NCBI RefSeq assembly: GCF_014844035.1
Contig: NZ_CP062159.1
Coordinates: 3,782,001-3,846,000 of the forward strand
Origin: Flavobacterium sp. MDT1-60
Lineage (GTDB): Bacteria; Bacteroidota; Bacteroidia; Flavobacteriales; Flavobacteriaceae
Length of the DNA: 64,000 nucleotides
Reading direction: 5' to 3'
Shown one piece after another: positions 1-64,000 of this stretch. The notes beneath the pieces are model-generated. The model had not been told where the DNA came from, searched no databases, and saw nothing but the letters and a program-made list of their open reading frames with translations. Each line of letters starts with the position of its first letter. Position 1 is the stretch's first letter. The translations under genes and the position numbers were made by a program.

Positions 1-1962
1 TAAAAAGTCAAGCGTGTTGCTTTTCAATTTCAAAGCATCAGATAGTACTAAACTACCACTAATTGAAGGATAAAAATAAGAACGGTTACTGCTTGGCAAT
101 GTCGATGACCAGTCATTACGGGCAGTCAGGTTTAAAAATGCATAATTTTTATAACCTAATTGTGCCGAAGCATAGGCACTGTATACTCTCAATCTTGATA
201 ACGAGTTCGATGAAGTTAGCGGATCTCTGGAATTGGTCAATGTATATAAATCAGGCACAGCCAGACGTGGTGCTTTTTGATAATTGTTTGCATCGCTATG
301 ATTACGTACATTGAAACCGGCAAGAGCATCCAGACTAAAATCATCATTTAGCTTTTTGATATAAGTAAAAATACCTTCTGTGTTTTGCTCGTTTACTGTG
401 TAAGCATCTTCAGCATATGAACCGAAAGGAGTTCCATTTGTACCATACTTAATTTCATACTTTCTGCGATCGTTATAATAGTCAACTCCGGTACGGAATC
501 TAAAATTAAGTCCGTCGAAAATCTTTGCATCCAAATGGATATCCCCTATTAAACGGTTACGTTGTTGACTGGTAGTATTATAATAGGCATTCCAATACGG
601 ATTGCTGTAATAGCTGTTATTCCAGTTAACATCTCTATTATTTTGAAGCTGATTGATATCTACCTGGCGTCCGAACCAAAGAAACTGTAACATTACACCG
701 GCAGCACGGTTACCCGATGGACCACCCGGCAGGGCCGGCGCATTGGTAACAATATAGTTGGCTGTTACACCCACTTTTATATTTTCTGTTAACTGATAAT
801 TAGAATTAACCGTAAAGTTTGTTTTGTTTACTTCACTGTTAGGCACTGTTCCTAATTGTTTTTGATTATTTACACCTAAGCGAAAATCTGATTTTTCATC
901 TGATTTGGCCACAGAAATACTATTATCATATGTAAGACCGGTATTAAAGAAATCCTTTACATTATCAGGATGAGCTACAAAAGGTACTGCCTGACCATTT
1001 GAATAAAACTGAGGAATAAGGCGTCCATCCAGTTTAGGTCCCCAGCTTTCGTCAACTCCGTCATTAATTCCTCCTCCTTTACCATCTACATAACTAAACT
1101 TTCCGTTTGATCCTTGTCCAAATGAATTTTGAAAATCAGGTAAAGTAGTAACCTGAGAAACAGTTATACCCGAACTGAAGCTTATGCCCAATCCTTTTTG
1201 ACCTTTTCCTGATTTTGTAGTTATAAGAACAACGCCATGTGCAGCACGTGATCCGTAAAGAGCAGCTGCGTTAGGGCCTTTCAGCACAGTTAATGTTTCA
1301 ATATCCTGAGGATTTAAATCGGCAATCGCATTTTTGAAATCGCGGGTCGCGCCACCAAAGTTCAACTGCGAGTTATCTACCGGAATTCCATCCACCACAA
1401 ATAATGGTTGGTTATTTCCGGCTATAGATGTTTCACCACGAATAACAATACGTGAAGATCCCATATCACCCTGTGAATTGGTGATACGTACTCCTGCCAA
1501 TTTACCCGTAAGACTATTCAAAAAATTCGTTTCTTTTGTTTCTCCCAAATCCTTGCCTTTTAAGGATTGGGTAGTATATCCTAAAGATTTCTTTTCTTTT
1601 GTAATACCTAATGCGGTAACGACCACTTCTGATAACACGTTCTGTTCTTCAGAAAGGGAAATAACAACTGCATTTTTATCCACTACGATTTCCGTTTTTT
1701 TATAACCTAAATAACTTACGATTAGCGTATAAGGAATTTTTTGCCCTGTTTGGAAATAAAACTTCCCATCCAAATCTGTTACAACTCCGTGTGTAGTACC
1801 TTTAATATTTACCGAGGCACCGATAACAGGCTCCTTTGTAATAGCATCGATTACAGTTCCGTCGAGTCTGGACTGGATTAACGGTTTGGTTTCCTGAGCT
1901 TTAATTCCGATGGAAATCAACAAAAAGCATAACCAGACATATCTATTTAATTTTTTTTTCAT
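1..1962 (-). CDS. SusC/RagA-type TonB-dependent outer membrane receptor, 5' part only
   Basis: This is an open reading frame without a stop from the ATG at 1962 to the window edge, 654 codons, so the C-terminal barrel strands are missing. I read a signal peptide (MKKKLNRYVWLCFLLISIG, then a KAQ cleavage region), a carboxypeptidase-regulatory-like domain (about residues 30-105, with DGTVIDAITKEPVIGASV), the SusC hallmark LSEVVVTALGI, a plug domain (about 120-240, with LFVVDGIPVDNS and LKGPNAAALYGSRAAHGVV) and barrel sequence. The family imports glycans, peptides or other ligands across the outer membrane together with a SusD lipoprotein and TonB-ExbBD. The partner would lie left of the window, so the substrate cannot be named. 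It has its own promoter and a leader of about 240 nt. Confidence 0.93.
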   Translation of the reverse strand, partial: MKKKLNRYVWLCFLLISIGIKAQETKPLIQSRLDGTVIDAITKEPVIGASVNIKGTTHGVVTDLDGKFYFQTGQKIPYTLIVSYLGYKKTEIVVDKNAVVISLSEEQNVLSEVVVTALGITKEKKSLGYTTQSLKGKDLGETKETNFLNSLTGKLAGVRITNSQGDMGSSRIVIRGETSIAGNNQPLFVVDGIPVDNSQLNFGGATRDFKNAIADLNPQDIETLTVLKGPNAAALYGSRAAHGVVLITTKSGKGQKGLGISFSSGITVSQVTTLPDFQNSFGQGSNGKFSYVDGKGGGINDGVDESWGPKLDGRLIPQFYSNGQAVPFVAHPDNVKDFFNTGLTYDNSISVAKSDEKSDFRLGVNNQKQLGTVPNSEVNKTNFTVNSNYQLTENIKVGVTANYIVTNAPALPGGPSGNRAAGVMLQFLWFGRQVDINQLQNNRDVNWNNSYYSNPYWNAYYNTTSQQRNRLIGDIHLDAKIFDGLNFRFRTGVDYYNDRRKYEIKYGTNGTPFGSYAEDAYTVNEQNTEGIFTYIKKLNDDFSLDALAGFNVRNHSDANNYQKAPRLAVPDLYTLTNSRDPLTSSNSLSRLRVYSAYASAQLGYKNYAFLNLTARNDWSSTLPSSNRSYFYPSISGSLVLSDALKLKSNTLDFL

Positions 1963-1988
1963 TACTTTGTTTTGGTTTAATAAATAAG

Positions 1989-2080
1989 GTGAGCCGAAAA
2001 CGGATTTACTCCACTCTCGCTTTCCTTATAGAGATGAACAATTTCTTTAAACTTCACCATTTCTGCTGCAACAGAAATGG
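1989..2080 (-). promoter_or_regulatory. Candidate structured 5' leader of the SusC-like gene
   Basis: On the minus strand, CCATTTCTG and CAGAAATGG form a 9-bp hairpin with a 6-nt loop (2080-2057). A GGTGA at 2058-2054 could instead pair with TCACC at 1993-1989, enclosing a small CCG-TTTT-CGG hairpin. The two pairings share bases, so they are mutually exclusive. It matches no riboswitch class I can recognise. Confidence 0.3.
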
Positions 2081-2208
2081 TTTTTTCTTATCTACACATT
2101 CGTTTTTTCATTTTTATTTTATTTTGATTGATTATTATTTGAATTGATTTTATAAGAATTCAGTCCAAAACCAAAGATGAACTCTTAAACTCTACTAATT
2201 TGATAGAA

Positions 2209-2237
2209 CAAAAGTATATTTAAAAATAATAATCCAA
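2209..2237 (-). promoter_or_regulatory. Bacteroidota-type promoter for the SusC-like receptor
   Basis: Read on the minus strand: TTG at 2237-2235, an 18-nt spacer, and TACTTTTG at 2216-2209, matching TAnnTTTG. It would start transcription near 2203 and give a leader of about 240 nt before the ATG at 1962. Confidence 0.55.
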
Positions 2238-2558
2238 AAAGTTTAATTGTTTTTTTTACAAAAAAAATGTTAACTAAAATTTTAGTAACATTTTAAATTA
2301 CTATAAATAAGATAGTTAATACGTACGTCCATTTTCTTAACAGCGTAAGAATTTTACTAAATAAGTGAAACGATTTAGAAAAATCACCCCATTATTATTA
2401 TTGAAAAGTTGAATAAATGTGATTCCATTTATCCCTTCTAAAAGCTATTGTCTGGAGAGCCTTAAAAACATATTTAAAAAAAAATAGCTGCCAATTATTT
2501 GACAACTATTCTTCTTATAAAGCTATTCGAAACCAGAGCTATTTTACCGCACAGAAAT

Positions 2559-2730
2559 TTAACCGCAAGGTGCGCAAAGTTTTTTTTAGGTGTGTTAGCA
2601 GTGTCTTTATTAAGTTCGCAAAGCTGTTGTCGCAAACTTTGCAATTAAACTTTATTGACCAAGCTTTGCGAACTTTTACGTTTGTAAACACAATCCAGAT
2701 AAAACCTTTTGCGCACCTTGCGGTTAAATA
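2559..2730. repeat. Nested inverted repeat (REP/MITE-like intergenic palindrome)
   Basis: The outer arms contain ATTTAACCGCAAGGTGCGCA (2558-2577) and its complement near 2711-2730. The inner arms are GTTCGCAAAGCT (2614-2625) and AGCTTTGCGAAC (2662-2673). The transcript would fold into one long imperfect hairpin of about 170 nt. It is non-coding and lies between the SusC leader and the oxygenase gene. The rest of the 1963-2772 gap is AT-rich, with no gene seen. Similar 'accgcaag...gcgcaaag' palindromes occur in Flavobacterium genomes from general recollection; no RAYT transposase lies in this window. Confidence 0.7.
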
Positions 2731-2772
2731 ACCTTCTGGTTAAATTTTTAATTTTCTGTTAAACCTTTACAA

Positions 2773-3888
2773 TTATTGCTGATTAAAAACGCTTCCCAAA
2801 TGCTCTTCCATTACAAAATACGGATCATGTGTCTGCGTAACAGAACGTATATGGATTAAACTAGTCTTACTCATCATTCTAAGCATTTGTCGACGTTCGC
2901 ATTTAACAATTTTGCCGTTTTCTTCTCTTTGTCCGGCTACAAAAGCACTTCGTCCATGCGCACATAAATGATTATTAACAAAAATAACATCTCCGGAATT
3001 CGGAATGTATTCACTGTTAATGAGTTCCTTCGCTTCATTCCAGAATTCTGTCAAATTGTAAAGAGCTTCAGGAGTTTGTCCGGCATTTTCGTTGAATATT
3101 TGTTCTGCAGCGTCAAAACGAATAAAAGGAAGTTCTCTGTTTCCGTATAAAACAGAAGCCGTTGGTCCTGGAACGGTTTGGTTCTCATCATAATTAGCAT
3201 CTTTAGGGCATTGATAAATAGGATCAAATAATTTTTCCATAGTTGAATTTATTGTTCCATGGGAACGAATTGAATATAAAGTTGAAGGCACTCTTTCTTC
3301 ATTTCTTAAATAAAGAAAACTTAAAAAATCGGCCTGATTGCTTAAAAAAGCATCTTCAGTATGTACATACAAATCCGTTTTAGATCCTGATCCCGTTTGT
3401 GTAGCGGCCATATTTTCATCTGGAATTACGGTATGCAAAAGTCCTCCGCCCTTTCTTTGTGCATAATATTGAACCGGTTTCGAAGGCACTGCACCATGAA
3501 GGAGTGAACATATAAACCCATATTTATTCAACTTTGCATAATCAGCGCCCTGCCAGTTTGGAGGCGTTGGTCCTAAATCTTCCTGATCAACCTCTAAAAG
3601 ACCCTGAAAAACAATTGCCCCATATTGATTTGCCGAAAAATCAGCACCAAACTGACTTAAGATTCTGCTGATACGTTCCGGAAGCAATTGAAAAGCGTGA
3701 AGATGCAATGCTGCTATATATTCGGGATTTTCATAATGATCAAAAGCTTTTACCAAAAGATTCCCAACATTTGATAAAATATTCCTTTCCTGAGGCGTTA
3801 CTTCTACAATTAATGGATTTGTAGGAATTTCAAAATTAAAACTTGTTTTAACAGATGTTTCCTCTGCAATAATGGATTGTGATTTCAT
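2773..3888 (-). CDS. Fe(II)/2-oxoglutarate oxygenase, clavaminate-synthase-like; probable L-lysine hydroxylase (KDO type)
   Basis: 371 residues. The iron facial triad can be read as H176-x-E178 (in YVHTEDAF) and H311 (in CAHGRSAF). An arginine in ERRQMLRMM (R333 or R337) is placed to bind 2-oxoglutarate. The overall pattern is that of the clavaminate synthase/AsnO/arginine-hydroxylase group, which hydroxylates free amino acids at an unactivated carbon. The KDO lysine 4-hydroxylases described from Flavobacterium, Chitinophaga and Niastella belong here. The gene is divergent from a siderophore operon that begins with a PLP decarboxylase, and it shares the control region at 4050-4105. Inference: it makes hydroxylysine, which is decarboxylated to hydroxycadaverine. 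Other basic amino acids cannot be excluded as substrates. Confidence 0.75.
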   Translation of the reverse strand: MKSQSIIAEETSVKTSFNFEIPTNPLIVEVTPQERNILSNVGNLLVKAFDHYENPEYIAALHLHAFQLLPERISRILSQFGADFSANQYGAIVFQGLLEVDQEDLGPTPPNWQGADYAKLNKYGFICSLLHGAVPSKPVQYYAQRKGGGLLHTVIPDENMAATQTGSGSKTDLYVHTEDAFLSNQADFLSFLYLRNEERVPSTLYSIRSHGTINSTMEKLFDPIYQCPKDANYDENQTVPGPTASVLYGNRELPFIRFDAAEQIFNENAGQTPEALYNLTEFWNEAKELINSEYIPNSGDVIFVNNHLCAHGRSAFVAGQREENGKIVKCERRQMLRMMSKTSLIHIRSVTQTHDPYFVMEEHLGSVFNQQ

Positions 3889-4049
3889 TTTTTCAATTCA
3901 TTTATAGTTATTAATAGACTAGGGTTGTAAACTTTACAATTAATTAATATTCAAATAAATACATAATAAAAAACAGAAGCGCATATTTTATTATGTACGG
4001 ACATTCGTATATTTTTTTTGCAATTATTTTTTTTATTGAGATTAATTTA

Positions 4050-4105
4050 TACATTTGTCAAACACTATTCTTATTTATTCTAAATAATAATTACTTACAA
4101 ATATA
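4050..4105. promoter_or_regulatory. Divergent control region with iron-box-like palindrome
   Basis: A -7 element TACATTTG (4050-4057) points right to the siderophore operon. TATATTTG (4105-4098, minus) points left to the oxygenase. Between them is the palindrome TTATTTA-TTC-TAAATAA (4071-4087). Near-identical 17-mers occur at the receptor and PepSY promoters (17807-17823 and 17993-18009). No convincing -33 TTG is seen for either direction. The motif is a candidate Fur-type site. The regulator assignment is inference; the motif itself is seen directly. Confidence 0.5.
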
Positions 4106-4157
4106 TCTGTATTTAATTTAAATAAAAAAGAATTTTCTTAAAAAATTTCCAAAAAGC

Positions 4158-4790
4158 ATGAAAATCAAGACTAAGTCCAGTAAAATCAAGGAATCAGATT
4201 ACTCTGATAAACTAAATAAAATTTCGAAGAATATTCGTAAAAGAAGAAGTGTCTATGCTGATGAGTTTATCAAAAAAGAAATACCTCAGAAACTACTCGA
4301 AGAGATTCTAATTAATGCTACATGGGCTCCCAATCATAAAATGACAGAGCCATGGAGGTTTATTGTTTTTAAAGGAAAATATCTCAAAGAATATGGCGAC
4401 TATATGGCTCATTACTACAAAGATTTCTATAATGAATTGTCCTATGAAGCTCAAAACGAGAAGCTCAAATACCTCAGAAATTATCCATTAAACGCAGCCT
4501 GCTTAATTGGTGTCATCATGGTGCGAAATGCCAAAATTAATTTGCCGGAATGGGAAGAAATCGCCGCAGTTTCTTCAGCCGTGCAAAATATTGCCCTTAC
4601 GTGCACCGCTCATAAAATTGGCAGTTATTGGAGTACAAAACCAGTCGCTATCGATTATGTGGCACAATTTGGCCTGGCAGAAAATGAAAAATCATTAGGG
4701 CTTCTTTATCTGGGTTATTATCCCGAAGACTTAAAATCATCCACAAAAAAGAGAACTCCCTTATCTAAAAAAGTCCTCTATCTCGAATAA
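4158..4790 (+). CDS. Nitroreductase-family flavoprotein, first gene of the siderophore operon
   Basis: 210 residues. The core matches small FMN-dependent nitroreductases of the YdjA kind: RKRRSVYADEF at about residue 30 (the N-terminal R-R-S phosphate-binding segment), ATWAPNHKMTEPWRFIV at about 55, and a conserved AAVSSAVQNIALTCTAHKIGSYWS helix at about 135. It lies 24 nt before the decarboxylase gene and in the same direction, so it is probably co-transcribed from the iron-box promoter. Its role in siderophore metabolism is unknown; reduction of a hydroxamate or flavin supply are possibilities. The first 20 residues are lysine/serine-rich and probably disordered. Confidence 0.8.
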   Translation: MKIKTKSSKIKESDYSDKLNKISKNIRKRRSVYADEFIKKEIPQKLLEEILINATWAPNHKMTEPWRFIVFKGKYLKEYGDYMAHYYKDFYNELSYEAQNEKLKYLRNYPLNAACLIGVIMVRNAKINLPEWEEIAAVSSAVQNIALTCTAHKIGSYWSTKPVAIDYVAQFGLAENEKSLGLLYLGYYPEDLKSSTKKRTPLSKKVLYLE

Positions 4791-4814
4791 TAACTAAACC
4801 CTAAATATTTTTTT

Positions 4815-6338
4815 ATGAATAATACCACACTAATCAAAGAAGAAGTGTCTGACAAAGCACTTTCGCAGAACCATGATTTTTACAAAGACCTATTCCACCA
4901 AAATTCCGGTACCGAATATGCTCAGGCTGTACAATTAGCACAGGAACGCGTCTCCAATTTCCTCAAAAACAACCGTAAACCTTTTAGCGGAATCAGACCG
5001 GACGAGATGAAATCTAAAATTGAAGCAATAGATTTCGAATCGCCACTACCCGATTATGAAAGTCTGCTTAATGAAGTCGATGAAATTTATGTAAAACATG
5101 CTACTGCTTACCACCTTCCTGAATACATCGCGCACTTAAACTGCCCGGTTGTGATACCGGCTTTGGCGGCAGAAGTTTTGATAAGTGCCATCAATTCTTC
5201 CCAGGATACTTATGACCAAAGTGCTGGCGGAACATTTATGGAGCGCAAACTAATCGATTGGACAAGCGAGCAAATTGGATATACCAATGGCGATGGTATT
5301 TTTACTGCCGGAGGTTCTCAAAGTAATTTAATGGGATTGCTTCTGGCCAGAGATTACTATTCGTTGGAATATCAAAAATGGAATATTAAACTGGACGGTC
5401 TTCCTCCTGATGCTTCTAAATTCAGGGTATTTGTTTCGGATAAGGCGCATTTCAGCAACCATAAAAATGCCTGGATTTTAGGTCTTGGTGAACAAGCCAT
5501 TGTACATGTTGGTGTTGACCAAAGATATCGTATGGATCCTGAAAAACTGGAAAAAGCAATTGCTCAGGAAATCGAAAAAGGAAATATCCCAATCGCTATT
5601 ACGGCAACTGCAGGTACTACAGATTTTGGAAATGTTGATCCACTGCAAGCTATCGCTGCTATTGCCAATCGCAACAACTTATGGCTTCATGTCGATGCTG
5701 CTTACGGTTGTGGATTGTTATTGACCGAAAAACACAGACATCTTTTAAACGGAATTGAACTGGCTGATTCTGTAACTATCGACTACCACAAATCGTTTTT
5801 CCAACCCATAAGCAGCAGTGCTTTTATTGTGAAAAACAAACTTCACTTGAATATTATCAAGCACCACGCTGATTATTTAAATCCGAAAGAGCAGAATTAC
5901 GACGCGCTTCCGGCTCAGATTAATAAATCGATTATTCAGAGTACACGTCGTTTTGATGCACTCAAACTTTGGTTTACACTTCGTTATATGGGAAAAGAAA
6001 AGCTGGGACAATTTACGGATACTATAATCGAAACCACTCAAAGAACTGCTGCTTATCTTGAAGCCGATGAAAACTTTGAGCTTTTATGCCACTCAGACAT
6101 GGGCGTTCTGGTATTCCGTTATCTTGACGGCCCGGCTGAATCCAGCTCTTGCGAGGTCAATCAATACATCAAGGAAAAACTCTTTTTTAGCGGCGAAGTT
6201 CTCGTTGCCAGCACCAAAGTAGATGGAGAATTCTATTTGAAGTTTACCATTTTTAATCCGCTTACCACTCTAAATGACATCAAAAATATTCTTAACCTTA
6301 TAAAACAAAATGGAAATGAATACCACAGACTTAACTAA
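4815..6338 (+). CDS. PLP-dependent group II decarboxylase, probable lysine/hydroxylysine decarboxylase
   Basis: 507 residues, fold type I. The PLP lysine is K326 in TIDYHKSFFQP, preceded by the cofactor-stacking HVDAAYGCG motif at about residue 293. The N-terminal half contains YHLPEYIAHLNCP and the GIFTAGGSQSNLMGLLLAR motif typical of the glutamate/DOPA/diaminobutyrate decarboxylase family, which includes the DesA-type lysine decarboxylases of siderophore loci. It would supply cadaverine, or hydroxycadaverine if the adjacent oxygenase acts first. Its last 29 bases overlap the next gene, which implies tight translational coupling. The substrate is inferred from context. Confidence 0.88.
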   Translation: MNNTTLIKEEVSDKALSQNHDFYKDLFHQNSGTEYAQAVQLAQERVSNFLKNNRKPFSGIRPDEMKSKIEAIDFESPLPDYESLLNEVDEIYVKHATAYHLPEYIAHLNCPVVIPALAAEVLISAINSSQDTYDQSAGGTFMERKLIDWTSEQIGYTNGDGIFTAGGSQSNLMGLLLARDYYSLEYQKWNIKLDGLPPDASKFRVFVSDKAHFSNHKNAWILGLGEQAIVHVGVDQRYRMDPEKLEKAIAQEIEKGNIPIAITATAGTTDFGNVDPLQAIAAIANRNNLWLHVDAAYGCGLLLTEKHRHLLNGIELADSVTIDYHKSFFQPISSSAFIVKNKLHLNIIKHHADYLNPKEQNYDALPAQINKSIIQSTRRFDALKLWFTLRYMGKEKLGQFTDTIIETTQRTAAYLEADENFELLCHSDMGVLVFRYLDGPAESSSCEVNQYIKEKLFFSGEVLVASTKVDGEFYLKFTIFNPLTTLNDIKNILNLIKQNGNEYHRLN

Positions 6339-8757
6339 TTTTCATCAGCTGGCAGAACAGGTAAATTTTAAATCACTGCTCAATTGTTATTGCCGCGAAT
6401 TCAGTAATTGGAGCCGCTACGAAGGCATTCCTAAATACGATCAGACACTTGCTGACTTTATGCAGACTATTGATCACAGCTCTTTTCTTAGGTTTGATTT
6501 TACTACTATTGGTCAGGAAGTTTTTGCTCCGTTGACTTATTTTTCAGAAAGCGGCGTTCATTCTTTCGGTTTTCCGGTTGTGTCGCGTAATGTTGCCACA
6601 GATGAATTCAGAGCAATTAATCCGATGGAATTTACGGAACTTGTTGCTGCTTATTCCAAAACAGATTATCCCGATATGGATTCCGTTCCTACGCAAAAAC
6701 GTATGAAAAACAGTATTGAGAATTTGGCTTTATACCTCGAACATTATAAAAATAGTGAGCACTCCGTCAATAATGCTGAACAAAGTTTTATAGAATCTGA
6801 ACAATCTTTGATTTTGGGACACAGTGTTCATCCATTACCAAAAAGCAGAGAGGGCTTTACCAAAGAAGAATTGCTTCAATATTCTCCTGAAACTTCAGGT
6901 AAATTTCCTTTGCACTTTTTCCTGATTCATCCTGAAAATGTACTAGAAAAAAGTGCTGAAGACTATTTGATGACGGACTATCTGAAAAAAGAAATTTTAA
7001 AATATGCAGATAAAAACGCCAAAGAATTACTAGATTTTTATACCCAATATAAAATAGTTCCTACGCATCCCTGGGAAGCCAATTATTTACTGGATTTGCC
7101 AGAAGTAAAAGAAATGCAATCCAGGCAACTGCTTTTTAGTTTAGGGCAATTCGGACCTGCGTATACGGCAACATCCTCTGTTCGTACGGTTTATAATGCT
7201 GAAAGCGAATGGATGTACAAATTCTCTTTGCACGTAAAAATCACCAACTCATTTCGTGTTAATTATTTACATGAATTGAATCGCGGCTATGATGCAGCAC
7301 AACTCATGAAAACCGATTGGGGAAAAGGAATTCAGAAAGATTATCCTCAAATACAGCTTATTACAGATCCTGCTTTTATTGCCGTAATTTATAATGATAA
7401 AGTTATTGATGGTTTCAGTACAAGTGTGCGCCAAAATCCTTTTCATGGAGCCAATGCCAGAAAAAATGTAACGATGGTGGCATCACTTTGTCAGGACGGA
7501 ATTCTGGGCGAAACACCAAGAATCGTCAATCTTATCAATGAAGCAGCCAAAAGACAAGACGCTTCTGTAGCCGAAACTGCGCTTTCATGGTTCAGGCAAT
7601 ATTTGAATATTACCATTACTCCTTTGGTTGGAATTTTTAATAAATACGGCTTCGGATCTGAGTTTCATCAACAAAATATGCTAGTTGAATTTGATGAAAA
7701 TCTATTTCCTTCAAAACTCTATTTTAGAGACAATCAGGGGTATTTTTTCCGTCAGGGAAAAGTGGAAGAACTGGAACGTTTGATTCCTGATTTTGGAAAA
7801 GAAAGCAGATCTTTTATTGCCGAAAAAAGAATTATTGATTTCTGGGGCTATTATTTGTTGGTAAATCACTTGTTTGGAGTAGTTAACATCCTGGGCAAAA
7901 ATAAATTGGCTGATGAAACCGAACTTCTTAATTTGATATACGAAGCCTTAAAAAAAGAAGAAGATTCAGATACTACAGGTCTGGTTTCACATTTTACTAA
8001 TAGTGTAAAATTGGTCGTAAAAGGAAATCTCCTGACAAGTTTAAACAATATGGATGAGGCCAGTGCGCCGAGAACAAATCCAGCGGTTTACAAAACTTTC
8101 CCAAATCCTTTAAACAAACACTTTTTCTCTAAAAAACTGATTAATCCACAAGAAAACACTACCGTTTTCAGTCGCTTTTTTGAGAAAGAAAATATCACGA
8201 TAACATTGCGCCCTGTTGATATTGATAAAGATTTGGAGATGCTTCACGAATGGTTTCATCGTGAGCACGCGCTGAAAATCTGGCAAATGAACTGGCCAAT
8301 TCGTGAATTGGAAGCTTATTACAGAATGTTACTTCCGGGAGATCATTCGCATAGTTTTATTGGGGAAGCAAATGGAGTTCCGACTTTTAATATCGAAGTT
8401 TATTGGGCAAGCCGTGATATAGTGGGAGAATATTATGAGGTGCTGCCATCTGATTATGGAACGCACCAATTTATCGCGCCTACTGATCCTAAATTAAAAT
8501 ACGGTTCACCGGCAACACAATCTATGATGGATTTTGTTTTGGCCGAATCAAAGGTTGGTAAAATGGTTGGTGAAGGTTCTGTAGATTCGATTGCATCCAT
8601 GATGAACAAGGCTCACGTAGGTTTTAAAATCGAAAAAGTAATCGAAATGCCACACAAAAAAGCCAATCTAAACTTCTGTTACAGAGAATGGTATTGGGCA
8701 AAATTTCCTGCTGCCAAAGATTTTCAAAATAGTACAGTTTCAGCACCTCAGCTTTAA
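6310..8757 (+). CDS. Two-domain siderophore enzyme: NIS synthetase (IucA/IucC) fused to a GNAT N-acyltransferase
   Basis: 815 residues, much longer than a single IucA/IucC protein (about 600). Residues 1-610 carry the NIS synthetase features VPTHPWEANYLL, SVRTVYNAESEWMYKFSLHVKI (nucleotide-binding region), FHGANARKNVTM and FGSEFHQQNML. From about residue 635 comes a GNAT domain of the siderophore acyltransferase kind, starting ITLRPVDIDKDLEMLHEWF and ending FKIEKVIEMPHKKANLNFCYREWYWAKF. The fusion joins acylation of an N-hydroxydiamine with ATP-dependent condensation onto a carboxylate. The start could be the ATG at 6310 or at 6316; 6310 is used here. It overlaps the decarboxylase gene by 29 nt. 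Confidence 0.88.
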   Translation: MEMNTTDLTNFHQLAEQVNFKSLLNCYCREFSNWSRYEGIPKYDQTLADFMQTIDHSSFLRFDFTTIGQEVFAPLTYFSESGVHSFGFPVVSRNVATDEFRAINPMEFTELVAAYSKTDYPDMDSVPTQKRMKNSIENLALYLEHYKNSEHSVNNAEQSFIESEQSLILGHSVHPLPKSREGFTKEELLQYSPETSGKFPLHFFLIHPENVLEKSAEDYLMTDYLKKEILKYADKNAKELLDFYTQYKIVPTHPWEANYLLDLPEVKEMQSRQLLFSLGQFGPAYTATSSVRTVYNAESEWMYKFSLHVKITNSFRVNYLHELNRGYDAAQLMKTDWGKGIQKDYPQIQLITDPAFIAVIYNDKVIDGFSTSVRQNPFHGANARKNVTMVASLCQDGILGETPRIVNLINEAAKRQDASVAETALSWFRQYLNITITPLVGIFNKYGFGSEFHQQNMLVEFDENLFPSKLYFRDNQGYFFRQGKVEELERLIPDFGKESRSFIAEKRIIDFWGYYLLVNHLFGVVNILGKNKLADETELLNLIYEALKKEEDSDTTGLVSHFTNSVKLVVKGNLLTSLNNMDEASAPRTNPAVYKTFPNPLNKHFFSKKLINPQENTTVFSRFFEKENITITLRPVDIDKDLEMLHEWFHREHALKIWQMNWPIRELEAYYRMLLPGDHSHSFIGEANGVPTFNIEVYWASRDIVGEYYEVLPSDYGTHQFIAPTDPKLKYGSPATQSMMDFVLAESKVGKMVGEGSVDSIASMMNKAHVGFKIEKVIEMPHKKANLNFCYREWYWAKFPAAKDFQNSTVSAPQL

Positions 8758-8775
8758 TCCATAAAAAAAATAACA

Positions 8776-10128
8776 ATGAGTACAGAAAAAATATATTCGG
8801 TAATAGGTATCGGAATTGGTCCCTTTAATCTTGGGCTTGCAGCTCTTATCGAACCTGTTGAAGAATTATCAGCATTATTTTTTGATCAGTCAGAAAACTT
8901 TGACTGGCATCCGGGTCTTATGCTGAATAACGCAACGCTTCAGGTGCCGTTTTTAGGAGATTTGGTCACAATGGCGGATCCAACAAACAGATACAGCTTC
9001 TTAAATTATATCAAAGAAAGCGGCCGATTGTATAAATTTTACATTCGTGAAAACTTCTTTATTTACAGAAGAGAGTATAATGAATATTGCAAATGGGTCG
9101 CTGCTCAGTTGCCAAACTGCAGGTTTTCACATAAAGTAGTTTCAATAGATTATGTTGATGATGTTTATAAAATAATCGTCATGAATACTCAGACTTGTAT
9201 AACAGCTACTTATTATGCTGATAAAATTGTTTTAGGTACAGGAACTTCGCCACATATTCCTGAGTTTATTGATCAGGAAGTGCTGCATAATGTAATTCAT
9301 GCTTCGAAATATTTGTATTTCAAATCGCATATTCGCAAAAATGCATCGGTAACTATTATCGGTTCCGGACAAAGTGCAGCAGAAGTTTTCCGTGATCTTT
9401 TGCCTGAAACTGAAAATGGATTACAACTGAAATGGTTTACCCGTTCCTCTCATTTTTTTCCACTTGACAATAAATCAAAATTGACGTTGGAACTAACTTC
9501 TCCAGAATATGTAGATCATTTTCATAGTCTTTCTCCTGAAAAACGTCAACAACTTCTGGCCAGACAGCACGGGCTTTATAAAGGTATTGATCAGGAATTA
9601 ATCAATGAAATTTTCGACAGTTTATACGAAATGAGTTTAGAAGATAAAGCGCTGAATGTAGAATTGCGTTCGAATATGCGCCTGGCTTCAGTCAATCAGG
9701 AAGCCGACGGATCTTATAATCTGGATTTTATACATACTGAATTGGATCAGCCTTTCGATGATCAAACCGATTATGTGATTCTGGCAACAGGCTATAAATA
9801 CAAAGAACCAGCGATTCTTTCAGGAATTGAAAGCAAAATCAATCGTTTGGAAAATGGTTTGTTTAATGTAAATCGCAATTACACGATCGACAAGAATGGC
9901 ACCGATATTTTTGTTCAGAATGCCGAATTACACACGCACGGACTCTCGACTCCTGACTTAGGAATGGGCGCTTACAGAAATTCATGCATTATAAATCAAT
10001 TGGCAAATCGTGAAGTCTATAAGGTAGAAAAACGAATTGCTTTCCAACAATTTGGTGTACAAAAAACAGCATCAACATTGGTTGAAAATGATGTTCTGGA
10101 ACTAATAAACGAACAATTAAATAATTAA
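8776..10128 (+). CDS. Lysine/ornithine/diamine N-monooxygenase (IucD/DesB family)
   Basis: 450 residues. A flavin-dependent N-hydroxylating monooxygenase: FAD-binding VIGIGIGPFNLGLAALI at the N-terminus, the LQVPFLGDLVTMADPTNRYSFLNY substrate/FAD segment at about residue 60, NADPH-binding VTIIGSGQSAAEVFRDLLP at about 195, and the ATGY motif (VILATGYKYKEPAIL) at about 335. It should hydroxylate the terminal amine of cadaverine or lysine, giving the hydroxamate precursor for the acyltransferase domain of the upstream gene. It follows that gene by 18 nt and precedes the second synthetase by 11 nt. The exact amine is not decided by sequence. Confidence 0.92.
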   Translation: MSTEKIYSVIGIGIGPFNLGLAALIEPVEELSALFFDQSENFDWHPGLMLNNATLQVPFLGDLVTMADPTNRYSFLNYIKESGRLYKFYIRENFFIYRREYNEYCKWVAAQLPNCRFSHKVVSIDYVDDVYKIIVMNTQTCITATYYADKIVLGTGTSPHIPEFIDQEVLHNVIHASKYLYFKSHIRKNASVTIIGSGQSAAEVFRDLLPETENGLQLKWFTRSSHFFPLDNKSKLTLELTSPEYVDHFHSLSPEKRQQLLARQHGLYKGIDQELINEIFDSLYEMSLEDKALNVELRSNMRLASVNQEADGSYNLDFIHTELDQPFDDQTDYVILATGYKYKEPAILSGIESKINRLENGLFNVNRNYTIDKNGTDIFVQNAELHTHGLSTPDLGMGAYRNSCIINQLANREVYKVEKRIAFQQFGVQKTASTLVENDVLELINEQLNN

Positions 10129-10139
10129 ATAAAATCCGG

Positions 10140-11972
10140 ATGACAACCTCAGAAAATATATTCAAAGACGCACAGCATCTTAATTCACCTATTTGGGATA
10201 AGGTAAATCGGAGCTTACTCGCCAAAAGTATCTCGGAATTGATGCGCGAAGATGTGGCAAAACCCCAAATAATTAGCCGTGAAGAAGATGGTTTGACCCA
10301 TTTTATTTTAAAAACCGATAAAGAAAACATTTATTACCAGTTTTCAGCTTATCCACGATTTCTAAACTACTGGCATATCGTCAAAGAAAGCATTTATAAA
10401 ATTGAAGATGAACAGAAATTAGACAGTGTTGATGTGCCAAATTTCTTTCTGGAACTTCAGGAAACTTTTGGAATTAATTCTTTCACCCTCGCCCATTATA
10501 TTGAGGAATTGCTTCACACTTTATATGCCGATGCTTTTATTCATTCAAAACGCCGATTATCTGCAGCAAAATTAGCCAATGCTGATTTTCAAACAATAGA
10601 ACACAGTCTCGACGGTCATCCGTGGGTAATTGTAAACAAGGGCCGAATTGGTTTTGACTCCGAAGATTATGAAAATTACACGCCGGAATCCGGCCAAAAA
10701 ACACGTTTAGTCTGGATTGCGGCACATAAAAAAAGAGCCACTTTACGTCTGCAAACCGATATGGATGATCAGACCTTCTATGAAAATGAAATTGGTTCAG
10801 AGAAAATAGCTGTTTTCAAAAACAAGTTAATCCAGTCAAAAGTAAATCCGGATGATTATATTTTTATTCCCGTGCATTTATGGCAATGGCAGAATAAACT
10901 GGTTATGCAATTTGCTAATGATATTGCTTCTAAACATCTTATTCCATTAGAATTAACTGAAGATATTTATAGTCCGCAACAAAGTATTCGTACTTTTTTT
11001 AATCAAAGCAAACCTCATAAACATTACGTAAAAACGTCAATGTCGATCTTAAACACGAGCCATATCAGAGGTTTATGTCCGAGACAATTGTCGGTGGCGC
11101 CACGTCTTACCGGTTATCTTAAGGATATTCTTAAAAAAGATCTTCATTTACAAAAAATGGGCGTAATACTTTTAGGCGAAATGGTTTCTGTTAGCTATAC
11201 ACATCCCAGTTACAGTAAAATCGTAAATCCTCCCTATCAATACAATGAGTATTTGGGTGCTATGTGGCGCGAGAGTCCAATAAATTTTCTAAAACACGGA
11301 GAAAATTTAATGACCATGGCGGCATTACTTTATGTTGACGATCACGGAAAAAGTTTGGTGGAAGAGCTTATTGAAAAATCAGGACTCTCGACAGAACAAT
11401 GGCTAAAAGCCTATATGACAGCGTATCTTAAACCGGTACTTCAAATCTATTACCAACATTCACTATGCATCGATCCGCATGGCCAAAATGTGATTCTTAT
11501 TCTTAAAGATTACGTTCCAACCCGTATTGCTTTGCAGGACTTTGTGGGTGATATTTTAATTAATGAAGAAGGAAAGAAAAAGCTTCCACAGGAATTTATC
11601 GAAAACATGTTTGTAGCTTCTCCAAACCCTGAAAATGCGCCTTTAACAATCCTTATTGCCGTTTTCGATGCTTTTTTCAGATACCTGAGCGATGTAATGA
11701 TTACAAGTGCAAACTATTCAGAAACTTCTTTTTGGAATTGCGTTCATGATATTATTTTAGAATATCAGCAAGAACATCCGGAACTGCAGGATATGTTTGA
11801 TAAGTACAATTTATTCATTCCTGAATTTAAACGTCTTATTTTCAATAGCCGCCGTTTATATAATGGTTACGAAGAAACTGCTGGTTTTCCGCACATGAAA
11901 AAAAGTGGTTTTATTCCGAATCCTTTGCATCAACTGATTCATGAAGAAGTACTAACCGAAAAACAAAACTAA
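10140..11972 (+). CDS. NIS siderophore synthetase, IucA/IucC family (second copy)
   Basis: 610 residues, the usual family length. Recognisable blocks are LDGHPWVIVNKGRIGF at about residue 158, FIPVHLWQWQNKLVMQF at about 240, SIRTFFNQSKPHKHYVKTSMSILNTSHIRGL at about 282 and SLCIDPHGQNVILILKDYVPTRIALQDF at about 440. NIS synthetases adenylate a carboxylate (citrate, succinyl or similar) and condense it with an amine or hydroxylamine. Together with the fused synthetase upstream, two condensation steps are available, as in aerobactin-type assembly. The stop codon overlaps the start of the exporter gene by one base. Confidence 0.92.
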   Translation: MTTSENIFKDAQHLNSPIWDKVNRSLLAKSISELMREDVAKPQIISREEDGLTHFILKTDKENIYYQFSAYPRFLNYWHIVKESIYKIEDEQKLDSVDVPNFFLELQETFGINSFTLAHYIEELLHTLYADAFIHSKRRLSAAKLANADFQTIEHSLDGHPWVIVNKGRIGFDSEDYENYTPESGQKTRLVWIAAHKKRATLRLQTDMDDQTFYENEIGSEKIAVFKNKLIQSKVNPDDYIFIPVHLWQWQNKLVMQFANDIASKHLIPLELTEDIYSPQQSIRTFFNQSKPHKHYVKTSMSILNTSHIRGLCPRQLSVAPRLTGYLKDILKKDLHLQKMGVILLGEMVSVSYTHPSYSKIVNPPYQYNEYLGAMWRESPINFLKHGENLMTMAALLYVDDHGKSLVEELIEKSGLSTEQWLKAYMTAYLKPVLQIYYQHSLCIDPHGQNVILILKDYVPTRIALQDFVGDILINEEGKKKLPQEFIENMFVASPNPENAPLTILIAVFDAFFRYLSDVMITSANYSETSFWNCVHDIILEYQQEHPELQDMFDKYNLFIPEFKRLIFNSRRLYNGYEETAGFPHMKKSGFIPNPLHQLIHEEVLTEKQN

Positions 11973-13378
11973 TGAAAGAAGCCATTTTAAAAACCCGCTC
12001 TTTCTTTGGTCTTTTAAGGCGTTCGCTTGCAGGAACTGAAAGCAATTTCACTTCCGGAAGTATCAACAAAACAATCATTTTGTTGTCAGTGCCAATGGTT
12101 GCAGAGCTTTTGATGGAATCCTTATTTGTATGTTCGAACCTTTTCTTTGTGAGTACATTGGGGACAAATGCAATTTCTATTGCCGGAGCGACTACTACTT
12201 TTATTACGTTTTGTTATTCCGTTTCAATAGGTCTTGGAATTGCTGCATCGGCAATGATTTCGAGAAGAATTGGCGAGAAAAAATTCAAAGCAGCAGGCCA
12301 AACCACCATGCAGGTAATTTACATAACTGTACCAATTGCCGCACTTATAAGCATCATTTGTTCTATTTGGGCAACTGATATTATGAGTGCCATGGGACTT
12401 TCTGATGCAATGGTTCAGGAAGGAACGTCGTACGGAATTGTCATGTTTGCGTCAAGCGGATTTTTAATTCTCCGCATCGTAATCAACGGAATCTTTCGTG
12501 GTGCGGGCGATGCATCGACGGCGATGAGAATACTCTGGCTTTCGAATGCCATAAATATTGCACTATGTCCAATATTCATCTTTGGCTGGGGACCAATTCC
12601 GGCTTACGGTTTACTGGGAGTTGGATTAGCGACTTTAATTGCCAGAGTTATTGGGGTACTTTATCAGGCGTGGCATCTGGTAAGAGGAAAAACGGTATTA
12701 AAAATAGGATTAGCGCAGTTAGTGTTCAATCTGGCTATTTTCAAAAGAGTGGTAAAACTGGCTTTTGGCGGAACGGTTCAGTTTATTATTCCGGCTTCAA
12801 GTTGGGTTTTTATGATCAAAATTATGTCTCATTTTGGTGAAAGTGCGCTTGCGGGATATATTCTGGCACAAAGAGTAACCTCTATCGCCACAATGCCGGC
12901 CTGGGGCCTTGGGAACGCAGCAGGAATTTTAACCGGACAAAATCTTGGAGCAAAACAACCGGAAAGAGCTGAAAAATCGGTTTGGAGAGCGGGAATGCTT
13001 AATATGGGATTTCTTGTTTTAATTGGAGTCTGCTGGATTTTCCTTGCAGTTCCTGTTGTCAAAATTTTTACAGCTATTCCTGAAGTTATCTCTTTTAGTA
13101 CGATGTATATCCATCTCATTTCTATCGCCTATATACTTCTCGGTTATACGATGGTTATTTCAAGAGCGCTCAACGCAGCAGGCGAAGTAAAAGTCGTTAC
13201 CTGGCTTTATATCCTAATGTTTTACATCGTTCAGATTCCGCTAGCCTATACCTTAGGAATCTCTTTTGAACTGGGATCAAATGGTGTTTTTACAGCCATC
13301 CTTATTTCGGAAATTGTATTGGCAGTCGCCTGTATTATTGTCTTCCGTAAAGGAAAATGGAAGCATACCAAGGTTTAA
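11972..13378 (+). CDS. MATE-family efflux transporter, probable siderophore exporter
   Basis: 468 residues with about 12 hydrophobic helices. Two MatE halves begin around SINKTIILLSVPMVAELLMESLF and LAQLVFNLAIFKRVVKLAFGGTVQFIIP. The conserved RIVINGIFRGAGDASTAMRILWLSN segment and its counterpart GYILAQRVTSIATMPAWGLGNAAGILTGQNLG are clear. MATE proteins are Na+ or H+ antiporters in the inner membrane. Its start codon sits in the TAATG overlap with the preceding synthetase gene, so it is translationally coupled to siderophore synthesis. Export of the product is the simplest role, by context. Confidence 0.9.
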   Translation: MKEAILKTRSFFGLLRRSLAGTESNFTSGSINKTIILLSVPMVAELLMESLFVCSNLFFVSTLGTNAISIAGATTTFITFCYSVSIGLGIAASAMISRRIGEKKFKAAGQTTMQVIYITVPIAALISIICSIWATDIMSAMGLSDAMVQEGTSYGIVMFASSGFLILRIVINGIFRGAGDASTAMRILWLSNAINIALCPIFIFGWGPIPAYGLLGVGLATLIARVIGVLYQAWHLVRGKTVLKIGLAQLVFNLAIFKRVVKLAFGGTVQFIIPASSWVFMIKIMSHFGESALAGYILAQRVTSIATMPAWGLGNAAGILTGQNLGAKQPERAEKSVWRAGMLNMGFLVLIGVCWIFLAVPVVKIFTAIPEVISFSTMYIHLISIAYILLGYTMVISRALNAAGEVKVVTWLYILMFYIVQIPLAYTLGISFELGSNGVFTAILISEIVLAVACIIVFRKGKWKHTKV

Positions 13379-13401
13379 AAAACTAAAGATTTAGACATTT
13401 C

Positions 13402-13634
13402 ACCCCGCTGGGGTTTAACGAAATTAATTCGTGATTTTCTATAAACATGATGTTCCGCCGGAACTAATATATCAGGGGTTTAACCGAACGAATTTTAGGC
13501 TTTCCTATAAATATTAAGTTCTTCATGTATAAACATTTCGTCTCAGTAGGGACTTAAACTTTAATAAAAGCTCCAGCGGAGCTTTATATTTATAGCTTAT
13601 CCGAATGCCATTTTTATAAAAGCTCCAGCGGAGC
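13402..13634. repeat. Comb of short GC-rich hairpins in the 338-bp gap after the exporter gene
   Basis: The gap 13379-13716 holds small hairpins with three-base loops: ACCCC-GCT-GGGGT (13402-13414), GTTCC-GCC-GGAAC (13452-13464), AAAGCTCC-AGC-GGAGCTTT (13567-13585) and GCTCC-AGC-GGAGC (13622-13634). The spacing within pairs is about 50 bp, with degenerate copies between. 'Ctataaacat'-like strings recur between units. It could act as a transcription attenuator between the exporter and the ACP gene, or be a REP-like element. Confidence 0.6.
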
Positions 13635-13716
13635 GATATTTTCGCCATCTGCTTTATTATGTTAAAACATTTTACACAAAATTTTAAAAATAACAATTAA
13701 TTTAAATATTAGAAAT

Positions 13717-13959
13717 ATGAATACAATAGAACAATTACACGGCGTATTTTCAAGAGCTTTTGAAATTCCGGTTGAAGCAGTAAATGACCAATTAGAGTAT
13801 CAGGCTATTGCCGAATGGGATTCTATGAGCCATTTGGTATTAATAGAAGAACTGGAAAGCACTTATAAAATTTCTATAGAAATGGAAGATATTCTGGAAA
13901 TGGGAAGCGTAGCAAAAATCAAAGATATTCTTAAAAAATATGGATTTGAAATTAATTAG
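13717..13959 (+). CDS. Acyl/peptidyl carrier protein
   Basis: 80 residues with the carrier-protein pattern. The phosphopantetheine-accepting serine is S36 in AEWDSMSHLVLIEELE, and a typical last helix follows (SVAKIKDILKKYGF). It lies 15 nt upstream of an AMP-dependent ligase, which most likely charges it. It is separated from the siderophore operon by the hairpin comb, so co-transcription is uncertain. A role in supplying an acyl group to the siderophore, or in an unrelated small pathway, are both open. Confidence 0.88.
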   Translation: MNTIEQLHGVFSRAFEIPVEAVNDQLEYQAIAEWDSMSHLVLIEELESTYKISIEMEDILEMGSVAKIKDILKKYGFEIN

Positions 13960-13974
13960 AATAGACCTAAACCT

Positions 13975-15366
13975 ATGGAACTATACAATTTAATCAGGAA
14001 AAACGAAAAACTGACCTTTACAGATTCCAGTACAGGGCTTTCAAAATCTATTGCAGATATGCATCAGTCTTTGGAAATTGAAAACCTGCGTTCTGTGGTT
14101 TTTATTTACAATGACAATCAGTTACCGGCAATCGAAACGTTACTAAACTTTTATCAAAGCAGGTACACAATTGCGCTGTTGGGAATGGGGCTATTGGAAG
14201 ATTTTAAGGAGAATTTAGAACAAAAATATACTCCTTATTACATTTACGATCCAACTCGTGCTGAAATAGAAGGTTACACTGCTGTGAATGCTTCAGATAC
14301 GATTGTTTTGTTTAAGCGAAATGTAAATTTAGTATATCCAATACATCCAAAAATTAAACTTTTGCTGAGCACTTCAGGAACAACGGGTTCACCAAAATTT
14401 GTCAGACTTTCTGATGAAAACCTGGTGCAGAATGCGAAGTCGATTGTGGAATATATGCCGATTCGAACAGATGATGTTGTGCCCTTAAATGTGCCGATTA
14501 ATTTTGTTTACGGCTTATCTATTTTCACGACAAATTGCATCAAAGCCAATCAGATTGTTTGTACAGATAAAGACGCTTTTCAAAAAGAATTCTGGGCCGA
14601 TTTTAAGAAATATGGATACTCTACCTTAGGTGGAGTTCCTTATTTTTATGAGATGTTGTACAGTATTGGTTTTTTCAAAAAAGATCATCCTTCACTTCGA
14701 TATCTTACGCATACAGGCGGAATGCTGAATCATAAATTGATTGAAGCTATTTCGGATTTCAGTGAAAAATTCGGAAAACAATTCTTTGCGCAGTACGGTC
14801 AAACCGAAGCTTGTGGCCGAATGGCTTATTTGCCTCCAAAAGATCTTTTGAGAAAAGGAACTTCAATTGGTTTACCTGTAAAAAACGGGAGTTTCGAAAT
14901 CGACAATGAAACAGATGAACTGATTTATACAGGTCCAAATGTATTTGGAGGATATGCTAATGTGAGAGGTGATCTTCAGTTTTTTGAACAGCAGGAAAAA
15001 CTCCACACAGGAGACAAAGCCCGAAAAGATGATGAAGGTTACTACTATATTGTAGGCAGGATAAAACGAATTGTAAAATTATTTGGTGTACGACTTAATC
15101 TCGATGAAACAGAACTGCTTCTGAAAGATGCTTTGGGCGGACAAACTTTTATTTGTTTAGGAATAAACGATAAACATTTAGCTGTTATGTATACGGATAA
15201 GAACTTAAACAAAGAGTTAATTCTAAAGGTTTTAAAAGCAAAACTGAATCTTCATGCCAATTCTTTAAAAGTGATGTTTATAGAAGATGTGCCACTTACG
15301 CCAAATGGAAAAGTAAATTATCCGTTGCTTAAAGAAGCTTTAGAAATAGAGATCCTGGTGAAATAA
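13975..15366 (+). CDS. AMP-dependent acyl/amino-acid ligase (ANL superfamily)
   Basis: 463 residues. The adenylation signatures are LLLSTSGTTGSPKFVRLS (P-loop, about residue 125), the FFAQYGQTEACGRM motif (about 267), HTGDKARKDDEGYYYIVGRIKRIVKLFGVRLN (hinge region, about 345) and the catalytic lysine in PLTPNGKVNYPLLKE near the C-terminus. Such stand-alone enzymes activate a carboxylic acid and load it onto CoA or a carrier protein; the ACP gene immediately before it suggests the latter. The protein is shorter than typical acyl-CoA synthetases (500-550). The substrate is not predictable here. Confidence 0.88.
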   Translation: MELYNLIRKNEKLTFTDSSTGLSKSIADMHQSLEIENLRSVVFIYNDNQLPAIETLLNFYQSRYTIALLGMGLLEDFKENLEQKYTPYYIYDPTRAEIEGYTAVNASDTIVLFKRNVNLVYPIHPKIKLLLSTSGTTGSPKFVRLSDENLVQNAKSIVEYMPIRTDDVVPLNVPINFVYGLSIFTTNCIKANQIVCTDKDAFQKEFWADFKKYGYSTLGGVPYFYEMLYSIGFFKKDHPSLRYLTHTGGMLNHKLIEAISDFSEKFGKQFFAQYGQTEACGRMAYLPPKDLLRKGTSIGLPVKNGSFEIDNETDELIYTGPNVFGGYANVRGDLQFFEQQEKLHTGDKARKDDEGYYYIVGRIKRIVKLFGVRLNLDETELLLKDALGGQTFICLGINDKHLAVMYTDKNLNKELILKVLKAKLNLHANSLKVMFIEDVPLTPNGKVNYPLLKEALEIEILVK

Positions 15367-15382
15367 ACCATTTCGACAAATA

Positions 15383-15420
15383 AAAAAATCACCTCTATTA
15401 AAACATAGGGGTGATTTTTA
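15383..15420. terminator. Bidirectional terminator between convergent ligase and receptor genes
   Basis: AAAATCACC-TCTAT and ATAG-GGGTGATTTT form an AT-flanked hairpin with one bulge and T runs on both strands. It sits in the 73-bp convergent gap. Confidence 0.75.
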
Positions 15421-15439
15421 GTTTTAACTGAAATCAAAT

Positions 15440-17777
15440 TTAGAATCTGAAAGTCAAATTTACTAAGAAATTTGCTGGTGGCTGTGGCGCTCCCCAAGAA
15501 CTCCAGTATTTTTCATTGGTAAGGTTGTTTAACTTAACCCCCACTCTCCAGTTTGGTTGCTCATAAAATACAGTTTGATTAAAAATCGTGTAAGATGGAA
15601 TATAAAAAGTATTCGCAGTCGACATATAACTTTTGTCCACATAATTCGCTCCAACTCCAATACCAAATCCTTTAAAACATTTTGAAATTTATAAGAAGCC
15701 CAAAAGTTGACTACATCTTCTGGTGCATCTTGTGCTTTATTACCTTCAATCGCTTTGTTAGCCTCACTTGTTTTTACGATACGATTATCATTATAAGCAT
15801 ATCCTGCAGTAATATCCAAACCAGGAAGCGGGTGCGCTAAAAATTCAAACTCAACACCTTTACTTACCTGTTTTCCATCTTGTTGGTAAACTAAATCAGC
15901 TTGTCTTATTACAGCGTTATCATTCGTAATTTTATAATAACTAACTGTTGCACTTATTTTTTATTAAACAATTCGGTCTTTATACCTGCCTCATATTGAT
16001 TTGCGTAAAGCGGATCTAATATCAATTGCTCGCCACTTGGTTGTAAAACCGGTGCTAAATTCTGGAATCCGTTCATGTAATTTCCGAATATAGAAACCTG
16101 ATCTTTAACAACCTGATATACCACTCCTAATTTTGGTGATAATGAATTTTGGCTATAGCCCGGTACTGTTCCGCTTTCTTTTCGGTCAAAATTATCTAAA
16201 CGCAAACTGGCCATTGCGTACAATCTGTCTGCAACACCTAATACATAAGACGCATAACCGCTAAAAGTATATTCATCTCTTCCTGCTCTAATAACCGGTG
16301 CCAACAATACTTTATCAATTTCATTTCTTCTTACCGGAGTAAAATTGGTTGTAACATCAATTGTTCTGAATGGAGCTGTAGGTGTTGGTGTTGACGAAAA
16401 TGTATCCGTATAATATCTGTAATTAACACCAGCTAAGATTTTATGTTTTAAAATTCCTGTCGAAAATTCACCATTAATATTTTCCTGAATATTAGTGTAA
16501 TTACTTGAAATAGGTCCAAAAACCGTTGCGCGTATAGTAGCTGTAGTAGGCGAAGTCCAGGTTGGTAAAACCTGATAGCTGTAATCCACATCTTCATTTA
16601 CATAAGAGAACAAAGTAGTTGACTTCCAATGATCTGATATTTGATACTCTGCCTGAACGAATGCTTTTGATGAAGACGATTTTGCATCAGCATCATCATG
16701 TACTAATGATTTTTTATAATCTAATTTTATATCTCCCGGATTAGTAATTCCAGAAGCAGTGGTAACAGTTGGGAATAAGGCTCTGGTATTATTCACCTTA
16801 AATAATTCGGCATCTATATTGAAAGTAAGTTTTTCACTTGCTTTAAAAGTAATACTCGGAGTAAAAGATAATGTTTTATTAAAACCGTAATCTAAAAAGC
16901 TTTTTTCATTATTAACCGCGGCATTAAGTCTAAAAAGTACTTTTTTATCTTTAGTTAAAGGAGTATTAATGTCAACTGTAAGTCGGTTTACACCATAACT
17001 TCCGCCTGTATACGAAATTTCAGTAGTTGATGCTTCAAAAGGCTTTTTAGTAACCAGATTAACAACTCCTCCAAAAGAAGAAGCAGACGATCCAAACAAA
17101 GTTCCTGAAGGTCCTTTTAACACTTCAATTCGCTCTACGTTTGCAATACCAACAGTTGATCTTCCTGATAATGTTTCCATTCCGTTTCGGGAATTAATTC
17201 CCACAGTGAAACCTCTAAAAATAACTGCAAATCCGCCTGAAGGATAATTAAGCGGTACAACTCCCGGTGCGTTTCTTATAGCGCCAGCTGCATCAATTAC
17301 AATTTGTTCCTGAATTAGTTCTTTGTGTATAACATTATAAACCTGTGGATTTTCTATGTTTTTAAGCGGCATTCTGGCAACATATTGTGTTTTTTTAGAA
17401 AGAAGACTTTTTCTGTTACTAATAACAACTTCCTGCAGCTCTTTATTAGAAACGCTCAATTGTTCATTGACTACAGTCGTTTTATTAATTTCAATCATAA
17501 CCTGCTTTTCCACAGTTTCATAACCAGCCAGAGAGATTTGTAAGGTGTAGTTGTTTTCTCTTACTCTGCTGATTTCAAAATTTCCATCTTCATCTGTAGT
17601 AGTTCCATATTTTGAATTTTTAAGTATAATATTTACATCTGATGCAGGTTTCCCATCAGAAGTGTTGATATGTCCTTTTATTTTTCCATGATTTTGTTGT
17701 GCAAAAGAAGAAAGGGCTGAAAATAAAAGCCCCATCATAAATAAAAACTTTGATGTTCTTAAACTAAGATATTTCAT
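15440..17777 (-). pseudogene. TonB-dependent siderophore receptor, interrupted by two single-base frameshifts as assembled
   Basis: The first 607 codons (17777-15954) read signal peptide, carboxypeptidase-regulatory-like domain (HGKIKGHINTSDGKPASDV), plug (GGFAVIFRGFTVG, IEVLKGPSGTLFGSSASSFGGVVNLVTKK) and barrel. The frame then stops in an A6 run (15957-15962, plus-strand T). Restoring one A continues as ISATVSYYKITNDNAVIRQA. A second missing base near 15669-15673 breaks the frame again. Correcting it gives KGFGIGVGANYVDKSYM and the proper end, with LTFRF at the C-terminus. The full product would be about 780 residues, normal for ferric-siderophore receptors. It is the expected importer for the neighbouring siderophore. 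Both lesions are in short homopolymers, so sequencing error is as likely as real inactivation. Confidence 0.85.
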
Positions 17778-17806
17778 TGATTTAATTTTTGGTTAGTGAT
17801 TTATTC

Positions 17807-17864
17807 TTATTTAGAATTAATAAAAACAGTGCAAAAATATAAATTAATACTTGTTTAACAAGTA
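17807..17864 (-). promoter_or_regulatory. Receptor promoter with iron-box-like site and an upstream palindrome
   Basis: On the minus strand: TTG (17861-17859), 19 nt, TATTTTTG (17839-17832), a full consensus match. Eight bases further comes TTATTAATTCTAAATAA (17823-17807), differing by one base from the site at 4071-4087 and covering the expected start point. The perfect 8-1-8 palindrome TACTTGTT-T-AACAAGTA (17848-17864) covers the -33 element and may bind a second regulator. Confidence 0.6.
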
Positions 17865-17992
17865 AATCTCAATTTATTCTTAAAAAAAAGCCGTCTCTAC
17901 TCGTCAATTAAGAGGATTTTCTCTTTTGATGCTTACTATTAAATGGAATATTCCAATGTTAAATTCTCAATTTATTTTTCTCAACATAACCC

Positions 17993-18020
17993 ATATTTAG
18001 TCTAAATAAGTTTAAATTTG
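17993..18020 (+). promoter_or_regulatory. Promoter region of the PepSY gene with iron-box-like site
   Basis: ATATTTAGTCTAAATAA (17993-18009) contains the 6-1-6 palindrome ATTTAG-T-CTAAAT. It lies directly before a -7 element TAAATTTG (18013-18020). A repressor here would overlap the spacer. No clear -33 TTG is seen. The remainder of the 17778-18082 gap shows no gene. Confidence 0.5.
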
Positions 18021-18082
18021 CGCCAGATCCTGAGAAAACACATTTCAGGTTAGTGTTTGAGATTGCTACTAAAGATTTATAT

Positions 18083-19206
18083 ATGAAGAAAACATTAAAA
18101 AGAATATTGGCTTTTTGCATTTATGGTTAGGACTTGGCTCTGGTATAATTGTTTTTATAGCCGCTTTATCGGGAAGTATTTTGGTTTTTGAAAAAGAAAT
18201 TGATAAAGCTATAAATCCTGAATATTATAATGTTTCAACAGTAGGAAAAACAAAAAAGAGCATTGACTATTGTGTAGCGGTACTTCAAAAACAACACTCC
18301 ATAAAAAAAATAACCCGAATTTATACTTTTAATGACCCTTCGCGTACCTTCCAAATTTTGGGAAAAGATTCAGATAAAAAAGCACAGTTTTTTTCAATTG
18401 ATCCTTATACCGGAAAAGTTCTGGGAACAACACCACAGGAAAGCAGATTTTTTGTTGTCGTTTTATCGCTACACAGACAATTATTACTGGGAGAAACTGG
18501 CGAAATTATCATGGGAACCTCATGTCTAATTTTTGCTTTTATGCTCATTTCCGGAATTGTATTATGGTGGCCTAAAAAAATGAAAAATATAAGGCAAAGA
18601 CTAACTGTAAAATGGAGCGGCTCTTTCAAAAGAGTCAATTGGGACTTCCACTCTACTTTTGGTTTTTACAGTTTTTTAATTCTGCTTATTATCTCACTTA
18701 CCGGATTGTCTTTTGCCTTTACCTGGTTTCAGGATGGTGTTTATTTTCTGGCTGACGGCACAACAAAAAAGCCTTCTGCAAAAGTAGAAAACCCAACCAA
18801 AATAGATCCTAAACTAGATAATACTACTTTTTACCAAAGCATTTACAACAAAGCAGACAGTATTTTTCCTTACACCGGAAACATCCAAATTAGAATGCCT
18901 GTAGATACAATCAACAGTATTTTAGTGCTTAAAGAGAATATAGAAATGGCAATTCCAAATCAGTCGAGTGCTGCTTATTTTGATAAATACACTGCTGAAA
19001 ACATTGAAGCCAGACCATACAAATTATTCTCAACCGGAGACAAAATCAGACGTTTGAACTACCCTATTCATACTGGAAGTATTTATGGTCTTCCGACTAA
19101 AATAATTGCGTTTCTGGTAACGCTGTTTGCTATGACATTACCTATTACAGGATTTTTGATCTGGTTAGGGAAAAAAAATAAAAAAAAGAGCGTTAAAAAG
19201 GTTTGA
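18083..19206 (+). pseudogene. PepSY-TM membrane protein (iron-uptake associated), frameshifted near its start as assembled
   Basis: From the ATG at 18083 the frame reads MKKTLKRILAFCIYG and stops. Adding one T to the T5 run at 18112-18116 gives MKKTLKRILAFLHLWLGLGSG and joins the 363-codon frame that follows. The product would have four membrane helices: near the N-terminus, at about residue 145 (MGTSCLIFAFMLISGIVLWW), at about 190 (STFGFYSFLILLIISLTGLSFAF) and at the C-terminus (KIIAFLVTLFAMTLPITGFLIWLG). It also carries the HLWLGLGSG and W-x-x-H motifs of PepSY-TM proteins. These are often encoded beside ferric-siderophore receptors and are thought to help iron release or reduction. A shorter TTG-initiated product from 18115 is conceivable. 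Confidence 0.82.
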
Positions 19207-19223
19207 TATAAATTGTAAAAGTC

Positions 19224-19257
19224 AAAAGCCACTCCATAAAAACGGAGTGGCTTTTGT
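19224..19257. terminator. Rho-independent terminator
   Basis: AAAAGCCACTCC and GGAGTGGCTTTT are perfect 12-bp arms around an 8-nt loop, followed by T-rich sequence. It ends the PepSY transcript and can serve the convergent lipoprotein gene. Confidence 0.9.
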
Positions 19258-19335
19258 TTTTGATTGTGCTATAATAAACAATATCGAAGTTGTGATTTTA
19301 TTTATTCCAGCCAAATTATTTAAAGCGTCTAGAAA

Positions 19336-20130
19336 CTATTGAGCATCCCAGGCTGCACTGGCATAATAAATAGAACTTGTTACCGGAGCTTTCCAGTATT
19401 CCTGACTACCTCCACGGAACGTGTGTAGACTTACTGCATTAACATTTCGTTTAGAATCGTTAGTCACCCAACGAATTGTTTGATTCAATATCTCGGTACC
19501 ATTTACATAATATTTGACGTATCCGTTAGTATTTGACCCTGTATTTAACTTAACAGAAATCTGACAGTTATAGGTCACTCCTTCTTGTATGTAGTACTTT
19601 TTTCCAAAATCATTACCAAATTGTCCGGGCTGATCTTTATAATAGACGTAAGGCTGAAGATAAGCTCCGCTTCCTTTGGCACTGTTTGATCCATTTGGAC
19701 AATACCACATAAATCTGGCACTACCGCCATTGCCATCCCACCCTGGGTCGCCACCAGTATTTTGGTCACCAATCAGGATACCATATCCGCATTTACCTCC
19801 TCTGCTCCAATAAAATCCGGAATTAAATTTCATCTGGAACCAAACGGTATAAACGCCCTCTGACCAAACGCCAAACGATGTACACAAACCACCAGGACAC
19901 GATAGTGTATTTGTCTGCAATGTGATTGTTCTGGCTCCGGCACCACCACCTGTGGCAGCAGCAAGCGGGGCGGCGTCCTTGCTTAAGCTTTGAGGTGAAT
20001 CTGAGCCAGCACTTTTTGATACTTCTTTGTTAATGGCTTGTGGCACATCTACATCTTGTTCCTTTTCACAGGAAGTAAACACTAATGCTGTAATAAACAA
20101 CAAACTTGTTAATTTTAAGATTTTTTTCAT
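19336..20130 (-). CDS. Secreted lipoprotein, polysaccharide lyase family 14-like
   Basis: 264 residues. Lipoprotein signal with lipobox ending at C21 (LVFTSCEKEQ), then a low-complexity linker to about residue 65. The rest looks like a beta-jelly-roll. The strings YTVWFQMKFNSGFYWSRGGK, GYGILIGDQNTGG and GGSARFMWYCPNG resemble the PL14/alginate-lyase-like core (F-x-F-x-x-G-F-x-W-x-x-G-G-K and ...R-x-M-W). DQPGQFGNDFGKKYYIQEG and NGYVKYYVNGTEI match its later strands. PL14/PL20-type enzymes cleave uronate polymers such as alginate or glucuronan. It is followed upstream by SusD and SusC genes, so it may be the degradative or binding member of that set. Enzyme activity is not certain. Confidence 0.6.
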   Translation of the reverse strand: MKKILKLTSLLFITALVFTSCEKEQDVDVPQAINKEVSKSAGSDSPQSLSKDAAPLAAATGGGAGARTITLQTNTLSCPGGLCTSFGVWSEGVYTVWFQMKFNSGFYWSRGGKCGYGILIGDQNTGGDPGWDGNGGSARFMWYCPNGSNSAKGSGAYLQPYVYYKDQPGQFGNDFGKKYYIQEGVTYNCQISVKLNTGSNTNGYVKYYVNGTEILNQTIRWVTNDSKRNVNAVSLHTFRGGSQEYWKAPVTSSIYYASAAWDAQ

Positions 20131-20670
20131 TTTTAAAAGGTTAATGGTTAATAATTAAATAGTTAGTTTATTACCATCACATTTTCGTACGTTATGCAAT
20201 TAGTAATTAACACTGTAAAGTTGATTATTAACAACTTACAAGTGGAGAAATAAAGTACGTTTTTAGGTACAAAAAAATACAGTACATGTATTTTGTATAT
20301 ATTTTTTAGGTTTTAAAAATTATATCCTTAAAAAAATAATTAAAAAATTATACAAACTTTAAATAATTAAGATTTCAATACACTACACCTTAAATAAGAT
20401 ATTTCAATATTGACATGTCAAGGTTAGGTCTTAATTGAGATACATTTTTAGATCTGTGACCATTCAAAATAAATATCCTTTTTTGTAATCAACGATTGCC
20501 TAAAACAGGATTATTAAATTCTGCATCGAAAACAGAGCAAACAAGACTTTATAAAAACAAAAAAACGAGTTAAATAAATTAACTCGTTTTGTGCTTTAGC
20601 TCTCTTCTGAATATTATAAAGCTATTTATTATGTCTTTTTATTGATCAAACTTCAATTCAGGGCAAGAGT
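20131..20670. other. 540-bp AT-rich gap with small palindromes
   Basis: No gene is seen. It holds the inverted repeat AAATACA-GTACA-TGTATTT (20275-20293), about 150 bp upstream of the lipoprotein gene, the perfect palindrome TTGACATGTCAA (20410-20421) and a terminator. Either palindrome could be an operator for the lipoprotein gene. No TAnnTTTG promoter with a good spacer was found. Confidence 0.4.
20562..20590. terminator. Terminator after the SusD gene
   Basis: AAAACGAGTTAA and TTAACTCGTTTT form a perfect hairpin just downstream (on the minus strand) of the SusD stop codon. Confidence 0.8.
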
Positions 20671-22674
20671 TTAAATTTTACTTTCATCTTCAACAGCATC
20701 CTGCCATTTATCCCAGACTTTGACACCTGGATTATAGCCATCATAACCAAAGTTCTGACTTAACTGTCCTTTAATATTAGGCTCAATCGCGAGTCTATAC
20801 GGAATTGGCCAGTAATTATTACGTTTGTCCATAGAATAAAACTTTACACCTGGCTTAACAGAAATACCAGCCGGATGTTTGTTGTAAAGGGTATAATGTA
20901 CTATACGTTGGTACCAATAACTTCCTCCGGCCGCATCTGTTCCCGATTGCTTGTCCCAAGTCTCTTTACTGTAGGTATGACCCCATTCATCTGGTTTTCC
21001 GCTAAGTGCCAAACAGTGCGAAATACGTTTTAACTCCACATTTCTCCATTCTTCCAGATAAAGCTCTCTTCCTCTTTCGGCACAAATATCACCAATAGTT
21101 ACAGTGGTATACATTTGTGTAGCTTTCGCCCTTGCTCTTACGACAGTCACATCCTGAGCCGCTCCGGTAGCATTACCTTGGTAAAAACGCGCCTCTGCAC
21201 GTAATAGATAGGTCTCCGCTAAACGATAGATGTACAGATGTGCACTAGCTCCTGCAGTAGCGCCCTGAAAATCATTTGCTGCCGGATTAGCTTCAGCTAC
21301 AACATCGTGTAAAAAGATTTTATAATGCGGAAAATCAAACCAGTCACGAAGAGAATCTTGTGCTAACAGTTTGCCGGCTGCATCCTTCATTCTGAAATTT
21401 TGCCCCGCCCATGTGGCACTACCACCTGCTCCGGGAGCGTATTTAAGATCTTCCATATTCACCCAGTTACCAACAGTACTATTATGTCTAAGATCCTGCT
21501 TGTCCTCGATACCGTTCACAACCCACATAGGATGCTGTGAATAATAAGAACCACTAATAACACCAATACCGCGTCCTATTGCTCTTTGATAATCATATTT
21601 TGCATTATAATTCGTTTTATCAGTCAATGGAAAACGAGGTGCTGCTGTTTTACCATCTGGAGTAATTAAATTAGCATCATTCCAGTTAGGTCCAAAAATT
21701 CTCATCGAAGAAAAGGCTAAAAACGACTGTGCTCCTCCATTTGGTGCAACCAATATAGCTTCAGTATTAGCAGTAATCACTTTGTTCTCAGGCCTGTGCA
21801 AATCCCAGATCACATTTCTGGTAATAGGCCATGCCGTAGGATTTCCTCCCGGATCAAAAATCCCTAAAGTGTTTTGTACCAAAGAGTAACCTGATTGATT
21901 AATCAAAATATTTGCCTGTGCTTCAGCCTCCGCAAATTTGCCGGATGCCAAATAACACTTGATCAGTAACTGACGGCATGCCCCTTTGCTAACCATACCT
22001 ACATATCCTATTTTTGACTGCTCTGGCACAAATTGTACTGCTTTCTCCATATCTGCTGTAATCATTTCTATGATGGCTTCCTTTTTAGTAGAATAATAAC
22101 TCTGCTTTGGAACCTCCAAAATTTTAGTAATCAACGGTATATCTCCAAATTGATATACCAGATTAAGATAACGGTATGATCTGTGAAAATAAGCCTGCCC
22201 GATATATTTATTTTTAACCTCCTCTGATAAACTTTTCACATTACCAATAAACGACAATATGGTATTAGCATTCTTAATCCCTGTGTAGGCCTCCGTCCAC
22301 ATAAATCCAAGATAAAGCGATTCACCACTTGGGTCTCTTCGAAAATCTCCGGTAGGAACGATAGTAGCAGCATAATCAGCAATATTACTACCGGTATCCG
22401 TTTTTCCATATTGTGCCATGTCAGAGAAAAGATACTCTGAGCCAATAGGCACACTGACACCGGAATAACCATAGTGAATATAATTATTACGCAGCTGTTT
22501 ATCGCACAGTGCTAAAGTTGCCTGCAGCCCCGCTTCTGTAGAAAATGTAGCTTCCGGTTCGTAAAACGAAAGCGGATCTGCTTCGAGAAAATCTTTTGAA
22601 CAAGAACCAGACAGTGCAGCCAATACCATAAGAGGCAGCAGTCTTGAAATTTTATTATGTATATATCTTTTCAT
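20671..22674 (-). CDS. SusD/RagB-family nutrient-binding outer membrane lipoprotein
   Basis: About 667 residues. I chose the ATG at 22674 rather than the upstream in-frame one at 22701, because the upstream start overlaps the end of SusC and would put nine extra residues before the lipoprotein signal MKRYIHNKISRLLPLMVLAALSGSC. The mature protein shows SusD blocks: CSKDFLEADPLSFYEPEATF at the N-terminus, TPR-like helices (YIGQAYFHRSYRYLNLVYQFGDIPLIT, at about 155) and the C-terminal YLLRAEARFYQGNATGAAQDVTVVRARA and ICAERGRELYLEEWRNVELKRI signatures. It pairs with the SusC encoded immediately upstream to import a glycan. The substrate is unknown; the PL14-like lipoprotein hints at a uronate polymer. 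Confidence 0.93.
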   Translation of the reverse strand: MKRYIHNKISRLLPLMVLAALSGSCSKDFLEADPLSFYEPEATFSTEAGLQATLALCDKQLRNNYIHYGYSGVSVPIGSEYLFSDMAQYGKTDTGSNIADYAATIVPTGDFRRDPSGESLYLGFMWTEAYTGIKNANTILSFIGNVKSLSEEVKNKYIGQAYFHRSYRYLNLVYQFGDIPLITKILEVPKQSYYSTKKEAIIEMITADMEKAVQFVPEQSKIGYVGMVSKGACRQLLIKCYLASGKFAEAEAQANILINQSGYSLVQNTLGIFDPGGNPTAWPITRNVIWDLHRPENKVITANTEAILVAPNGGAQSFLAFSSMRIFGPNWNDANLITPDGKTAAPRFPLTDKTNYNAKYDYQRAIGRGIGVISGSYYSQHPMWVVNGIEDKQDLRHNSTVGNWVNMEDLKYAPGAGGSATWAGQNFRMKDAAGKLLAQDSLRDWFDFPHYKIFLHDVVAEANPAANDFQGATAGASAHLYIYRLAETYLLRAEARFYQGNATGAAQDVTVVRARAKATQMYTTVTIGDICAERGRELYLEEWRNVELKRISHCLALSGKPDEWGHTYSKETWDKQSGTDAAGGSYWYQRIVHYTLYNKHPAGISVKPGVKFYSMDKRNNYWPIPYRLAIEPNIKGQLSQNFGYDGYNPGVKVWDKWQDAVEDESKI

Positions 22675-22687
22675 AGTTGAATAATTT

Positions 22688-25600
22688 TTAAAGTTGGACA
22701 TTAAAACCTAAATTAAACTGTCTTGTGGCCAATCCTCCTGTTTCAGGGTCTCCATAATATTTCCATTCTTTAGAAGCAGACCATGTTGCTACGTTTTGAA
22801 CCGAAGTATAAATTTTTAAATTTTTAATATGCACGCGATCTAAAAGATCTCTTGGAAGAGAATAAGCCAGCGAAATGTTGTCTAAACGAATAAAACTGCG
22901 ATCATACAATTTCCCTGGTGCAACCGGTGTTCCGGCAGGTCCCTTAGCATCAAGGCGCGCCCAATCATTGGTTGGGTTGTCAAGTGTCCAATACGGATTT
23001 AAATAGGGATTGAAGTTAAATTTATACAAACTGGCATCGTTGAACGTATTCATATAGTTTGAATTAAGTGATTTATGCCCCATATAGGAATACATATTGA
23101 TAGCTAAATCCCAATTTTTATAAATCTTAAATTCATTGCGCAACGACCACTGTACAGGAGCACTTGAATTTCCTAAAAACTGCTTGTCTTTTTCATTGTA
23201 AACCGCTTTTTTATAAGGAACACCATCTGCTCCTACCGCATCAACATCATCTACAGTATAGCTGTTGGCTACTTTTGGATCTCCGGGACGCTGTCCGTAT
23301 TTTTGAGCTTCTTTCCACTCCTCCTTTTGCCAAATTCCGGTTATTTTATAATCCCAAATTTGGGTGATCGGTCTGCCTATAAACCATCCATTAGCTGAAT
23401 CATCCCCTTCTTTAGTTCCGATCACAGTACCATTGCCATCCTTAACCTCTACCATATTACCATATAATGACACAATCTTATTTTCGTTATAAGATATCCC
23501 AAGTGTAGTACGCCATTCAAAGTTCGGTTTCCTCATATTTATAGTGTTAATACTCAATTCAAAACCTTGATTTTGAACTTCTCCCAAATTGGTTGCAATC
23601 GTTGAAAAACCAGTGAAACCCGGAAGAGCCTGGCTCATAATCATGTCAATGGTAGATTTTTTATAAACATCTACAGAAGCAGTAATACGATCATGTAAGA
23701 AACCTAAGTCAAGACCAATATTTGTTGATCTTGTTTTTTCCCATTCCAAATTTGGATTTGCCATACGATCAAGTGCTAAATACTTCATTTCAAGAGCTTT
23801 TCCTGTAGCATCTAAGTAACCCATCGTTCCGGTATTTACCAGGTTTGCCAAAGAAATGTATGGATTATTGAGCGATCTGTTTCCGTTTTCACCCCAGGAC
23901 AAACGTAATTTACCGGTACTCATAGCATCCCAATTAAACCAGTTTTCATTTTTAAAGTTCCATGCAACCCCAAAAGAAGGGAAAGTTGCGTAAGGATTTG
24001 AAGCTCCAAATGCCGAATATCCATCACGACGGACAGTCGCTGTCAGCATATAACGATTATCAAACGAATAGAAAAGCCTTGCCATCAAACCATCTGCCGT
24101 TTGATGTGTATCTTCTGATCTAATTTTGCTATTAGCCATTGTTGCAGTGTCGACATAGTGAAACCCTAAAGCATCCGTAGGCAGGATATTATAGGCATCC
24201 ATTCCATCTGACCAATAACGTCGTTCTTCAGCTTCCTGAACAAATGTTGCTATGATATGGTGTTTTTCAGCAAATGTATAATCCCATGCTAATGTATTAT
24301 TTAGGTTATAATCGAAACTTGAATTATTATTTCTGGTTGCTCCAGTGGTAGCAGCAGGCCAATTTGGATTTTGTGTCGATCGAAAATAACGATCGTGAAA
24401 AAATTGATAACGAGGAGCAATGTTAAATGTATAAGTGATACCTAAAGGCAACGTTATCTTTGTATTGAAAATGGTATTCAATGTAGTATATCCTGTTTCC
24501 TTCTCGATAAATTGACGTTCGTAGTAATAATTATAGTTCTGTCCTGAAACATTTTTCCCCATCGGCTGTCTCTCATAGTTGCCATTTGCATCTATAAAGG
24601 TTCCAAATGGACTGGTTCTCAACATATTATTATCCCCTGCACCTGTACCTAAAGAGGGAGTAATATCTCCATCTGATCGATCCTGAAAATTAACGTTTGC
24701 TCCAAAGTCAAGCCAATCCGTAATTTTAGCGTCAATCTTCATATTGGCACGAGCTGCGTTATAATCATTTCCAACAATAGCTCCTTCAGACGTTAAATAG
24801 CCAAAAGACATATAATAATTTACTTTGTCGCTTGCTCCGGAAATACTTAAATTATTGTCATGATTAATCCCTGTTCTAAAAGAGCTGTCATTCCAATCGT
24901 GTGTTTTTCCTGCAAGGAAATTTGCCATCAGTGAAGGATCAAAATTCAATCCTAACCGGGCTCCCCATACTTCCTTCGTACTTTTTCCTGCTGTTTGCGT
25001 AGTGGGTTGATACGCTAACCATTGGGCTTGAGTAATACCCCACTTGCCTAAATCATCAGGACTTGAAAAATACCCTGGTTTACCAGCAGCAACCGTTCCT
25101 ACCATCCAGGCTTCGTATTGCCCGGTTGCTGCATTACCTCCATAAGTTGCAGCTGTCTCCCAATCTTCACGATATTTTAAATACCCTTCCGGTGAATACA
25201 CATCACGATAGGCACTCTTATTGCTAATAGTCGTGTTTGTAGTAAAACTCACGATAGGCTTACCGGTCTTACCTTTTTTGGTTGAAATAATAATAACCCC
25301 GGCTGCCGCTCTCGCTCCATATACGGATGCTGCTGATGCGTCTTTTAAAATATCGATCTGGCCGATATCATCCGGATTGATTTCTGAAAGCTCACCATAG
25401 AACTGCATTCCGTCTAAAATAATAAGCGGTGAATTATGGCTTCCATCAGTATAAACAGAACTTTGTCCACGAATCTGCAGGGATCCTCCTCCTTTTGCAG
25501 AAGGGTCATAACCTACTCTTACACCAGGAGTACCTCTCAATATATCCTGAACGGTTTGCGGATTTTGGTTCGCCAGCTTCTCAGGAGTTATCTGAACGAT

Positions 25601-26056
25601 TGCTCCCGTTAAATCCTTTTTTTTCATTTTACCGTAACCTACTACCACAACTTCGTCTAATGAAGCCGTAGCTTTTTGCATTTTTACAGTAATTGAAGCT
25701 TGCCCTTTTATAGCAACTTCAGCCGTTACATATCCTAAATAGGAAACCAGTAACACTGCATTCTCGTTCTCTGTTTTTAAAGTAAATTTTCCGTCAAAAT
25801 CTGTTGTCGTACCATTTTTACTTCCTTTTTCTAAAACAGAAACTCCCGGCATTGGTACACCGTTTTCATCATTGACCTGACCTTTAATGCTTTTTTGCTG
25901 GTTTACATTTTGTGACTCTGTTGTACTCGTAGAACTAATGGCGTACCCATGGACTTGAGATAAAGAAAACAATACACAGAGTATCATCATCTTCTTTTTC
26001 AAATTAAATCCAGATACACAATCAGGACTTTTTTTAATCCTAATAAATTTTGTCAT
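22688..26056 (-). CDS. SusC/RagA-family TonB-dependent transporter
   Basis: 1122 residues, the typical length. An extended N-terminal signal region (KKKMMILCVLFSLSQVHGYA) is followed by a carboxypeptidase-regulatory-like domain (KSIKGQVNDENGVPMPGVSV, about 55-130), the SusC hallmark LDEVVVVGYGKMKKKDLTGA, a plug (LRGTPGVRVGYDPSAKGGGSLQIRG, IDILKDASAASVYGARAAAGVIIIST) and a 22-strand-type barrel ending in FNLGFNVQL. The family transports glycans bound by the SusD partner encoded just downstream. The two form one transcription unit. No carbohydrate-sensing regulator (hybrid two-component or anti-sigma pair) is next to it. Confidence 0.95.
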   Translation of the reverse strand: MTKFIRIKKSPDCVSGFNLKKKMMILCVLFSLSQVHGYAISSTSTTESQNVNQQKSIKGQVNDENGVPMPGVSVLEKGSKNGTTTDFDGKFTLKTENENAVLLVSYLGYVTAEVAIKGQASITVKMQKATASLDEVVVVGYGKMKKKDLTGAIVQITPEKLANQNPQTVQDILRGTPGVRVGYDPSAKGGGSLQIRGQSSVYTDGSHNSPLIILDGMQFYGELSEINPDDIGQIDILKDASAASVYGARAAAGVIIISTKKGKTGKPIVSFTTNTTISNKSAYRDVYSPEGYLKYREDWETAATYGGNAATGQYEAWMVGTVAAGKPGYFSSPDDLGKWGITQAQWLAYQPTTQTAGKSTKEVWGARLGLNFDPSLMANFLAGKTHDWNDSSFRTGINHDNNLSISGASDKVNYYMSFGYLTSEGAIVGNDYNAARANMKIDAKITDWLDFGANVNFQDRSDGDITPSLGTGAGDNNMLRTSPFGTFIDANGNYERQPMGKNVSGQNYNYYYERQFIEKETGYTTLNTIFNTKITLPLGITYTFNIAPRYQFFHDRYFRSTQNPNWPAATTGATRNNNSSFDYNLNNTLAWDYTFAEKHHIIATFVQEAEERRYWSDGMDAYNILPTDALGFHYVDTATMANSKIRSEDTHQTADGLMARLFYSFDNRYMLTATVRRDGYSAFGASNPYATFPSFGVAWNFKNENWFNWDAMSTGKLRLSWGENGNRSLNNPYISLANLVNTGTMGYLDATGKALEMKYLALDRMANPNLEWEKTRSTNIGLDLGFLHDRITASVDVYKKSTIDMIMSQALPGFTGFSTIATNLGEVQNQGFELSINTINMRKPNFEWRTTLGISYNENKIVSLYGNMVEVKDGNGTVIGTKEGDDSANGWFIGRPITQIWDYKITGIWQKEEWKEAQKYGQRPGDPKVANSYTVDDVDAVGADGVPYKKAVYNEKDKQFLGNSSAPVQWSLRNEFKIYKNWDLAINMYSYMGHKSLNSNYMNTFNDASLYKFNFNPYLNPYWTLDNPTNDWARLDAKGPAGTPVAPGKLYDRSFIRLDNISLAYSLPRDLLDRVHIKNLKIYTSVQNVATWSASKEWKYYGDPETGGLATRQFNLGFNVQL

Positions 26057-26344
26057 TTTGGTTTGTAATTTTTGGTTAATTAATTAGTTAGTTTTTGAAA
26101 TCACTGTAACATTCTGTTTAATGGTTTAGTGATTCACGTCGACAAAATTGATTAATAAAAGGCTCTGACAGGGATCGATAAATCCGTTTTAGGGTATACT
26201 AAAGTTTTATTTTGTTTAATTTTAGCTCAAAAAAATACTATTATTAAAAAAATACTCACAAATAATTAAGAATTCAATACAGCACTTAAATTTTTCTTCT
26301 GTTAAAAAAAATCATTAACTTTAAAAAACCTTCATTCTATTACT

Positions 26345-27952
26345 ATGACCGATAAATCACAACTCCGTAGCTCTATTTTCAGACATCTTGACGGCTTAGC
26401 TGTTGCTCCGGTAGCAATAGCATTAAAGAAAAATGCAGTTTTAGATTTTATCCTGAACAAAAAGCAAGTACAATTATCAGAACTTGTAACTGTTTTTAAA
26501 GCAAATGAGGGTTATCTGAATGTTGGTTTGAGGATTTTGGCTTCTCAGGATTTTTTAAATTACGAGGTCGATAACAAAACACAGGAAATTAAGATCTCAG
26601 TAAATGAAAAGACGGCAATAGCTTTTTCACTATTTTATCTTTATGAGGATGTAGTTGATTTACTTCAGTTTTCTATCCGGTTTCATACACGCATTTTTGA
26701 CGATGTACCGTTTGAAAAACTCAATCTTATTTTTGAAAAATATAAAAAAAGATACGAAATAAAACCCTCCGATGATGTGCTTACAAATACTATTCTGGAT
26801 CAAATTTTAAAACATATAGAAGGTTATTTGATTGCACCAACAATAGTGCGTTTAGCAATGAACGGAATGTTTCACAAATATTTTATGGAAACTTCTTTCA
26901 GGCCGGAAGAGTTTCATAAATCTCCTGAAAATTTTAAAAAGATATTAGACTTTCTTGTCCATCTGGGATGGTTCATGGAAAAAAATGGCAATTATCAATT
27001 TACAGAAACGGGTTTGTTTTTTGCAAAGAGAGCCAGTGCTTACGGCGTTACAGTTTCTTATTTGCCAACATTTGCTAAAATTGAAGAATTAATTTTTGGA
27101 GATCCGGCCGTCTTACGGATGGTAATCGATGGCGAAAACGAAATTCATGTTGATCGCGAAATGAATGTATGGGGAAGCGGCGGTGCTCATGATACTTACT
27201 TTAAAGTAGTAGATGAGATTATCATTAGCCTTTTTAACCTGCCTATTGAAGAACAGCCTAAAGGAATCCTGGATATGGGTTGTGGCAACGGCGCTTTTTT
27301 GCAGCACATTTTTGAAGTAATTGACAGGCAAACTTTAAGAGGAAAAATGCTGGATGAATATCCCCTGTTTCTTGTTGGGGCAGATTATAATCAGGCAGCT
27401 CTGAAAGTAACCAGAGCTAATCTTATAAAGGCAGATATTTGGGCAAAGGTAATTTGGGGAGATATTGGACGCCCGGATTTACTTTCGGATGACTTAAGAG
27501 AAAATTACAATATTGACCTGAAAGATTTACTTAATGTGAGGACTTTTTTAGATCACAACCGAATTTGGACAGATCCGAAACACATCAACAAAGATAGAAT
27601 TAGTACCTCTACCGGCGCATTTGCTTATAGAGGAAAAAGGATCAGCAGCAATCTGGTAGAAGATAATCTATTAGAACATCTGCAAAAATGGTCACCCTAC
27701 GTTCGTAAATTCGGTTTGCTTCTGATTGAATTACATACGATAAATCCAAAACTGGCAGCCCATAATTTAGGAAAAACTCCCGCAACGGCCTATGATGCCA
27801 CTCATGGGTTTTCCGATCAATATATTGTTGAGATAGACGTTTTTAATAAAGTTGCAGCAGAAGCTGGATTATTTCCGGATAAATCAATTTTTAAACGTTT
27901 TCCAGATGCCGATATTGCTACAGTAAGTATCAATTTATTAAAAGGAAACTGA
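26345..27952 (+). CDS. SAM-dependent methyltransferase-like protein with a long helical N-terminal half
   Basis: 535 residues. The C-terminal half has a class I methyltransferase motif I, KGILDMGCGNGAFLQHIFEVI (about residues 307-327), a motif II-like acidic turn in LFLVGADYNQAALKVTRANL (about 347) and a later AKVIWGDIGRPDLL (about 375). The N-terminal half contains two O-methyltransferase-type winged-helix-like stretches: VAIALKKNAVLDFIL...LSELVTVFKANEGYLNVGLRILASQDFL and IVRLAMNGMFHKYF...FKKILDFLVHLGWFMEKNGNYQFTETG. It resembles methyltransferases of secondary metabolism in layout, but I do not recognise the family. It stands alone between divergent or convergent neighbours, 289 bp from SusC. 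Confidence 0.65.
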   Translation: MTDKSQLRSSIFRHLDGLAVAPVAIALKKNAVLDFILNKKQVQLSELVTVFKANEGYLNVGLRILASQDFLNYEVDNKTQEIKISVNEKTAIAFSLFYLYEDVVDLLQFSIRFHTRIFDDVPFEKLNLIFEKYKKRYEIKPSDDVLTNTILDQILKHIEGYLIAPTIVRLAMNGMFHKYFMETSFRPEEFHKSPENFKKILDFLVHLGWFMEKNGNYQFTETGLFFAKRASAYGVTVSYLPTFAKIEELIFGDPAVLRMVIDGENEIHVDREMNVWGSGGAHDTYFKVVDEIIISLFNLPIEEQPKGILDMGCGNGAFLQHIFEVIDRQTLRGKMLDEYPLFLVGADYNQAALKVTRANLIKADIWAKVIWGDIGRPDLLSDDLRENYNIDLKDLLNVRTFLDHNRIWTDPKHINKDRISTSTGAFAYRGKRISSNLVEDNLLEHLQKWSPYVRKFGLLLIELHTINPKLAAHNLGKTPATAYDATHGFSDQYIVEIDVFNKVAAEAGLFPDKSIFKRFPDADIATVSINLLKGN

Positions 27953-28004
27953 ATAAATAAAATCATCATAAATATTGGACCATTATAAAAAGCTCTAATA
28001 GAAA

Positions 28005-28038
28005 AAAACCTCCATAATCAAATGATCATGGAGGTTTT
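28005..28038. terminator. Bidirectional terminator
   Basis: AAAACCTCCAT and ATGGAGGTTTT pair around a partly paired loop, between the convergent methyltransferase and hypothetical genes. Confidence 0.85.
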
Positions 28039-28061
28039 AAATTTATGCTAATATTATGTTC

Positions 28062-28515
28062 TTACATTTCGTTCAAATCGTTGAACTCGTGTAATGACTT
28101 CAATGTGCTTTCATAGAATAAAATAGCAGCAATAAGATTTCCTTTGTCAGAATAAGGCATCATTTTTCTCTGAAATTCTACTGTTGTATCCAGGAATGTT
28201 GTTGTACCAACTGCCTGGTTATCTAATATTTTTTTTGTGCTCACCATCGTCCGGAATACCTAAGTCTGCCATTGTAACACCTGGTTTAGTAACCAAAGCG
28301 ATATAAGGTAGCGTTTTTACAAGAACTTTAATACGTTCAATGTATAATTCTAAAAGTTCTCCTTTTTGCATACCACTCAATTCTTTTTGATCATGGTATT
28401 TACGGATTAGAGCTGTTGTACTGATAATACTTCTTGGAGCATTTTTTGCCTGTGCTGAAATAGCGCCAGTTGTCAAGAAGAAAAGGACACTTAGTAAAGT
28501 AATTTTTATTTTCAT
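28062..28515 (-). pseudogene. Small secreted protein of unknown function, one-base frameshift as assembled
   Basis: The first frame (28515-28219, 98 codons) starts with a signal peptide, MKIKITLLSVLFFLTTGAISAQA, and runs off at GIPDDGEH. Removing one base from the A8 run (28229-28236, plus-strand T) fuses it to a second frame reading KKILDNQAVGTTTFLD and ending NDLNEM. The product would be about 150 residues and mainly helical. I do not recognise the family. It has a strong promoter. The break sits in a homopolymer, like those in the receptor and PepSY genes, so sequencing error is likely. Confidence 0.65.
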
Positions 28516-28546
28516 TTTCTTAATGTAGGTTGGTTGTTGAAGGAAA

Positions 28547-28576
28547 CAAAAATATATAAATTAACTTAAACTACAA
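28547..28576 (-). promoter_or_regulatory. Bacteroidota-type promoter for the small secreted protein
   Basis: Minus strand: TTG (28576-28574), 19 nt, TATTTTTG (28554-28547). It is a full match, with a leader of about 25 nt to the ATG at 28515. Confidence 0.65.
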
Positions 28577-28698
28577 CTTTATTGTTTTCTTTTTTCAAAA
28601 AAATTAAATAATTTAATTTTATTGCTTCGTATCGGCCTGCTGTAGCTACAATTTAGGCAGTGTTAATATTAGCTTTAGAAGGTATTTTCTGAAGTTTA

Positions 28699-29340
28699 TT
28701 ATGACTTGATTATTCTGAAACGTCCCGGATATTTTATCCATATGCTTTTTTTGTTGCCGTAATAGTCCATAAATTCTTCACAAACAAAAACGGCATGAGC
28801 TGTAGACCAGGCAACAACCCCACAAAATTCACTCCCTGATTCTCGCTTTAACTTTTGTATTTCTTTGCCTTCTTTAAATCCTAAATATTTATAAATTGTT
28901 GGAGTGTATACCTCACCTTCTTCTAAATCTTCCAATGCTTTATCAAAAGTTGACTTCTTGTCAATAATTTGTTTGTATTTTGCCATCACCGCATAGGTCA
29001 ATACTGCATAGTCAGTTATTTTTTCGCTTTCACAATTGTCTTTAATAAATACAAAATCAGCAGAAAATTTAGCTTTATTTAACTCATCACCGTTTAAATT
29101 AAATGATGCATTATTTTTTAGTGTTATTTTAAATAAGCTGTCGGTTATTTTTTCGGTTACAAAAAGATTATCCAATCCATAAACATTTAGAGAGGCTTTA
29201 ATAAAAGCTATTGATGAACAATTTGTACGTTCTCCTTGTTTAAAGCTTTCGAATATTTTATCTGCACTCAGTTGTGAGTAAGAATTTGAACAAACAAACA
29301 TTAAAAATAAAAATATTGAAGTAACAGGTTTCATTGTCAT
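28699..29340 (-). CDS. Secreted protein of unknown function, possibly a papain/calpain-like fold
   Basis: 213 residues with signal peptide (MKPVTSIFLFLMFVCSNSYSQ; the ATG two codons downstream is an alternative start). I do not recognise a named family. The layout is suggestive: RTNCSSIAFIKASLNVYG near residue 38 (a Cys at a helix start), a helical stretch AVLTYAVMAKYKQIIDK, then WSTAHAVFVCEEFMDYYGNKKSIWIKYPG near the end, placing a His before beta strands. This resembles the Cys...His order of papain-like peptidases. The final Asn of a calpain triad is not evident, so catalysis is doubtful. A lone -7 element TAGATTTG lies at 29398-29391. Confidence 0.5.
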   Translation of the reverse strand: MTMKPVTSIFLFLMFVCSNSYSQLSADKIFESFKQGERTNCSSIAFIKASLNVYGLDNLFVTEKITDSLFKITLKNNASFNLNGDELNKAKFSADFVFIKDNCESEKITDYAVLTYAVMAKYKQIIDKKSTFDKALEDLEEGEVYTPTIYKYLGFKEGKEIQKLKRESGSEFCGVVAWSTAHAVFVCEEFMDYYGNKKSIWIKYPGRFRIIKS

Positions 29341-29692
29341 TAGATTTATAATTCTTTCCCAGCTGTTTTTTGGGTATATGATTGATTTTACAAATCTATA
29401 AAAATCAACTCATAGTTGCTTTTATTACTCCGTAACTTTTTTAAAAAACTGTAAAGTGTACTGAAATTGGGCCCTTTTGAGATTTACAATTTACTTTTTG
29501 TCACATATGTGTTAATAAACCTCTTGTAAATTAGTGTACTTGGAAGTTGTTAAATCAATAAGCGGTTAAGCGCTGATTAGTAATGCTATTGATATTATAA
29601 ATGATAATTTAATAAGAATTACTGGATTTATTATAAGAAAAAAGTACTTCTCCATTCTTAATTTTAAACTTATTAACTAAATAAATTAGATC
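29341..29692. other. 352-bp gap without a gene
   Basis: AT-rich sequence between divergent genes. Apart from the -7-like TAGATTTG (29398-29391, minus) I see no hairpin, tRNA-like fold or conserved motif. No consensus promoter for the small gene at 29693 was found. Confidence 0.4.
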
Positions 29693-29932
29693 ATGGAAAA
29701 TTCAAACAATTACACAAGCGAAGACCTTCAAAAATGCCCTTATCACAGCCAGCAGAATAATGCGGAACACAATAATGATTCTCACGAAAACGCCAACACA
29801 GGAGACTGGGACGACGAGCGAGACGATGCAGGTACTGATCCTGATCGCAATGATGCTGATAAATTTGAAAAAGGAGGAAATGAAAATTCAGGAGGTTCTG
29901 GAAGTACAGGAAGTGCTGCAACAAACAGCTGA
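29693..29932 (+). CDS. Small acidic hydrophilic protein, unknown function
   Basis: 79 residues with no hydrophobic segment, rich in Asn, Asp, Glu and Gly (DWDDERDDAGTDPDRNDADKF in the middle, a Gly/Ser tail at the end). It is probably disordered, in the manner of small general-stress or desiccation proteins. It is followed by a strong terminator shared with the convergent hydrophilic gene at 30249. A second frame over the same bases has less natural composition and was not chosen. Coding status is likely but not certain. Confidence 0.55.
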   Translation: MENSNNYTSEDLQKCPYHSQQNNAEHNNDSHENANTGDWDDERDDAGTDPDRNDADKFEKGGNENSGGSGSTGSAATNS

Positions 29933-30013
29933 TTTAAAAACTTTGCTTACCCAAATTCTTAAGGATATTTGATGGTAAAATGTAAAAAACGAAGTTTATG
30001 AATATAGATTAAA

Positions 30014-30052
30014 TTAAAAAAGGTCTCAAATTTTGAATTTGAGACCTTTTTT
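30014..30052. terminator. Bidirectional terminator between two small hydrophilic genes
   Basis: AAAAAGGTCTCAAATT and AATTTGAGACCTTTTT form a near-perfect 16-bp arm pair with a 3-nt loop and T runs in both directions. Confidence 0.92.
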
Positions 30053-30054
30053 AA

Positions 30055-30249
30055 TTATTTTTTTTCTTCATTATCCATCTTATCATCTAAATCAGGTTCT
30101 TCACCTTTAAATTTATGAGTATCAACATCATAATTTTCATCGTTTGTTAAAATTTCATCATGATCTTTATATTGATGTTTTCTCGTATCACTTTTATCAG
30201 CGCCAATTTTTTGGTTATTGGCTTTCGGATTTTGATTGTTTGTGTTCAT
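30055..30249 (-). CDS. Small charged hydrophilic protein, unknown function
   Basis: 64 residues, wholly hydrophilic, with Lys/Asp/Glu-rich repeats (KIGADKSDTRKHQYKDHDE, then EEPDLDDKMDNEEKK). It is predicted disordered and has no signal peptide. It sits three bases from the shared terminator, convergent to a similar small acidic gene. No family recognised; the composition resembles Bacteroidota stress-associated small proteins. Confidence 0.55.
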   Translation of the reverse strand: MNTNNQNPKANNQKIGADKSDTRKHQYKDHDEILTNDENYDVDTHKFKGEEPDLDDKMDNEEKK

Positions 30250-30535
30250 AGTAGTACGTTTTAAAGTTTAAATAAAATTACTTATTAAGTTACTTCCATA
30301 CTTATATAATCATTTCTAAAAGTTATAAGATATCACTATTCAACCAACTAAATTTTTTCATATTACATAAATATCCGCAAAATATTTGCGTATAAAGCGG
30401 GTGTCCATAATAAACATAATCTCCATTTTATGTTTACTGCAAAGTCTTTAATATAATAAGAGTCCTGTGAATTATATTTTTATGATGACAATCTATTATA
30501 CTTCAAGATAACCGAAGTGGGAATATTTTTTCTAA

Positions 30536-32035
30536 TTATTTAACAATTAGATTCATATTTGGGACAACGATATCTCCATTTCCTCCTGAGTAACGCTGTG
30601 CAAATACCTCAATATAATCATTGGTAGTTAATTCAGTTGAAGCATTTAATGGAAGGACTACAATGTCTTGTGCGGCCGAGCCTCTACCATAAATTTTATA
30701 CTGGGATATAGTAGTTCCATTTTTAGCAATATAAATTATATAAATGCCCGCCGCTGGAACCTGAAAAGAAATAGAACCTGTAACTTGAAAAATTCTTTTC
30801 TTTTTTCCAAGATATTTCAGACGGTAAGGAACGCCATCTGTAGAAAAGCGAAATAAATTTGATGCTGTCGAGACTGTAGTTCCGGTTCCAACTCTTACAA
30901 CATTACTGGGATTTGAATTGTTGTTAAAGCTAACACCAATGCCAGTACCTACAGCGTAGTCAATAGCTAAATCTCCTACAGCATTTGCATCTGTCTCAGT
31001 AGGAATTCCTGCAGCCCTAACTGACCAGCTGTTGTTAAAATTATACCCTGTGTAAGTTCCGGTAGTGTAAGGTTTAACATAATTAGCAGGAGTCGCTCCG
31101 GTAAAAACAACAGATTCTAAAACAGCATCGCCACTAATTGTAAGCCCCGCTGTAGATACATCCACACCAAAGGCACCAGTGCCAACATTAGAGAAACCTC
31201 CTTGTTTTTCTATGAGATTAAAAGTTCCTGTAAATTTCTCATAGGTACCTCCATTATTGCTAAACCATGCCTGGTTACTCAAGAGTAATTGCCCTATATT
31301 AGTATAAGTAATACCATTTGTATTCCCTGAAAAATTAACGATACTCAAAAAAACTAATCCATAACCAGATATAGTTCCAACACTTGTTGCATTTGCAATT
31401 ATAGTATCTCTAAGCAAAAAGGTCGAGGTCGATGACGCAGCATTTAAATTAAAGACAGTTGCGCCTGGAGTTGTAATAGTAAGGTTTCTAATACTGCCGC
31501 CTGTAGTGCCATCGAAAAGAATGCCTGATGTTTTCACTATAATGTCTTCATTAGCATCCAAACCGTCCAGATAGGCGTTATTTAAATCTATAGGAAAATT
31601 AAATACGACCTGGCCATTAATTTCATACAATGTATTGGCAGTTAAAACATACTTGGCTCCCGCACCGGCTGCTAATTCCGCAGCAAGAACAACAGCCAGG
31701 TCATCGCCGGCTCTAATTCGTTTGAAATTTAATCTTGGAGGGGTTCCGCCGCTTAGAATTGCCCAGGACGAAGTGGTGGAATTATAATAGTAAAATGATT
31801 TAACATCAGTATCATAAACTAGTAATGCATCTACAGGACTTGTAATTGCATTTCTTTGTGCCGTAGTCATTCTTGGTGCTAACATCCCTTTTGTGGTAGA
31901 AGTAATATCTAAAACAGAACTTGCATTTGGCGTCACAGTACCAATACCAATCTGGGCATGTCCTAGAAATGTTAAAAATAAGAAAAACAGTAGAAATATA
32001 GTTTTGGTATTTTTCGGAGTAAATGTATTTATCAT
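30536..32035 (-). CDS. Secreted beta-rich protein, third gene of a surface-protein operon
   Basis: 499 residues. Signal peptide (TIFLLFFLFLTFLGHAQ), then the motif IGIGTVTPNASSVLDITSTTKGMLAPRMTTAQR. This motif is widespread at the N-terminus of Bacteroidota secreted and tail-fibre-like proteins. The remainder is Thr/Asn/Gly-rich with short beta-strand periodicity (for example GSIRNLTITTPGATVFNLNA), suggesting a right-handed beta-helix or collar-like fold. There is no type IX C-terminal signal. It follows the T9SS-domain protein by 49 nt and is probably co-transcribed. The function is unknown; a cell-surface or adhesive role is inference. Confidence 0.7.
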   Translation of the reverse strand: MINTFTPKNTKTIFLLFFLFLTFLGHAQIGIGTVTPNASSVLDITSTTKGMLAPRMTTAQRNAITSPVDALLVYDTDVKSFYYYNSTTSSWAILSGGTPPRLNFKRIRAGDDLAVVLAAELAAGAGAKYVLTANTLYEINGQVVFNFPIDLNNAYLDGLDANEDIIVKTSGILFDGTTGGSIRNLTITTPGATVFNLNAASSTSTFLLRDTIIANATSVGTISGYGLVFLSIVNFSGNTNGITYTNIGQLLLSNQAWFSNNGGTYEKFTGTFNLIEKQGGFSNVGTGAFGVDVSTAGLTISGDAVLESVVFTGATPANYVKPYTTGTYTGYNFNNSWSVRAAGIPTETDANAVGDLAIDYAVGTGIGVSFNNNSNPSNVVRVGTGTTVSTASNLFRFSTDGVPYRLKYLGKKKRIFQVTGSISFQVPAAGIYIIYIAKNGTTISQYKIYGRGSAAQDIVVLPLNASTELTTNDYIEVFAQRYSGGNGDIVVPNMNLIVK

Positions 32036-32084
32036 AATTTCTTGTTTTTAGTTTATCGTTACGTGTAGTTTCTAATTTTATTTT

Positions 32085-33875
32085 TTATCGAAGTGAATTT
32101 GAAATAACAACTTTTTGAGTTAATTTTTCATTTTCTGTTGTTAAGAACTCCACTATATAGATTCCATAACTTAAACCACTGGTTGAAAAAGAAAAATTAG
32201 ATTCACTCCCAAGATCCTCTTTCGATAAGACTACTTTGCCAAGCATGTCGTATATTTTTAATGACTTCATTACTATATTGTTTGGATTTGAAGCTCGTAA
32301 ACTGTTTTTACTATTATCCTGATAAATTATAAATTGCTTTCCAGCTACATCAGGTACGCCAAGTGTCTCACTTGTAAAGGTGATTTTAAATCTTTCTGAA
32401 TATGATCCGGGAGAAACTATCACCTGATAAGTTCCGTTTTTGATATCATGATAGGATTGATCAAGAGCATCATAAAGATAAATGGCCTGTGAATTATCAA
32501 AATTCTTTACTTCAGGTATATAAAATTTAAAAGTAGCAGTAGTAGTTGCTTTAACTGTTAATGGTATTTTTTTGGTCTGATCAAAATTTACTCCCTGAAT
32601 AACATAATTACCATTTTCGATTCGAAAAGCCACATCATTAGGAGGGCTGGTATCCATGTTCAGAGCATCAATACCAAAATCTATACCGTCTGAAGCCTCG
32701 GGCAAAAAAGCCAATGCCAGCTGTCGGGTAAATTGATTGTCGATAATTGTATTTAATCTAAAATACTGAACAACATTTATTTCCTCACTCTTATCATTTG
32801 AATTATCCGTTTTAGCAGTTGGTTTTGTCGGTTTTTCAAACTGAGAAACACCTACACTTTCTTTGGTATAGACGCGGTGTTCGTTTTTAAATGTGGCTGT
32901 ACCATTAGCATTGGCAAAAATTACAAATCCCTGACCTATTGGGGCAAATCTGCGCGGGATAGAAAGTCCTGATGATACCCCCGCTGTATTTAAAGTTCCA
33001 TCCTGATTATAAGAATTGAATGTTGCAGGTACATATAAGCCTTCAGAACCTAGTAACAAGGGTGAATAACTTCCATACCCTCCTCTATAAGCTGCCAGGT
33101 AATGAGAATTTACGTTTTTGTCCTGTTCCCAAAAATAAGCGATTCCTCTGGTAGCCGCATTTGAAGCATCTAAAAGAAATGCGTTTAAATGCAGGGCCGA
33201 TGGATATGGATTACCTGTTAAAGTTGAATTATTAGCACCTAAGTTAATTGTAATATTTCCATCATTTGGTTTTCCTCTAAAATCATATCTTTGGGCACTA
33301 CCGGGGTTGTTTACTATGCCGGTTCCTTCCGGATTTGTACTATCAGTACCGCTGGTTCCTTTCATAGAAAAACCTTCTCCTGGAGCTAGCGTGCTTGCAT
33401 TTCCTACAAATATCCATTGCGAATAATTATTGGCATTTATTAACTTGTAAATCCAAACTGATGAAATTGAAAGCGGATTGGCAATTCCATCATTACCAGT
33501 AACCACTAGCGCGGCATTTGAATTTATTGAAGTGATGGGCTGGTTAAGCATTGTAATTCCGAAATTTTCATTTCCGGATGATGCAGAGGCATTTCCAACA
33601 GGTGAACACCAGTAATTATATTCAAAATTATCACTTGTCCCTTCCTGATACACTGATAATTTTCCAAGTCCTGTATTTGCTGATACACCAGTTGTACCCT
33701 GAATTAGTTGCGCATTATTCCGAAGATATAAATTGGAGTCTGCTGCTGCCAGATTAATGTTTTGCTGTACAAAAAGGATTTCGTTTTTAACGTACATATT
33801 GGCAGTAGATCCAAAATAAATCTGAGCTAAACATTTCGTAGTACTAAGTAGTAATAAAAATAATATTTTTTTCAT
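32085..33875 (-). CDS. Secreted surface protein with type IX secretion (T9SS) C-terminal sorting domain
   Basis: 596 residues. An N-terminal signal peptide (MKKILFLLLLSTTKCLAQ) and a C-terminal type A sorting domain of about 75 residues: LKIYDMLGKVVLSKEDL, SGLSYGIYIVEFLT and ENEKLTQKVVIS. The middle is beta-rich and resembles the large surface proteins that carry FEYNYWCSPVG and APGEGFSMKG-type motifs, which recur in Flavobacterium cell-surface proteins. Type IX export anchors such proteins on the outer membrane. The binding partner is unknown. It is in an operon with a tiny membrane protein upstream and a second secreted protein downstream. Confidence 0.85.
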   Translation of the reverse strand: MKKILFLLLLSTTKCLAQIYFGSTANMYVKNEILFVQQNINLAAADSNLYLRNNAQLIQGTTGVSANTGLGKLSVYQEGTSDNFEYNYWCSPVGNASASSGNENFGITMLNQPITSINSNAALVVTGNDGIANPLSISSVWIYKLINANNYSQWIFVGNASTLAPGEGFSMKGTSGTDSTNPEGTGIVNNPGSAQRYDFRGKPNDGNITINLGANNSTLTGNPYPSALHLNAFLLDASNAATRGIAYFWEQDKNVNSHYLAAYRGGYGSYSPLLLGSEGLYVPATFNSYNQDGTLNTAGVSSGLSIPRRFAPIGQGFVIFANANGTATFKNEHRVYTKESVGVSQFEKPTKPTAKTDNSNDKSEEINVVQYFRLNTIIDNQFTRQLALAFLPEASDGIDFGIDALNMDTSPPNDVAFRIENGNYVIQGVNFDQTKKIPLTVKATTTATFKFYIPEVKNFDNSQAIYLYDALDQSYHDIKNGTYQVIVSPGSYSERFKITFTSETLGVPDVAGKQFIIYQDNSKNSLRASNPNNIVMKSLKIYDMLGKVVLSKEDLGSESNFSFSTSGLSYGIYIVEFLTTENEKLTQKVVISNSLR

Positions 33876-33933
33876 AGTTTCAGTTTAGAGTTATAACAAA
33901 AAACAACCTATAGACATAGTAATCAAAACTTTA

Positions 33934-34131
33934 CTAAACTTTCTTTTTTCTTAAAACAAAAAAGCCTAGCAATCCTCCTGCAACGATTAAAAATAAAATT
34001 TTGTCATTGATAGTAGCAGGTAATCCTACCGGAGGTGGAATATTGGGTTCAGGAGGGTCCTGAAATGAATAAGCAGTTGATGATAAAAGAAACAATACAG
34101 ATACGAACAAAAACATGATTTTATGGCTCAT
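33934..34131 (-). CDS. Tiny signal-peptide plus C-terminal-anchor protein
   Basis: 65 residues: a signal peptide (IMFLFVSVLFLLSSTAYSF), a Pro-rich spacer (QDPPEPNIPPPVGLPATIND), one transmembrane helix (KILFLIVAGGLLGFFVL) and a basic tail (RKKKV). The three-part C-terminus imitates sorting tails of the LPxTG or PEP-CTERM kind, but no sortase-like gene is in the window. Short proteins with P-rich GLP(I/A)-x-x-x-D stretches followed by a helix are common beside T9SS genes in Flavobacteriia, from general recollection. It is the first gene of the surface-protein operon, 58 nt before the T9SS gene. Confidence 0.7.
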   Translation of the reverse strand: MSHKIMFLFVSVLFLLSSTAYSFQDPPEPNIPPPVGLPATINDKILFLIVAGGLLGFFVLRKKKV

Positions 34132-34438
34132 AATATTTAATTTTGGGGATCTTAAATAATTGCAAAAACAAAATCTTTAACGGAAAAATTAAGAAGTATA
34201 AATAAGATGGAAGAGTTCTTAATTCTGACATTAAATACTACCCAGACGCTTTTCAAAACACACGCTATTGATTATCACTAACTTACAATTAAACATACTA
34301 TTTAACTTACATATTAAATCTTAATATTTACATAATTTCCATGTTTTAATGCTAACTTTTCTAATAATAATATAATTTAATACAGCTTTTTTTATTGATA
34401 ATGTATTGAGACTTTTTCTACAAAATTCTAGAGGAGCA

Positions 34439-34468
34439 TTGTCTTGGTAGTCTTTTGTTTTAAATTTG
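34439..34468 (+). promoter_or_regulatory. Bacteroidota-type promoter for the flavin monooxygenase
   Basis: TTG (34439-34441), 19 nt, TAAATTTG (34461-34468). It is a full match, about 60 nt before the GTG start. The rest of the 34132-34528 gap is AT-rich with no gene or palindrome seen. Confidence 0.65.
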
Positions 34469-34528
34469 CACCATGATGTCAGCGTAGAGCAGCAGATTAT
34501 ATAATCGAATAAAGAGAGAAAATAAAAA

Positions 34529-35977
34529 GTGGAGCATAAACAAACAAGCTGGGTTATTTGTCCCGAATGTCAGGGGCGCGGTAAAAAAAGTCAAAGGCTT
34601 AGTAAAAAAGTGAAGCTCCGCTACCAGACAGAACTCGATCTGTTTGAAAAAACGAATGGCGAAGGAAAAACTCCTGTTCGTCCTAAAGCACACTTATACT
34701 TATGCCTGAATTGTTCGGGATCGGGCTTAATTCCTTCTGCCAACTCTCCTGTTGCTGATAAAGAAAACTACCCACACGTTGCTATTATTGGTGGCGGTAT
34801 TGGAGGAGTGGCTCTGGCTGTAGCTTGTTTGCATCGCAGAATTCCTTTTACTCTTTATGAACGCGATATTAACTTTGATGCCCGATCTCAAGGTTACGGG
34901 CTTACTCTTCAGCAAGCCAGTAAAGCAATTGAAGGCTTGGGTATTTTCTCTTTAGAAGATGGTGTTACTTCAACAAGACATATTGTTCATAATACAGAAG
35001 GGAAAGTGATTGGGGAATGGGGGATTAGAAAATGGTTACAATCTGAGACCAAAAATTCTCCAAAACGTACAAATGTGCATATAGCCCGCCAATCATTACG
35101 ATTAGCCCTACTGGAGCAACTGGGCGGATCTGATGCGGTACAATGGGGGCATCAATTAATTGATTTTAAAGAATCTGATGAGGAAGAGATGGAATTAACT
35201 TTTCAGGTCGACGGAGAAATTAAAAGTGTCAGGGCAGATCTTATTGTAGGAGCCGATGGTATTCGTAGTTCGGTACGGAGATTACTAATTGGTGAAGATA
35301 GTACCCCTTTACGTTACTTAGACTGTATTGTTATTTTGGGTATTTGTCCATTAGATACTCTGGAAGGTGTTGATAGTTCTTTATTAGATTCAGCTACTGT
35401 ATTTCAAACCGCCAATGGTAATGAGCGAATTTACATAATGCCTTATACAGCCGATTCGGTGATGTGGCAACTTAGCTTTCCAATGCCAGAAAAAGAAGCT
35501 AAGACACTAAGCGCAAAAGGGCCTAAGGCACTCAAGGAAGAAGCCTGTCGAAGAACACAATGGCACGATCCTGTTCCCCAGATTTTAGCGGCAACTCTGG
35601 AAGCTCAAATTTCTGGTTATCCTGTATATGACCGGAAATTATTAAAATCAGAATTGTTAGAGAATAGCGGACACGTAACTTTGATTGGAGATGCAGCTCA
35701 TCCAATGAGTCCATTCAAAGGACAGGGTGCAAATCAGGCTCTGCTAGATGCACTCTCGTTGGCACGTGGAATCTTCAAAGGATGTAAATCTTTATCTTAC
35801 TGGAAAAAAGCTGGATTAAGAGAAAGTGTATTAAATGAGTTTGAGTCCGAAATGTTGAAACGCAGTGCTACTAAAGTAAAAGATTCAGCAGCGGCAGCAC
35901 AGTTTTTACATTCCGAAATTGTACTATTTGAGGGTGATGAACCTCGAGGACGGTTCTTAAAGAAAAAAGAGATGTAG
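34529..35977 (+). CDS. FAD-dependent monooxygenase with N-terminal DnaJ-type zinc-binding pair
   Basis: 482 residues from a GTG start; no in-frame ATG lies before the first cysteine pair, and an RBS-like AAAGAGAG precedes it. Residues 11-18 (CPECQGRG) and 59-66 (CLNCSGSG) are two CxxCxGxG units, as in the DnaJ zinc finger, separated by a basic helix. From about residue 82 the protein is a PHBH/salicylate-hydroxylase-type flavoenzyme: HVAIIGGGIGGVALAVACL (FAD), LIVGADGIRSSVRRLL (DG motif), HVTLIGDAAHPMSPFKGQGANQALLDA (GD motif). It would hydroxylate an aromatic or similar substrate using NAD(P)H and O2, in the cytoplasm. The substrate is unknown and there are no pathway neighbours. The zinc-ribbon fusion is the unusual part. 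Confidence 0.88.
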   Translation: MEHKQTSWVICPECQGRGKKSQRLSKKVKLRYQTELDLFEKTNGEGKTPVRPKAHLYLCLNCSGSGLIPSANSPVADKENYPHVAIIGGGIGGVALAVACLHRRIPFTLYERDINFDARSQGYGLTLQQASKAIEGLGIFSLEDGVTSTRHIVHNTEGKVIGEWGIRKWLQSETKNSPKRTNVHIARQSLRLALLEQLGGSDAVQWGHQLIDFKESDEEEMELTFQVDGEIKSVRADLIVGADGIRSSVRRLLIGEDSTPLRYLDCIVILGICPLDTLEGVDSSLLDSATVFQTANGNERIYIMPYTADSVMWQLSFPMPEKEAKTLSAKGPKALKEEACRRTQWHDPVPQILAATLEAQISGYPVYDRKLLKSELLENSGHVTLIGDAAHPMSPFKGQGANQALLDALSLARGIFKGCKSLSYWKKAGLRESVLNEFESEMLKRSATKVKDSAAAAQFLHSEIVLFEGDEPRGRFLKKKEM

Positions 35978-35984
35978 TTCTAAT

Positions 35985-36410
35985 CTATTTTATATAGTTG
36001 GGCGAAACACATTTCTGCCAATATTCTACAATACTTTGTATCATATCTTTCATTTCTATAAAATCGTACGGCTTTATAAAAAATCCTTGTACCGATTTTG
36101 AATAGGCTTCGACAACATGTTGCTGCTCGGCACCTGTAGTGAAAAATAAATAAGGAATGGACTTCATTCTCAAATCTTCATTTTCATGAATTTTTGAACG
36201 TAACTCTATTCCATTTAATTTAGGCATATTTATATCCGAGAATATAATAAAGGGTTCAATAGCTGTTGAAATTAGATAATCAAGCGCTAATTCTCCATCA
36301 CCAAAAAAAATGACTTCATTCTTATAATTAAGTTCTTTAAATACCAACCCCAGGATTTCCTGATCATCCTGATCATCTTCTATAATTATTATTGGTCCGC
36401 CTTTATTCAT
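35985..36410 (-). CDS. Single-domain response regulator (CheY/Rcp1-like)
   Basis: 141 residues, receiver domain only. Acidic pocket IIIIEDDQDDQE, phospho-acceptor Asp in FSDINMPKLNG, the Thr in YLFFTTGAE and the Lys in GFFIKPYDF are all present. It has no output domain, so it acts by protein-protein contact or as a phosphate sink. It is convergent with the monooxygenase gene (7 bp apart) and divergent from the histidine kinase cluster, with which it may work. Confidence 0.9.
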   Translation of the reverse strand: MNKGGPIIIIEDDQDDQEILGLVFKELNYKNEVIFFGDGELALDYLISTAIEPFIIFSDINMPKLNGIELRSKIHENEDLRMKSIPYLFFTTGAEQQHVVEAYSKSVQGFFIKPYDFIEMKDMIQSIVEYWQKCVSPNYIK

Positions 36411-36711
36411 AAATTCTTTAACTTTAATTACTGATACGAAAGGTACTCTTTTAAATTAAACGGAATGCAAATTTTAGTATTCTTATATAATCAAAAATGT
36501 AAAAACTGATGAAAAATAATAACCTTACGTTCTCCTAATTATAATAATACTGTAAAAAAGAAGGGGTTTAATCGGTTAATTTAACTATATTCGTTCAAAA
36601 TCATAATTCTTTAATTTAAAAATTAAGATTTTAGTTCTAATAATTACTAAAATATAGGTGTTTTTCCAGCAAATTATTGCCATTATTTTTCTAAATATAA
36701 CTTCGTATTAT

Positions 36712-38976
36712 ATGAATATCAAAGAAAAAAATGACAAAAAGGAAATAATCCTTTCGCAAGAACAAATCGTTCAAAATATCCAAAAAGAAAATCTTAATGT
36801 GGAACTTGATGTAGTAAATAATCCGGCTACATTTCAGAATAATAAAAAACATACCGCAAAAATCCATAACCTCAAGGAGCAGCTAAAAGCAAAAGAGCAG
36901 CTTCTAAACAATCATATCAATGCCATCAATACCTCAAATGGGTCGATAGAATTTGATCTTGAAGGTAATATCCTGAGTGCCAATAAGAATTTTCTTGAAA
37001 TTATGGGCTATAATGAAATTGATTTGCTCGGGAAACATCACAGCATCTTTGTTGATCCCTCCTATTCAAAATCAAATGCCTATCAATTGTTTTGGAGCAG
37101 CTTAAAAAAAGGAATTTATCAAAAAGATGAATTCATCCGGGTTGCTAAAAATGGTAAATTAATATGGCTTTTTGGCAGTTATAACCCCATTTTGGATACT
37201 TTGGGCAAACCCTATAAAATTTTAAAAATTGCCACAGATATTACGCTCGCAAAAACACAATTTTTGCAGTTGGCGGTTCAGGCGCAGGAAAAAGAAAAAA
37301 GGGCATCTGAATTAATCATAGCTAATAAAGAACTTGCTTTTCAAAATGCCGAAAAAGAAAAACGTGCCGCCGAACTAGTTGTAGCCAATAAGGAATTAAA
37401 ATTTCAGAACGAACAAAAAGAAAAACGGGCATCTGAACTCATCGTAGCCAATAAAGAACTTGCTTTTCAAAATAAAGAAAAGGAAAAACGTGCGGCTGAA
37501 TTAGTCATTGCCAATAAAGAATTAAAATTTCAAAACGAACAAAAAGAAAAACGGGCATCTGAACTCATCATAGCCAATAAAGAACTTGCTTTTCAAAATA
37601 AGGAAAAGGAAAAACGTGCGGCTGAATTGGTTATTGCCAATAAAGAATTAAAATTTCAAAACGAACAAAAAGAAAAACGGGCATCTGAACTCATCATAGC
37701 CAATAAAGAACTTGCTTTTCAAAATGAGGAAAAAGAAAAAAGGGCGGCTGAATTAGTTATTGCAAATAAAGAACTGAAGTTTCAGAACGAACAAAAAGAA
37801 AAAAGGGCATCTGAACTCATCATAGCCAATAAAGAACTTGCTTTTCAAAATAAGGAAAAGGAAAAACGTGCGGCTGAACTAGTTATCGCTAATAAAGAAT
37901 TAAAATTTCAAAACGAACAAAAAGAACAGCGGGCCAAGGAATTAATTATAGCTAATAAAGAACTTGCTTTTCAAAATAAGGAAAAAGAAAAACGTGCAGC
38001 TGAATTAGTTATTGCCAATAAAGAATTAAAATTTCAGAACGAACAAAAAGAAAAACGGGCATCTGAACTCATCATAGCCAATAAAGAACTTGCTATTCAG
38101 AGTAAGGAAAAAGAAAAACGTGCAGCTGAATTGATTATTGCAAATAAGAAATTAGCCGCTGAAAACATTCTGAAACAAAAAAGAAAAGTAGAGAAAGAGA
38201 AGCGAGCAGCGGAATTAATCGTTACCAATCGAGAACTTGCTTATCAGGAAAAACGAAGCAAAGAATTGACCCTGGCAAACGATGAACTCAAGAAAGCCCA
38301 GGAAGAGCTAGAGTCGTTTTCCTATTCTGTTTCGCATGATCTTCGTGCGCCAATACGTGCCATAAACGGCTATACACAAATTTTAATAGAGGATCATATT
38401 GATGCCATAGACGACGATGGAAAAAATGTTCTCCAAGCCATAGTAAAAAACTCCAATAAAATGGGAGTACTAATAGATGACTTATTGGCTTTTAGCAAAT
38501 TAGGTCGTAAACAAGTAGCTTCTATAAATATAAATATGGCAACACTATTAAGTACTGTTATAAGCGATATGATAATTGAAAAAGGCGAAAATACTCCAAT
38601 ATTCGAAATCGATGACCTCGCTCCTGCACACGGAGATCCATCACTTATCAAACAAGTATGGGTAAATTTAATTTCAAATGCAATCAAATATTCAAAATAT
38701 AAATCAGAAACCAGAATTAAGATAACATCAACTTCCAAAAATGATAAAATCATATATAGTATAAAAGATTGGGGATCAGGTTTTGACATGGAATATTATG
38801 ATAAATTATTCGGTGTCTTTCAGCGCCTGCACTCGCAGGAAGAGTTTTCAGGAACAGGCATAGGCCTTGCTATTGTACAAAAAATAGTAAACCGACACTA
38901 CGGAACAGTGTGGGCAGAATCAAAATTAGATGCAGGTGCAGTATTTTACTTTAGCCTGCCAGAAATAAAACATTAA
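36712..38976 (+). CDS. PAS histidine kinase with a very long repeated coiled-coil linker
   Basis: 754 residues from the ATG at 36712 (a GTG 18 codons upstream would add a hydrophobic stretch, but the ATG is preferred). A PAS domain (about 65-170) contains FDLEGNILSANKNFLEIMGYN and AKNGKLIWLFGSYNPILD. Residues 194 to about 515 are a tandem coiled coil. The kinase core follows: FSYSVSHDLRAPIRAINGY (HisKA with the phospho-His), WVNLISNAIKYSKY (N box), IKDWGSGFDMEYYDKLF and SGTGIGLAIVQKIV (G boxes). There is no transmembrane segment, so it is a cytoplasmic sensor. It is 10 nt ahead of a receiver gene, so the two are likely partners. The signal is unknown. Confidence 0.92.
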   Translation: MNIKEKNDKKEIILSQEQIVQNIQKENLNVELDVVNNPATFQNNKKHTAKIHNLKEQLKAKEQLLNNHINAINTSNGSIEFDLEGNILSANKNFLEIMGYNEIDLLGKHHSIFVDPSYSKSNAYQLFWSSLKKGIYQKDEFIRVAKNGKLIWLFGSYNPILDTLGKPYKILKIATDITLAKTQFLQLAVQAQEKEKRASELIIANKELAFQNAEKEKRAAELVVANKELKFQNEQKEKRASELIVANKELAFQNKEKEKRAAELVIANKELKFQNEQKEKRASELIIANKELAFQNKEKEKRAAELVIANKELKFQNEQKEKRASELIIANKELAFQNEEKEKRAAELVIANKELKFQNEQKEKRASELIIANKELAFQNKEKEKRAAELVIANKELKFQNEQKEQRAKELIIANKELAFQNKEKEKRAAELVIANKELKFQNEQKEKRASELIIANKELAIQSKEKEKRAAELIIANKKLAAENILKQKRKVEKEKRAAELIVTNRELAYQEKRSKELTLANDELKKAQEELESFSYSVSHDLRAPIRAINGYTQILIEDHIDAIDDDGKNVLQAIVKNSNKMGVLIDDLLAFSKLGRKQVASININMATLLSTVISDMIIEKGENTPIFEIDDLAPAHGDPSLIKQVWVNLISNAIKYSKYKSETRIKITSTSKNDKIIYSIKDWGSGFDMEYYDKLFGVFQRLHSQEEFSGTGIGLAIVQKIVNRHYGTVWAESKLDAGAVFYFSLPEIKH
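37291..38250 (+). repeat. 63-bp tandem repeat encoding about fifteen 21-residue heptad units
   Basis: Units 1-13 are exactly 63 bp (21 residues, three heptads), and units 14-15 are degenerate. Two unit types alternate: KEKRASELIIANKELAFQ and KEKRAAELVIANKELKFQ, each ending in a variable N-x-E/Q. The effective period is therefore 126 bp, and alternate copies are nearly identical in DNA. Copy-number change would keep frame and coiled-coil register. One related unit also occurs in the receiver-kinase gene at 39460. Confidence 0.95.
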
Positions 38977-38986
38977 AAGTAAAAAA

Positions 38987-39427
38987 ATGAACTACGACGA
39001 TATTGAAATTTTATTTGCCGAAGACAGCATGGAAGATGCTGTACTAACTATCCGCGCCTTAAATAAAAGCGGTTTTACAAACAAACTTTTACATGTAAAA
39101 GACGGAGCTGAAGCGCTTGATTTTATATACTGTAAAGGAATTTATTCAGACAGAAATCCTAAATCACATCCAAAACTTTTTCTTCTGGATTTAAAAATGC
39201 CAAAGATGTCCGGAATACAGGTGCTTGAAAAAGTTAAAAGTGATGCTGAACTTAAATCGATTCCGGTGGTTATACTGACCTCATCACAGGAGGATCCAGA
39301 TATAGCAAAATGTTATAGTCTGGGTGCCAACAGTTATATCGTGAAACCCGTAGACAGTAATAATTTTTTTAATGCCATAAAAGAAATGGGAATATACTGG
39401 ATGATACTCAGCCAGCCTGCTCTATAA
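38987..39427 (+). CDS. Single-domain response regulator (Rcp1-like)
   Basis: 146 residues. ILFAEDSMEDAVLT (acidic pocket), LLDLKMPKMSG (phospho-Asp), VVILTSSQEDPD (Thr/Ser) and YIVKPVDSNNF (Lys) define a receiver of the Rcp family, typically paired with phytochrome-like or PAS kinases. It starts 10 nt after the kinase gene and 32 nt before the receiver-kinase gene, so the three form one signalling operon, with this protein probably carrying phosphate between the two kinases. Confidence 0.92.
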   Translation: MNYDDIEILFAEDSMEDAVLTIRALNKSGFTNKLLHVKDGAEALDFIYCKGIYSDRNPKSHPKLFLLDLKMPKMSGIQVLEKVKSDAELKSIPVVILTSSQEDPDIAKCYSLGANSYIVKPVDSNNFFNAIKEMGIYWMILSQPAL

Positions 39428-39459
39428 ATTTAAAGCAAACGATTATTTAATATTAAACT

Positions 39460-40791
39460 ATGATTCCATATCAAATTAAAAAAGATATAAAAGTATTGCT
39501 ATTAGAAGACAATACTGCTGATGCGGACTTAATAATCAGACATTTGACAAAATCCGGATTGTCATTTAGCTCCAAAATAGTTGAATCAAGAAAAGTTTTT
39601 GAAGAATCACTTGATACTTTTTGCCCGGATATTATATTATCAGATTATTCGCTACCTGCATTTGATGCTGTTTCTGCCTTTAATATAATTAAAGAAAGAG
39701 CTCTTAAAATACCTTTTATACTTATTTCAGGTACTATTGGTGAGGAAAATGCTGTAATGCTTATAAAAGAAGGTGTAACAGATTATGTATCCAAAAATAA
39801 TTTTTCATCCTTAATGCAAAAAATTACGCGCGCGCTTAAAGAAGCTGAGGAAGTAATTGAAAAAGAAGATTTGCTTAAAAGATTAAAAACACAGACTGCA
39901 GCACTACTAATAGCTAATCAGGAATTGGAATTTCAAAATGCTGAAAAGGAAAAAAGGGCTATTGAATTACTTTATGCTAATAAAGAACTGCTTGCATTCA
40001 ATTTTATATCAAGCCATGATCTTCAGGAGCCACTTCGAAAAATTCAGATTTTCATTTCAATTATGATGGATAAAGAAATGAAAACCATGTCTGAGGACGG
40101 AAAAAACAATTTGAATCGTATACATGTTGCTGCAACAAGAATGAGACAACTCATTGAAGATTTGATGGATTTTTCAAGAGTTAGTGCAGTAGATCATCAA
40201 TATGAAATGAGTGATTTGCAGGATATTATTGAAGATGTAAAATCAGAACTTATTGATACGATTCATCACAAAAAAGCTGTTTTTGAAATAAATGGATTAA
40301 TGCCTGTCAATATAATGACCTTTCAATTTAGACAGCTTATTTACAATTTAATGAGCAACTCACTAAAGTTCTCCATACCTGAAGTTCCGCTCCAAATTAC
40401 GATACAATCTGTCATTCTTAAAAATGAAGAGTTCAGAGCTCTTAATCTGCCAAACAGCCCGCAAATCTGTGATTACTGGAACCTTAGTTTTCAGGATAAC
40501 GGAATTGGTTTTGAAGCGCAGTACAATCAAAATATCTTCCTGATCTTTCAAAGACTCCATCACACCGAAGATTATTCCGGAACAGGAATTGGTTTAGCCA
40601 TAGTAAAGAAGATTGTAGAGAACCACAACGGAATTATAACTGCCGACGGTAATTTAAATAAGGGTGTGACATTTAACATCTACATCCCCATTAATGAAAG
40701 CTTTAAGAAAATCCCGGAAGATTTGAAATCCAAAAAACAATCTGCTAAAGTATTGAGTAATGATTTAAAAAACGAATATGAAATGCATTAG
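39460..40791 (+). CDS. Receiver-histidine kinase hybrid
   Basis: 443 residues. An N-terminal receiver (IKVLLLEDNTADADLI, IILSDYSLPAFDA, FILISGTIGEENA, DYVSKNNFSSL, about 10-130). Then a short coiled coil with one heptad unit like those of the upstream kinase (FQNAEKEKRAIELLYANKEL). Then HisKA (FISSHDLQEPLRKIQIFI) and HATPase (LIYNLMSNSLKFSIPE, FQDNGIGFEAQYNQNIFLIFQRLHH, SGTGIGLAIVKKIV). It is cytoplasmic, with no output domain. The receiver can accept phosphate from the first kinase, suggesting a relay within the operon. The final target is not in the window. Confidence 0.92.
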   Translation: MIPYQIKKDIKVLLLEDNTADADLIIRHLTKSGLSFSSKIVESRKVFEESLDTFCPDIILSDYSLPAFDAVSAFNIIKERALKIPFILISGTIGEENAVMLIKEGVTDYVSKNNFSSLMQKITRALKEAEEVIEKEDLLKRLKTQTAALLIANQELEFQNAEKEKRAIELLYANKELLAFNFISSHDLQEPLRKIQIFISIMMDKEMKTMSEDGKNNLNRIHVAATRMRQLIEDLMDFSRVSAVDHQYEMSDLQDIIEDVKSELIDTIHHKKAVFEINGLMPVNIMTFQFRQLIYNLMSNSLKFSIPEVPLQITIQSVILKNEEFRALNLPNSPQICDYWNLSFQDNGIGFEAQYNQNIFLIFQRLHHTEDYSGTGIGLAIVKKIVENHNGIITADGNLNKGVTFNIYIPINESFKKIPEDLKSKKQSAKVLSNDLKNEYEMH

Positions 40792-41045
40792 TTTCCATAT
40801 CGGTTACAATTTTTAAGTCAACCAGATAACCTGAATATTTTTTGATTTCTTTTAATTAATCTTCTAAATCGGCTTATGCATATTCAACTAAAATTAATTA
40901 AATTAGCTAAAGAAATAGTATTTAATCAGATAAGAATTGTCAAAATCATTTGAAAAAGATCTAATATCTGCAATACTATATTTCAAAAGAATACTTATTA
41001 TATTAGTTGAATACAACATTAAATTTCCTCTTATAAATTAAAAGA

Positions 41046-42620
41046 ATGCTTGACGACTTCCCATTTTATCTTGGTATATTACTAGTTATTTTATTGCTGA
41101 TTATGATAGCAAATAAAATAAAAATAGCTTATCCTATTTTATTGGTATTAGCGGGACTAGCCATTAGTTTTATTCCTGGTGTACCTGTAATCAATATCGA
41201 ACCTGAACTCATATTTTTTATTTTCCTGCCACCTCTCTTATATGAAGCCGCCTGGACCGTTTCGTGGAAAGAAATGTGGCGTTGGCGAAGAATTATTACC
41301 AGTTTTGCTTTTGTTGTCGTTTTTCTGTCGGCACTTTCAGTAGCACTTGTTGCTAATTATTTTATTCCGGGTTTTTCATTAGCACTGGGTTTTGTATTGG
41401 GTGGAATTATATCTCCGCCAGATGCAGTCAGTGCGGGTGCTATTTTAAAATTCGTTAAAGTACCAAAAGCAATTTCGTCTATATTAGAAGGCGAAAGTTT
41501 ATTGAATGATGCGTCTTCCTTAATTATTTTCAGATTTGCTATGATCGCTGTTGCAACAGAACAGTTTATATTTTACAAGGCCGCTACAAGTTTTAGCTGG
41601 ATGATTATTGGCGGAGTAGCCATAGGATTACTAATTGGATGGCTTTTTATGAAAGCCCATAAATATTTACCTACTGACGCCAATGCAGATATTGTTCTTA
41701 GTCTGCTTACACCCTATATTATTTATCTCGCTGCCGAAGAAGTTCACTGTTCAGGGGTTCTGGCTGTGGTAAGCGGAGGTTTGCTTTTATCAAATAACAG
41801 ACACCGTTTTCTTAACAGCAAATCTCGTTTGCGTGGTGTAAATGTTTGGGAGAGTTTCTGTTTTATATTAAATGGATTCGTTTTTATGCTTATAGGGTTA
41901 GATTTACCGCAAATTACGAAAGGCCTTGAAGACGTAAGTCTTCCCTCAGCTATTGGATATGGAATACTTATTACAATTGTATTGATAGTAAGCAGAATGC
42001 TTTCTTCGTATGGAGCTGTAGTAGTAACATTGATTGCCCGTAACTTCATCACTGTAGCTGACACGAGAAACCCTGGTATAAAAACACCTTTTATACTTGG
42101 CTGGACTGGAATGCGCGGTGTTGTTTCTTTGGCGGCAGCATTATCAATACCGGTTTATTTGAATAACGGAAATGGTTTTCCACAACGAAACCTTATTTTG
42201 TTTATTACTTTTATTGTTATTCTTCTCACTTTGGTAATTCAGGGGTTAACGTTACCTTACTTTATCAGAAAAATTAATCTTACAGATATTTATGATCCAA
42301 TACCACGTGAAGAAGCCTACAATACATTGCGAAAAGAATTAGCTGAACACGCTATAAATTATCTAAAAACACATTATAGTGGTGAAGTTGAAAACAATAC
42401 ACCGTTACAGCATCTAATTCAGAAATGGGAACTTCACAGCAATGGAATAGATGACGAATCTATTGGAGAAGAACTTAAAGTTATTTATATCGATCTGTTA
42501 AACGAACAAAGACAATGGCTGATCAATAAAAATAAGGAAGATCAAACCTTAGATGAATCTATAATCAGAAGGCAAATGCATTATTTGGATATTGAAGAAG
42601 AAAAGTTGCGCTTTCTTTAG
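41046..42620 (+). CDS. CPA1-family Na+/H+ antiporter
   Basis: 524 residues with about 12 membrane helices. The CPA1 core is clear: FIFLPPLLYEAAW, GGIISPPDAVSAGAILKFVKVPK and EGESLLNDASSLIIFRFA, which holds the ion-binding N-D pair, then CSGVLAVVSGGLLLSN and WTGMRGVVSLAAALSIP. A cytoplasmic tail of about 100 residues, charged and helical, ends in HYLDIEEEKLRFL. It exports Na+ (or K+) for protons at the inner membrane, for pH and salt homeostasis. Monocistronic; no consensus promoter was found in the 254-bp gap before it. Confidence 0.92.
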   Translation: MLDDFPFYLGILLVILLLIMIANKIKIAYPILLVLAGLAISFIPGVPVINIEPELIFFIFLPPLLYEAAWTVSWKEMWRWRRIITSFAFVVVFLSALSVALVANYFIPGFSLALGFVLGGIISPPDAVSAGAILKFVKVPKAISSILEGESLLNDASSLIIFRFAMIAVATEQFIFYKAATSFSWMIIGGVAIGLLIGWLFMKAHKYLPTDANADIVLSLLTPYIIYLAAEEVHCSGVLAVVSGGLLLSNNRHRFLNSKSRLRGVNVWESFCFILNGFVFMLIGLDLPQITKGLEDVSLPSAIGYGILITIVLIVSRMLSSYGAVVVTLIARNFITVADTRNPGIKTPFILGWTGMRGVVSLAAALSIPVYLNNGNGFPQRNLILFITFIVILLTLVIQGLTLPYFIRKINLTDIYDPIPREEAYNTLRKELAEHAINYLKTHYSGEVENNTPLQHLIQKWELHSNGIDDESIGEELKVIYIDLLNEQRQWLINKNKEDQTLDESIIRRQMHYLDIEEEKLRFL

Positions 42621-42673
42621 TACTATACCTATTCTTAAATTTAAAGAAAGAACTTCTGGTATTTAGAAAAGCG

Positions 42674-42695
42674 GTTTCATTTTATAAAATGAAAC
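42674..42695. terminator. Hairpin after the antiporter gene
   Basis: GTTTCATTTTA and TAAAATGAAAC form a perfect 22-bp palindrome between convergent genes. It lacks a strong T tail. Confidence 0.5.
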
Positions 42696-42731
42696 AATAA
42701 TTGGTGACTGTAATTCAAACAGATCAAAAAT

Positions 42732-42971
42732 CTAAACTTTCTTTAATAAATAAAACAGTATTTCCTCTTCAAGTTCTTTTGATAAATTTTCGCATTTTAA
42801 TTTTTGATTAAAACTTTTTTCAAATTTTTTCTTGAGCTTTTCTGTTTTTATTTTACTATGACAATAGTCGTCGCAGATTGTTTTGAATTTATCATCAACG
42901 AGATATAGAATTTTAATGGATTCCATAAACTCAGCAAATTTCGCACTATAAAGTTCTTCAGGGATCGACAT
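42732..42971 (-). CDS. Small helical protein of unknown function
   Basis: 79 residues, no signal peptide or membrane helix, highly charged and helical: AKFAEFMESIKILYLVDDKF, KTEKLKKKFEKSF, then SKELEEEILFYLLKKV. Two cysteines and a histidine occur in CDDYCHSK. I do not recognise it. It is convergent with the antiporter gene and has no operon partner. Coding status rests on composition and length only. Confidence 0.5.
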   Translation of the reverse strand: MSIPEELYSAKFAEFMESIKILYLVDDKFKTICDDYCHSKIKTEKLKKKFEKSFNQKLKCENLSKELEEEILFYLLKKV

Positions 42972-43168
42972 ATCTTATTTGGTTTTAAATACATAACACA
43001 TCTAAGTTACAATTATAGTAAAGAAGTATTTAAGTAAAGATGTTTCAATCTATAACTTGAAACAACTACAATAAATTTCTGACTACTATAACTGACTAAA
43101 TAGTTTGTACAAAGACCCTGTCTCGCTGATTTGTAATCTTAAAAAAGAATACTATCGGAAAAATATAT

Positions 43169-43218
43169 AAACTATAACGAGAAAACTCCACTAAAAATAA
43201 TGGAGCTTCTGTAGTTTT
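43169..43218. terminator. Terminator downstream of the first alpha/beta hydrolase
   Basis: An imperfect hairpin with the CTCCA/TGGAG core and outer AACTA/TAGTT pairing, flanked by T-rich sequence just beyond the stop at 43239 (minus-strand reading). Confidence 0.55.
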
Positions 43219-43238
43219 TATTCTTTAATTCCTTCTTT

Positions 43239-44060
43239 TTAAGGCTTTATAAAAGCCAAAATATCTGCATTAATAGTTGGTGCATCTGTTGTTGGCATTC
43301 CATGGCATAAACCAGGGTATGTGATTAATTTTCCGTTTTTCAAAAGTTCAGCTGCTCTTAAAGCCGTAGTCGCATAGGGAACAATTTGGTCATCTTCGCC
43401 ATGCAGTACTAATACCGGCATTTCCACACTTTTTAAATCTTCAGTAAAATCGGTTTCTGAGAATGCTTTTATACAGTCATAATGCGCCTTAATTCCTCCC
43501 ATCATTCCCTGACGCCACCAATTGTCCTGAATACCTTTTACCACCTTCGCTCCTTCTCTATTATAACCGTAAAACGGAAAAGTTATATCATGATAAAATT
43601 GCGATCTGTTGTTGGCCGTATTAAAACGGATATCATCAAATACTGCTAATGGAACTCCGTTTGGATTATTGTCATCTACAATCATATAAGGCGTTACTGC
43701 ACTTATAAGTACTACTTTTGACACTCTGTTTTTGCCATATTTTGCTACATATCGTATGGCTTCACCACCTCCCGTTGAATGACCAATGTGTATTGCATCT
43801 TTTAAATCTAAAAATGCAGTAAGTTCTGCCACATCAGCGGCATAAGTGTTCATCTCATTCCCTGCATAGGTTTGGGCAGATCTTCCGTGTCCGCGTCTGT
43901 CATGGGCGATTACCCTAAATCCCTGATCCAGAAAAAACATCATTTGTGTGTCCCAGTCATCTGCTGACAATGGCCAGCCGTGATGAAAAAAAATAGGTTG
44001 CCCTGTTCCCCAATCTTTATAATAAAGTTCTGTTCCGTCTTTTAATGTAAACTTGCTCAT
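43239..44060 (-). CDS. Alpha/beta hydrolase, chloroperoxidase/arylesterase-like
   Basis: 273 residues, the usual length for the non-haem haloperoxidase/esterase group. Oxyanion loop FFHHGWPLSADDW, nucleophile S95 in IGHSTGGGE, acid Asp in VLHGEDDQIVP and His in GLCHGMPTT complete the triad. HDRRGHGRS is also typical. These cytoplasmic enzymes hydrolyse esters and can show perhydrolase activity. It is followed on the same strand by nothing close, and preceded by another hydrolase 80 bp away. Natural substrate unknown. Confidence 0.9.
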   Translation of the reverse strand: MSKFTLKDGTELYYKDWGTGQPIFFHHGWPLSADDWDTQMMFFLDQGFRVIAHDRRGHGRSAQTYAGNEMNTYAADVAELTAFLDLKDAIHIGHSTGGGEAIRYVAKYGKNRVSKVVLISAVTPYMIVDDNNPNGVPLAVFDDIRFNTANNRSQFYHDITFPFYGYNREGAKVVKGIQDNWWRQGMMGGIKAHYDCIKAFSETDFTEDLKSVEMPVLVLHGEDDQIVPYATTALRAAELLKNGKLITYPGLCHGMPTTDAPTINADILAFIKP

Positions 44061-44140
44061 TTTACTTTCTTTTAATGTTTATAAATGATTTAAAATTGAA
44101 TCTGACTTTTTTAATCTAAGTTACTCCCCCTTACAAAAAA

Positions 44141-44911
44141 TTATAGTTTTTCATACCAGTCTAAAATATAGTCTGCCACCACATCCCATCCTTTTTCTCC
44201 GCATATAAAGTGACTTTTGCCCTCAAAAATCTTTAAATCGACACGACTGTTTTTGTCTTTGTATTTATTTGCCAAGGTTGTTGTAAGCGATGGTGGAAAA
44301 ATATTGTCGCTGCCACCACCAATAAATAGAATCGGTTCATGCGACTTTCCAAAATCAATATTAGAAAAAGAGTTTAGAACCAATTCCCTACTGACTTTAA
44401 AACTTTCAGGCACTGCAAAACTTTCAAAAGCATACCCTCTTTCATCAGAAGGTGTCGTGTTGAAAAAACATTTGTCATACCATTCCCGGCTTCCCATAAA
44501 ATAGTCTTTACCGGAAAAAAAACCAAATGCAGGCAGTACTGATTTTAATGTTTGAAGGGGAGGAAATACATTTTTGGGAGGTGCACCATCTATACTTACA
44601 GCTGCAGCTGCCTTACCCAATTCTAACAATTTCATGGCTGCCATTCCAGCCATAGAATGTCCAATAATTAATGGTTTTTCAGGCAGGCTATCGATCAGTT
44701 TCGAAATGTTGTCAACCACATCTATAAACCCTGTTTTAATAAGTGCAGGATGTACCTGATTTCTTAAAGCTGTAGGGTTTCCTTCATGCCCCGGATTAGC
44801 TGGTGTATAAACCGTATACCCTTTTTGTTCATAATGGCTTTTCCAATTTGTCCAGGTAACATCATTTACAAAGTTTCCATGAATCAGAATTATTGATTTT
44901 GTTTTTGTCAT
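44141..44911 (-). CDS. Alpha/beta hydrolase
   Basis: 256 residues. LIHGNFVNDVTWTNW (oxyanion region), the nucleophile elbow IIGHSMAGMAAM, an Asp in FIGGGSDNIFPPS and a His in FEGKSHFICGEKGW form a plausible triad. The protein has no signal peptide and is distinct from its neighbour at 43239. Substrate unknown. The two hydrolase genes may form an operon (80-bp gap) but no shared promoter was identified. Confidence 0.88.
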   Translation of the reverse strand: MTKTKSIILIHGNFVNDVTWTNWKSHYEQKGYTVYTPANPGHEGNPTALRNQVHPALIKTGFIDVVDNISKLIDSLPEKPLIIGHSMAGMAAMKLLELGKAAAAVSIDGAPPKNVFPPLQTLKSVLPAFGFFSGKDYFMGSREWYDKCFFNTTPSDERGYAFESFAVPESFKVSRELVLNSFSNIDFGKSHEPILFIGGGSDNIFPPSLTTTLANKYKDKNSRVDLKIFEGKSHFICGEKGWDVVADYILDWYEKL

Positions 44912-45314
44912 ACGATTAAATATTTAATGAGTAATAAAATATTGCCTATGATAAGTTTACGTTTTATTGACCGTTCTAAAAATTGCTTTTTTTAATAAAT
45001 CAATAAATTTTACTGCCTTGAAGAAAGGGAAGCAATCAACGTACCCAAGATACAAATAACTTATTACCAACAAGTTAAATAAAATACATTTTTTATTTTT
45101 TACTACATTTCGTTAATTAATACAAATTTTAACGAAATATAAAAAGAAGTAAAAAGCAATCTATTCTCCTCGATCCTTGATTAAATATTTTCGATAATAC
45201 TCTAAAAGAATACTAAGTTTTATTCATTAAAATTTACTTTAATAATTAACTGTAACATTATCAACTACTAAACGTCTTATTAAAAGTTTAAAAAAAGATT
45301 TAAACCTCTAAAAG
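44912..45314. other. 403-bp divergent gap
   Basis: AT-rich promoter region between the hydrolase pair and two membrane-protein genes. I see no TAnnTTTG promoter, palindrome or hidden gene. Confidence 0.4.
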
Positions 45315-45749
45315 ATGAAAAAAACTATTCTTGAAGATTTCAAAATCAATGCCAAAATTAAACTTGCCTTTTTATGGGCATCCGTTACATTTTTATATCT
45401 CTACGGCGACTATTTCGAACTTTATGTACCTGGCAAAACAGCAGGTATTATTGACGGAAGCAGTTTACTTAACAATCCCCAAAAATTATTTCTAGCTTCT
45501 TTATTATTAGCAATTCCGGCACTAATGGTCGGTTTGTCAGTTTCATTAAAACCAATAATAAACAAATGGCTTAATATTATATTTGGTCTCTTTTTTACAG
45601 CTATTATGCTGTTAATTGCAGTGACGTCAATTTCAGAATGGAGATCTTTTTATGTTTTATACGCAATTATAGAAAGTATACTTACTTCAATAATTGTCTG
45701 GAAAGCTTTTAATTGGCCTAAACAAACTAACTTACAAGAAACCATCTAA
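45315..45749 (+). CDS. DUF6326-like four-helix membrane protein
   Basis: 144 residues with four hydrophobic helices (IKLAFLWASVTFLYLYGDYFELY, LFLASLLLAIPALMVGLSVSL, LNIIFGLFFTAIMLLIAVTSI and YVLYAIIESILTSIIVWKAF). The pattern YLYGDYFELYVPGKTAGIIDG is the hallmark of a small uncharacterised family. It lies 11 nt before a second membrane-protein gene, so they form an operon. No function is known. Confidence 0.7.
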   Translation: MKKTILEDFKINAKIKLAFLWASVTFLYLYGDYFELYVPGKTAGIIDGSSLLNNPQKLFLASLLLAIPALMVGLSVSLKPIINKWLNIIFGLFFTAIMLLIAVTSISEWRSFYVLYAIIESILTSIIVWKAFNWPKQTNLQETI

Positions 45750-45760
45750 ATAATCTCAAA

Positions 45761-46453
45761 ATGGCATCAAATAAAAAAAAGGCCAGAATTGCCGGTTTAC
45801 TCTATCTCGTTGTTGTGTTAACTGGTTTTTTCAGCCTGGCTTATGTACCTTCTAAACTTATTTTTTGGGATAATCCAACGGAAACTTTTAATGCGATAAA
45901 AGCATCTCAAACGCTTTTCAGATTTGGAATTGTAAGTGGTATAATCTGTTATATTTTCTTTTTAATGTTACCTGTTGCGCTTTATAAACTCCTTGCGCCG
46001 GTCAATGAATTATACGCAAAATTGATGGTTCTTTTAGCCATAATTAGTGTTCCTGTTTCATTTTTAAATATCCAGAATAAATTCAGTGTTCTGTCTCTCA
46101 TCAATGGCGAAAATGATACTGTTTTTACAAATGAACAATTGCAATCTCAGGTAATGTTTTATCTCAATCAATATGATAATGGTATTTTAATGGTTTCAAT
46201 ATTTTGGGGACTGTGGTTATTTCCGTTTGGTTATTTAGTTTACAAGTCAGGTTTTTTACCTACAATTTTTGGGGTTTTATTGATAATGGGATGTTTTGGT
46301 TACCTCATAAATTTTTTCGGTAATACTTTAATCCCTGGTTACTCTGATTTTGGTTTCTCTAAATATATAAGAATCCCTTCGGCCTTAGGAGAAATTGGAA
46401 TCTGTTTGTGGCTCCTTATTATTGGCGCAAAAGAAAAGACTGCATTAACATAA
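45761..46453 (+). CDS. DUF4386-family membrane protein
   Basis: 230 residues, six predicted membrane helices. The start KKKARIAGLLYLVVVLTGFFSLAYVPSKL is typical of the DUF4386 family. Later helices include IIFGVLLIMGCFGYLINFF-like and IRIPSALGEIGICLWLLIIGAK segments. It is translated from the same operon as the preceding DUF6326-like gene. Unknown function; such pairs are frequent in Bacteroidota and Firmicutes accessory regions. Confidence 0.78.
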   Translation: MASNKKKARIAGLLYLVVVLTGFFSLAYVPSKLIFWDNPTETFNAIKASQTLFRFGIVSGIICYIFFLMLPVALYKLLAPVNELYAKLMVLLAIISVPVSFLNIQNKFSVLSLINGENDTVFTNEQLQSQVMFYLNQYDNGILMVSIFWGLWLFPFGYLVYKSGFLPTIFGVLLIMGCFGYLINFFGNTLIPGYSDFGFSKYIRIPSALGEIGICLWLLIIGAKEKTALT

Positions 46454-46573
46454 TATGTTTAGTTTTTATAGGGATAAAAAAGGTTGCTATCCAAAAAAGG
46501 ATTTGAATAAATAGCAAACAGAGAACATTTACAGCAGGGATATTTTTCTGCGAATTAAAGATTCTTTATGCAA

Positions 46574-47218
46574 TTATTCACCAAAAGGAAATATTTCATT
46601 AAGCGTAATTATATGATTGCCCTTTGGTAATACTTTTGGTGCCTTTGCTAATTTTCCAGCTAATAGATCAGTTGGCAATGGTTTAAACTTTCTAAATAAA
46701 CCAATTGAATTGAATATATTTAGGATAGATCCCATAATTTTTTCACCAAATCGATCTGTGCCTTGTCTTAAAAGTAGTCCTGGTTTGAAGATAATATATT
46801 GCTCGAAATCAAGCTCTGCAATCTTATCTTCAAGTTTTCCTTTTATCTGTGAATAAAAAACCTTGCTTTGCGCAGAAGCTCCGTAAGCAGATAGTAAGAC
46901 AAAAGACGGAACTCCGTTTTCTTTAGCTAATCTTGCAAAAGTTACAGGAATATCAAAGTCTATTTTCGTTTGATTTTCTTTTGAGCCGGCAGCTTTAAGT
47001 GTTGTTCCCAAACAAGAAAAAAAAACATCACCAACTATCAATTCTTTATGAGAATAAATATTAGAAAAATCAATAATTTGTTCTGTCAACTTGGGATGTC
47101 GTTTCCCTGTTGCCCTTCTGACAAAAATAGTAACTGATGTATACTCTCTATCTGCTAAAAGTTCGTCAACCAAAAATTCTCCTGTTGAACCTGTCGCGCC
47201 AATAACTAATGCTTTCAT
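46574..47218 (-). CDS. NAD(P)-binding Rossmann-fold protein (atypical SDR/HTATIP2-like)
   Basis: 214 residues. It begins ALVIGATGSTGEFLVDELL, the nucleotide-binding G-x-x-G-x-x-G, then VTIFVRRATGKRHPKL, DVFFSCLGTTLKAAGSK and FVLLSAYGASAQSKVFYSQIKGKLE, a Y-x-x-x-K pattern typical of atypical SDRs such as the HTATIP2 group. It follows the nucleotide cyclase gene by 9 nt on the same strand. The role is unknown, perhaps redox sensing. Confidence 0.82.
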   Translation of the reverse strand: MKALVIGATGSTGEFLVDELLADREYTSVTIFVRRATGKRHPKLTEQIIDFSNIYSHKELIVGDVFFSCLGTTLKAAGSKENQTKIDFDIPVTFARLAKENGVPSFVLLSAYGASAQSKVFYSQIKGKLEDKIAELDFEQYIIFKPGLLLRQGTDRFGEKIMGSILNIFNSIGLFRKFKPLPTDLLAGKLAKAPKVLPKGNHIITLNEIFPFGE

Positions 47219-47227
47219 AATATAAAT

Positions 47228-48268
47228 TTAAAAATTAAAATCAACTGTGTAAAGCTTCATGGGCTTTGCCTTACCTCTTAAAAGTATTTCATCCTGATAG
47301 GTGTATGTTATTGGTAAATCTTTCGGAAACACCTCTTTTATCGCTTCTGAAACTACAAAATCATGATGAAAATCGTTGCATTTGCATTGAATTCTGGAGG
47401 TTGTATTAAGAAGATCACCATGATAGACAATTTCCTTTTTAACTTTTCCCACCCAGGTTGTCACTGCAGTGCCCATGTGCATGCCAGCTTTAAACTTTGG
47501 GACTATATTGTAATTTTCTAAGTAATATTCCTCTTTATTTCTAATACTTTGTTTAAGAAGATAAAAACAATACAAACAACGTTCTTCTTTTAGGCCTGTT
47601 GTTGTTTTCCATGTCAGAATAATTTCGTCTCCCACATATTGATAGACTTCTGCACGTGTAGCCAAAATTGCATCTGTAAAATCATTAAATAGATCTTGCA
47701 ATAATTTGCTGTAAAGAATATCTCCGAGCTGCTCAGCCAATGTAGTGGATGATTTTACATCGACAAACATAAAAATTCGCTCTTCTTCTATGGGATGATG
47801 ATATCGACCCATAAAATAATTTGAAAAGAATCTGCTGCTTAACAGACTGCTTATTTCTAAAAACAGAATTAAAAAGATGGATGCTCCAAGCGAAAACAGG
47901 AAATCTTCAACCAATCGATCATTAATATATTTAATTACAGCTTCCTGATAGGAAAGCTGCCCCAACATTTCCTCAAAAATAATAACGAAAAAAAGTAAAA
48001 ATAGCAATATGGTGAAGCTGTAAGTAAGTGCCTTAAAGATCATTGTTTTTATAAACGAATATTTATCAAAATTCAGAGATCTTTCAAATGTTATGACAAT
48101 AAGACTGATAAAAATTCCAATCATCGTGCCGGGCAAAAGTTTTAAATAAGCGTAACCTGATCCGGCATCAGTAACTGCAGCGTAAAGTAAACCTAATAAT
48201 CCGCCAGCAATGATTGCTTTAAAAATTAGGCTGTACTTTTTATAGAAAGGTATCTTTGGCAATTCCAT
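47228..48268 (-). CDS. Membrane-anchored class III nucleotide cyclase
   Basis: 346 residues. Four N-terminal membrane helices (about residues 15-35, 43-65, 78-105 and 130-150) precede a class III cyclase domain. The metal-binding Asp lies in RIFMFVDVKSSTTLAEQLG, the second in VYQYVGDEIILTW, and the transition-state Asn/Arg in HGDLLNTTSRIQ, so the domain looks catalytically complete. It should make cAMP or cGMP at the inner membrane. The nucleotide is not decided by sequence. A Crp/Fnr gene lies 4 kb away but lacks an obvious cyclic-nucleotide pocket. Confidence 0.85.
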   Translation of the reverse strand: MELPKIPFYKKYSLIFKAIIAGGLLGLLYAAVTDAGSGYAYLKLLPGTMIGIFISLIVITFERSLNFDKYSFIKTMIFKALTYSFTILLFLLFFVIIFEEMLGQLSYQEAVIKYINDRLVEDFLFSLGASIFLILFLEISSLLSSRFFSNYFMGRYHHPIEEERIFMFVDVKSSTTLAEQLGDILYSKLLQDLFNDFTDAILATRAEVYQYVGDEIILTWKTTTGLKEERCLYCFYLLKQSIRNKEEYYLENYNIVPKFKAGMHMGTAVTTWVGKVKKEIVYHGDLLNTTSRIQCKCNDFHHDFVVSEAIKEVFPKDLPITYTYQDEILLRGKAKPMKLYTVDFNF

Positions 48269-48384
48269 GCAACTACATATTGATGAATTTCAAGAAACTT
48301 TCGTTCCTAATCAAAAGTAATACAGAATGTTAAGCACAACAAATTAATTACAACAATATACAAATGAATTTTGTCTGTATTAGA

Positions 48385-48416
48385 AAGCGGTAACAGAAAT
48401 ACTGCTGTTACCGCTT
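48385..48416. terminator. Terminator downstream of the old yellow enzyme gene
   Basis: AAGCGGTAACAG and CTGTTACCGCTT are perfect 12-bp arms with an 8-nt loop, located after the stop codon at 48441 (minus-strand reading). Confidence 0.85.
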
Positions 48417-48440
48417 GCAAAAGATGATAATTATTTATAT

Positions 48441-49550
48441 TTAAACAGTTACAGACTCTCTATATGTTTCCCAATCCGTGTAGCCATGTGATCCTAACCC
48501 ATAATGCAGGTCACGATTTGGAGGAGTTAATTCCCAGTTGTTTTGTAAACGTTCTACTAAATCCGGATTCGATATGAAAGGTTCTCCAAATCCGGCAATA
48601 TCAATTGTTCCTGCACTGATAAGTTCTTCTGATTTTTCCCCGTTCATACCACCTGCCAAAATGATTACACCATTATACCACGAACGAAAACGCTCGATAA
48701 AACCATCAGGCAAAGCATGGCTTCCTTTTGACAACTGATCCATTAAATGGATGTACACTATATTTCTTTTCTTTAATTCTTTGGCCAGATATTGATAAGT
48801 CGCTTCTATTTCATCATAATGAGGCAAATCTCCCAAACCTCCGTATGGTGTTAATCTGATGCCTACTTTTTTATTACCAACGGCCTCTATAACTGAGTCA
48901 ATAATTTCTAATAAAAATCTTGAACGATTTTCTATATTACCACCATATTTATCTGTACGATTGTTTACAAAAGGATTTAAAAATTGTTCTACCAAATACC
49001 CATTTGCTCCATGTATTTCTACACCATCAAAACCTGCTTCAATGGCATTTTTAGCAGCATTTGTAAAATCATTTACAACATCTTTAACTTCACTTGAAGA
49101 AAGCGCTTTTGGCTTTGATGCTGGTACAAAACCTTCGACACCATTTTCATCATAACCCCAGGCCGAAGTATTTTTTGCCTGAATATCAGATGGTCCTACT
49201 GGCGTAATTCCGTTTGGTTGGTTTGAAGTGTGAGAAACTCTGCCTACATGCCATAATTGCGAGAATATAGTACTGCCTTTTTTGTGCACTGTATCCGTTA
49301 CTTTTTTCCAGCCCTCAACCTGTTCTTTCGTATACAATCCGGGAATATAAAGTACTCCCTTTGCTGTTGGAGAAATTGCTGTTCCTTCAGTAATAATTAA
49401 ACCAGCTCCTGCGCGTTGTGCATAGTATAACTCATTGTTTTCGTTTGGAATTCCGTCTTCATTTCTTGCTCTTGTCATAGGCGCCATTGAAATGCGATTT
49501 TTTAATTGTAAAAAACCAATCTGTGCCGGTTTAAAAATATTTGTTTTCAT
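48441..49550 (-). CDS. Old yellow enzyme-family alkene reductase (NemA-like)
   Basis: 369 residues. The start IFKPAQIGFLQLKNRISMAPMTRAR, the FMN-binding AGLIITEGTAIS region, WHVGRVSH, the VEIHGANGYLVEQFLNP motif (substrate-binding H-x-x-N), NNRTDKYGGNIENRSRFLLE and IILAGGMNGEKSEELI define this FMN enzyme of the NemA type. It reduces activated C=C bonds of enones, maleimides and nitro compounds with NADPH. It sits in a block of electrophile- and quinone-stress genes. A terminator separates it from the preceding DJ-1 gene, so it may have its own promoter, not seen clearly. Confidence 0.93.
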   Translation of the reverse strand: MKTNIFKPAQIGFLQLKNRISMAPMTRARNEDGIPNENNELYYAQRAGAGLIITEGTAISPTAKGVLYIPGLYTKEQVEGWKKVTDTVHKKGSTIFSQLWHVGRVSHTSNQPNGITPVGPSDIQAKNTSAWGYDENGVEGFVPASKPKALSSSEVKDVVNDFTNAAKNAIEAGFDGVEIHGANGYLVEQFLNPFVNNRTDKYGGNIENRSRFLLEIIDSVIEAVGNKKVGIRLTPYGGLGDLPHYDEIEATYQYLAKELKKRNIVYIHLMDQLSKGSHALPDGFIERFRSWYNGVIILAGGMNGEKSEELISAGTIDIAGFGEPFISNPDLVERLQNNWELTPPNRDLHYGLGSHGYTDWETYRESVTV

Positions 49551-49593
49551 AATTATTTATGCTAAAAATTTATTATTATTTTTTTGATGATTT

Positions 49594-49624
49594 GATAGTG
49601 GAGAAAATTAGTGACTCCACTATC
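49594..49624. terminator. Terminator between DJ-1-like and old yellow enzyme genes
   Basis: GATAGTGGAG and CTCCACTATC are perfect 10-bp arms around an 11-nt loop in the 87-bp gap. Confidence 0.8.
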
Positions 49625-49637
49625 AAGTCTTCTGCAA

Positions 49638-50462
49638 TTATTTTTTAATCAACCAGCTTTCAACAGCTCTTGAAAAATCTGCTACATCGATTGGATGTCT
49701 GCTTGTTACGATGTTTCCATCAGTTACAACAGATTGTTCCAGTACAGTTGCACCTGCATTTTTCAAATCAGACTGAATGTTCCAGTATCCTGTTAGTTTT
49801 CTTCCTTTTAATATATCTGCAGATGCCAATACAACCGGAGCGTGACAAATAGCAGCTATCAATTTTCCTGATTTATTGAAGTCCTGAATGAATTTAATAA
49901 CGTCTTTGTCATAACGAAGGTTATCCGGATTCCAGGCACCACCCGGAATAAATACAGCATCATAATCGCTTACTTTTATCTGATCGGCAGTACGGTCAAA
50001 TTTTATCCAGCCCACTGGCTGTAAGTATTGAATAGCCATTACATGTGTTTTTGACATTTCAGGAAACGCAAGTCCGTATCTTTCAGGAGCCGGATTGTAT
50101 TTAGGGGCAACTATTTCTACTTCTGCTCCCAATTCTCTAAAATACCATACTGGTCCGGTCAATTCGATTTCCTCAAAACCGTCTGCTACAATAACGGCTA
50201 TTTTTTTTCCTTTAAGAATTGTTTTGTCTTTTACAGGAGTAAAGAAGAAATCTTTTAAAGCTTCATTTCCTGGTGCATTTAACAATTTTGATACCGGCAT
50301 AGTTACAACCGCTGTTTGAGTAGCCAATTGATTCACAACTTCTAACTCATGAGAATAATTTGTTTTCATTTCTTTCGTTTTTACTGTTACTTGAGCTTCT
50401 ACATTTGCCACAGCAAGTACACTTAATATACCTGCGGCCATGATTTGTTTAATTGTTTTCAT
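49638..50462 (-). CDS. DJ-1/PfpI-family protein with signal peptide
   Basis: 274 residues. The N-terminus carries an export-type signal (IKQIMAAGILSVLAVANVEA). The DJ-1/PfpI core has KIAVIVADGFEEIELTGPVWYF (glutamate that activates the cysteine) and LIAAICHAPVVLASADIL (nucleophilic Cys at the sharp turn). The family includes glyoxalases and deglycases, class I amidotransferase-like chaperones and peptidases. Periplasmic placement is unusual but predicted. It is part of the stress block, downstream of the antibiotic-biosynthesis-monooxygenase gene. Confidence 0.87.
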   Translation of the reverse strand: MKTIKQIMAAGILSVLAVANVEAQVTVKTKEMKTNYSHELEVVNQLATQTAVVTMPVSKLLNAPGNEALKDFFFTPVKDKTILKGKKIAVIVADGFEEIELTGPVWYFRELGAEVEIVAPKYNPAPERYGLAFPEMSKTHVMAIQYLQPVGWIKFDRTADQIKVSDYDAVFIPGGAWNPDNLRYDKDVIKFIQDFNKSGKLIAAICHAPVVLASADILKGRKLTGYWNIQSDLKNAGATVLEQSVVTDGNIVTSRHPIDVADFSRAVESWLIKK

Positions 50463-50511
50463 TTTCTTTAGATTTAAATATTAATAATTGCACTTAAAAT
50501 TAATTTTGATT

Positions 50512-51297
50512 TTATTCGCGGATAAGCGGTGCAAATTCGATTAGATTGTGAATTCCGTCCTGAAAAGGCTGTTTCTTTATACTCGTGTTTAAGTAATCAA
50601 TTACAGGCTGAATGGGTGGGAAATTCAGATGATATTGAAATGCCTCATTACTTCGGAATTTTTCAAAAGTCACAAATTGAGTTTTATCCTCATTTAGCTG
50701 TGATAATTGATACGTTACGACACCGGGCTCACTTCGAAATTGTGGCATTGCCGTGTGATAAACCTCTTTGAAATTTTCTTCGGTGCCGGCCTTCGCATCT
50801 ACAAAAAGCATAATTGTTAACTGCTTATCTTCTGCTTTACTGGCTCTTCTCCATTCTTGTTTCGAAATGGGTTCTAAGTCTGTTACGAAGATTACTTTTG
50901 CAGGTTTAACTAAGGCTGATTTTTCTAAGGCGATTACCGCTTTTGATTTTGAATTGCTTTTGAATTTATCCAACTCTTTTTGATTGGTCCAACGCTCAAA
51001 CAACCAAATTACAGCCTGATTATCTTGCTCGAAATACCCTTCTGACATGATATTACTATCATTTTGAAGCGATTCTAAAACATAATTACTTACGGCTTTT
51101 TGAAATTTCTCCTGAAATTCCTTTTTTACCTCATAACGGGTGATTTTTGCTATCATTTCCTGATTTTTAAGTTCATCAGATTTCACTTTCCCCTTAGATA
51201 AATTTTGTGCTGTTGCAAATGTGCTGCACAATACAAATAGCGTTGTAAAAATTACTAGTGAAATTTGAGAAATTGAGAGATGTGTTTTTGCTTTCAT
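50512..51297 (-). CDS. Exported protein with two ABM-like (antibiotic biosynthesis monooxygenase) domains
   Basis: 261 residues with signal peptide (LVIFTTLFVLCSTFATAQ). Two ferredoxin-like repeats follow. The first, about 45-130, has MIAKITRYEVKKEFQEKFQKAV and VIWLFERWTNQKELDKFK. The second, about 165-250, has KQLTIMLFVDAKAGTEENFKEV and FVTFEKFRSNEAFQYHLN. ABM-domain proteins are small cofactor-independent oxygenases of quinone or polyketide substrates, or haem-related monooxygenases. No catalytic residue is decided here. Its neighbours (flavodoxin-like reductase, 2TM protein, DJ-1) form an apparent operon with short gaps of 22-49 nt. Confidence 0.75.
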   Translation of the reverse strand: MKAKTHLSISQISLVIFTTLFVLCSTFATAQNLSKGKVKSDELKNQEMIAKITRYEVKKEFQEKFQKAVSNYVLESLQNDSNIMSEGYFEQDNQAVIWLFERWTNQKELDKFKSNSKSKAVIALEKSALVKPAKVIFVTDLEPISKQEWRRASKAEDKQLTIMLFVDAKAGTEENFKEVYHTAMPQFRSEPGVVTYQLSQLNEDKTQFVTFEKFRSNEAFQYHLNFPPIQPVIDYLNTSIKKQPFQDGIHNLIEFAPLIRE

Positions 51298-51319
51298 ATC
51301 CTTTTTATTTAAGAGTTAA

Positions 51320-51535
51320 TTATTTTCTTTTTAAAACAAAAACACCCAAATAATGAAACAGTAAACCTGTTCCCCACGCTGCAGTTTGCCATAAAGGCCA
51401 TAGATAATTTCTGTCTGTAAAAAACCATATTAGCCATAGGGCAGGAATAGTTAATGCGAATACTAATAAGTGAATTCTAAAACCTTTTTTTGGATTGATT
51501 TGAGCAACTGTGTGCTCATTTGCTAAATGTCTCAT
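51320..51535 (-). CDS. 2TM-domain membrane protein
   Basis: 71 residues with two hydrophobic helices (GFRIHLLVFALTIPALWLIWFFT and LWPLWQTAAWGTGLLFHYLGVFVL). The conserved W-P-L-W-x-x-x-A-W-G-x-G-L-x-x-H segment is that of the 2TM domain often found at the N-terminus of Bacteroidota LytTR and histidine-kinase genes, or free-standing as here. Function unknown. It is embedded in the stress operon. Confidence 0.85.
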   Translation of the reverse strand: MRHLANEHTVAQINPKKGFRIHLLVFALTIPALWLIWFFTDRNYLWPLWQTAAWGTGLLFHYLGVFVLKRK

Positions 51536-51562
51536 GATGTTTGATTTTATTAATTGATTAAA

Positions 51563-52150
51563 TTATTTAAGTTGTTTTCCTAATTGTTCTACTTTTTTTA
51601 ACCACTTATTTCGTTGGCTTTCAGTCGATTTTCTCATGAAACCAAAAGTGGAAAATTTGATAGGGTCAAATCCTACGTAACCGAAAACTATATTTTTAAG
51701 GATTTGATATTGTGAGGCACGATAGATCAGATAAAACCACCATTTTGGCGTATCCATCGTAACCAGAAGTCTTAAGCTTTTTCCTTTTAAAAGTTTTTCA
51801 GGGAATATTTTTCCTGAGTGATGTTTGAATGCGAAGTCTGGCAGCAGAATTCTGTCAATAAATCCTTTGGTAACAGCAGGCATAAAGCCCCACCAGTTTG
51901 GATAAGACAGGACAACATGATCTGCCCATAAGATAAGTTCTTGCGAACGGATTAAATCTTCTTCAAGTTTTAGATTTTCTCCGTTTTTATATCCATCAGA
52001 AAGATTTACATTGAAATCTAATTGGGATATATAGATCGTTTTGCAGTTTGCTCCTGCCGCTTCTGCTCCTTTTCTGTAAGCGTCTAATAATGCATTACAA
52101 AAAGAATTTTCAGAAGGATGTCCAAGTATAAGTAGGATGTTCGTTTTCAT
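51563..52150 (-). CDS. Flavodoxin-fold NAD(P)H:quinone/FMN oxidoreductase
   Basis: 195 residues. LLILGHPSENSFCNALLDAYRKGA (FMN-phosphate loop), VLSYPNWWGFMPAVTKGFIDRILLPDFAF (isoalloxazine and substrate segment) and LRLLVTMDTPKWWFYL are typical of MdaB/NQO1-like reductases. It would reduce quinones by two electrons to avoid radicals. It is the first gene of the operon, just after the Crp/Fnr gene, and its promoter carries a perfect palindrome at a class II activator position. Confidence 0.9.
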   Translation of the reverse strand: MKTNILLILGHPSENSFCNALLDAYRKGAEAAGANCKTIYISQLDFNVNLSDGYKNGENLKLEEDLIRSQELILWADHVVLSYPNWWGFMPAVTKGFIDRILLPDFAFKHHSGKIFPEKLLKGKSLRLLVTMDTPKWWFYLIYRASQYQILKNIVFGYVGFDPIKFSTFGFMRKSTESQRNKWLKKVEQLGKQLK

Positions 52151-52174
52151 TGCAGTTCATTTAATTTGACACTG

Positions 52175-52220
52175 CAAAGATTTTAAATAATGAAGAGGGG
52201 CACCTGACACAAAAGTGTCA
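52175..52220 (-). promoter_or_regulatory. Promoter with Crp/Fnr-like palindrome upstream of the quinone reductase gene
   Basis: The perfect palindrome TGACAC-AAAA-GTGTCA (52205-52220) lies right after the Crp/Fnr stop codon. A -7-like AATCTTTG (52182-52175, one base from TAnnTTTG) implies a start near 52170. The palindrome is then centred about 42 bp upstream, the classic class II activator position. There is no -33 TTG at the right distance. A second TGACAC half-site occurs at 52168-52173. Confidence 0.5.
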
Positions 52221-52224
52221 AAAA

Positions 52225-52815
52225 CTATTTATGTGCTAATTTTTGGCGAATTCTTGTAAGTGATTGTCTCTCAATGCCAAGAAAGCTGCAAAGATGAGAG
52301 ACGGATATTCTGTTAAACAGTTCTGAATGATGTTTTATAAAATCGACATAACGCTCTTCAGCGGTTTGAAATATGAAGCTTTCAATACGGGCTTGTTGTC
52401 GTTTTAAAACTTCTTCGGCTACTAATCTGCCATATTTTTCAAAACCTGATAAGTTTTCATAAATCCATTGCAGATTTTCATAGGAAATGCAAACCATAGT
52501 AGTTGGTTCTAAGCATTGAATGGAGTATTTGCTTGGTTGTTGAGTAATAAAAGCAGGATAATGTGTGGCATACTCGCCTCCAGCATAAAAACCTACGGTA
52601 ATTTCATTGCCGTTATTATCCACAAAAGAAGAACGTACTAATCCTTTTGCTATAAAGCCTAATGATTTTTGTATTTTACCCGATTGAAGAAAAAAATCTT
52701 TTTTATTTAGTTCCTGAAATGTAAATTTTGAAGCATACTGTGAGAGCCCATCTTCAGTTATATTAGGGCAAATTTCTCTAACTGATTTTAAAAATATTTC
52801 CTCTCCTGATTCCAT
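52225..52815 (-). CDS. Crp/Fnr-family transcriptional regulator
   Basis: 196 residues. A cupin-like effector domain (LNKKDFFLQSGKIQKSLGFIAKGLVRSSF...GGEYATHYPAFITQQPSKYSIQCLEPTTMVCIS, about 30-120), a dimer helix, and a short winged helix-turn-helix (ISVSHLCSFLGIERQSLTRIRQKLAHK, about 168-195). The phosphate-binding R-S/T of cAMP-binding Crp is absent, and there is no Fnr cysteine cluster, so the effector is unknown. The palindrome at 52205-52220 beside it is a likely target, suggesting control of the downstream redox operon. Confidence 0.88.
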   Translation of the reverse strand: MESGEEIFLKSVREICPNITEDGLSQYASKFTFQELNKKDFFLQSGKIQKSLGFIAKGLVRSSFVDNNGNEITVGFYAGGEYATHYPAFITQQPSKYSIQCLEPTTMVCISYENLQWIYENLSGFEKYGRLVAEEVLKRQQARIESFIFQTAEERYVDFIKHHSELFNRISVSHLCSFLGIERQSLTRIRQKLAHK

Positions 52816-52959
52816 CGTATGATCGGTTAATTTACATTTCTATCAAAACCTTACTTAAAGCACTGATGTACAATATCTAACATAATTCTAATAACATCAT
52901 AACAAAAGTAAAAAAAATAGAATATTACAGCATAAAATTTTATAAATCTGCTTCGACAT

Positions 52960-52992
52960 AAAAAATGCTAAACTCTTCGTTTAGCATTTTTT
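52960..52992. terminator. Terminator downstream of the aldo/keto reductase gene
   Basis: AAAAAATGCTAAAC and GTTTAGCATTTTTT are perfect 14-bp arms around TCTTC, with A/T runs on both sides. Confidence 0.93.
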
Positions 52993-53042
52993 ATTCTTTA
53001 TTCATCCTATTTGTCTGGAAATTTCTCTTAATTCTTGAGTTT

Positions 53043-54095
53043 TTATACTTTATGTTTTACTTCTACAAGTCCTGTACTTTCTCCGAATATACTTTTCTGA
53101 CTTTCTGAAATCATACTATGCGGATATCCCAGATCAATTGTACTTAGTTTATTAAGAAGTTCTATTTCCTGTTCAGAGAGTGTAATATTCAATGAATTCA
53201 GATTATCTACAAGCTGTTGTTCATTTCTTGGGCCTAATATGGTTACAGTTGACAATCCACTATTGTCGTGCTTTTGTCTTAACCAGGCTAATGCTATATC
53301 TAATATTTTGACTTCTTTTTCATTGGCAATATTTTCAAGCGCATTTAAAATTTCTGTTTCCCTGTTTCCATTTTCACCTTTTAGTAATGCACCACCCCAA
53401 GCCTGCTGTCTTGATGGTTCATTTTGAAGATTTGAACGGTATTTTCCTGTCAGCGTTCCGCCAGCTAATGGCGACCAAAATGCAGCACCCAGACCCAATG
53501 ACTCTGCCATAGGCAGTAATTCACGGTCAGCACCTCTTTCAATAAGGTTATATTCTATTTGTATTCCTGCAACTGGTGCCCAGCCTCGAAGATCAGCCAG
53601 TAATGCCGCATTTGCGATTTTCCACGCAGGGAAATTTGAGAATCCTGTATATAAAATTTTACCCTGGCGCACTAAATCATCCATTGCTCTCATGATCTCT
53701 TCAATTGGCGTTTGTCCATCAGAAAGATGAGCCCAATAAATATCCAAATAATCGGTATCTAATCGTTTTAAACTTTGTTCGACAGAATGAATGATATTCT
53801 TTCTGCTGTTTCCTGTAGTCAATAATGTAGATCCTCCGGTAGAAAATTTAGAAGAAAGTATTAAATCGTGACGTTTCTCTTTAATAAGATTTCCAAGGAT
53901 TTCTTCTGATTGTCCCACCTGGTAACCATCGGCTGTATCAATAAAATTCCCTCCCGCTTCAATGTATTTATTGAATATATTTTTTGAGGTTTCTTCGTCA
54001 GAACCATGTCCCCAACGTGTTCCAAAGTTTCCTGTTCCTAGTGCCAGTTCCGATACTCTTAGTCCGGTTTTCTGTCCAAAAATTTTGTATTTCAT
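53043..54095 (-). CDS. Aldo/keto reductase
   Basis: 350 residues. A TIM-barrel AKR with NADPH: GNFIDTADGYQVGQSEEILGNL (catalytic Asp and Tyr), LILSSKF (Lys), YLDIYWAHLSDGQTPIEEIMRAMDDLVRQGKI (His) and cofactor loop GLSTVTILGPRNEQQL. It reduces aldehydes or ketones in the cytoplasm. Its start follows a palindromic TetR-type operator, and the TetR gene is immediately upstream, so it is the regulated target. Natural carbonyl substrate unknown. Confidence 0.92.
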   Translation of the reverse strand: MKYKIFGQKTGLRVSELALGTGNFGTRWGHGSDEETSKNIFNKYIEAGGNFIDTADGYQVGQSEEILGNLIKEKRHDLILSSKFSTGGSTLLTTGNSRKNIIHSVEQSLKRLDTDYLDIYWAHLSDGQTPIEEIMRAMDDLVRQGKILYTGFSNFPAWKIANAALLADLRGWAPVAGIQIEYNLIERGADRELLPMAESLGLGAAFWSPLAGGTLTGKYRSNLQNEPSRQQAWGGALLKGENGNRETEILNALENIANEKEVKILDIALAWLRQKHDNSGLSTVTILGPRNEQQLVDNLNSLNITLSEQEIELLNKLSTIDLGYPHSMISESQKSIFGESTGLVEVKHKV

Positions 54096-54119
54096 AATGT
54101 AAAAAAGTTTAAGTTTTAT

Positions 54120-54139
54120 TTTGTACTAATCAGTACAAA
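54120..54139. promoter_or_regulatory. TetR-type operator before the aldo/keto reductase gene
   Basis: TTTGTACT-AATC-AGTACAAA, a perfect 8-4-8 palindrome, is 25 bp upstream of the start codon at 54095. The same arms recur at the TetR gene promoter. Confidence 0.75.
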
Positions 54140-54153
54140 TTTGTTAAAAAAAA

Positions 54154-54738
54154 TCACCCGATCATATCGAGATTAAATTTTATTAGAGCCGCTAAAGAAG
54201 CGTCGTTCCTATTCATTCGTCTCGTAATATTAATTCCGTTCCATAAATTAAGTAGATGGCTTCCCAGAAGTTCAGCACTTTTATCTGTTTTGATAACATT
54301 TTTGTCCTTACTTGTCTGAATGACATCAACAAATATCTTTTCTAACTCAAAAAGAAGTTTTGCTATCATTTTTCGAGTATATGCATCTTTTGCTGCCATT
54401 TCAACTAAGGCATTTCCCATGAAACATCCCTTTGCTTTATTTATATTGGCACTGTCTGAAAGTTCAAGAAAAAAAGACTTTAAGTACTCAAAAGAATTTT
54501 CGTTTTCAGCAATTTCTTTTTTCAATCTCGAAAGCAAATTAGATGCAAACTGCTGTAACGATTTTTCGTAAAGTTCTTTTTTTCCACCTTTAAAAAAAAG
54601 ATAGAAACTCCCCTTTCCAATCCCCATTGCTTTTAACAATTCTTCTGCTGAAGCTGCCTCATACCCTTTCTCCCAAAAGACCTCAGCGGCTTTTGAAATC
54701 ACTTCCTGTTCATCGAATATTTTAGGTCTTCCAGCCAT
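54154..54738 (-). CDS. TetR/AcrR-family transcriptional regulator
   Basis: 194 residues. The N-terminal helix-turn-helix DNA-binding domain reads MAGRPKIFDEQEVISKAAEVFWEKGYEAASAEELLKAMGIGKGSFYLFFKGGKKELYEK; a ligand-binding helical domain follows (about 75-190). It carries two cysteines of unknown importance. It precedes the aldo/keto reductase gene by 58 nt. Operators with identical arms at 54120-54139 and 54767-54790 indicate autorepression and control of the reductase. The inducer is probably a reactive carbonyl or a similar compound, by context. Confidence 0.92.
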   Translation of the reverse strand: MAGRPKIFDEQEVISKAAEVFWEKGYEAASAEELLKAMGIGKGSFYLFFKGGKKELYEKSLQQFASNLLSRLKKEIAENENSFEYLKSFFLELSDSANINKAKGCFMGNALVEMAAKDAYTRKMIAKLLFELEKIFVDVIQTSKDKNVIKTDKSAELLGSHLLNLWNGINITRRMNRNDASLAALIKFNLDMIG

Positions 54739-54756
54739 TTTGAATTAATTATGGAA

Positions 54757-54790
54757 CAAAGATATAATTTTGTACTGTTTAGTACAAAAT
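54757..54790 (-). promoter_or_regulatory. TetR-gene promoter with overlapping operator
   Basis: Minus strand: TTTTG (54789-54785), 20 nt, TATCTTTG (54764-54757), a full Bacteroidota promoter. The palindrome ATTTTGTACT-GTTT-AGTACAAAAT (54767-54790) covers the -33 element and the spacer. A bound dimer would block the promoter. Confidence 0.8.
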
Positions 54791-54936
54791 ATGTTTTTGA
54801 ATTTAACAAAAAATTAAGTAATCACAGTGAATTTGTATTATATTTCTGTAATAATATATGATAATTCTATAAAATCTTCCTGCTTTCATTTTTTATACTT
54901 GATTGATTATCAATACAATTAAGGCTCTAAAAGTTT

Positions 54937-55138
54937 GATGAACAAACCCCAATCGGCAGACCCGGACAACAACTTGTTTCTATTTATGTGCAACTCCCGG
55001 CAAATGACGCTAGCTACCTACAGATCAGATTTATGGTTCAAGTGGCGACGAAGGAAATCCTTAAATAAAATCAGGATGAAGAATATAGAAGTTCATCCAA
55101 CAAAAAAACTTGTTTCATGACGAAACAGGTTTTTTTGT
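54937..55138 (+). ncRNA. Candidate structured RNA ending in a strong terminator
   Basis: The region between the TetR promoter and the amidase-like gene is clearly richer in GC than its surroundings from about 54940 to 55080. It contains CCCGG twice, and a closing stem GATGAAC (54937-54943) with GTTCATC (55091-55097). An internal ATCCT/AGGAT hairpin lies near 55057-55077. It runs directly into the terminator at 55101-55137. No annotated gene on either strand explains that terminator. A 61-codon frame (54935-55120) is present but stops inside the terminator and has unnatural composition. The rest of 54739-55280 shows nothing. Confidence 0.45.
55101..55137. terminator. Strong terminator hairpin
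   Basis: CAAAAAAACTTGTTTC and GAAACAGGTTTTTTTG pair over 16 bp (one G-T wobble) around a 5-nt loop, with T tracts. It belongs to the candidate RNA upstream, or acts against leftward readthrough. Confidence 0.88.
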
Positions 55139-55280
55139 TGACTTAATTTTTCTACTTTTTTCTTATTCCAAAACTTGTCAGAAAGTTTAAATTGTTATAT
55201 TTACTTTTTTAGCTGACAAAATACACGGTATAAACATTCAATTTCTATACTGTCGGGTCAATTAATTTTAAGAAGTCATA

Positions 55281-56018
55281 ATGGAAAAACATATAGAATC
55301 AGTAGCCTCGTTACCTCTGGAAAATAATCCAATTACATATCCTCAAATAAAGAAAGCCGATTTATTACCTGATCCGGAATCTCGTTTAGATTCTATGGAA
55401 ATGAAGGAAAAACCTCTTAGTGATTCCACTATTCCATTTAGAGATTTGACAAATGCTGACACTAAAAAAGAAAGCATTCACCAACTGATTGCTAAATTGG
55501 ATGTTGAAAACAGCCTTAGATATCAAAAAACAGTTGAAGATACGTATTGCAATGTGTATTCGTACGATTACTGCTATTTCTCCAAAGTATATCTCCCTAC
55601 AGTCTGGTGGACAGCTGAATCACTTGAAAAAATGGCGCAAGGACAGGAAGTAGAAGCTGTTTTCGAGCAAACCGTAGACCGAATTTACTCTAGTGCCATA
55701 ACCGACTGGTTTTCTGAATGGGGGCCTAATTTTGGCTGGGAAAAAATGTTTACTGCGGAGGAAATTCAGAATAAGGTAAATGAAAATGGTGGAATTGGAA
55801 TCATTTGTGCTAAAAGAAGAGAAAAAGGACTTTCAGGACATATAGTTCCCGTTGTTCCGGAAACAGATTTACATAAAGCGTATCGCGAAAATGGCGTAGT
55901 GGTTTATCCGTTACAATCGCAGGCAGGAAAACTGAATTATAATTACTTTTCAGAAGTAAGAAAAGACTGGTGGAATGATGAATTATATTCTTCTTTTGTG
56001 TTTTACTATCATGAATAA
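55281..56018 (+). CDS. Papain-fold (NlpC/CHAP-like) amidase-type protein without signal peptide
   Basis: 245 residues. The first 75 are variable and probably disordered (LLPDPESRLDSMEMKEKPL). The rest has a peptidoglycan-amidase look: RYQKTVEDTYCNVYSYDYCYF (Cys nucleophile at about residue 90), VYLPTVWWTAESLEKMAQGQ, WFSEWGPNFGWEKMFTAEEIQNKVNENGGIGIICAKR, GLSGHIVPVVPETD (His) and VVYPLQSQAGKLNYNYFSEVRKDWW (polar third residue). No signal peptide or anchor is present, as in effector or phage-type lytic enzymes that leave by another route. An amidoligase-like gene follows. Cell-wall cleavage is inferred from motifs only. Confidence 0.65.
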   Translation: MEKHIESVASLPLENNPITYPQIKKADLLPDPESRLDSMEMKEKPLSDSTIPFRDLTNADTKKESIHQLIAKLDVENSLRYQKTVEDTYCNVYSYDYCYFSKVYLPTVWWTAESLEKMAQGQEVEAVFEQTVDRIYSSAITDWFSEWGPNFGWEKMFTAEEIQNKVNENGGIGIICAKRREKGLSGHIVPVVPETDLHKAYRENGVVVYPLQSQAGKLNYNYFSEVRKDWWNDELYSSFVFYYHE

Positions 56019-56083
56019 ATAAAGCCTACAAACCTCCTGCTCCAACATTCAAAAAAATAATTGATTTTCAGCGTGTTAACCAC

Positions 56084-56114
56084 TTGGAAATACGATAATA
56101 AAAAACTACTTTTG
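56084..56114 (+). promoter_or_regulatory. Promoter for the amidoligase-like gene, with a long leader
   Basis: TTG (56084-56086), 20 nt, TACTTTTG (56107-56114), a full match. It would give a leader of about 330 nt before 56454. In the 435-bp gap 56019-56453 I see no gene or strong hairpin. Confidence 0.55.
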
Positions 56115-56453
56115 CAACTTGGAAAATACAGGAATAGCGAAATGTAACAATCAGGCTATTCATCTGCTTAAATTATTGATATAAAAGTAATTAATGATCA
56201 TTATAGTTTTATAAGCCCCTTTATAAAATTTTACTTTTTCATCAGTCATTCAGTTGATACAAGTGCAAAATTCCTGAAACTAAAACATACATTTCTAAAA
56301 TTTTAAAAGGATACTAAAACTTTTTGAATGGAGGCGACAATTCTGCTATCCGTTAACGATTTTTTGTCTCTGGTTTTGAATCCTTAAGATCTGTGTTTCT
56401 GAATAAAAAACAACTTTATAAATTACAATAACCATAAAAGAAAATTAGTATAA

Positions 56454-57995
56454 ATGAAAGACAATCAGACAAAAAAATATTATTGGGGAATTGGATTAGA
56501 AAACGAAACCTATATGCAATTTGAGGAATCCTTAATAGTTTCTGGTGCGTTTATACAAGAGAAAATTGGTTTTGAAAAATACAGCATCGATTATAGAAAA
56601 TGCTACAAACCAGAAAGCCTGGCTTCTGTTTTGAAAAAAGCTTTTAACTCAAAAGAAAATTATAAAGTGAGCCGAATGATGAACAGTCATTCGCTGGAAA
56701 AACTCGATATTAATTATCAACACAAAACATTATCACCAATAAAACCATTAGTAGATACAGAAAATGGTGAAGTGATCGCAGAACCAATTGAGAATCCTGA
56801 CTATTTAGGAAAATCAATTATGGAAATTTTCCTTGAAGATCAGCCATACAACATTCAGAGTATGATTACCCAAAGAAACAAAACGATGGGTTCCGTACAT
56901 TTTGATGGTGATTCTATCGAATTTGTAACAAAGTATTTTGAAAATAGAACAATAGCTGATTCTTGCAAGGAACTAAAAGCAACGAAAAAACTATTTCTGG
57001 ATAAAATAAATGAATCATCTGTATTAAACGGAAAATTAAATTTTCCTGATTATAACAATGGCCTGAATATGTTCATGACGAATCAGGAAAACCTGGTTTT
57101 GTTTAATAACGGAACATACCATTTTCATATTACATTGCCTTCTTTAACTGAAGACAGCCGAATTGTAGATTACAATGATTTTGAAAAAACACACGCCAAC
57201 GCTATTTACTTATTGCAATGGTTTGAACCTTTCTTTATTGCCACTCTTGGAAGTCCGGATATTATGGGCGTGATCAGCGACAAATACAGTCTGGACAAAA
57301 AATTCACTTTGGGTTCGATGCGAAATGCAATGTCACGATACATAGGCGTAGGAACGTACAATAAAGCAATGCCAAAAGGTAAAATTCTAACCTATAACGT
57401 AGATAATTTTAGAAAACTGCTAAAATTTGAAAAGGAAGAAAACATTTGGTGGCGCGATCAGATTGAAACTGAAATGGAATATGAAATGCTTTCAGAAGTA
57501 GGTCTTGATTTTAATCAGGAAAAAATGTACCAAAGCGGTTTTGAATTCAGAAGTTTTGATGAGTTTCCTGCAGAATATTTAAATGATGTACTTTTTTCAA
57601 TTATTTTGATTTGTGAGCATTCTTTAAACCTTCCTGATGTTCAATGGGGTCATGACAGCAAAGCCTGGAATAATTTAGTTTTTAAAACGCTGAAAATGGG
57701 TTATGCAACTGAAATTACTGAAGAGGAAAAGAAAGAAGTTTTAGATTTATTGCAATTATTGAATCCGTCAGATGACAATTATAACGTTTTAAAATCTGAA
57801 TTTGAGGCCATCACAATGCTTGACGAATTTTTCTTTAAAATTCTGTCTGTTTTACACGATAAGTACAAAGACAACAACATTTGCCTTGATGCGATGTACG
57901 GGCAAAAAATAACTGTTGCACCAAAATGGGACAACTTCAATAAATACCAAACTGAAAGACATTTAAAGCAAATTGGCGCGTTTTGCGATAATTAG
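56454..57995 (+). CDS. Amidoligase-like protein (glutamine-synthetase/GCS fold), function unknown
   Basis: 513 residues, soluble. The carboxylate-amine ligase pattern is visible in pieces: YYWGIGLENETYMQFEE (metal-binding E-x-E) at the N-terminus, TMGSVHFDGDSIEFVTKYFENRT at about 145 (D-S-x-E-x-x-T), NGTYHFHITLPSL at about 226 (H-x-H), NAIYLLQWFEPFFIATLGSPD at about 250, MRNAMSRYIGVGTYN (Arg) at about 290 and YQSGFEFRSFDEFPAEYLNDVLF (E-x-R) at about 360. Members make amide or peptide bonds on small molecules or proteins using ATP. It sits after a papain-fold amidase-like gene, which could cleave or oppose such bonds. The substrate is unknown. Confidence 0.6.
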   Translation: MKDNQTKKYYWGIGLENETYMQFEESLIVSGAFIQEKIGFEKYSIDYRKCYKPESLASVLKKAFNSKENYKVSRMMNSHSLEKLDINYQHKTLSPIKPLVDTENGEVIAEPIENPDYLGKSIMEIFLEDQPYNIQSMITQRNKTMGSVHFDGDSIEFVTKYFENRTIADSCKELKATKKLFLDKINESSVLNGKLNFPDYNNGLNMFMTNQENLVLFNNGTYHFHITLPSLTEDSRIVDYNDFEKTHANAIYLLQWFEPFFIATLGSPDIMGVISDKYSLDKKFTLGSMRNAMSRYIGVGTYNKAMPKGKILTYNVDNFRKLLKFEKEENIWWRDQIETEMEYEMLSEVGLDFNQEKMYQSGFEFRSFDEFPAEYLNDVLFSIILICEHSLNLPDVQWGHDSKAWNNLVFKTLKMGYATEITEEEKKEVLDLLQLLNPSDDNYNVLKSEFEAITMLDEFFFKILSVLHDKYKDNNICLDAMYGQKITVAPKWDNFNKYQTERHLKQIGAFCDN

Positions 57996-58016
57996 AAGTC
58001 AACTGAATATATATGC

Positions 58017-58050
58017 AAAAAGCCCATTCCTTTCGGTTTGGGCTTTTTTT
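58017..58050. terminator. Bidirectional terminator
   Basis: AAAAGCCCA and TGGGCTTTT pair around TTCCTTTCGGTT, with runs of A and T, between the convergent amidoligase and BlaR1-like genes. Confidence 0.9.
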
Positions 58051-58077
58051 AGTCTTACAACTTGCGTTATTTTATAT

Positions 58078-60099
58078 TTAATTGCCCAGAACGGCTTTTA
58101 ATGAAATGTATTTATCTAAACTTTTAAAATCATGCCCTTTTCCTTTCATCGATTTAATAAAAGAAGGTGTCGCACCAACTGCTTTTGCTCCCACTACATC
58201 ATTCAGATCCAAATCATTAAAACCAAGATCTTTATATTGTACTATTAATTCAGGAGTTACATTTAGAGATTTCAAAGCAAATAAATCTTCTGTTTTGATG
58301 TTTTTATAACCTGCTTTCTCAAAACTATTTATATATTCAGGCGTTACATTTAATGATTTCAAAGCCATCAAATCATCGTTCGAAAGATCATTATAGCCTA
58401 TTTTTTTGAAAGAATCAATAAAGGCCTGATCAATGTTTAATGATTTAAATGCAATAACATCGTCGTCCGCATCATCTGCATCATCTGCATCTTTGTTATT
58501 CTTTTTCGAGTTAACAGAACTGTGAAAATCCTTAATATATTTCGCATCAATTCCCTGAGATTTTAATGCAATAATATTACCGGGACTAAGATCTTTGTAA
58601 CCAGATTTACGAATCTCTTCAATGTAGGCTTTGTCTATTCCCAATGATTTAAAAGGAACCAGATTATCTAAATCAATATCAGGAATTGCTTGTTTAATTG
58701 AAGTAATATAAGCTTCGTTTACATCTAAAGCAGCCAAGGGAATAACCTGATCTTTGTCCAGATTGTTGTAGCCCTTTTTCTTGAGCATTTGCACATAAGA
58801 TTGTTTGACGTTAATCATAAAGAAAACCATAAGATCTTCATCGTCTTTAAGATCAATTCCTTCTTTATGCATCGCTGTACTATAGTCTTTGTTGGCCGTA
58901 AATTTATAGGTTCCCATTCCTTTGTCGCCTTCGAATTTACCAATGAAAGTCATAGTTCCGGCTTCGCGGGTCAATGTAAAAGTACCTTGTTTGTCTCTCG
59001 GAAGGTCCTTAAATTCATTCAACTGAAAAGTACTGTTAGAATTATCATTCTCGTCGCTTTTAAATTGAACATTTACGGTAGTGCCTTTTATTGTAGCAAA
59101 CCAATTTCCTTCTGTTTCCATTCCGCTCTGAATGTTTGAATGCTTTTCTTGTTTCTCTTCTTTTTCTTTGGAAGCCAGGGTTTGACTTTGCGCTGCCGGT
59201 TGATTAAAAAGGCAGGCAAACAGCACCATAATTGGCACGAGGAAAAAATATTTCCAGGTGGTGTGCACGTTTGATTTTTTTGAGTTCATCATGATGATTC
59301 GTTTTTTTAATAATGATTGATTATAATTAGTTGTAAGACTCAAAGGGAATTGTGGCGCCGCTACTTTAAGAAGACTGAATTGATAACTTTCTTTCTCCAC
59401 GGTTTCCTGCTGCAGCATTTGATTATCTGTCAGGAATTCAAGATTGGTTTCTAAAGCTTTTCTCCATTGCCATGCAAAAGGATTGAACCACTGAAAAACA
59501 AGAACCATCTCTGCAAGCAGAAGGTCAATGGTATGTTTTTGCTCAATATGAATTTTTTCATGCAGCAAAATCTGATTGTAAGTTTCCCACTCATATTTTT
59601 CAGGATTGATAAAAATGTTGTTGGCAAAAGAACAAGGCGCTTTATCACCCGTAATTTCAACAATACGGAATTTTCCATCCTGAATAACCGACTTGGAATA
59701 GGCTCTGTAAAACAATAAAATGGCCTGCATCAAAAAGTTAAGAGCAAAAACTATTACACCAAACCAATATAGATAAACCAGCAACTGAGTAAATGATTCA
59801 ATATTGATCCATTGTTTGGTTTCTTCAATAAGAGTTGGTTGCACAGGTTGTTCTTTTAAAGTTGTAACTGTACTAGTATTCACCGGAGTTTTCACCTCTA
59901 TAACAGATTTCTCTACAGGAAGTTTTCTAAAAGATAATTGCTGAGGAACAGGAACTAGAGGCAAAATAAAAGCCAACACCATGCAGGAAAGCAGTACAAA
60001 CCTGTTTAAATGAAAGAAAGTTTCTTTCTGCAAAAGCAATTTGTAAAATACCAAACAGGAAGAAAGAATGAGGGCTGAGTATAAAATGTAGGGTATCAT
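58078..60099 (-). CDS. BlaR1/MecR1-type M56 membrane peptidase with a C-terminal helical repeat
   Basis: 673 residues. Four N-terminal-half membrane helices, with the zinc site HEKIH (about residue 180) and a downstream glutamate (ETNLEFLTDNQML), match the antirepressor peptidase family. After the fourth helix (YFFLVPIMVLFACLF, about 285) comes a beta-rich module (GNWFATIKGTTVNVQF), then about eight 29-residue repeats (about 426-673): for example ALKSLNVTPEYINSFEKAGY, LKSLNVTPELIVQYKDLGF, KSLGIDKAYIEEIRKSGY. An Asp/Ala run (DADDADDADDD) interrupts them. The ATG overlaps the BlaI stop codon by four bases (ATGA). It senses an external signal and cleaves BlaI; the repeats may be the sensor. Confidence 0.88.
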   Translation of the reverse strand: MIPYILYSALILSSCLVFYKLLLQKETFFHLNRFVLLSCMVLAFILPLVPVPQQLSFRKLPVEKSVIEVKTPVNTSTVTTLKEQPVQPTLIEETKQWINIESFTQLLVYLYWFGVIVFALNFLMQAILLFYRAYSKSVIQDGKFRIVEITGDKAPCSFANNIFINPEKYEWETYNQILLHEKIHIEQKHTIDLLLAEMVLVFQWFNPFAWQWRKALETNLEFLTDNQMLQQETVEKESYQFSLLKVAAPQFPLSLTTNYNQSLLKKRIIMMNSKKSNVHTTWKYFFLVPIMVLFACLFNQPAAQSQTLASKEKEEKQEKHSNIQSGMETEGNWFATIKGTTVNVQFKSDENDNSNSTFQLNEFKDLPRDKQGTFTLTREAGTMTFIGKFEGDKGMGTYKFTANKDYSTAMHKEGIDLKDDEDLMVFFMINVKQSYVQMLKKKGYNNLDKDQVIPLAALDVNEAYITSIKQAIPDIDLDNLVPFKSLGIDKAYIEEIRKSGYKDLSPGNIIALKSQGIDAKYIKDFHSSVNSKKNNKDADDADDADDDVIAFKSLNIDQAFIDSFKKIGYNDLSNDDLMALKSLNVTPEYINSFEKAGYKNIKTEDLFALKSLNVTPELIVQYKDLGFNDLDLNDVVGAKAVGATPSFIKSMKGKGHDFKSLDKYISLKAVLGN

Positions 60100-60458
60100 T
60101 TGGTATCATTTTTAATAATAGTTACTATTTCATCCAAATCCTTTTCTGTCAGTTTTTGCTCTTTGGCAAAAAAGGCCAGCATTCTAGGGTAAGAATTATC
60201 AAAATACTGACTAACGATATCCTTTAGCGCAAACTGCTGGTACTCTTCCCTACTGATAACCGGAAAAAAGCAATGCATGTTCCCTGCAGTTTCGTGATTC
60301 AGGAAACCTTTTTCTTCCAATATCTTCACTATTGTGGCAACACTATTATAGTGTGGTTTCGGATCTGGTAATAATGGAATAATATCTCTTATGAAGGCTT
60401 TGTTCAAATCCCAAAACACCTGCATGATCTGTTCTTCTCTTTTCGCTAGTTTTATCAT
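60096..60458 (-). CDS. BlaI/MecI/CopY-family repressor
   Basis: 120 residues, the usual length. The winged-helix N-terminal part reads LAKREEQIMQVFWDLNKAFIRDIIPLLPDPKPHYNSVATIVKILEEKGFLNHET; the C-terminal dimerisation helix contains EQKLTEKDLDEIVTIIKN. The cleavage site for BlaR1 is not obvious. It overlaps the M56 gene by four bases. Three operator palindromes at 60485-60539 lie just before it. The target genes beyond the pair are not known; no beta-lactamase is near. Confidence 0.93.
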   Translation of the reverse strand: MIKLAKREEQIMQVFWDLNKAFIRDIIPLLPDPKPHYNSVATIVKILEEKGFLNHETAGNMHCFFPVISREEYQQFALKDIVSQYFDNSYPRMLAFFAKEQKLTEKDLDEIVTIIKNDTK

Positions 60459-60484
60459 CGTTTACAAATTTTGACGCAAGATAC

Positions 60485-60539
60485 TACTAATTAATTAGTA
60501 TACAAACTAATTTGTTAGTATTTTAACTAATGTATTAGT
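60485..60539. promoter_or_regulatory. Three evenly spaced BlaI-type operators
   Basis: TACTAATTAATTAGTA (60485-60500), ACTAATTTGTTAGT (60506-60519) and ACTAATGTATTAGT (60526-60539) share the ACTAA...TTAGT arms. Their centres are exactly 20 bp apart (60492.5, 60512.5, 60532.5). No clear TAnnTTTG was found. The rest of the 60459-60775 gap holds no gene. Confidence 0.8.
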
Positions 60540-60775
60540 AATTAGGTCAAATTTGAAGGATGTAAAGTATATTACTTAACTGATTTACAACACTATAAAC
60601 AAAACAAACCCTATTGAATTTATATTTTTTTTTATAAAGAAATGTCAATCTTGCAAAACTAAACTCCCATTATATAAAATAACATAACCACAAAATTGCT
60701 TATTTTTATGTTTCCTTACTTTTTAAAATCATTTAACGCTGCACCGGATTATTAATGAATCTAAACAAATAAATT

Positions 60776-61825
60776 ATGAGCGACATTGCAAAAAGATTTC
60801 CGGAGAATCCCCTTTTGATGCCTAAAGATTTGCAGGCAAGTAGCGAAGAATTACAAATTATCAGTCTTTTGAATCCGGGAGTTTTTGTTTTCGAACAAAA
60901 AACATGGCTATTGGTAAGGGTTGCAGAAAGCATTGCACAAAAGGAAGGTGTTATTTTTTTTCCTGTGGTAAACGCCTTAGGCAAAATCGAAATTATTGAA
61001 ATACCGCTTAACGATCCTGATTTGGTTGCTACTGATGCCAGAATAATTCAATATAAAGGACTTGATTATTTAACCACACTCTCCCATCTTCGACTGTTAT
61101 GCAGCGATGATGGCATTCATTTTTATTCACCTGAGGGATTTAATTCTCTTGTAGGTTCCGGAATATTGGAACAATTTGGTATCGAAGATGCCAGAGTTAG
61201 TTATATTGATGATACGTATTACATTACTTATACGGCAGTTTCATCCAACGGTGTGGGAGTTGGAATGCGTACCACCAAAGACTGGAAAAATTTTGAAACA
61301 AAGGGCATGATATTTCCTCCGCATAATAAAGATGTTGCCCTTTTTGAAGAAAAAATAAACGGCAAATTTTATGCTTTACATCGCCCATCCAGCCCGCAGA
61401 TTGGGGGAAATTATATTTGGCTGGCTGAATCTCCGGACGGGATTCATTGGGGCAATCATCAATTCCTTGTTGGTACACGAATGGGACTTTGGGACAGTGC
61501 CAGAGTTGGTGCCGGAGCTGCTCCAATAAAAACAGATAAAGGATGGCTCGAAATCTACCATGGTGCAAACGCTGAACATCAATATTGCCTTGGAGCATTT
61601 CTTATGGATCTCGAAGATCCATCAAAAGTAATTGCCCGTACAGTCGAACCCATAATGAGTCCAAAAGAAAATTATGAATTGAGCGGCTTTTTCGGGTATG
61701 TAGTTTTTACCAATGGTCATATTGTAGAAGGTGATAAAATCACGGTATATTACGGAGCTGCAGACGAATTTGTGTGTGGTGCCTATTTTTCAATTAAAGA
61801 AATTTTAGCAGCCCTGGAGATCTAA
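60776..61825 (+). CDS. Glycoside hydrolase family 130 protein (mannoside phosphorylase-like)
   Basis: 349 residues, the usual GH130 length, a five-bladed beta-propeller. Recognisable parts are LLNPGVFVFEQKTWLLVRVAES at about 30, GIEDARVSYIDDTYYITYTAVS at about 140 (acid Asp region), KDVALFEEKINGKFYALHRPSSP at about 180, ARVGAGAAPIKTDKGWLEIYHGA at about 240 and ITVYYGAADEFVCGAYF near the end. GH130 enzymes phosphorolyse or hydrolyse beta-mannosides. Cytoplasmic, no signal peptide. Its neighbours (DUF6766, catalase) suggest no glycan cluster. Confidence 0.92.
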   Translation: MSDIAKRFPENPLLMPKDLQASSEELQIISLLNPGVFVFEQKTWLLVRVAESIAQKEGVIFFPVVNALGKIEIIEIPLNDPDLVATDARIIQYKGLDYLTTLSHLRLLCSDDGIHFYSPEGFNSLVGSGILEQFGIEDARVSYIDDTYYITYTAVSSNGVGVGMRTTKDWKNFETKGMIFPPHNKDVALFEEKINGKFYALHRPSSPQIGGNYIWLAESPDGIHWGNHQFLVGTRMGLWDSARVGAGAAPIKTDKGWLEIYHGANAEHQYCLGAFLMDLEDPSKVIARTVEPIMSPKENYELSGFFGYVVFTNGHIVEGDKITVYYGAADEFVCGAYFSIKEILAALEI

Positions 61826-61934
61826 TCTCTTACAAAAATCTCGTTTTTAGTTTACGAATTTTATAACTTCTAAATTTAATTATGTAAGTATTCCTCATTA
61901 GTATTTGTCAATTTTGATAGAAACAAATACTAAA

Positions 61935-62591
61935 ATGAAAGACTATTTACGCAACAACGGTTTATGTATCTGCTTTTTAGCACTTTTTATAGCGGCACTA
62001 ATTGGTCAGATAATTTTTGGATTTGAAGAACACAATAAAGAGCTTATAGAAGAAGGCAGTGCTGCTATCCATCTTTCTGCCTATTTCCTTTCAGGACATT
62101 TCATTCAATCTACTTTTGAGAATTGGGAAAGCGAATTTTTACAAATGGCCATGTTTGTTGTCTTCACTATTTTTTTAATGCAGAAAGGCTCATCCGAATC
62201 CAAAGATCTGGATAAAGACGAGGAGGTCGACAGAGAACCTTCTCCTAGCCGAAAAGATGCGCCTTGGCCTGTAAAAAAAGGCGGCTGGATACTAAGTCTT
62301 TATAAACATTCCCTCACTATTTCTTTGTTATTGCTATTTGTGATTTCTTTTATACTTCATTTTTATGGAAGTTTAAAAGATGAAAATGAGCAATTAGCAT
62401 TAAAAGGATTGCCTTTAGAATCTGTCTCTGATTATATGGGAGATTCCAGATTTTGGTTTGAATCTTTTCAAAACTGGCAAAGCGAATTTCTCTCTGTTTT
62501 TGCCATCGTAATGCTTTCTATTTATTTAAGGCAAATTGGCTCCCCACAGTCCAAACCTGTAAATGCACCTCATATGGAAACAGGTGAATAA
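61935..62591 (+). CDS. DUF6766-family membrane protein
   Basis: 218 residues from the ATG at 61935 (an upstream TTG start at 61905 adds ten residues and is less likely). Two helical hairpins separated by a charged linker (SSESKDLDKDEEVDREP): LCICFLALFIAALIGQIIFGF and LQMAMFVVFTIFLMQ, then LTISLLLLFVISFILHFY and FLSVFAIVMLSIYLRQIGS. The motif FLSGHFIQSTFENWESEFLQM and its counterpart FWFESFQNWQSEFLSV repeat across the halves, showing internal duplication. Function unknown. It lies upstream of the catalase. Confidence 0.75.
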   Translation: MKDYLRNNGLCICFLALFIAALIGQIIFGFEEHNKELIEEGSAAIHLSAYFLSGHFIQSTFENWESEFLQMAMFVVFTIFLMQKGSSESKDLDKDEEVDREPSPSRKDAPWPVKKGGWILSLYKHSLTISLLLLFVISFILHFYGSLKDENEQLALKGLPLESVSDYMGDSRFWFESFQNWQSEFLSVFAIVMLSIYLRQIGSPQSKPVNAPHMETGE

Positions 62592-62675
62592 CAGGGTATT
62601 AAATAATGTTTTAACTTAATGGTAATTGTACAACCTTAAAAAATAATCTTATAAGTGGTTCGCAAATACATAAAG

Positions 62676-62683
62676 TAAATTTG
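62676..62683 (+). promoter_or_regulatory. Possible -7 element for the catalase gene
   Basis: TAAATTTG, about 92 bp before the ATG at 62775. There is no good -33 element, so the call is weak. Confidence 0.35.
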
Positions 62684-62774
62684 GAATCATTGAATATTAA
62701 AACATATAAACAATTGATATTCCGATGTTAAACTATTTAAAAACTCCAAAAAATTAAATCAAAATTCACAGTAT

Positions 62775-64000
62775 ATGAAAAATTTCCAAGACGAGAAGCA
62801 GCGTGATTTATTGCAAAATAAATCTGATGGAACTAACAAATTCCTGACTACTGACCAGGGTGTTAAAATCAATGACGATAATAATTCGCTGAAATCCGGC
62901 GACAGAGGCCCTTCACTACTAGAAGACTTTATATTAAGAGAAAAAATCACCCATTTTGACCATGAAAGAATTCCGGAAAGAATTGTACATGCACGTGGTT
63001 CAGGAGCTCATGGTTTTTTTGAAGTGACAAACCCAATTCCGGAATTAACAAAAGCCGGATTTTTAAAAGAAGCCGGATTAAAAACACCTGTTTTTGTCCG
63101 ATTTTCAACTGTTGCCGGTTTTAGAGGTTCAACCGATCTTGCCAGAGACGTAAGAGGTTTTGCTGTTAAATTTTATACTCAGGAAGGTATTTACGATTTG
63201 GTCGGAAATAATATTCCGGTATTCTTTATTCAGGATGCCTCAAAATTTCCGGATCTTGTTCATGCCGTAAAACCGGAACCACACAACGAAATTCCGCAGG
63301 CAGCGTCTGCTCATGATACCTTTTGGGACTTCATTTCCCTAATGCCTGAATCCATGCACATGATTATGTGGGCCATGTCTGATCGTGCGATTCCAAGAAG
63401 TTATCGAATGATGGAAGGTTTTGGAGTGCATACTTTCAGATTAATAAATGAAGCAAATGAATCTACTTTTGTGAAATTTCACTGGAAACCAAAATTAGGA
63501 ACTCATGCTGTAGTTTGGGATGAAGCCCTAAAAATTTCAGGTAAGAACCCTGATTTCCACAGACAAGATTTATGGGAAGCTATTGAAAACGGGAATTTTC
63601 CTGAATGGGAATTAGGTGTACAAATCATTCCACAGGAAGATGAACACAAATACGAATTTGATTTACTAGATCCTACCAAAATTGTTCCTGAAGAACTTGT
63701 ACCGGTGAAAATAATCGGTAGAATGGTATTGAACAAAAATCCCGACAACTTTTTTGCAGAAACAGAACAGGTTGCTTTTCACCCTGGGCATGTTGTTCCG
63801 GGAATTGATTTTACCAATGATCCGTTACTTCAGGGAAGATTATTCTCTTACACCGATACACAGTTATCAAGATTAGGAAGTCCGAATTTTCACGAAATTC
63901 CAATCAACAGAAGCGTTGCACCGGTTCACAACAACCAGCGTGATGGACATATGCGCCAGGAAATTAACAAAGGCCGTGTAAGTTACCATCCTAATTCACT
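62775..64000 (+). CDS. katE: Large-subunit (clade 2, KatE-like) catalase, 5' part
   Basis: 408 complete codons to the right edge, no stop. Haem catalase motifs are present: [15 protein letters not shown] (distal His), [47 protein letters not shown], the Asn-containing [11 protein letters not shown] and [14 protein letters not shown] (proximal Tyr). The N-terminal extension of about 40 residues and the C-terminal strings [23 protein letters not shown] fit the large-subunit clade, which carries a flavodoxin-like C-terminal domain beyond the window. It removes hydrogen peroxide. The symbol assumes the KatE type, which the missing C-terminus would confirm. Confidence 0.88.

What the first reader, a model, noticed from the sequence alone, without database searches (positions are those of the whole stretch)
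2773..13378. NIS siderophore operon with a divergent lysine-hydroxylase-like oxygenase: possible hydroxycadaverine hydroxamate
Seen: 2-oxoglutarate oxygenase, PLP decarboxylase, N-monooxygenase, IucA/IucC fused to GNAT, a second IucA/IucC and a MATE exporter, with overlaps and gaps of 0-24 nt. Known: the oxygenase resembles KDO-type lysine 4-hydroxylases; the decarboxylase and N-hydroxylase resemble the DesA/DesB steps of cadaverine siderophores. Inference: lysine to 4-hydroxylysine to 3-hydroxycadaverine, then N-hydroxylation, acylation and condensation. The product would be a hydroxylated relative of arthrobactin or bisucaberin. A carbon-hydroxylated diamine in this route would be unusual outside alcaligin-type siderophores.
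Basis: partly seen in the sequence, partly recalled or inferred. Interest (0 to 1): 0.75.

Follow-up and report, generated by a model that had tools for sequence, protein, structure and literature searches.

The report
Gene cluster for chryseochelin-like iron scavenger
These genes look like the recipe for a recently described family of bacterial iron-grabbing molecules built from a hydroxylated diamine, and they suggest a natural job for a lysine-hydroxylating enzyme that chemists use as a biocatalyst.

Summary
The genes are there and the core inference holds. The oxygenase is an 85%-identical ortholog of crystallised L-lysine 4-hydroxylase KDO5, whose own gene lies in the same cluster. Of 80 KDO loci, 79 carry decarboxylase, N-monooxygenase and a NIS synthetase; the exception is a contig edge. 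An IucA-type plus a type-C synthetase points to a citrate dihydroxamate, not bisucaberin. Chryseochelin A (Chryseobacterium, 2023) is citrate plus two N-hydroxy-N-fumaryl-3-hydroxycadaverine units; all 18 KDO-bearing Chryseobacterium loci fetched carry this cluster. The paper gives no gene cluster, and my searches found none. Independent support for hydroxylation before decarboxylation: of 190 near-invariant decarboxylase positions, two sister strains without KDO depart at exactly three (I332V, I369V, S376T), each to the state of the four nearest KDO-less decarboxylases; their type-C synthetase also changed at three. This is one loss event. An iron-box-like palindrome lies in the KDO promoter region and before the receptor. 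Shown: genes, synteny, signatures. Inferred: product, fumarate, regulation. Verdict: real, mostly explained, a new variant of a known kind.

The parts
2773..3888 (-). KDO: Fe(II)/2-oxoglutarate L-lysine 4-hydroxylase (371 aa)
   Evidence: phmmer E 7e-217 to 6EUO 'L-lysine 4-hydroxylase'; 85% identity to L081, whose protein equals 6EUO over 372/372; the 17 KDO5 active-site positions checked are identical
4071..4087 (.). Palindrome TTATTTAGAATAAATAA, iron-box-like, in the divergent KDO/operon promoter region
4158..4790 (+). Nitroreductase-family flavoprotein (210 aa), first gene of the operon; role unknown
   Evidence: PF00881 E 2e-18; similar gene in 43 of 80 KDO loci, 0 of 19 Chryseobacterium/Elizabethkingia loci
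4815..6338 (+). PLP decarboxylase, proposed 4-hydroxylysine decarboxylase (507 aa; predicted PLP Lys326; signature I332, I369, S376)
   Evidence: PF00282; phmmer E 5e-142 to 5O5C, desferrioxamine decarboxylase; signature
6310..8757 (+). NISa-GNAT: IucA-type synthetase fused to a GNAT N-acyltransferase (815 aa)
   Evidence: PF04183, PF06276, PF13523; best solved relative IucA 5JM7 E 5e-47, GNAT part matches DfoC 5O7O
8776..10128 (+). NMO: diamine N-monooxygenase (450 aa)
   Evidence: PF13434; E 6e-131 to 6XBB, 8e-131 to 5O8P, 8e-121 to putrescine N-hydroxylase 7US3
10140..11972 (+). NISb: type-C synthetase (610 aa)
   Evidence: PF04183, PF06276; alcaligin synthetase 2X0O E 5e-126, DesD, DfoC
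11972..13378 (+). MATE exporter (468 aa)
   Evidence: PF01554; TIGR00797 above cut-off
13717..13959 (+). Acyl carrier protein (80 aa; EWDSMSH, predicted phosphopantetheine Ser36)
   Evidence: PF00550 23.2 bits over cut-off 20.8; WDS motif kept in the 14 orthologs printed
13975..15366 (+). LIG: adenylate-forming ligase (463 aa), proposed fumarate-ACP ligase
   Evidence: PF00501; best solved relatives oxalate-CoA ligases, an NRPS adenylation protein and malonyl-CoA synthetase
15443..17777 (-). TonB-dependent siderophore receptor, broken: the ortholog aligns in three successive frames
   Evidence: longer intact orthologs in L052 and L184
17807..17823 (.). Second exact match to the iron-box-like pattern, 30 bp before the receptor start
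17993..18009 (.). Third match (1 mismatch) before the PepSY_TM gene
18115..19206 (+). PepSY_TM protein, possible partner in ferric-siderophore uptake/reduction
   Evidence: PF03929 E 3e-65; the role is recalled, not tested

Best explanation
The locus makes and exports a chryseochelin-type citrate dihydroxamate siderophore. KDO hydroxylates free L-lysine at C4; the PLP decarboxylase converts 4-hydroxylysine to 3-hydroxycadaverine (1,5-diaminopentan-3-ol); NMO N-hydroxylates one amine; the ligase loads a dicarboxylic acid, most likely fumarate, onto the acyl carrier protein and the GNAT domain transfers it to the hydroxylamine; the IucA-type synthetase condenses the first unit with citrate and the type-C synthetase the second; the MATE protein exports it; the TonB receptor and PepSY_TM protein serve re-uptake; a shared iron-box-like palindrome controls both halves. 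Shown here: genes, families, synteny, KDO active site, motif positions, residue signatures. Inferred: each catalytic step in this strain, fumarate as acyl group, iron regulation, and the product.
For: KDO ortholog of a characterised C4 hydroxylase with the same active-site residues; 79 of 80 KDO loci in NIS clusters; the cluster in 18 of 18 KDO-bearing Chryseobacterium loci and 1 Elizabethkingia locus, the former being the genus from which chryseochelin A (3-hydroxycadaverine, fumaric acid, citrate) was isolated; IucA-type plus type-C synthetases; decarboxylase positions 332/369/376 track KDO; ACP and ligase in 18 of 18 order-sample clusters with both synthetases, while the ligase is absent genome-wide from 5 of 5 KDO-less NIS genomes of that sample that lack the pair (G049, G277, G072, G128, G206) and no ACP was found in the 4 of those loci fetched; motif upstream of KDO in 52 of 80 loci, 29 of them outside Flavobacterium, against 51 of 1600 mononucleotide shuffles.
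Against: No chemistry for this strain. For the published producers the passage I read describes typing by 16S, so their cluster is not seen; and Chryseobacterium genomes with a different, KDO-less NIS cluster exist (G049, G277). The ligase lacks the histidine-bearing stretch of the oxalate/malonate ligases it matches best (NFVYGL against FHVHGL and YHTHGL) and matches other adenylating enzymes almost as well, so its substrate is open. The nitroreductase is unexplained. The KDO-loss signature rests on one clearly nested loss event, and the tree node between KDO-linked and KDO-less decarboxylases has support 0.035. The motif is missing in 28 of 80 loci. The receptor gene is broken in this genome.
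Confidence: 0.82

Rival explanations
1. KDO hydroxylates a later intermediate (cadaverine, the N-hydroxy-N-acyl unit or the finished siderophore) rather than free lysine.
For: KDO is outside the operon on the other strand here, and in a Sporocytophaga MAG (L129) it is 8.6 kb from a split decarboxylase.
Against: In KDO5 the carboxylate of lysine is bound by Arg338 and Arg145; both are conserved in 81 of 81 KDOs, and a diamine has no such carboxylate. Decarboxylase residues change with KDO loss, expected only if KDO acts upstream of it.
Confidence: 0.05
2. The ligase and carrier protein supply fatty acyl groups (as in chryseochelin C) or succinate, and the fumaryl group comes from elsewhere.
For: Chryseochelin C carries fatty acids; the ligase also matches fatty-acyl ligase models; related clusters with GNAT domains but without ACP/ligase exist.
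Against: ACP/ligase accompany the synthetase pair in 18 of 18, and chryseochelins A and B, not C, are named as the main siderophores; best solved relatives include dicarboxylate ligases.
Confidence: 0.3
3. The product is a macrocyclic or linear succinyl hydroxamate of the bisucaberin/desferrioxamine kind.
For: Decarboxylase, N-monooxygenase and the type-C synthetase resemble those of desferrioxamine.
Against: An IucA-type synthetase is fused to the GNAT, whereas DfoC's synthetase part matches the type-C gene. DfoC-like clusters occur in the same order (G072, G128; G206 by its hits); none of the three genomes has KDO or the ligase.
Confidence: 0.05

Closest known systems
Chryseochelins A-C (Rehm et al. 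2023, PMC9989332; abstract, passages and section 23 read)
   Same: Predicted diamine (3-hydroxycadaverine), citrate core, two hydroxamates; the 18 KDO-bearing Chryseobacterium loci fetched carry this cluster
   Different: The paper reports structures; the word 'cluster' does not occur in it and the pathway is called unproven. Flavobacterium clusters add a nitroreductase that those Chryseobacterium loci lack, so the product may differ.
KDO5 and relatives, L-lysine 4-hydroxylases (PMC6224419, passages read; PDB 6EUO)
   Same: Ortholog; same metal, lysine and 2-oxoglutarate residues
   Different: Studied as biocatalysts; 'siderophore' does not occur in the three papers searched (PMC6224419, PMC11066847, PMC12930750). 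Tyr233, proposed to steer C4 selectivity (PMC11066847, passages), is Y in 50, F in 10, L in 19, H in 2 of 81 orthologs.
Desferrioxamine enzymes DfoJ/DfoA/DfoC (5O5C, 5O8P, 5O7O; gene names partly recalled) and 6XBB (recalled as DesB)
   Same: Decarboxylase, N-monooxygenase, GNAT and type-C synthetase homologs
   Different: No C-hydroxylase, IucA-type synthetase or ACP/ligase in that pathway (recalled); decarboxylase residues V/V/T instead of I/I/S
Aerobactin IucA/IucC and arthrobactin/schizokinen-type citrate hydroxamates
   Same: IucA-type plus type-C synthetases
   Different: Hydroxylated diamine, GNAT fused to the IucA-type synthetase, carrier protein and ligase

Membership tests
KDO-type L-lysine 4-hydroxylase | 2-His-1-Glu iron site, Arg145, Arg334/338 and lysine-contact residues of KDO5 | tested here: met
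   All 17 positions checked are identical in the window protein
KDO-type L-lysine 4-hydroxylase | C4 hydroxylation of free L-lysine | not testable with these tools
   Needs an enzyme assay; ortholog KDO5 does it (PMC6224419)
NIS citrate-hydroxamate siderophore cluster | IucA-type and type-C synthetases | tested here: met
NIS citrate-hydroxamate siderophore cluster | Diamine supply, N-hydroxylase, N-acyltransferase, exporter, receptor | tested here: met
   receptor present but broken
Chryseochelin biosynthesis | Same cluster in Chryseobacterium | tested here: met
   L133-L149 and L151: 18 of 18 with KDO, DC, both synthetases, NMO, MATE, ACP, LIG; these loci were found by KDO, so the share of Chryseobacterium that lacks it is not measured
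Chryseochelin biosynthesis | Cluster seen in a proven producer strain | not tested
   No genome of CHR2, CHR5 or CHR6 was looked for
Chryseochelin biosynthesis | Product contains 3-hydroxycadaverine, citrate and fumarate | not testable with these tools
   No metabolite data for this strain
Chryseochelin biosynthesis | Enzyme that activates fumarate | tested here: inconclusive
   Ligase plus ACP present; dicarboxylate specificity not shown
Desferrioxamine/bisucaberin cluster | Type-C synthetase only, without an IucA-type partner | tested here: not met
   IucA-type synthetase present

The most novel reading that the evidence does not exclude
The hydroxyl that KDO installs is not decoration but the nucleophile of the second condensation: the type-C synthetase first makes a citrate ester on the 3-OH (chryseochelin B), which then shifts O-to-N to chryseochelin A, and the hydroxamate acyl group comes from fumaryl-ACP rather than a CoA ester. 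When KDO is lost, decarboxylase and type-C synthetase must both re-adapt, as seen in G176/G520 (decarboxylase I332V/I369V/S376T; synthetase I309V/C443S/V508I, next to its RG, DPHGQN and FD motifs), while the IucA-type synthetase and N-hydroxylase need not.
Probability: 0.3. Interest if true: 0.78.

Novelty: new variant of a known kind. Interest (0 to 1): 0.62.

Why it matters
It gives a candidate gene cluster to a plant-protective siderophore family whose biosynthesis was left open, and a natural function to the KDO lysine 4-hydroxylases used in biocatalysis. It supplies a candidate three-residue marker for whether a cadaverine-type decarboxylase works on hydroxylysine or lysine, close relatives with and without KDO that are a ready natural experiment, and a candidate for carrier-protein-dependent acylation in a NIS pathway, which I do not recall from any described one.

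Tried and rejected
Structure of the ligase: five submissions met a full queue; the sixth was accepted but unfinished at nine collections; no model is used. Weak KDO hits in G204 and G039 (E about 5e-4, 76 and 51 residues) were dropped from counts. A class-wide sample for more decarboxylases gave only the window and one relative (2 of 211). The 120 ligase homologs listed (of 1248) carry only generic names. The search 'fumaryl' plus 'siderophore' gave no relevant title among the 15 listed of 78. Searches for print linking the enzymes or cluster to the siderophore: (the last, 'lysine 4-hydroxylase' with 'siderophore', 0 papers); only listings were seen except for five papers (PMC9989332, PMC6224419, PMC11066847, PMC12930750, PMC9288024). 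A paper on histidine decarboxylase specificity is not held and a search found none, so that decarboxylase positions 332 and 376 lie near the active site is recalled by analogy only. One search picked wrong reading frames for 7 of 23 loci (L190, L191, L195, L198, L199, L206, L208); from it I use only G206 and G072. NIS-like hits in G040 and G292 were not examined.

Considered and set aside: the nitroreductase as the desaturase that turns succinyl into fumaryl; rejected as the general answer because 19 of 19 Chryseobacterium/Elizabethkingia loci lack it. It could be an ene-reductase, ferric reductase or repair enzyme.
Full report
WHAT IS THERE. The window is bases 3782001-3846000 of a 5.56-Mb single-contig genome; by KDO identity its nearest named relatives are Flavobacterium. 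On the - strand, 2773-3888 encodes the 2-oxoglutarate oxygenase (KDO). On the + strand follow a nitroreductase-family gene, PLP decarboxylase (DC), IucA-type synthetase fused to GNAT (NISa-GNAT), N-monooxygenase (NMO), a second synthetase (NISb), a MATE exporter, an acyl carrier protein (ACP) and an AMP-forming ligase (LIG). A TonB siderophore receptor (-) and a PepSY_TM gene follow. The two synthetases are the only IucA/IucC matches in the genome (2 at E up to 0.001).

THE OXYGENASE. Its best solved relative is 6EUO, L-lysine 4-hydroxylase KDO5 (E 7e-217). The KDO gene of Flavobacterium sp. CF136 (locus L081) encodes exactly the 6EUO sequence, 372 of 372, and that gene lies in the same cluster. 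The residues that KDO5 uses for iron, 2-oxoglutarate and lysine (PMC6224419 and PMC11066847, passages read) are identical in the window protein at the 17 positions checked. Across 81 KDOs (window plus 80 loci) the three iron ligands, Arg145, Arg334, Arg338, Asp179, Asp230 and Asp260 never vary; Ser167 is Ala in 6, Trp112 Tyr in 2, Tyr193 Phe in 23; Tyr233, which a computational study credits with steering C4 selectivity, is Y in 50, F in 10, L in 19 and H in 2. The 19 with Leu are 18 Chryseobacterium and one Elizabethkingia; if the Chryseobacterium enzymes make the 4-hydroxylysine of the 3-hydroxycadaverine siderophore, Tyr233 is not essential.

KDO GENES LIVE IN SIDEROPHORE CLUSTERS. A scan of one genome per species kept 80 of 111 confirmed KDO relatives. 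DC, NMO and a NIS synthetase lie within the fetched flanks (up to 10 kb) in 79 of 80 each; the exception, L076, begins 201 bases before KDO at a contig edge. ACP is seen in 50, LIG in 46, a similar nitroreductase in 43, MATE in 64 and a similar GNAT in 75 of 80; ACP and LIG are lower bounds because many flanks end there. Layouts differ: NISa-GNAT plus NISb in Flavobacterium, Sinomicrobium, Aquimarina, Chryseobacterium, Niastella and Longitalea; two type-C synthetases with a shortened, core-less IucA-GNAT in Pedobacter, Sphingobacterium, Olivibacter, Flavobacterium salmonis, Flavihumibacter and some Chitinophaga; other layouts in further Chitinophaga. KDO plus DC is the constant pair.

SAMPLES NOT SELECTED BY KDO. 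In 296 genomes of the order, KDO occurs in 17 (two hits at E about 5e-4 not counted) and NISa-GNAT at E below 1e-200 in 20; 17 of those 20 have KDO, and the 17 KDO genes sit at the cluster (window plus 16 fetched). LIG at E up to 1e-60 occurs in 19: the 17, the KDO-less G176, and G030, where ACP and LIG lie in a polysaccharide cluster with an SDR gene and what looks like a GNAT-type acyltransferase (my reading of its start, no domain search). In 299 genomes of the genus, NISa-GNAT (E up to 1e-100) occurs in 25 and KDO (E up to 1e-60) in 22; four have NISa-GNAT but no KDO (G176, G520, G348, G521), one has KDO without NISa-GNAT (G473, two type-C synthetases). The two samples overlap.

THE KNOWN PRODUCT. 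Chryseochelin A (PMC9989332; abstract, passages and section 23 read) is a citrate siderophore, C24H36N4O15, with 3-hydroxycadaverine and fumaric acid, which the authors call novel substructures. 4-Hydroxylysine minus its carboxyl is 3-hydroxycadaverine, a symmetric diamine. The word 'cluster' does not occur in the text, and the authors say further studies are needed to prove the pathway. The library holds 7 papers naming chryseochelin (listing only) and none with both 'lysine 4-hydroxylase' and 'siderophore'. I therefore know of no published cluster, within CC-licensed PMC and these searches. Baud 2014 and 2017, which introduced KDOs and paired them with decarboxylases, I saw only as references. 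Decarboxylases FjdA and CpdA from Flavobacterium johnsoniae and Chitinophaga pinensis had 1.1% and 50.6% relative activity in a screen on the hydroxylysine that yields 2-hydroxycadaverine (PMC9288024, passages); whether they are the KDO neighbours I did not check, and the string '4-hydroxylysine' does not occur in that paper.

SYNTHETASE TYPES. NISa's nearest solved structure is IucA (E 5e-47; type-C relatives are far weaker), NISb's are the alcaligin synthetase, DesD and DfoC (E 5e-126 to 1e-123). That IucA-type enzymes start on citrate and type-C enzymes finish is recalled classification. The pair predicts a citrate scaffold, as in chryseochelin and arthrobactin, not a bisucaberin ring.

THE DECARBOXYLASE TRACKS KDO. 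I aligned 79 KDO-linked DCs (window plus 78 loci; L076 has none and L129's is split, both dropped) with 8 KDO-less ones. Of 190 positions at least 95% conserved among the 79, G176 and G520 depart at exactly three: I332V (six after the predicted PLP lysine), I369V and S376T. Both DCs are 85-86% identical to the window DC against 58-61% for the outgroup, pair with support 1.0 and fall inside the Flavobacterium KDO+ group (enclosing nodes 0.80, 0.75, 0.70, 0.41; the node parting KDO-linked from the four outgroup DCs only 0.035). Both have the other biosynthetic genes of the cluster; neither shows KDO in its genome (G176 at E up to 1e-3; G520 at E up to 1e-60; both about 99% complete) nor a significant remnant in the 20 kb fetched (best E 0.19 and 0.86). 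The four KDO-less outgroup DCs (G277, G049, G348, G521) read V/V/T; G128 V/V/T, G072 and G206 V/I/T, and the desferrioxamine enzyme 5O5C V/V/T by the printed alignment. So positions 332 and 376 separate the sets (one KDO+ exception, V332 in L118), position 369 less cleanly. In a leave-one-out control, KDO+ DCs depart from conserved positions 0 to 13 times, but 76 of 79 never to the KDO-less state and 3 once. Shared departures of the pair against KDO+ pairs of similar identity: DC 5 (the three plus N218T, V433L in this smaller set), reached by 1 of 254 pairs; NISb 3 (I309V, C443S, V508I), reached by 0 of 159; NISa 0, NMO 0, nitroreductase 0; MATE 1, reached by 11 of 243. Pairs are not independent, ACP and LIG were not put through this test, and this is one loss event. 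Among the 120 best DC homologs listed (of 7895; KDO-linked ones and one from a contig of the same length as G520's included), 108 read I/I/S; 10 lack Ser376, five of them in a clade with G176/G520 (support 1.0) and one, VVT in Aquimarina aquimarini, apart. By matching longest-contig lengths, a KDO protein shares a contig with 35 of 108 I/I/S DCs and 0 of the 10 (Fisher p 0.03); the label is rough, since it also misses L118's contig, where KDO is present.

WHAT THE SIGNATURE MEANS. That NISb also changed while NISa and NMO did not suggests that the second condensation feels the hydroxyl. The chryseochelin authors propose that B, with one citrate ester through the 3-OH, is the precursor of A; NISb is then the natural candidate for the ester-forming step. 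This is my inference.

THE ACYL GROUP. ACP and LIG are in the cluster in 18 of 18 order-sample clusters with both synthetases and were not found in the NISa-only clusters examined (G277, G049, G521; G348's contig ends too soon to tell). LIG's best solved relatives are oxalate-CoA ligases (E 1e-21, 9e-20), an NRPS adenylation protein (1e-18) and malonyl-CoA synthetase (3e-16), with a fatty-acyl ligase close behind (1e-15), and the histidine-bearing stretch of the dicarboxylate ligases is NFVYGL here. Fumarate loading is the simplest reading because chryseochelin carries fumarate and I saw no desaturase-like gene in the shared core (not every ORF was annotated); it is not shown.

REGULATION. The 269-nt KDO/nitroreductase intergenic region holds the palindrome TTATTTAGAATAAATAA, within a block conserved in the alignment of 22 sequences (window plus 21 Flavobacterium-type loci). 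A match with up to 2 mismatches to TTATTTAGANTNAATAA lies within 330 nt upstream of KDO in 52 of 80 loci (23 Flavobacterium-type, the group from which the pattern came, and 29 others) against 51 of 1600 mononucleotide shuffles; the 19 Chryseobacterium/Elizabethkingia loci have 1 mismatch each; Niastella, Longitalea and the Chitinophaga loci lack it. In the own genome there are 16 matches with up to 1 mismatch against 7 for the reversed control; the 4 exact ones lie at KDO, at this receptor and at two other TonB receptors; of the 12 one-mismatch sites one precedes the PepSY_TM gene and one another TonB receptor, while the other ten show no clear iron link. I read it as a Fur-like iron box; the regulator is not identified.

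LIMITS. No metabolite, enzyme or expression data. The strain's own receptor is broken across three frames, which may be real or a sequencing fault; an intact 816-aa frame 90% identical to its first 607 residues sits in KDO-less G520.

Noticed in passing
window 15443-17777 (-): TonB receptor next to the cluster is broken: an intact ortholog aligns in three successive frames; relatives L052 and L184 have uninterrupted frames.
   Followed up: partly
L110, L116, L119, L122, L126, L130, L131 (NISa_GNAT-like ORFs of 432-539 aa): In these clusters with two type-C synthetases the IucA catalytic core is missing from the IucA-GNAT protein, leaving N-terminal and C-terminal/GNAT parts.
   Followed up: partly
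window 13379-13716: The 338-nt MATE-ACP gap, only 27 nt in L052, contains two GCTCCAGCGGAGC palindromes, perhaps a small mobile repeat.
   Followed up: no
L181:8482-13795: ACP, SDR, ligase and an apparent GNAT-type gene inside a polysaccharide-type cluster: the same ACP-ligase pair may be reused to acylate another amine.
   Followed up: partly
window 26345-27952 (+): 535-aa protein matching AprA N-terminal, winged-helix and MT2-like methyltransferase domains (PF23526, PF23589, PF23525); no PKS was looked for nearby.
   Followed up: no
L077 and G472:C26:99912-101018: KDO (and NISb in L077) open frames look truncated or contain a stop: possible early KDO decay in some strains.
   Followed up: no
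G277, G049, G521, G348 (L056, L057, L186, L185): NISa-GNAT clusters in which no second synthetase, ACP, ligase or KDO was seen (G348's contig ends early): how one IucA-type enzyme would finish a siderophore is unclear.
   Followed up: no
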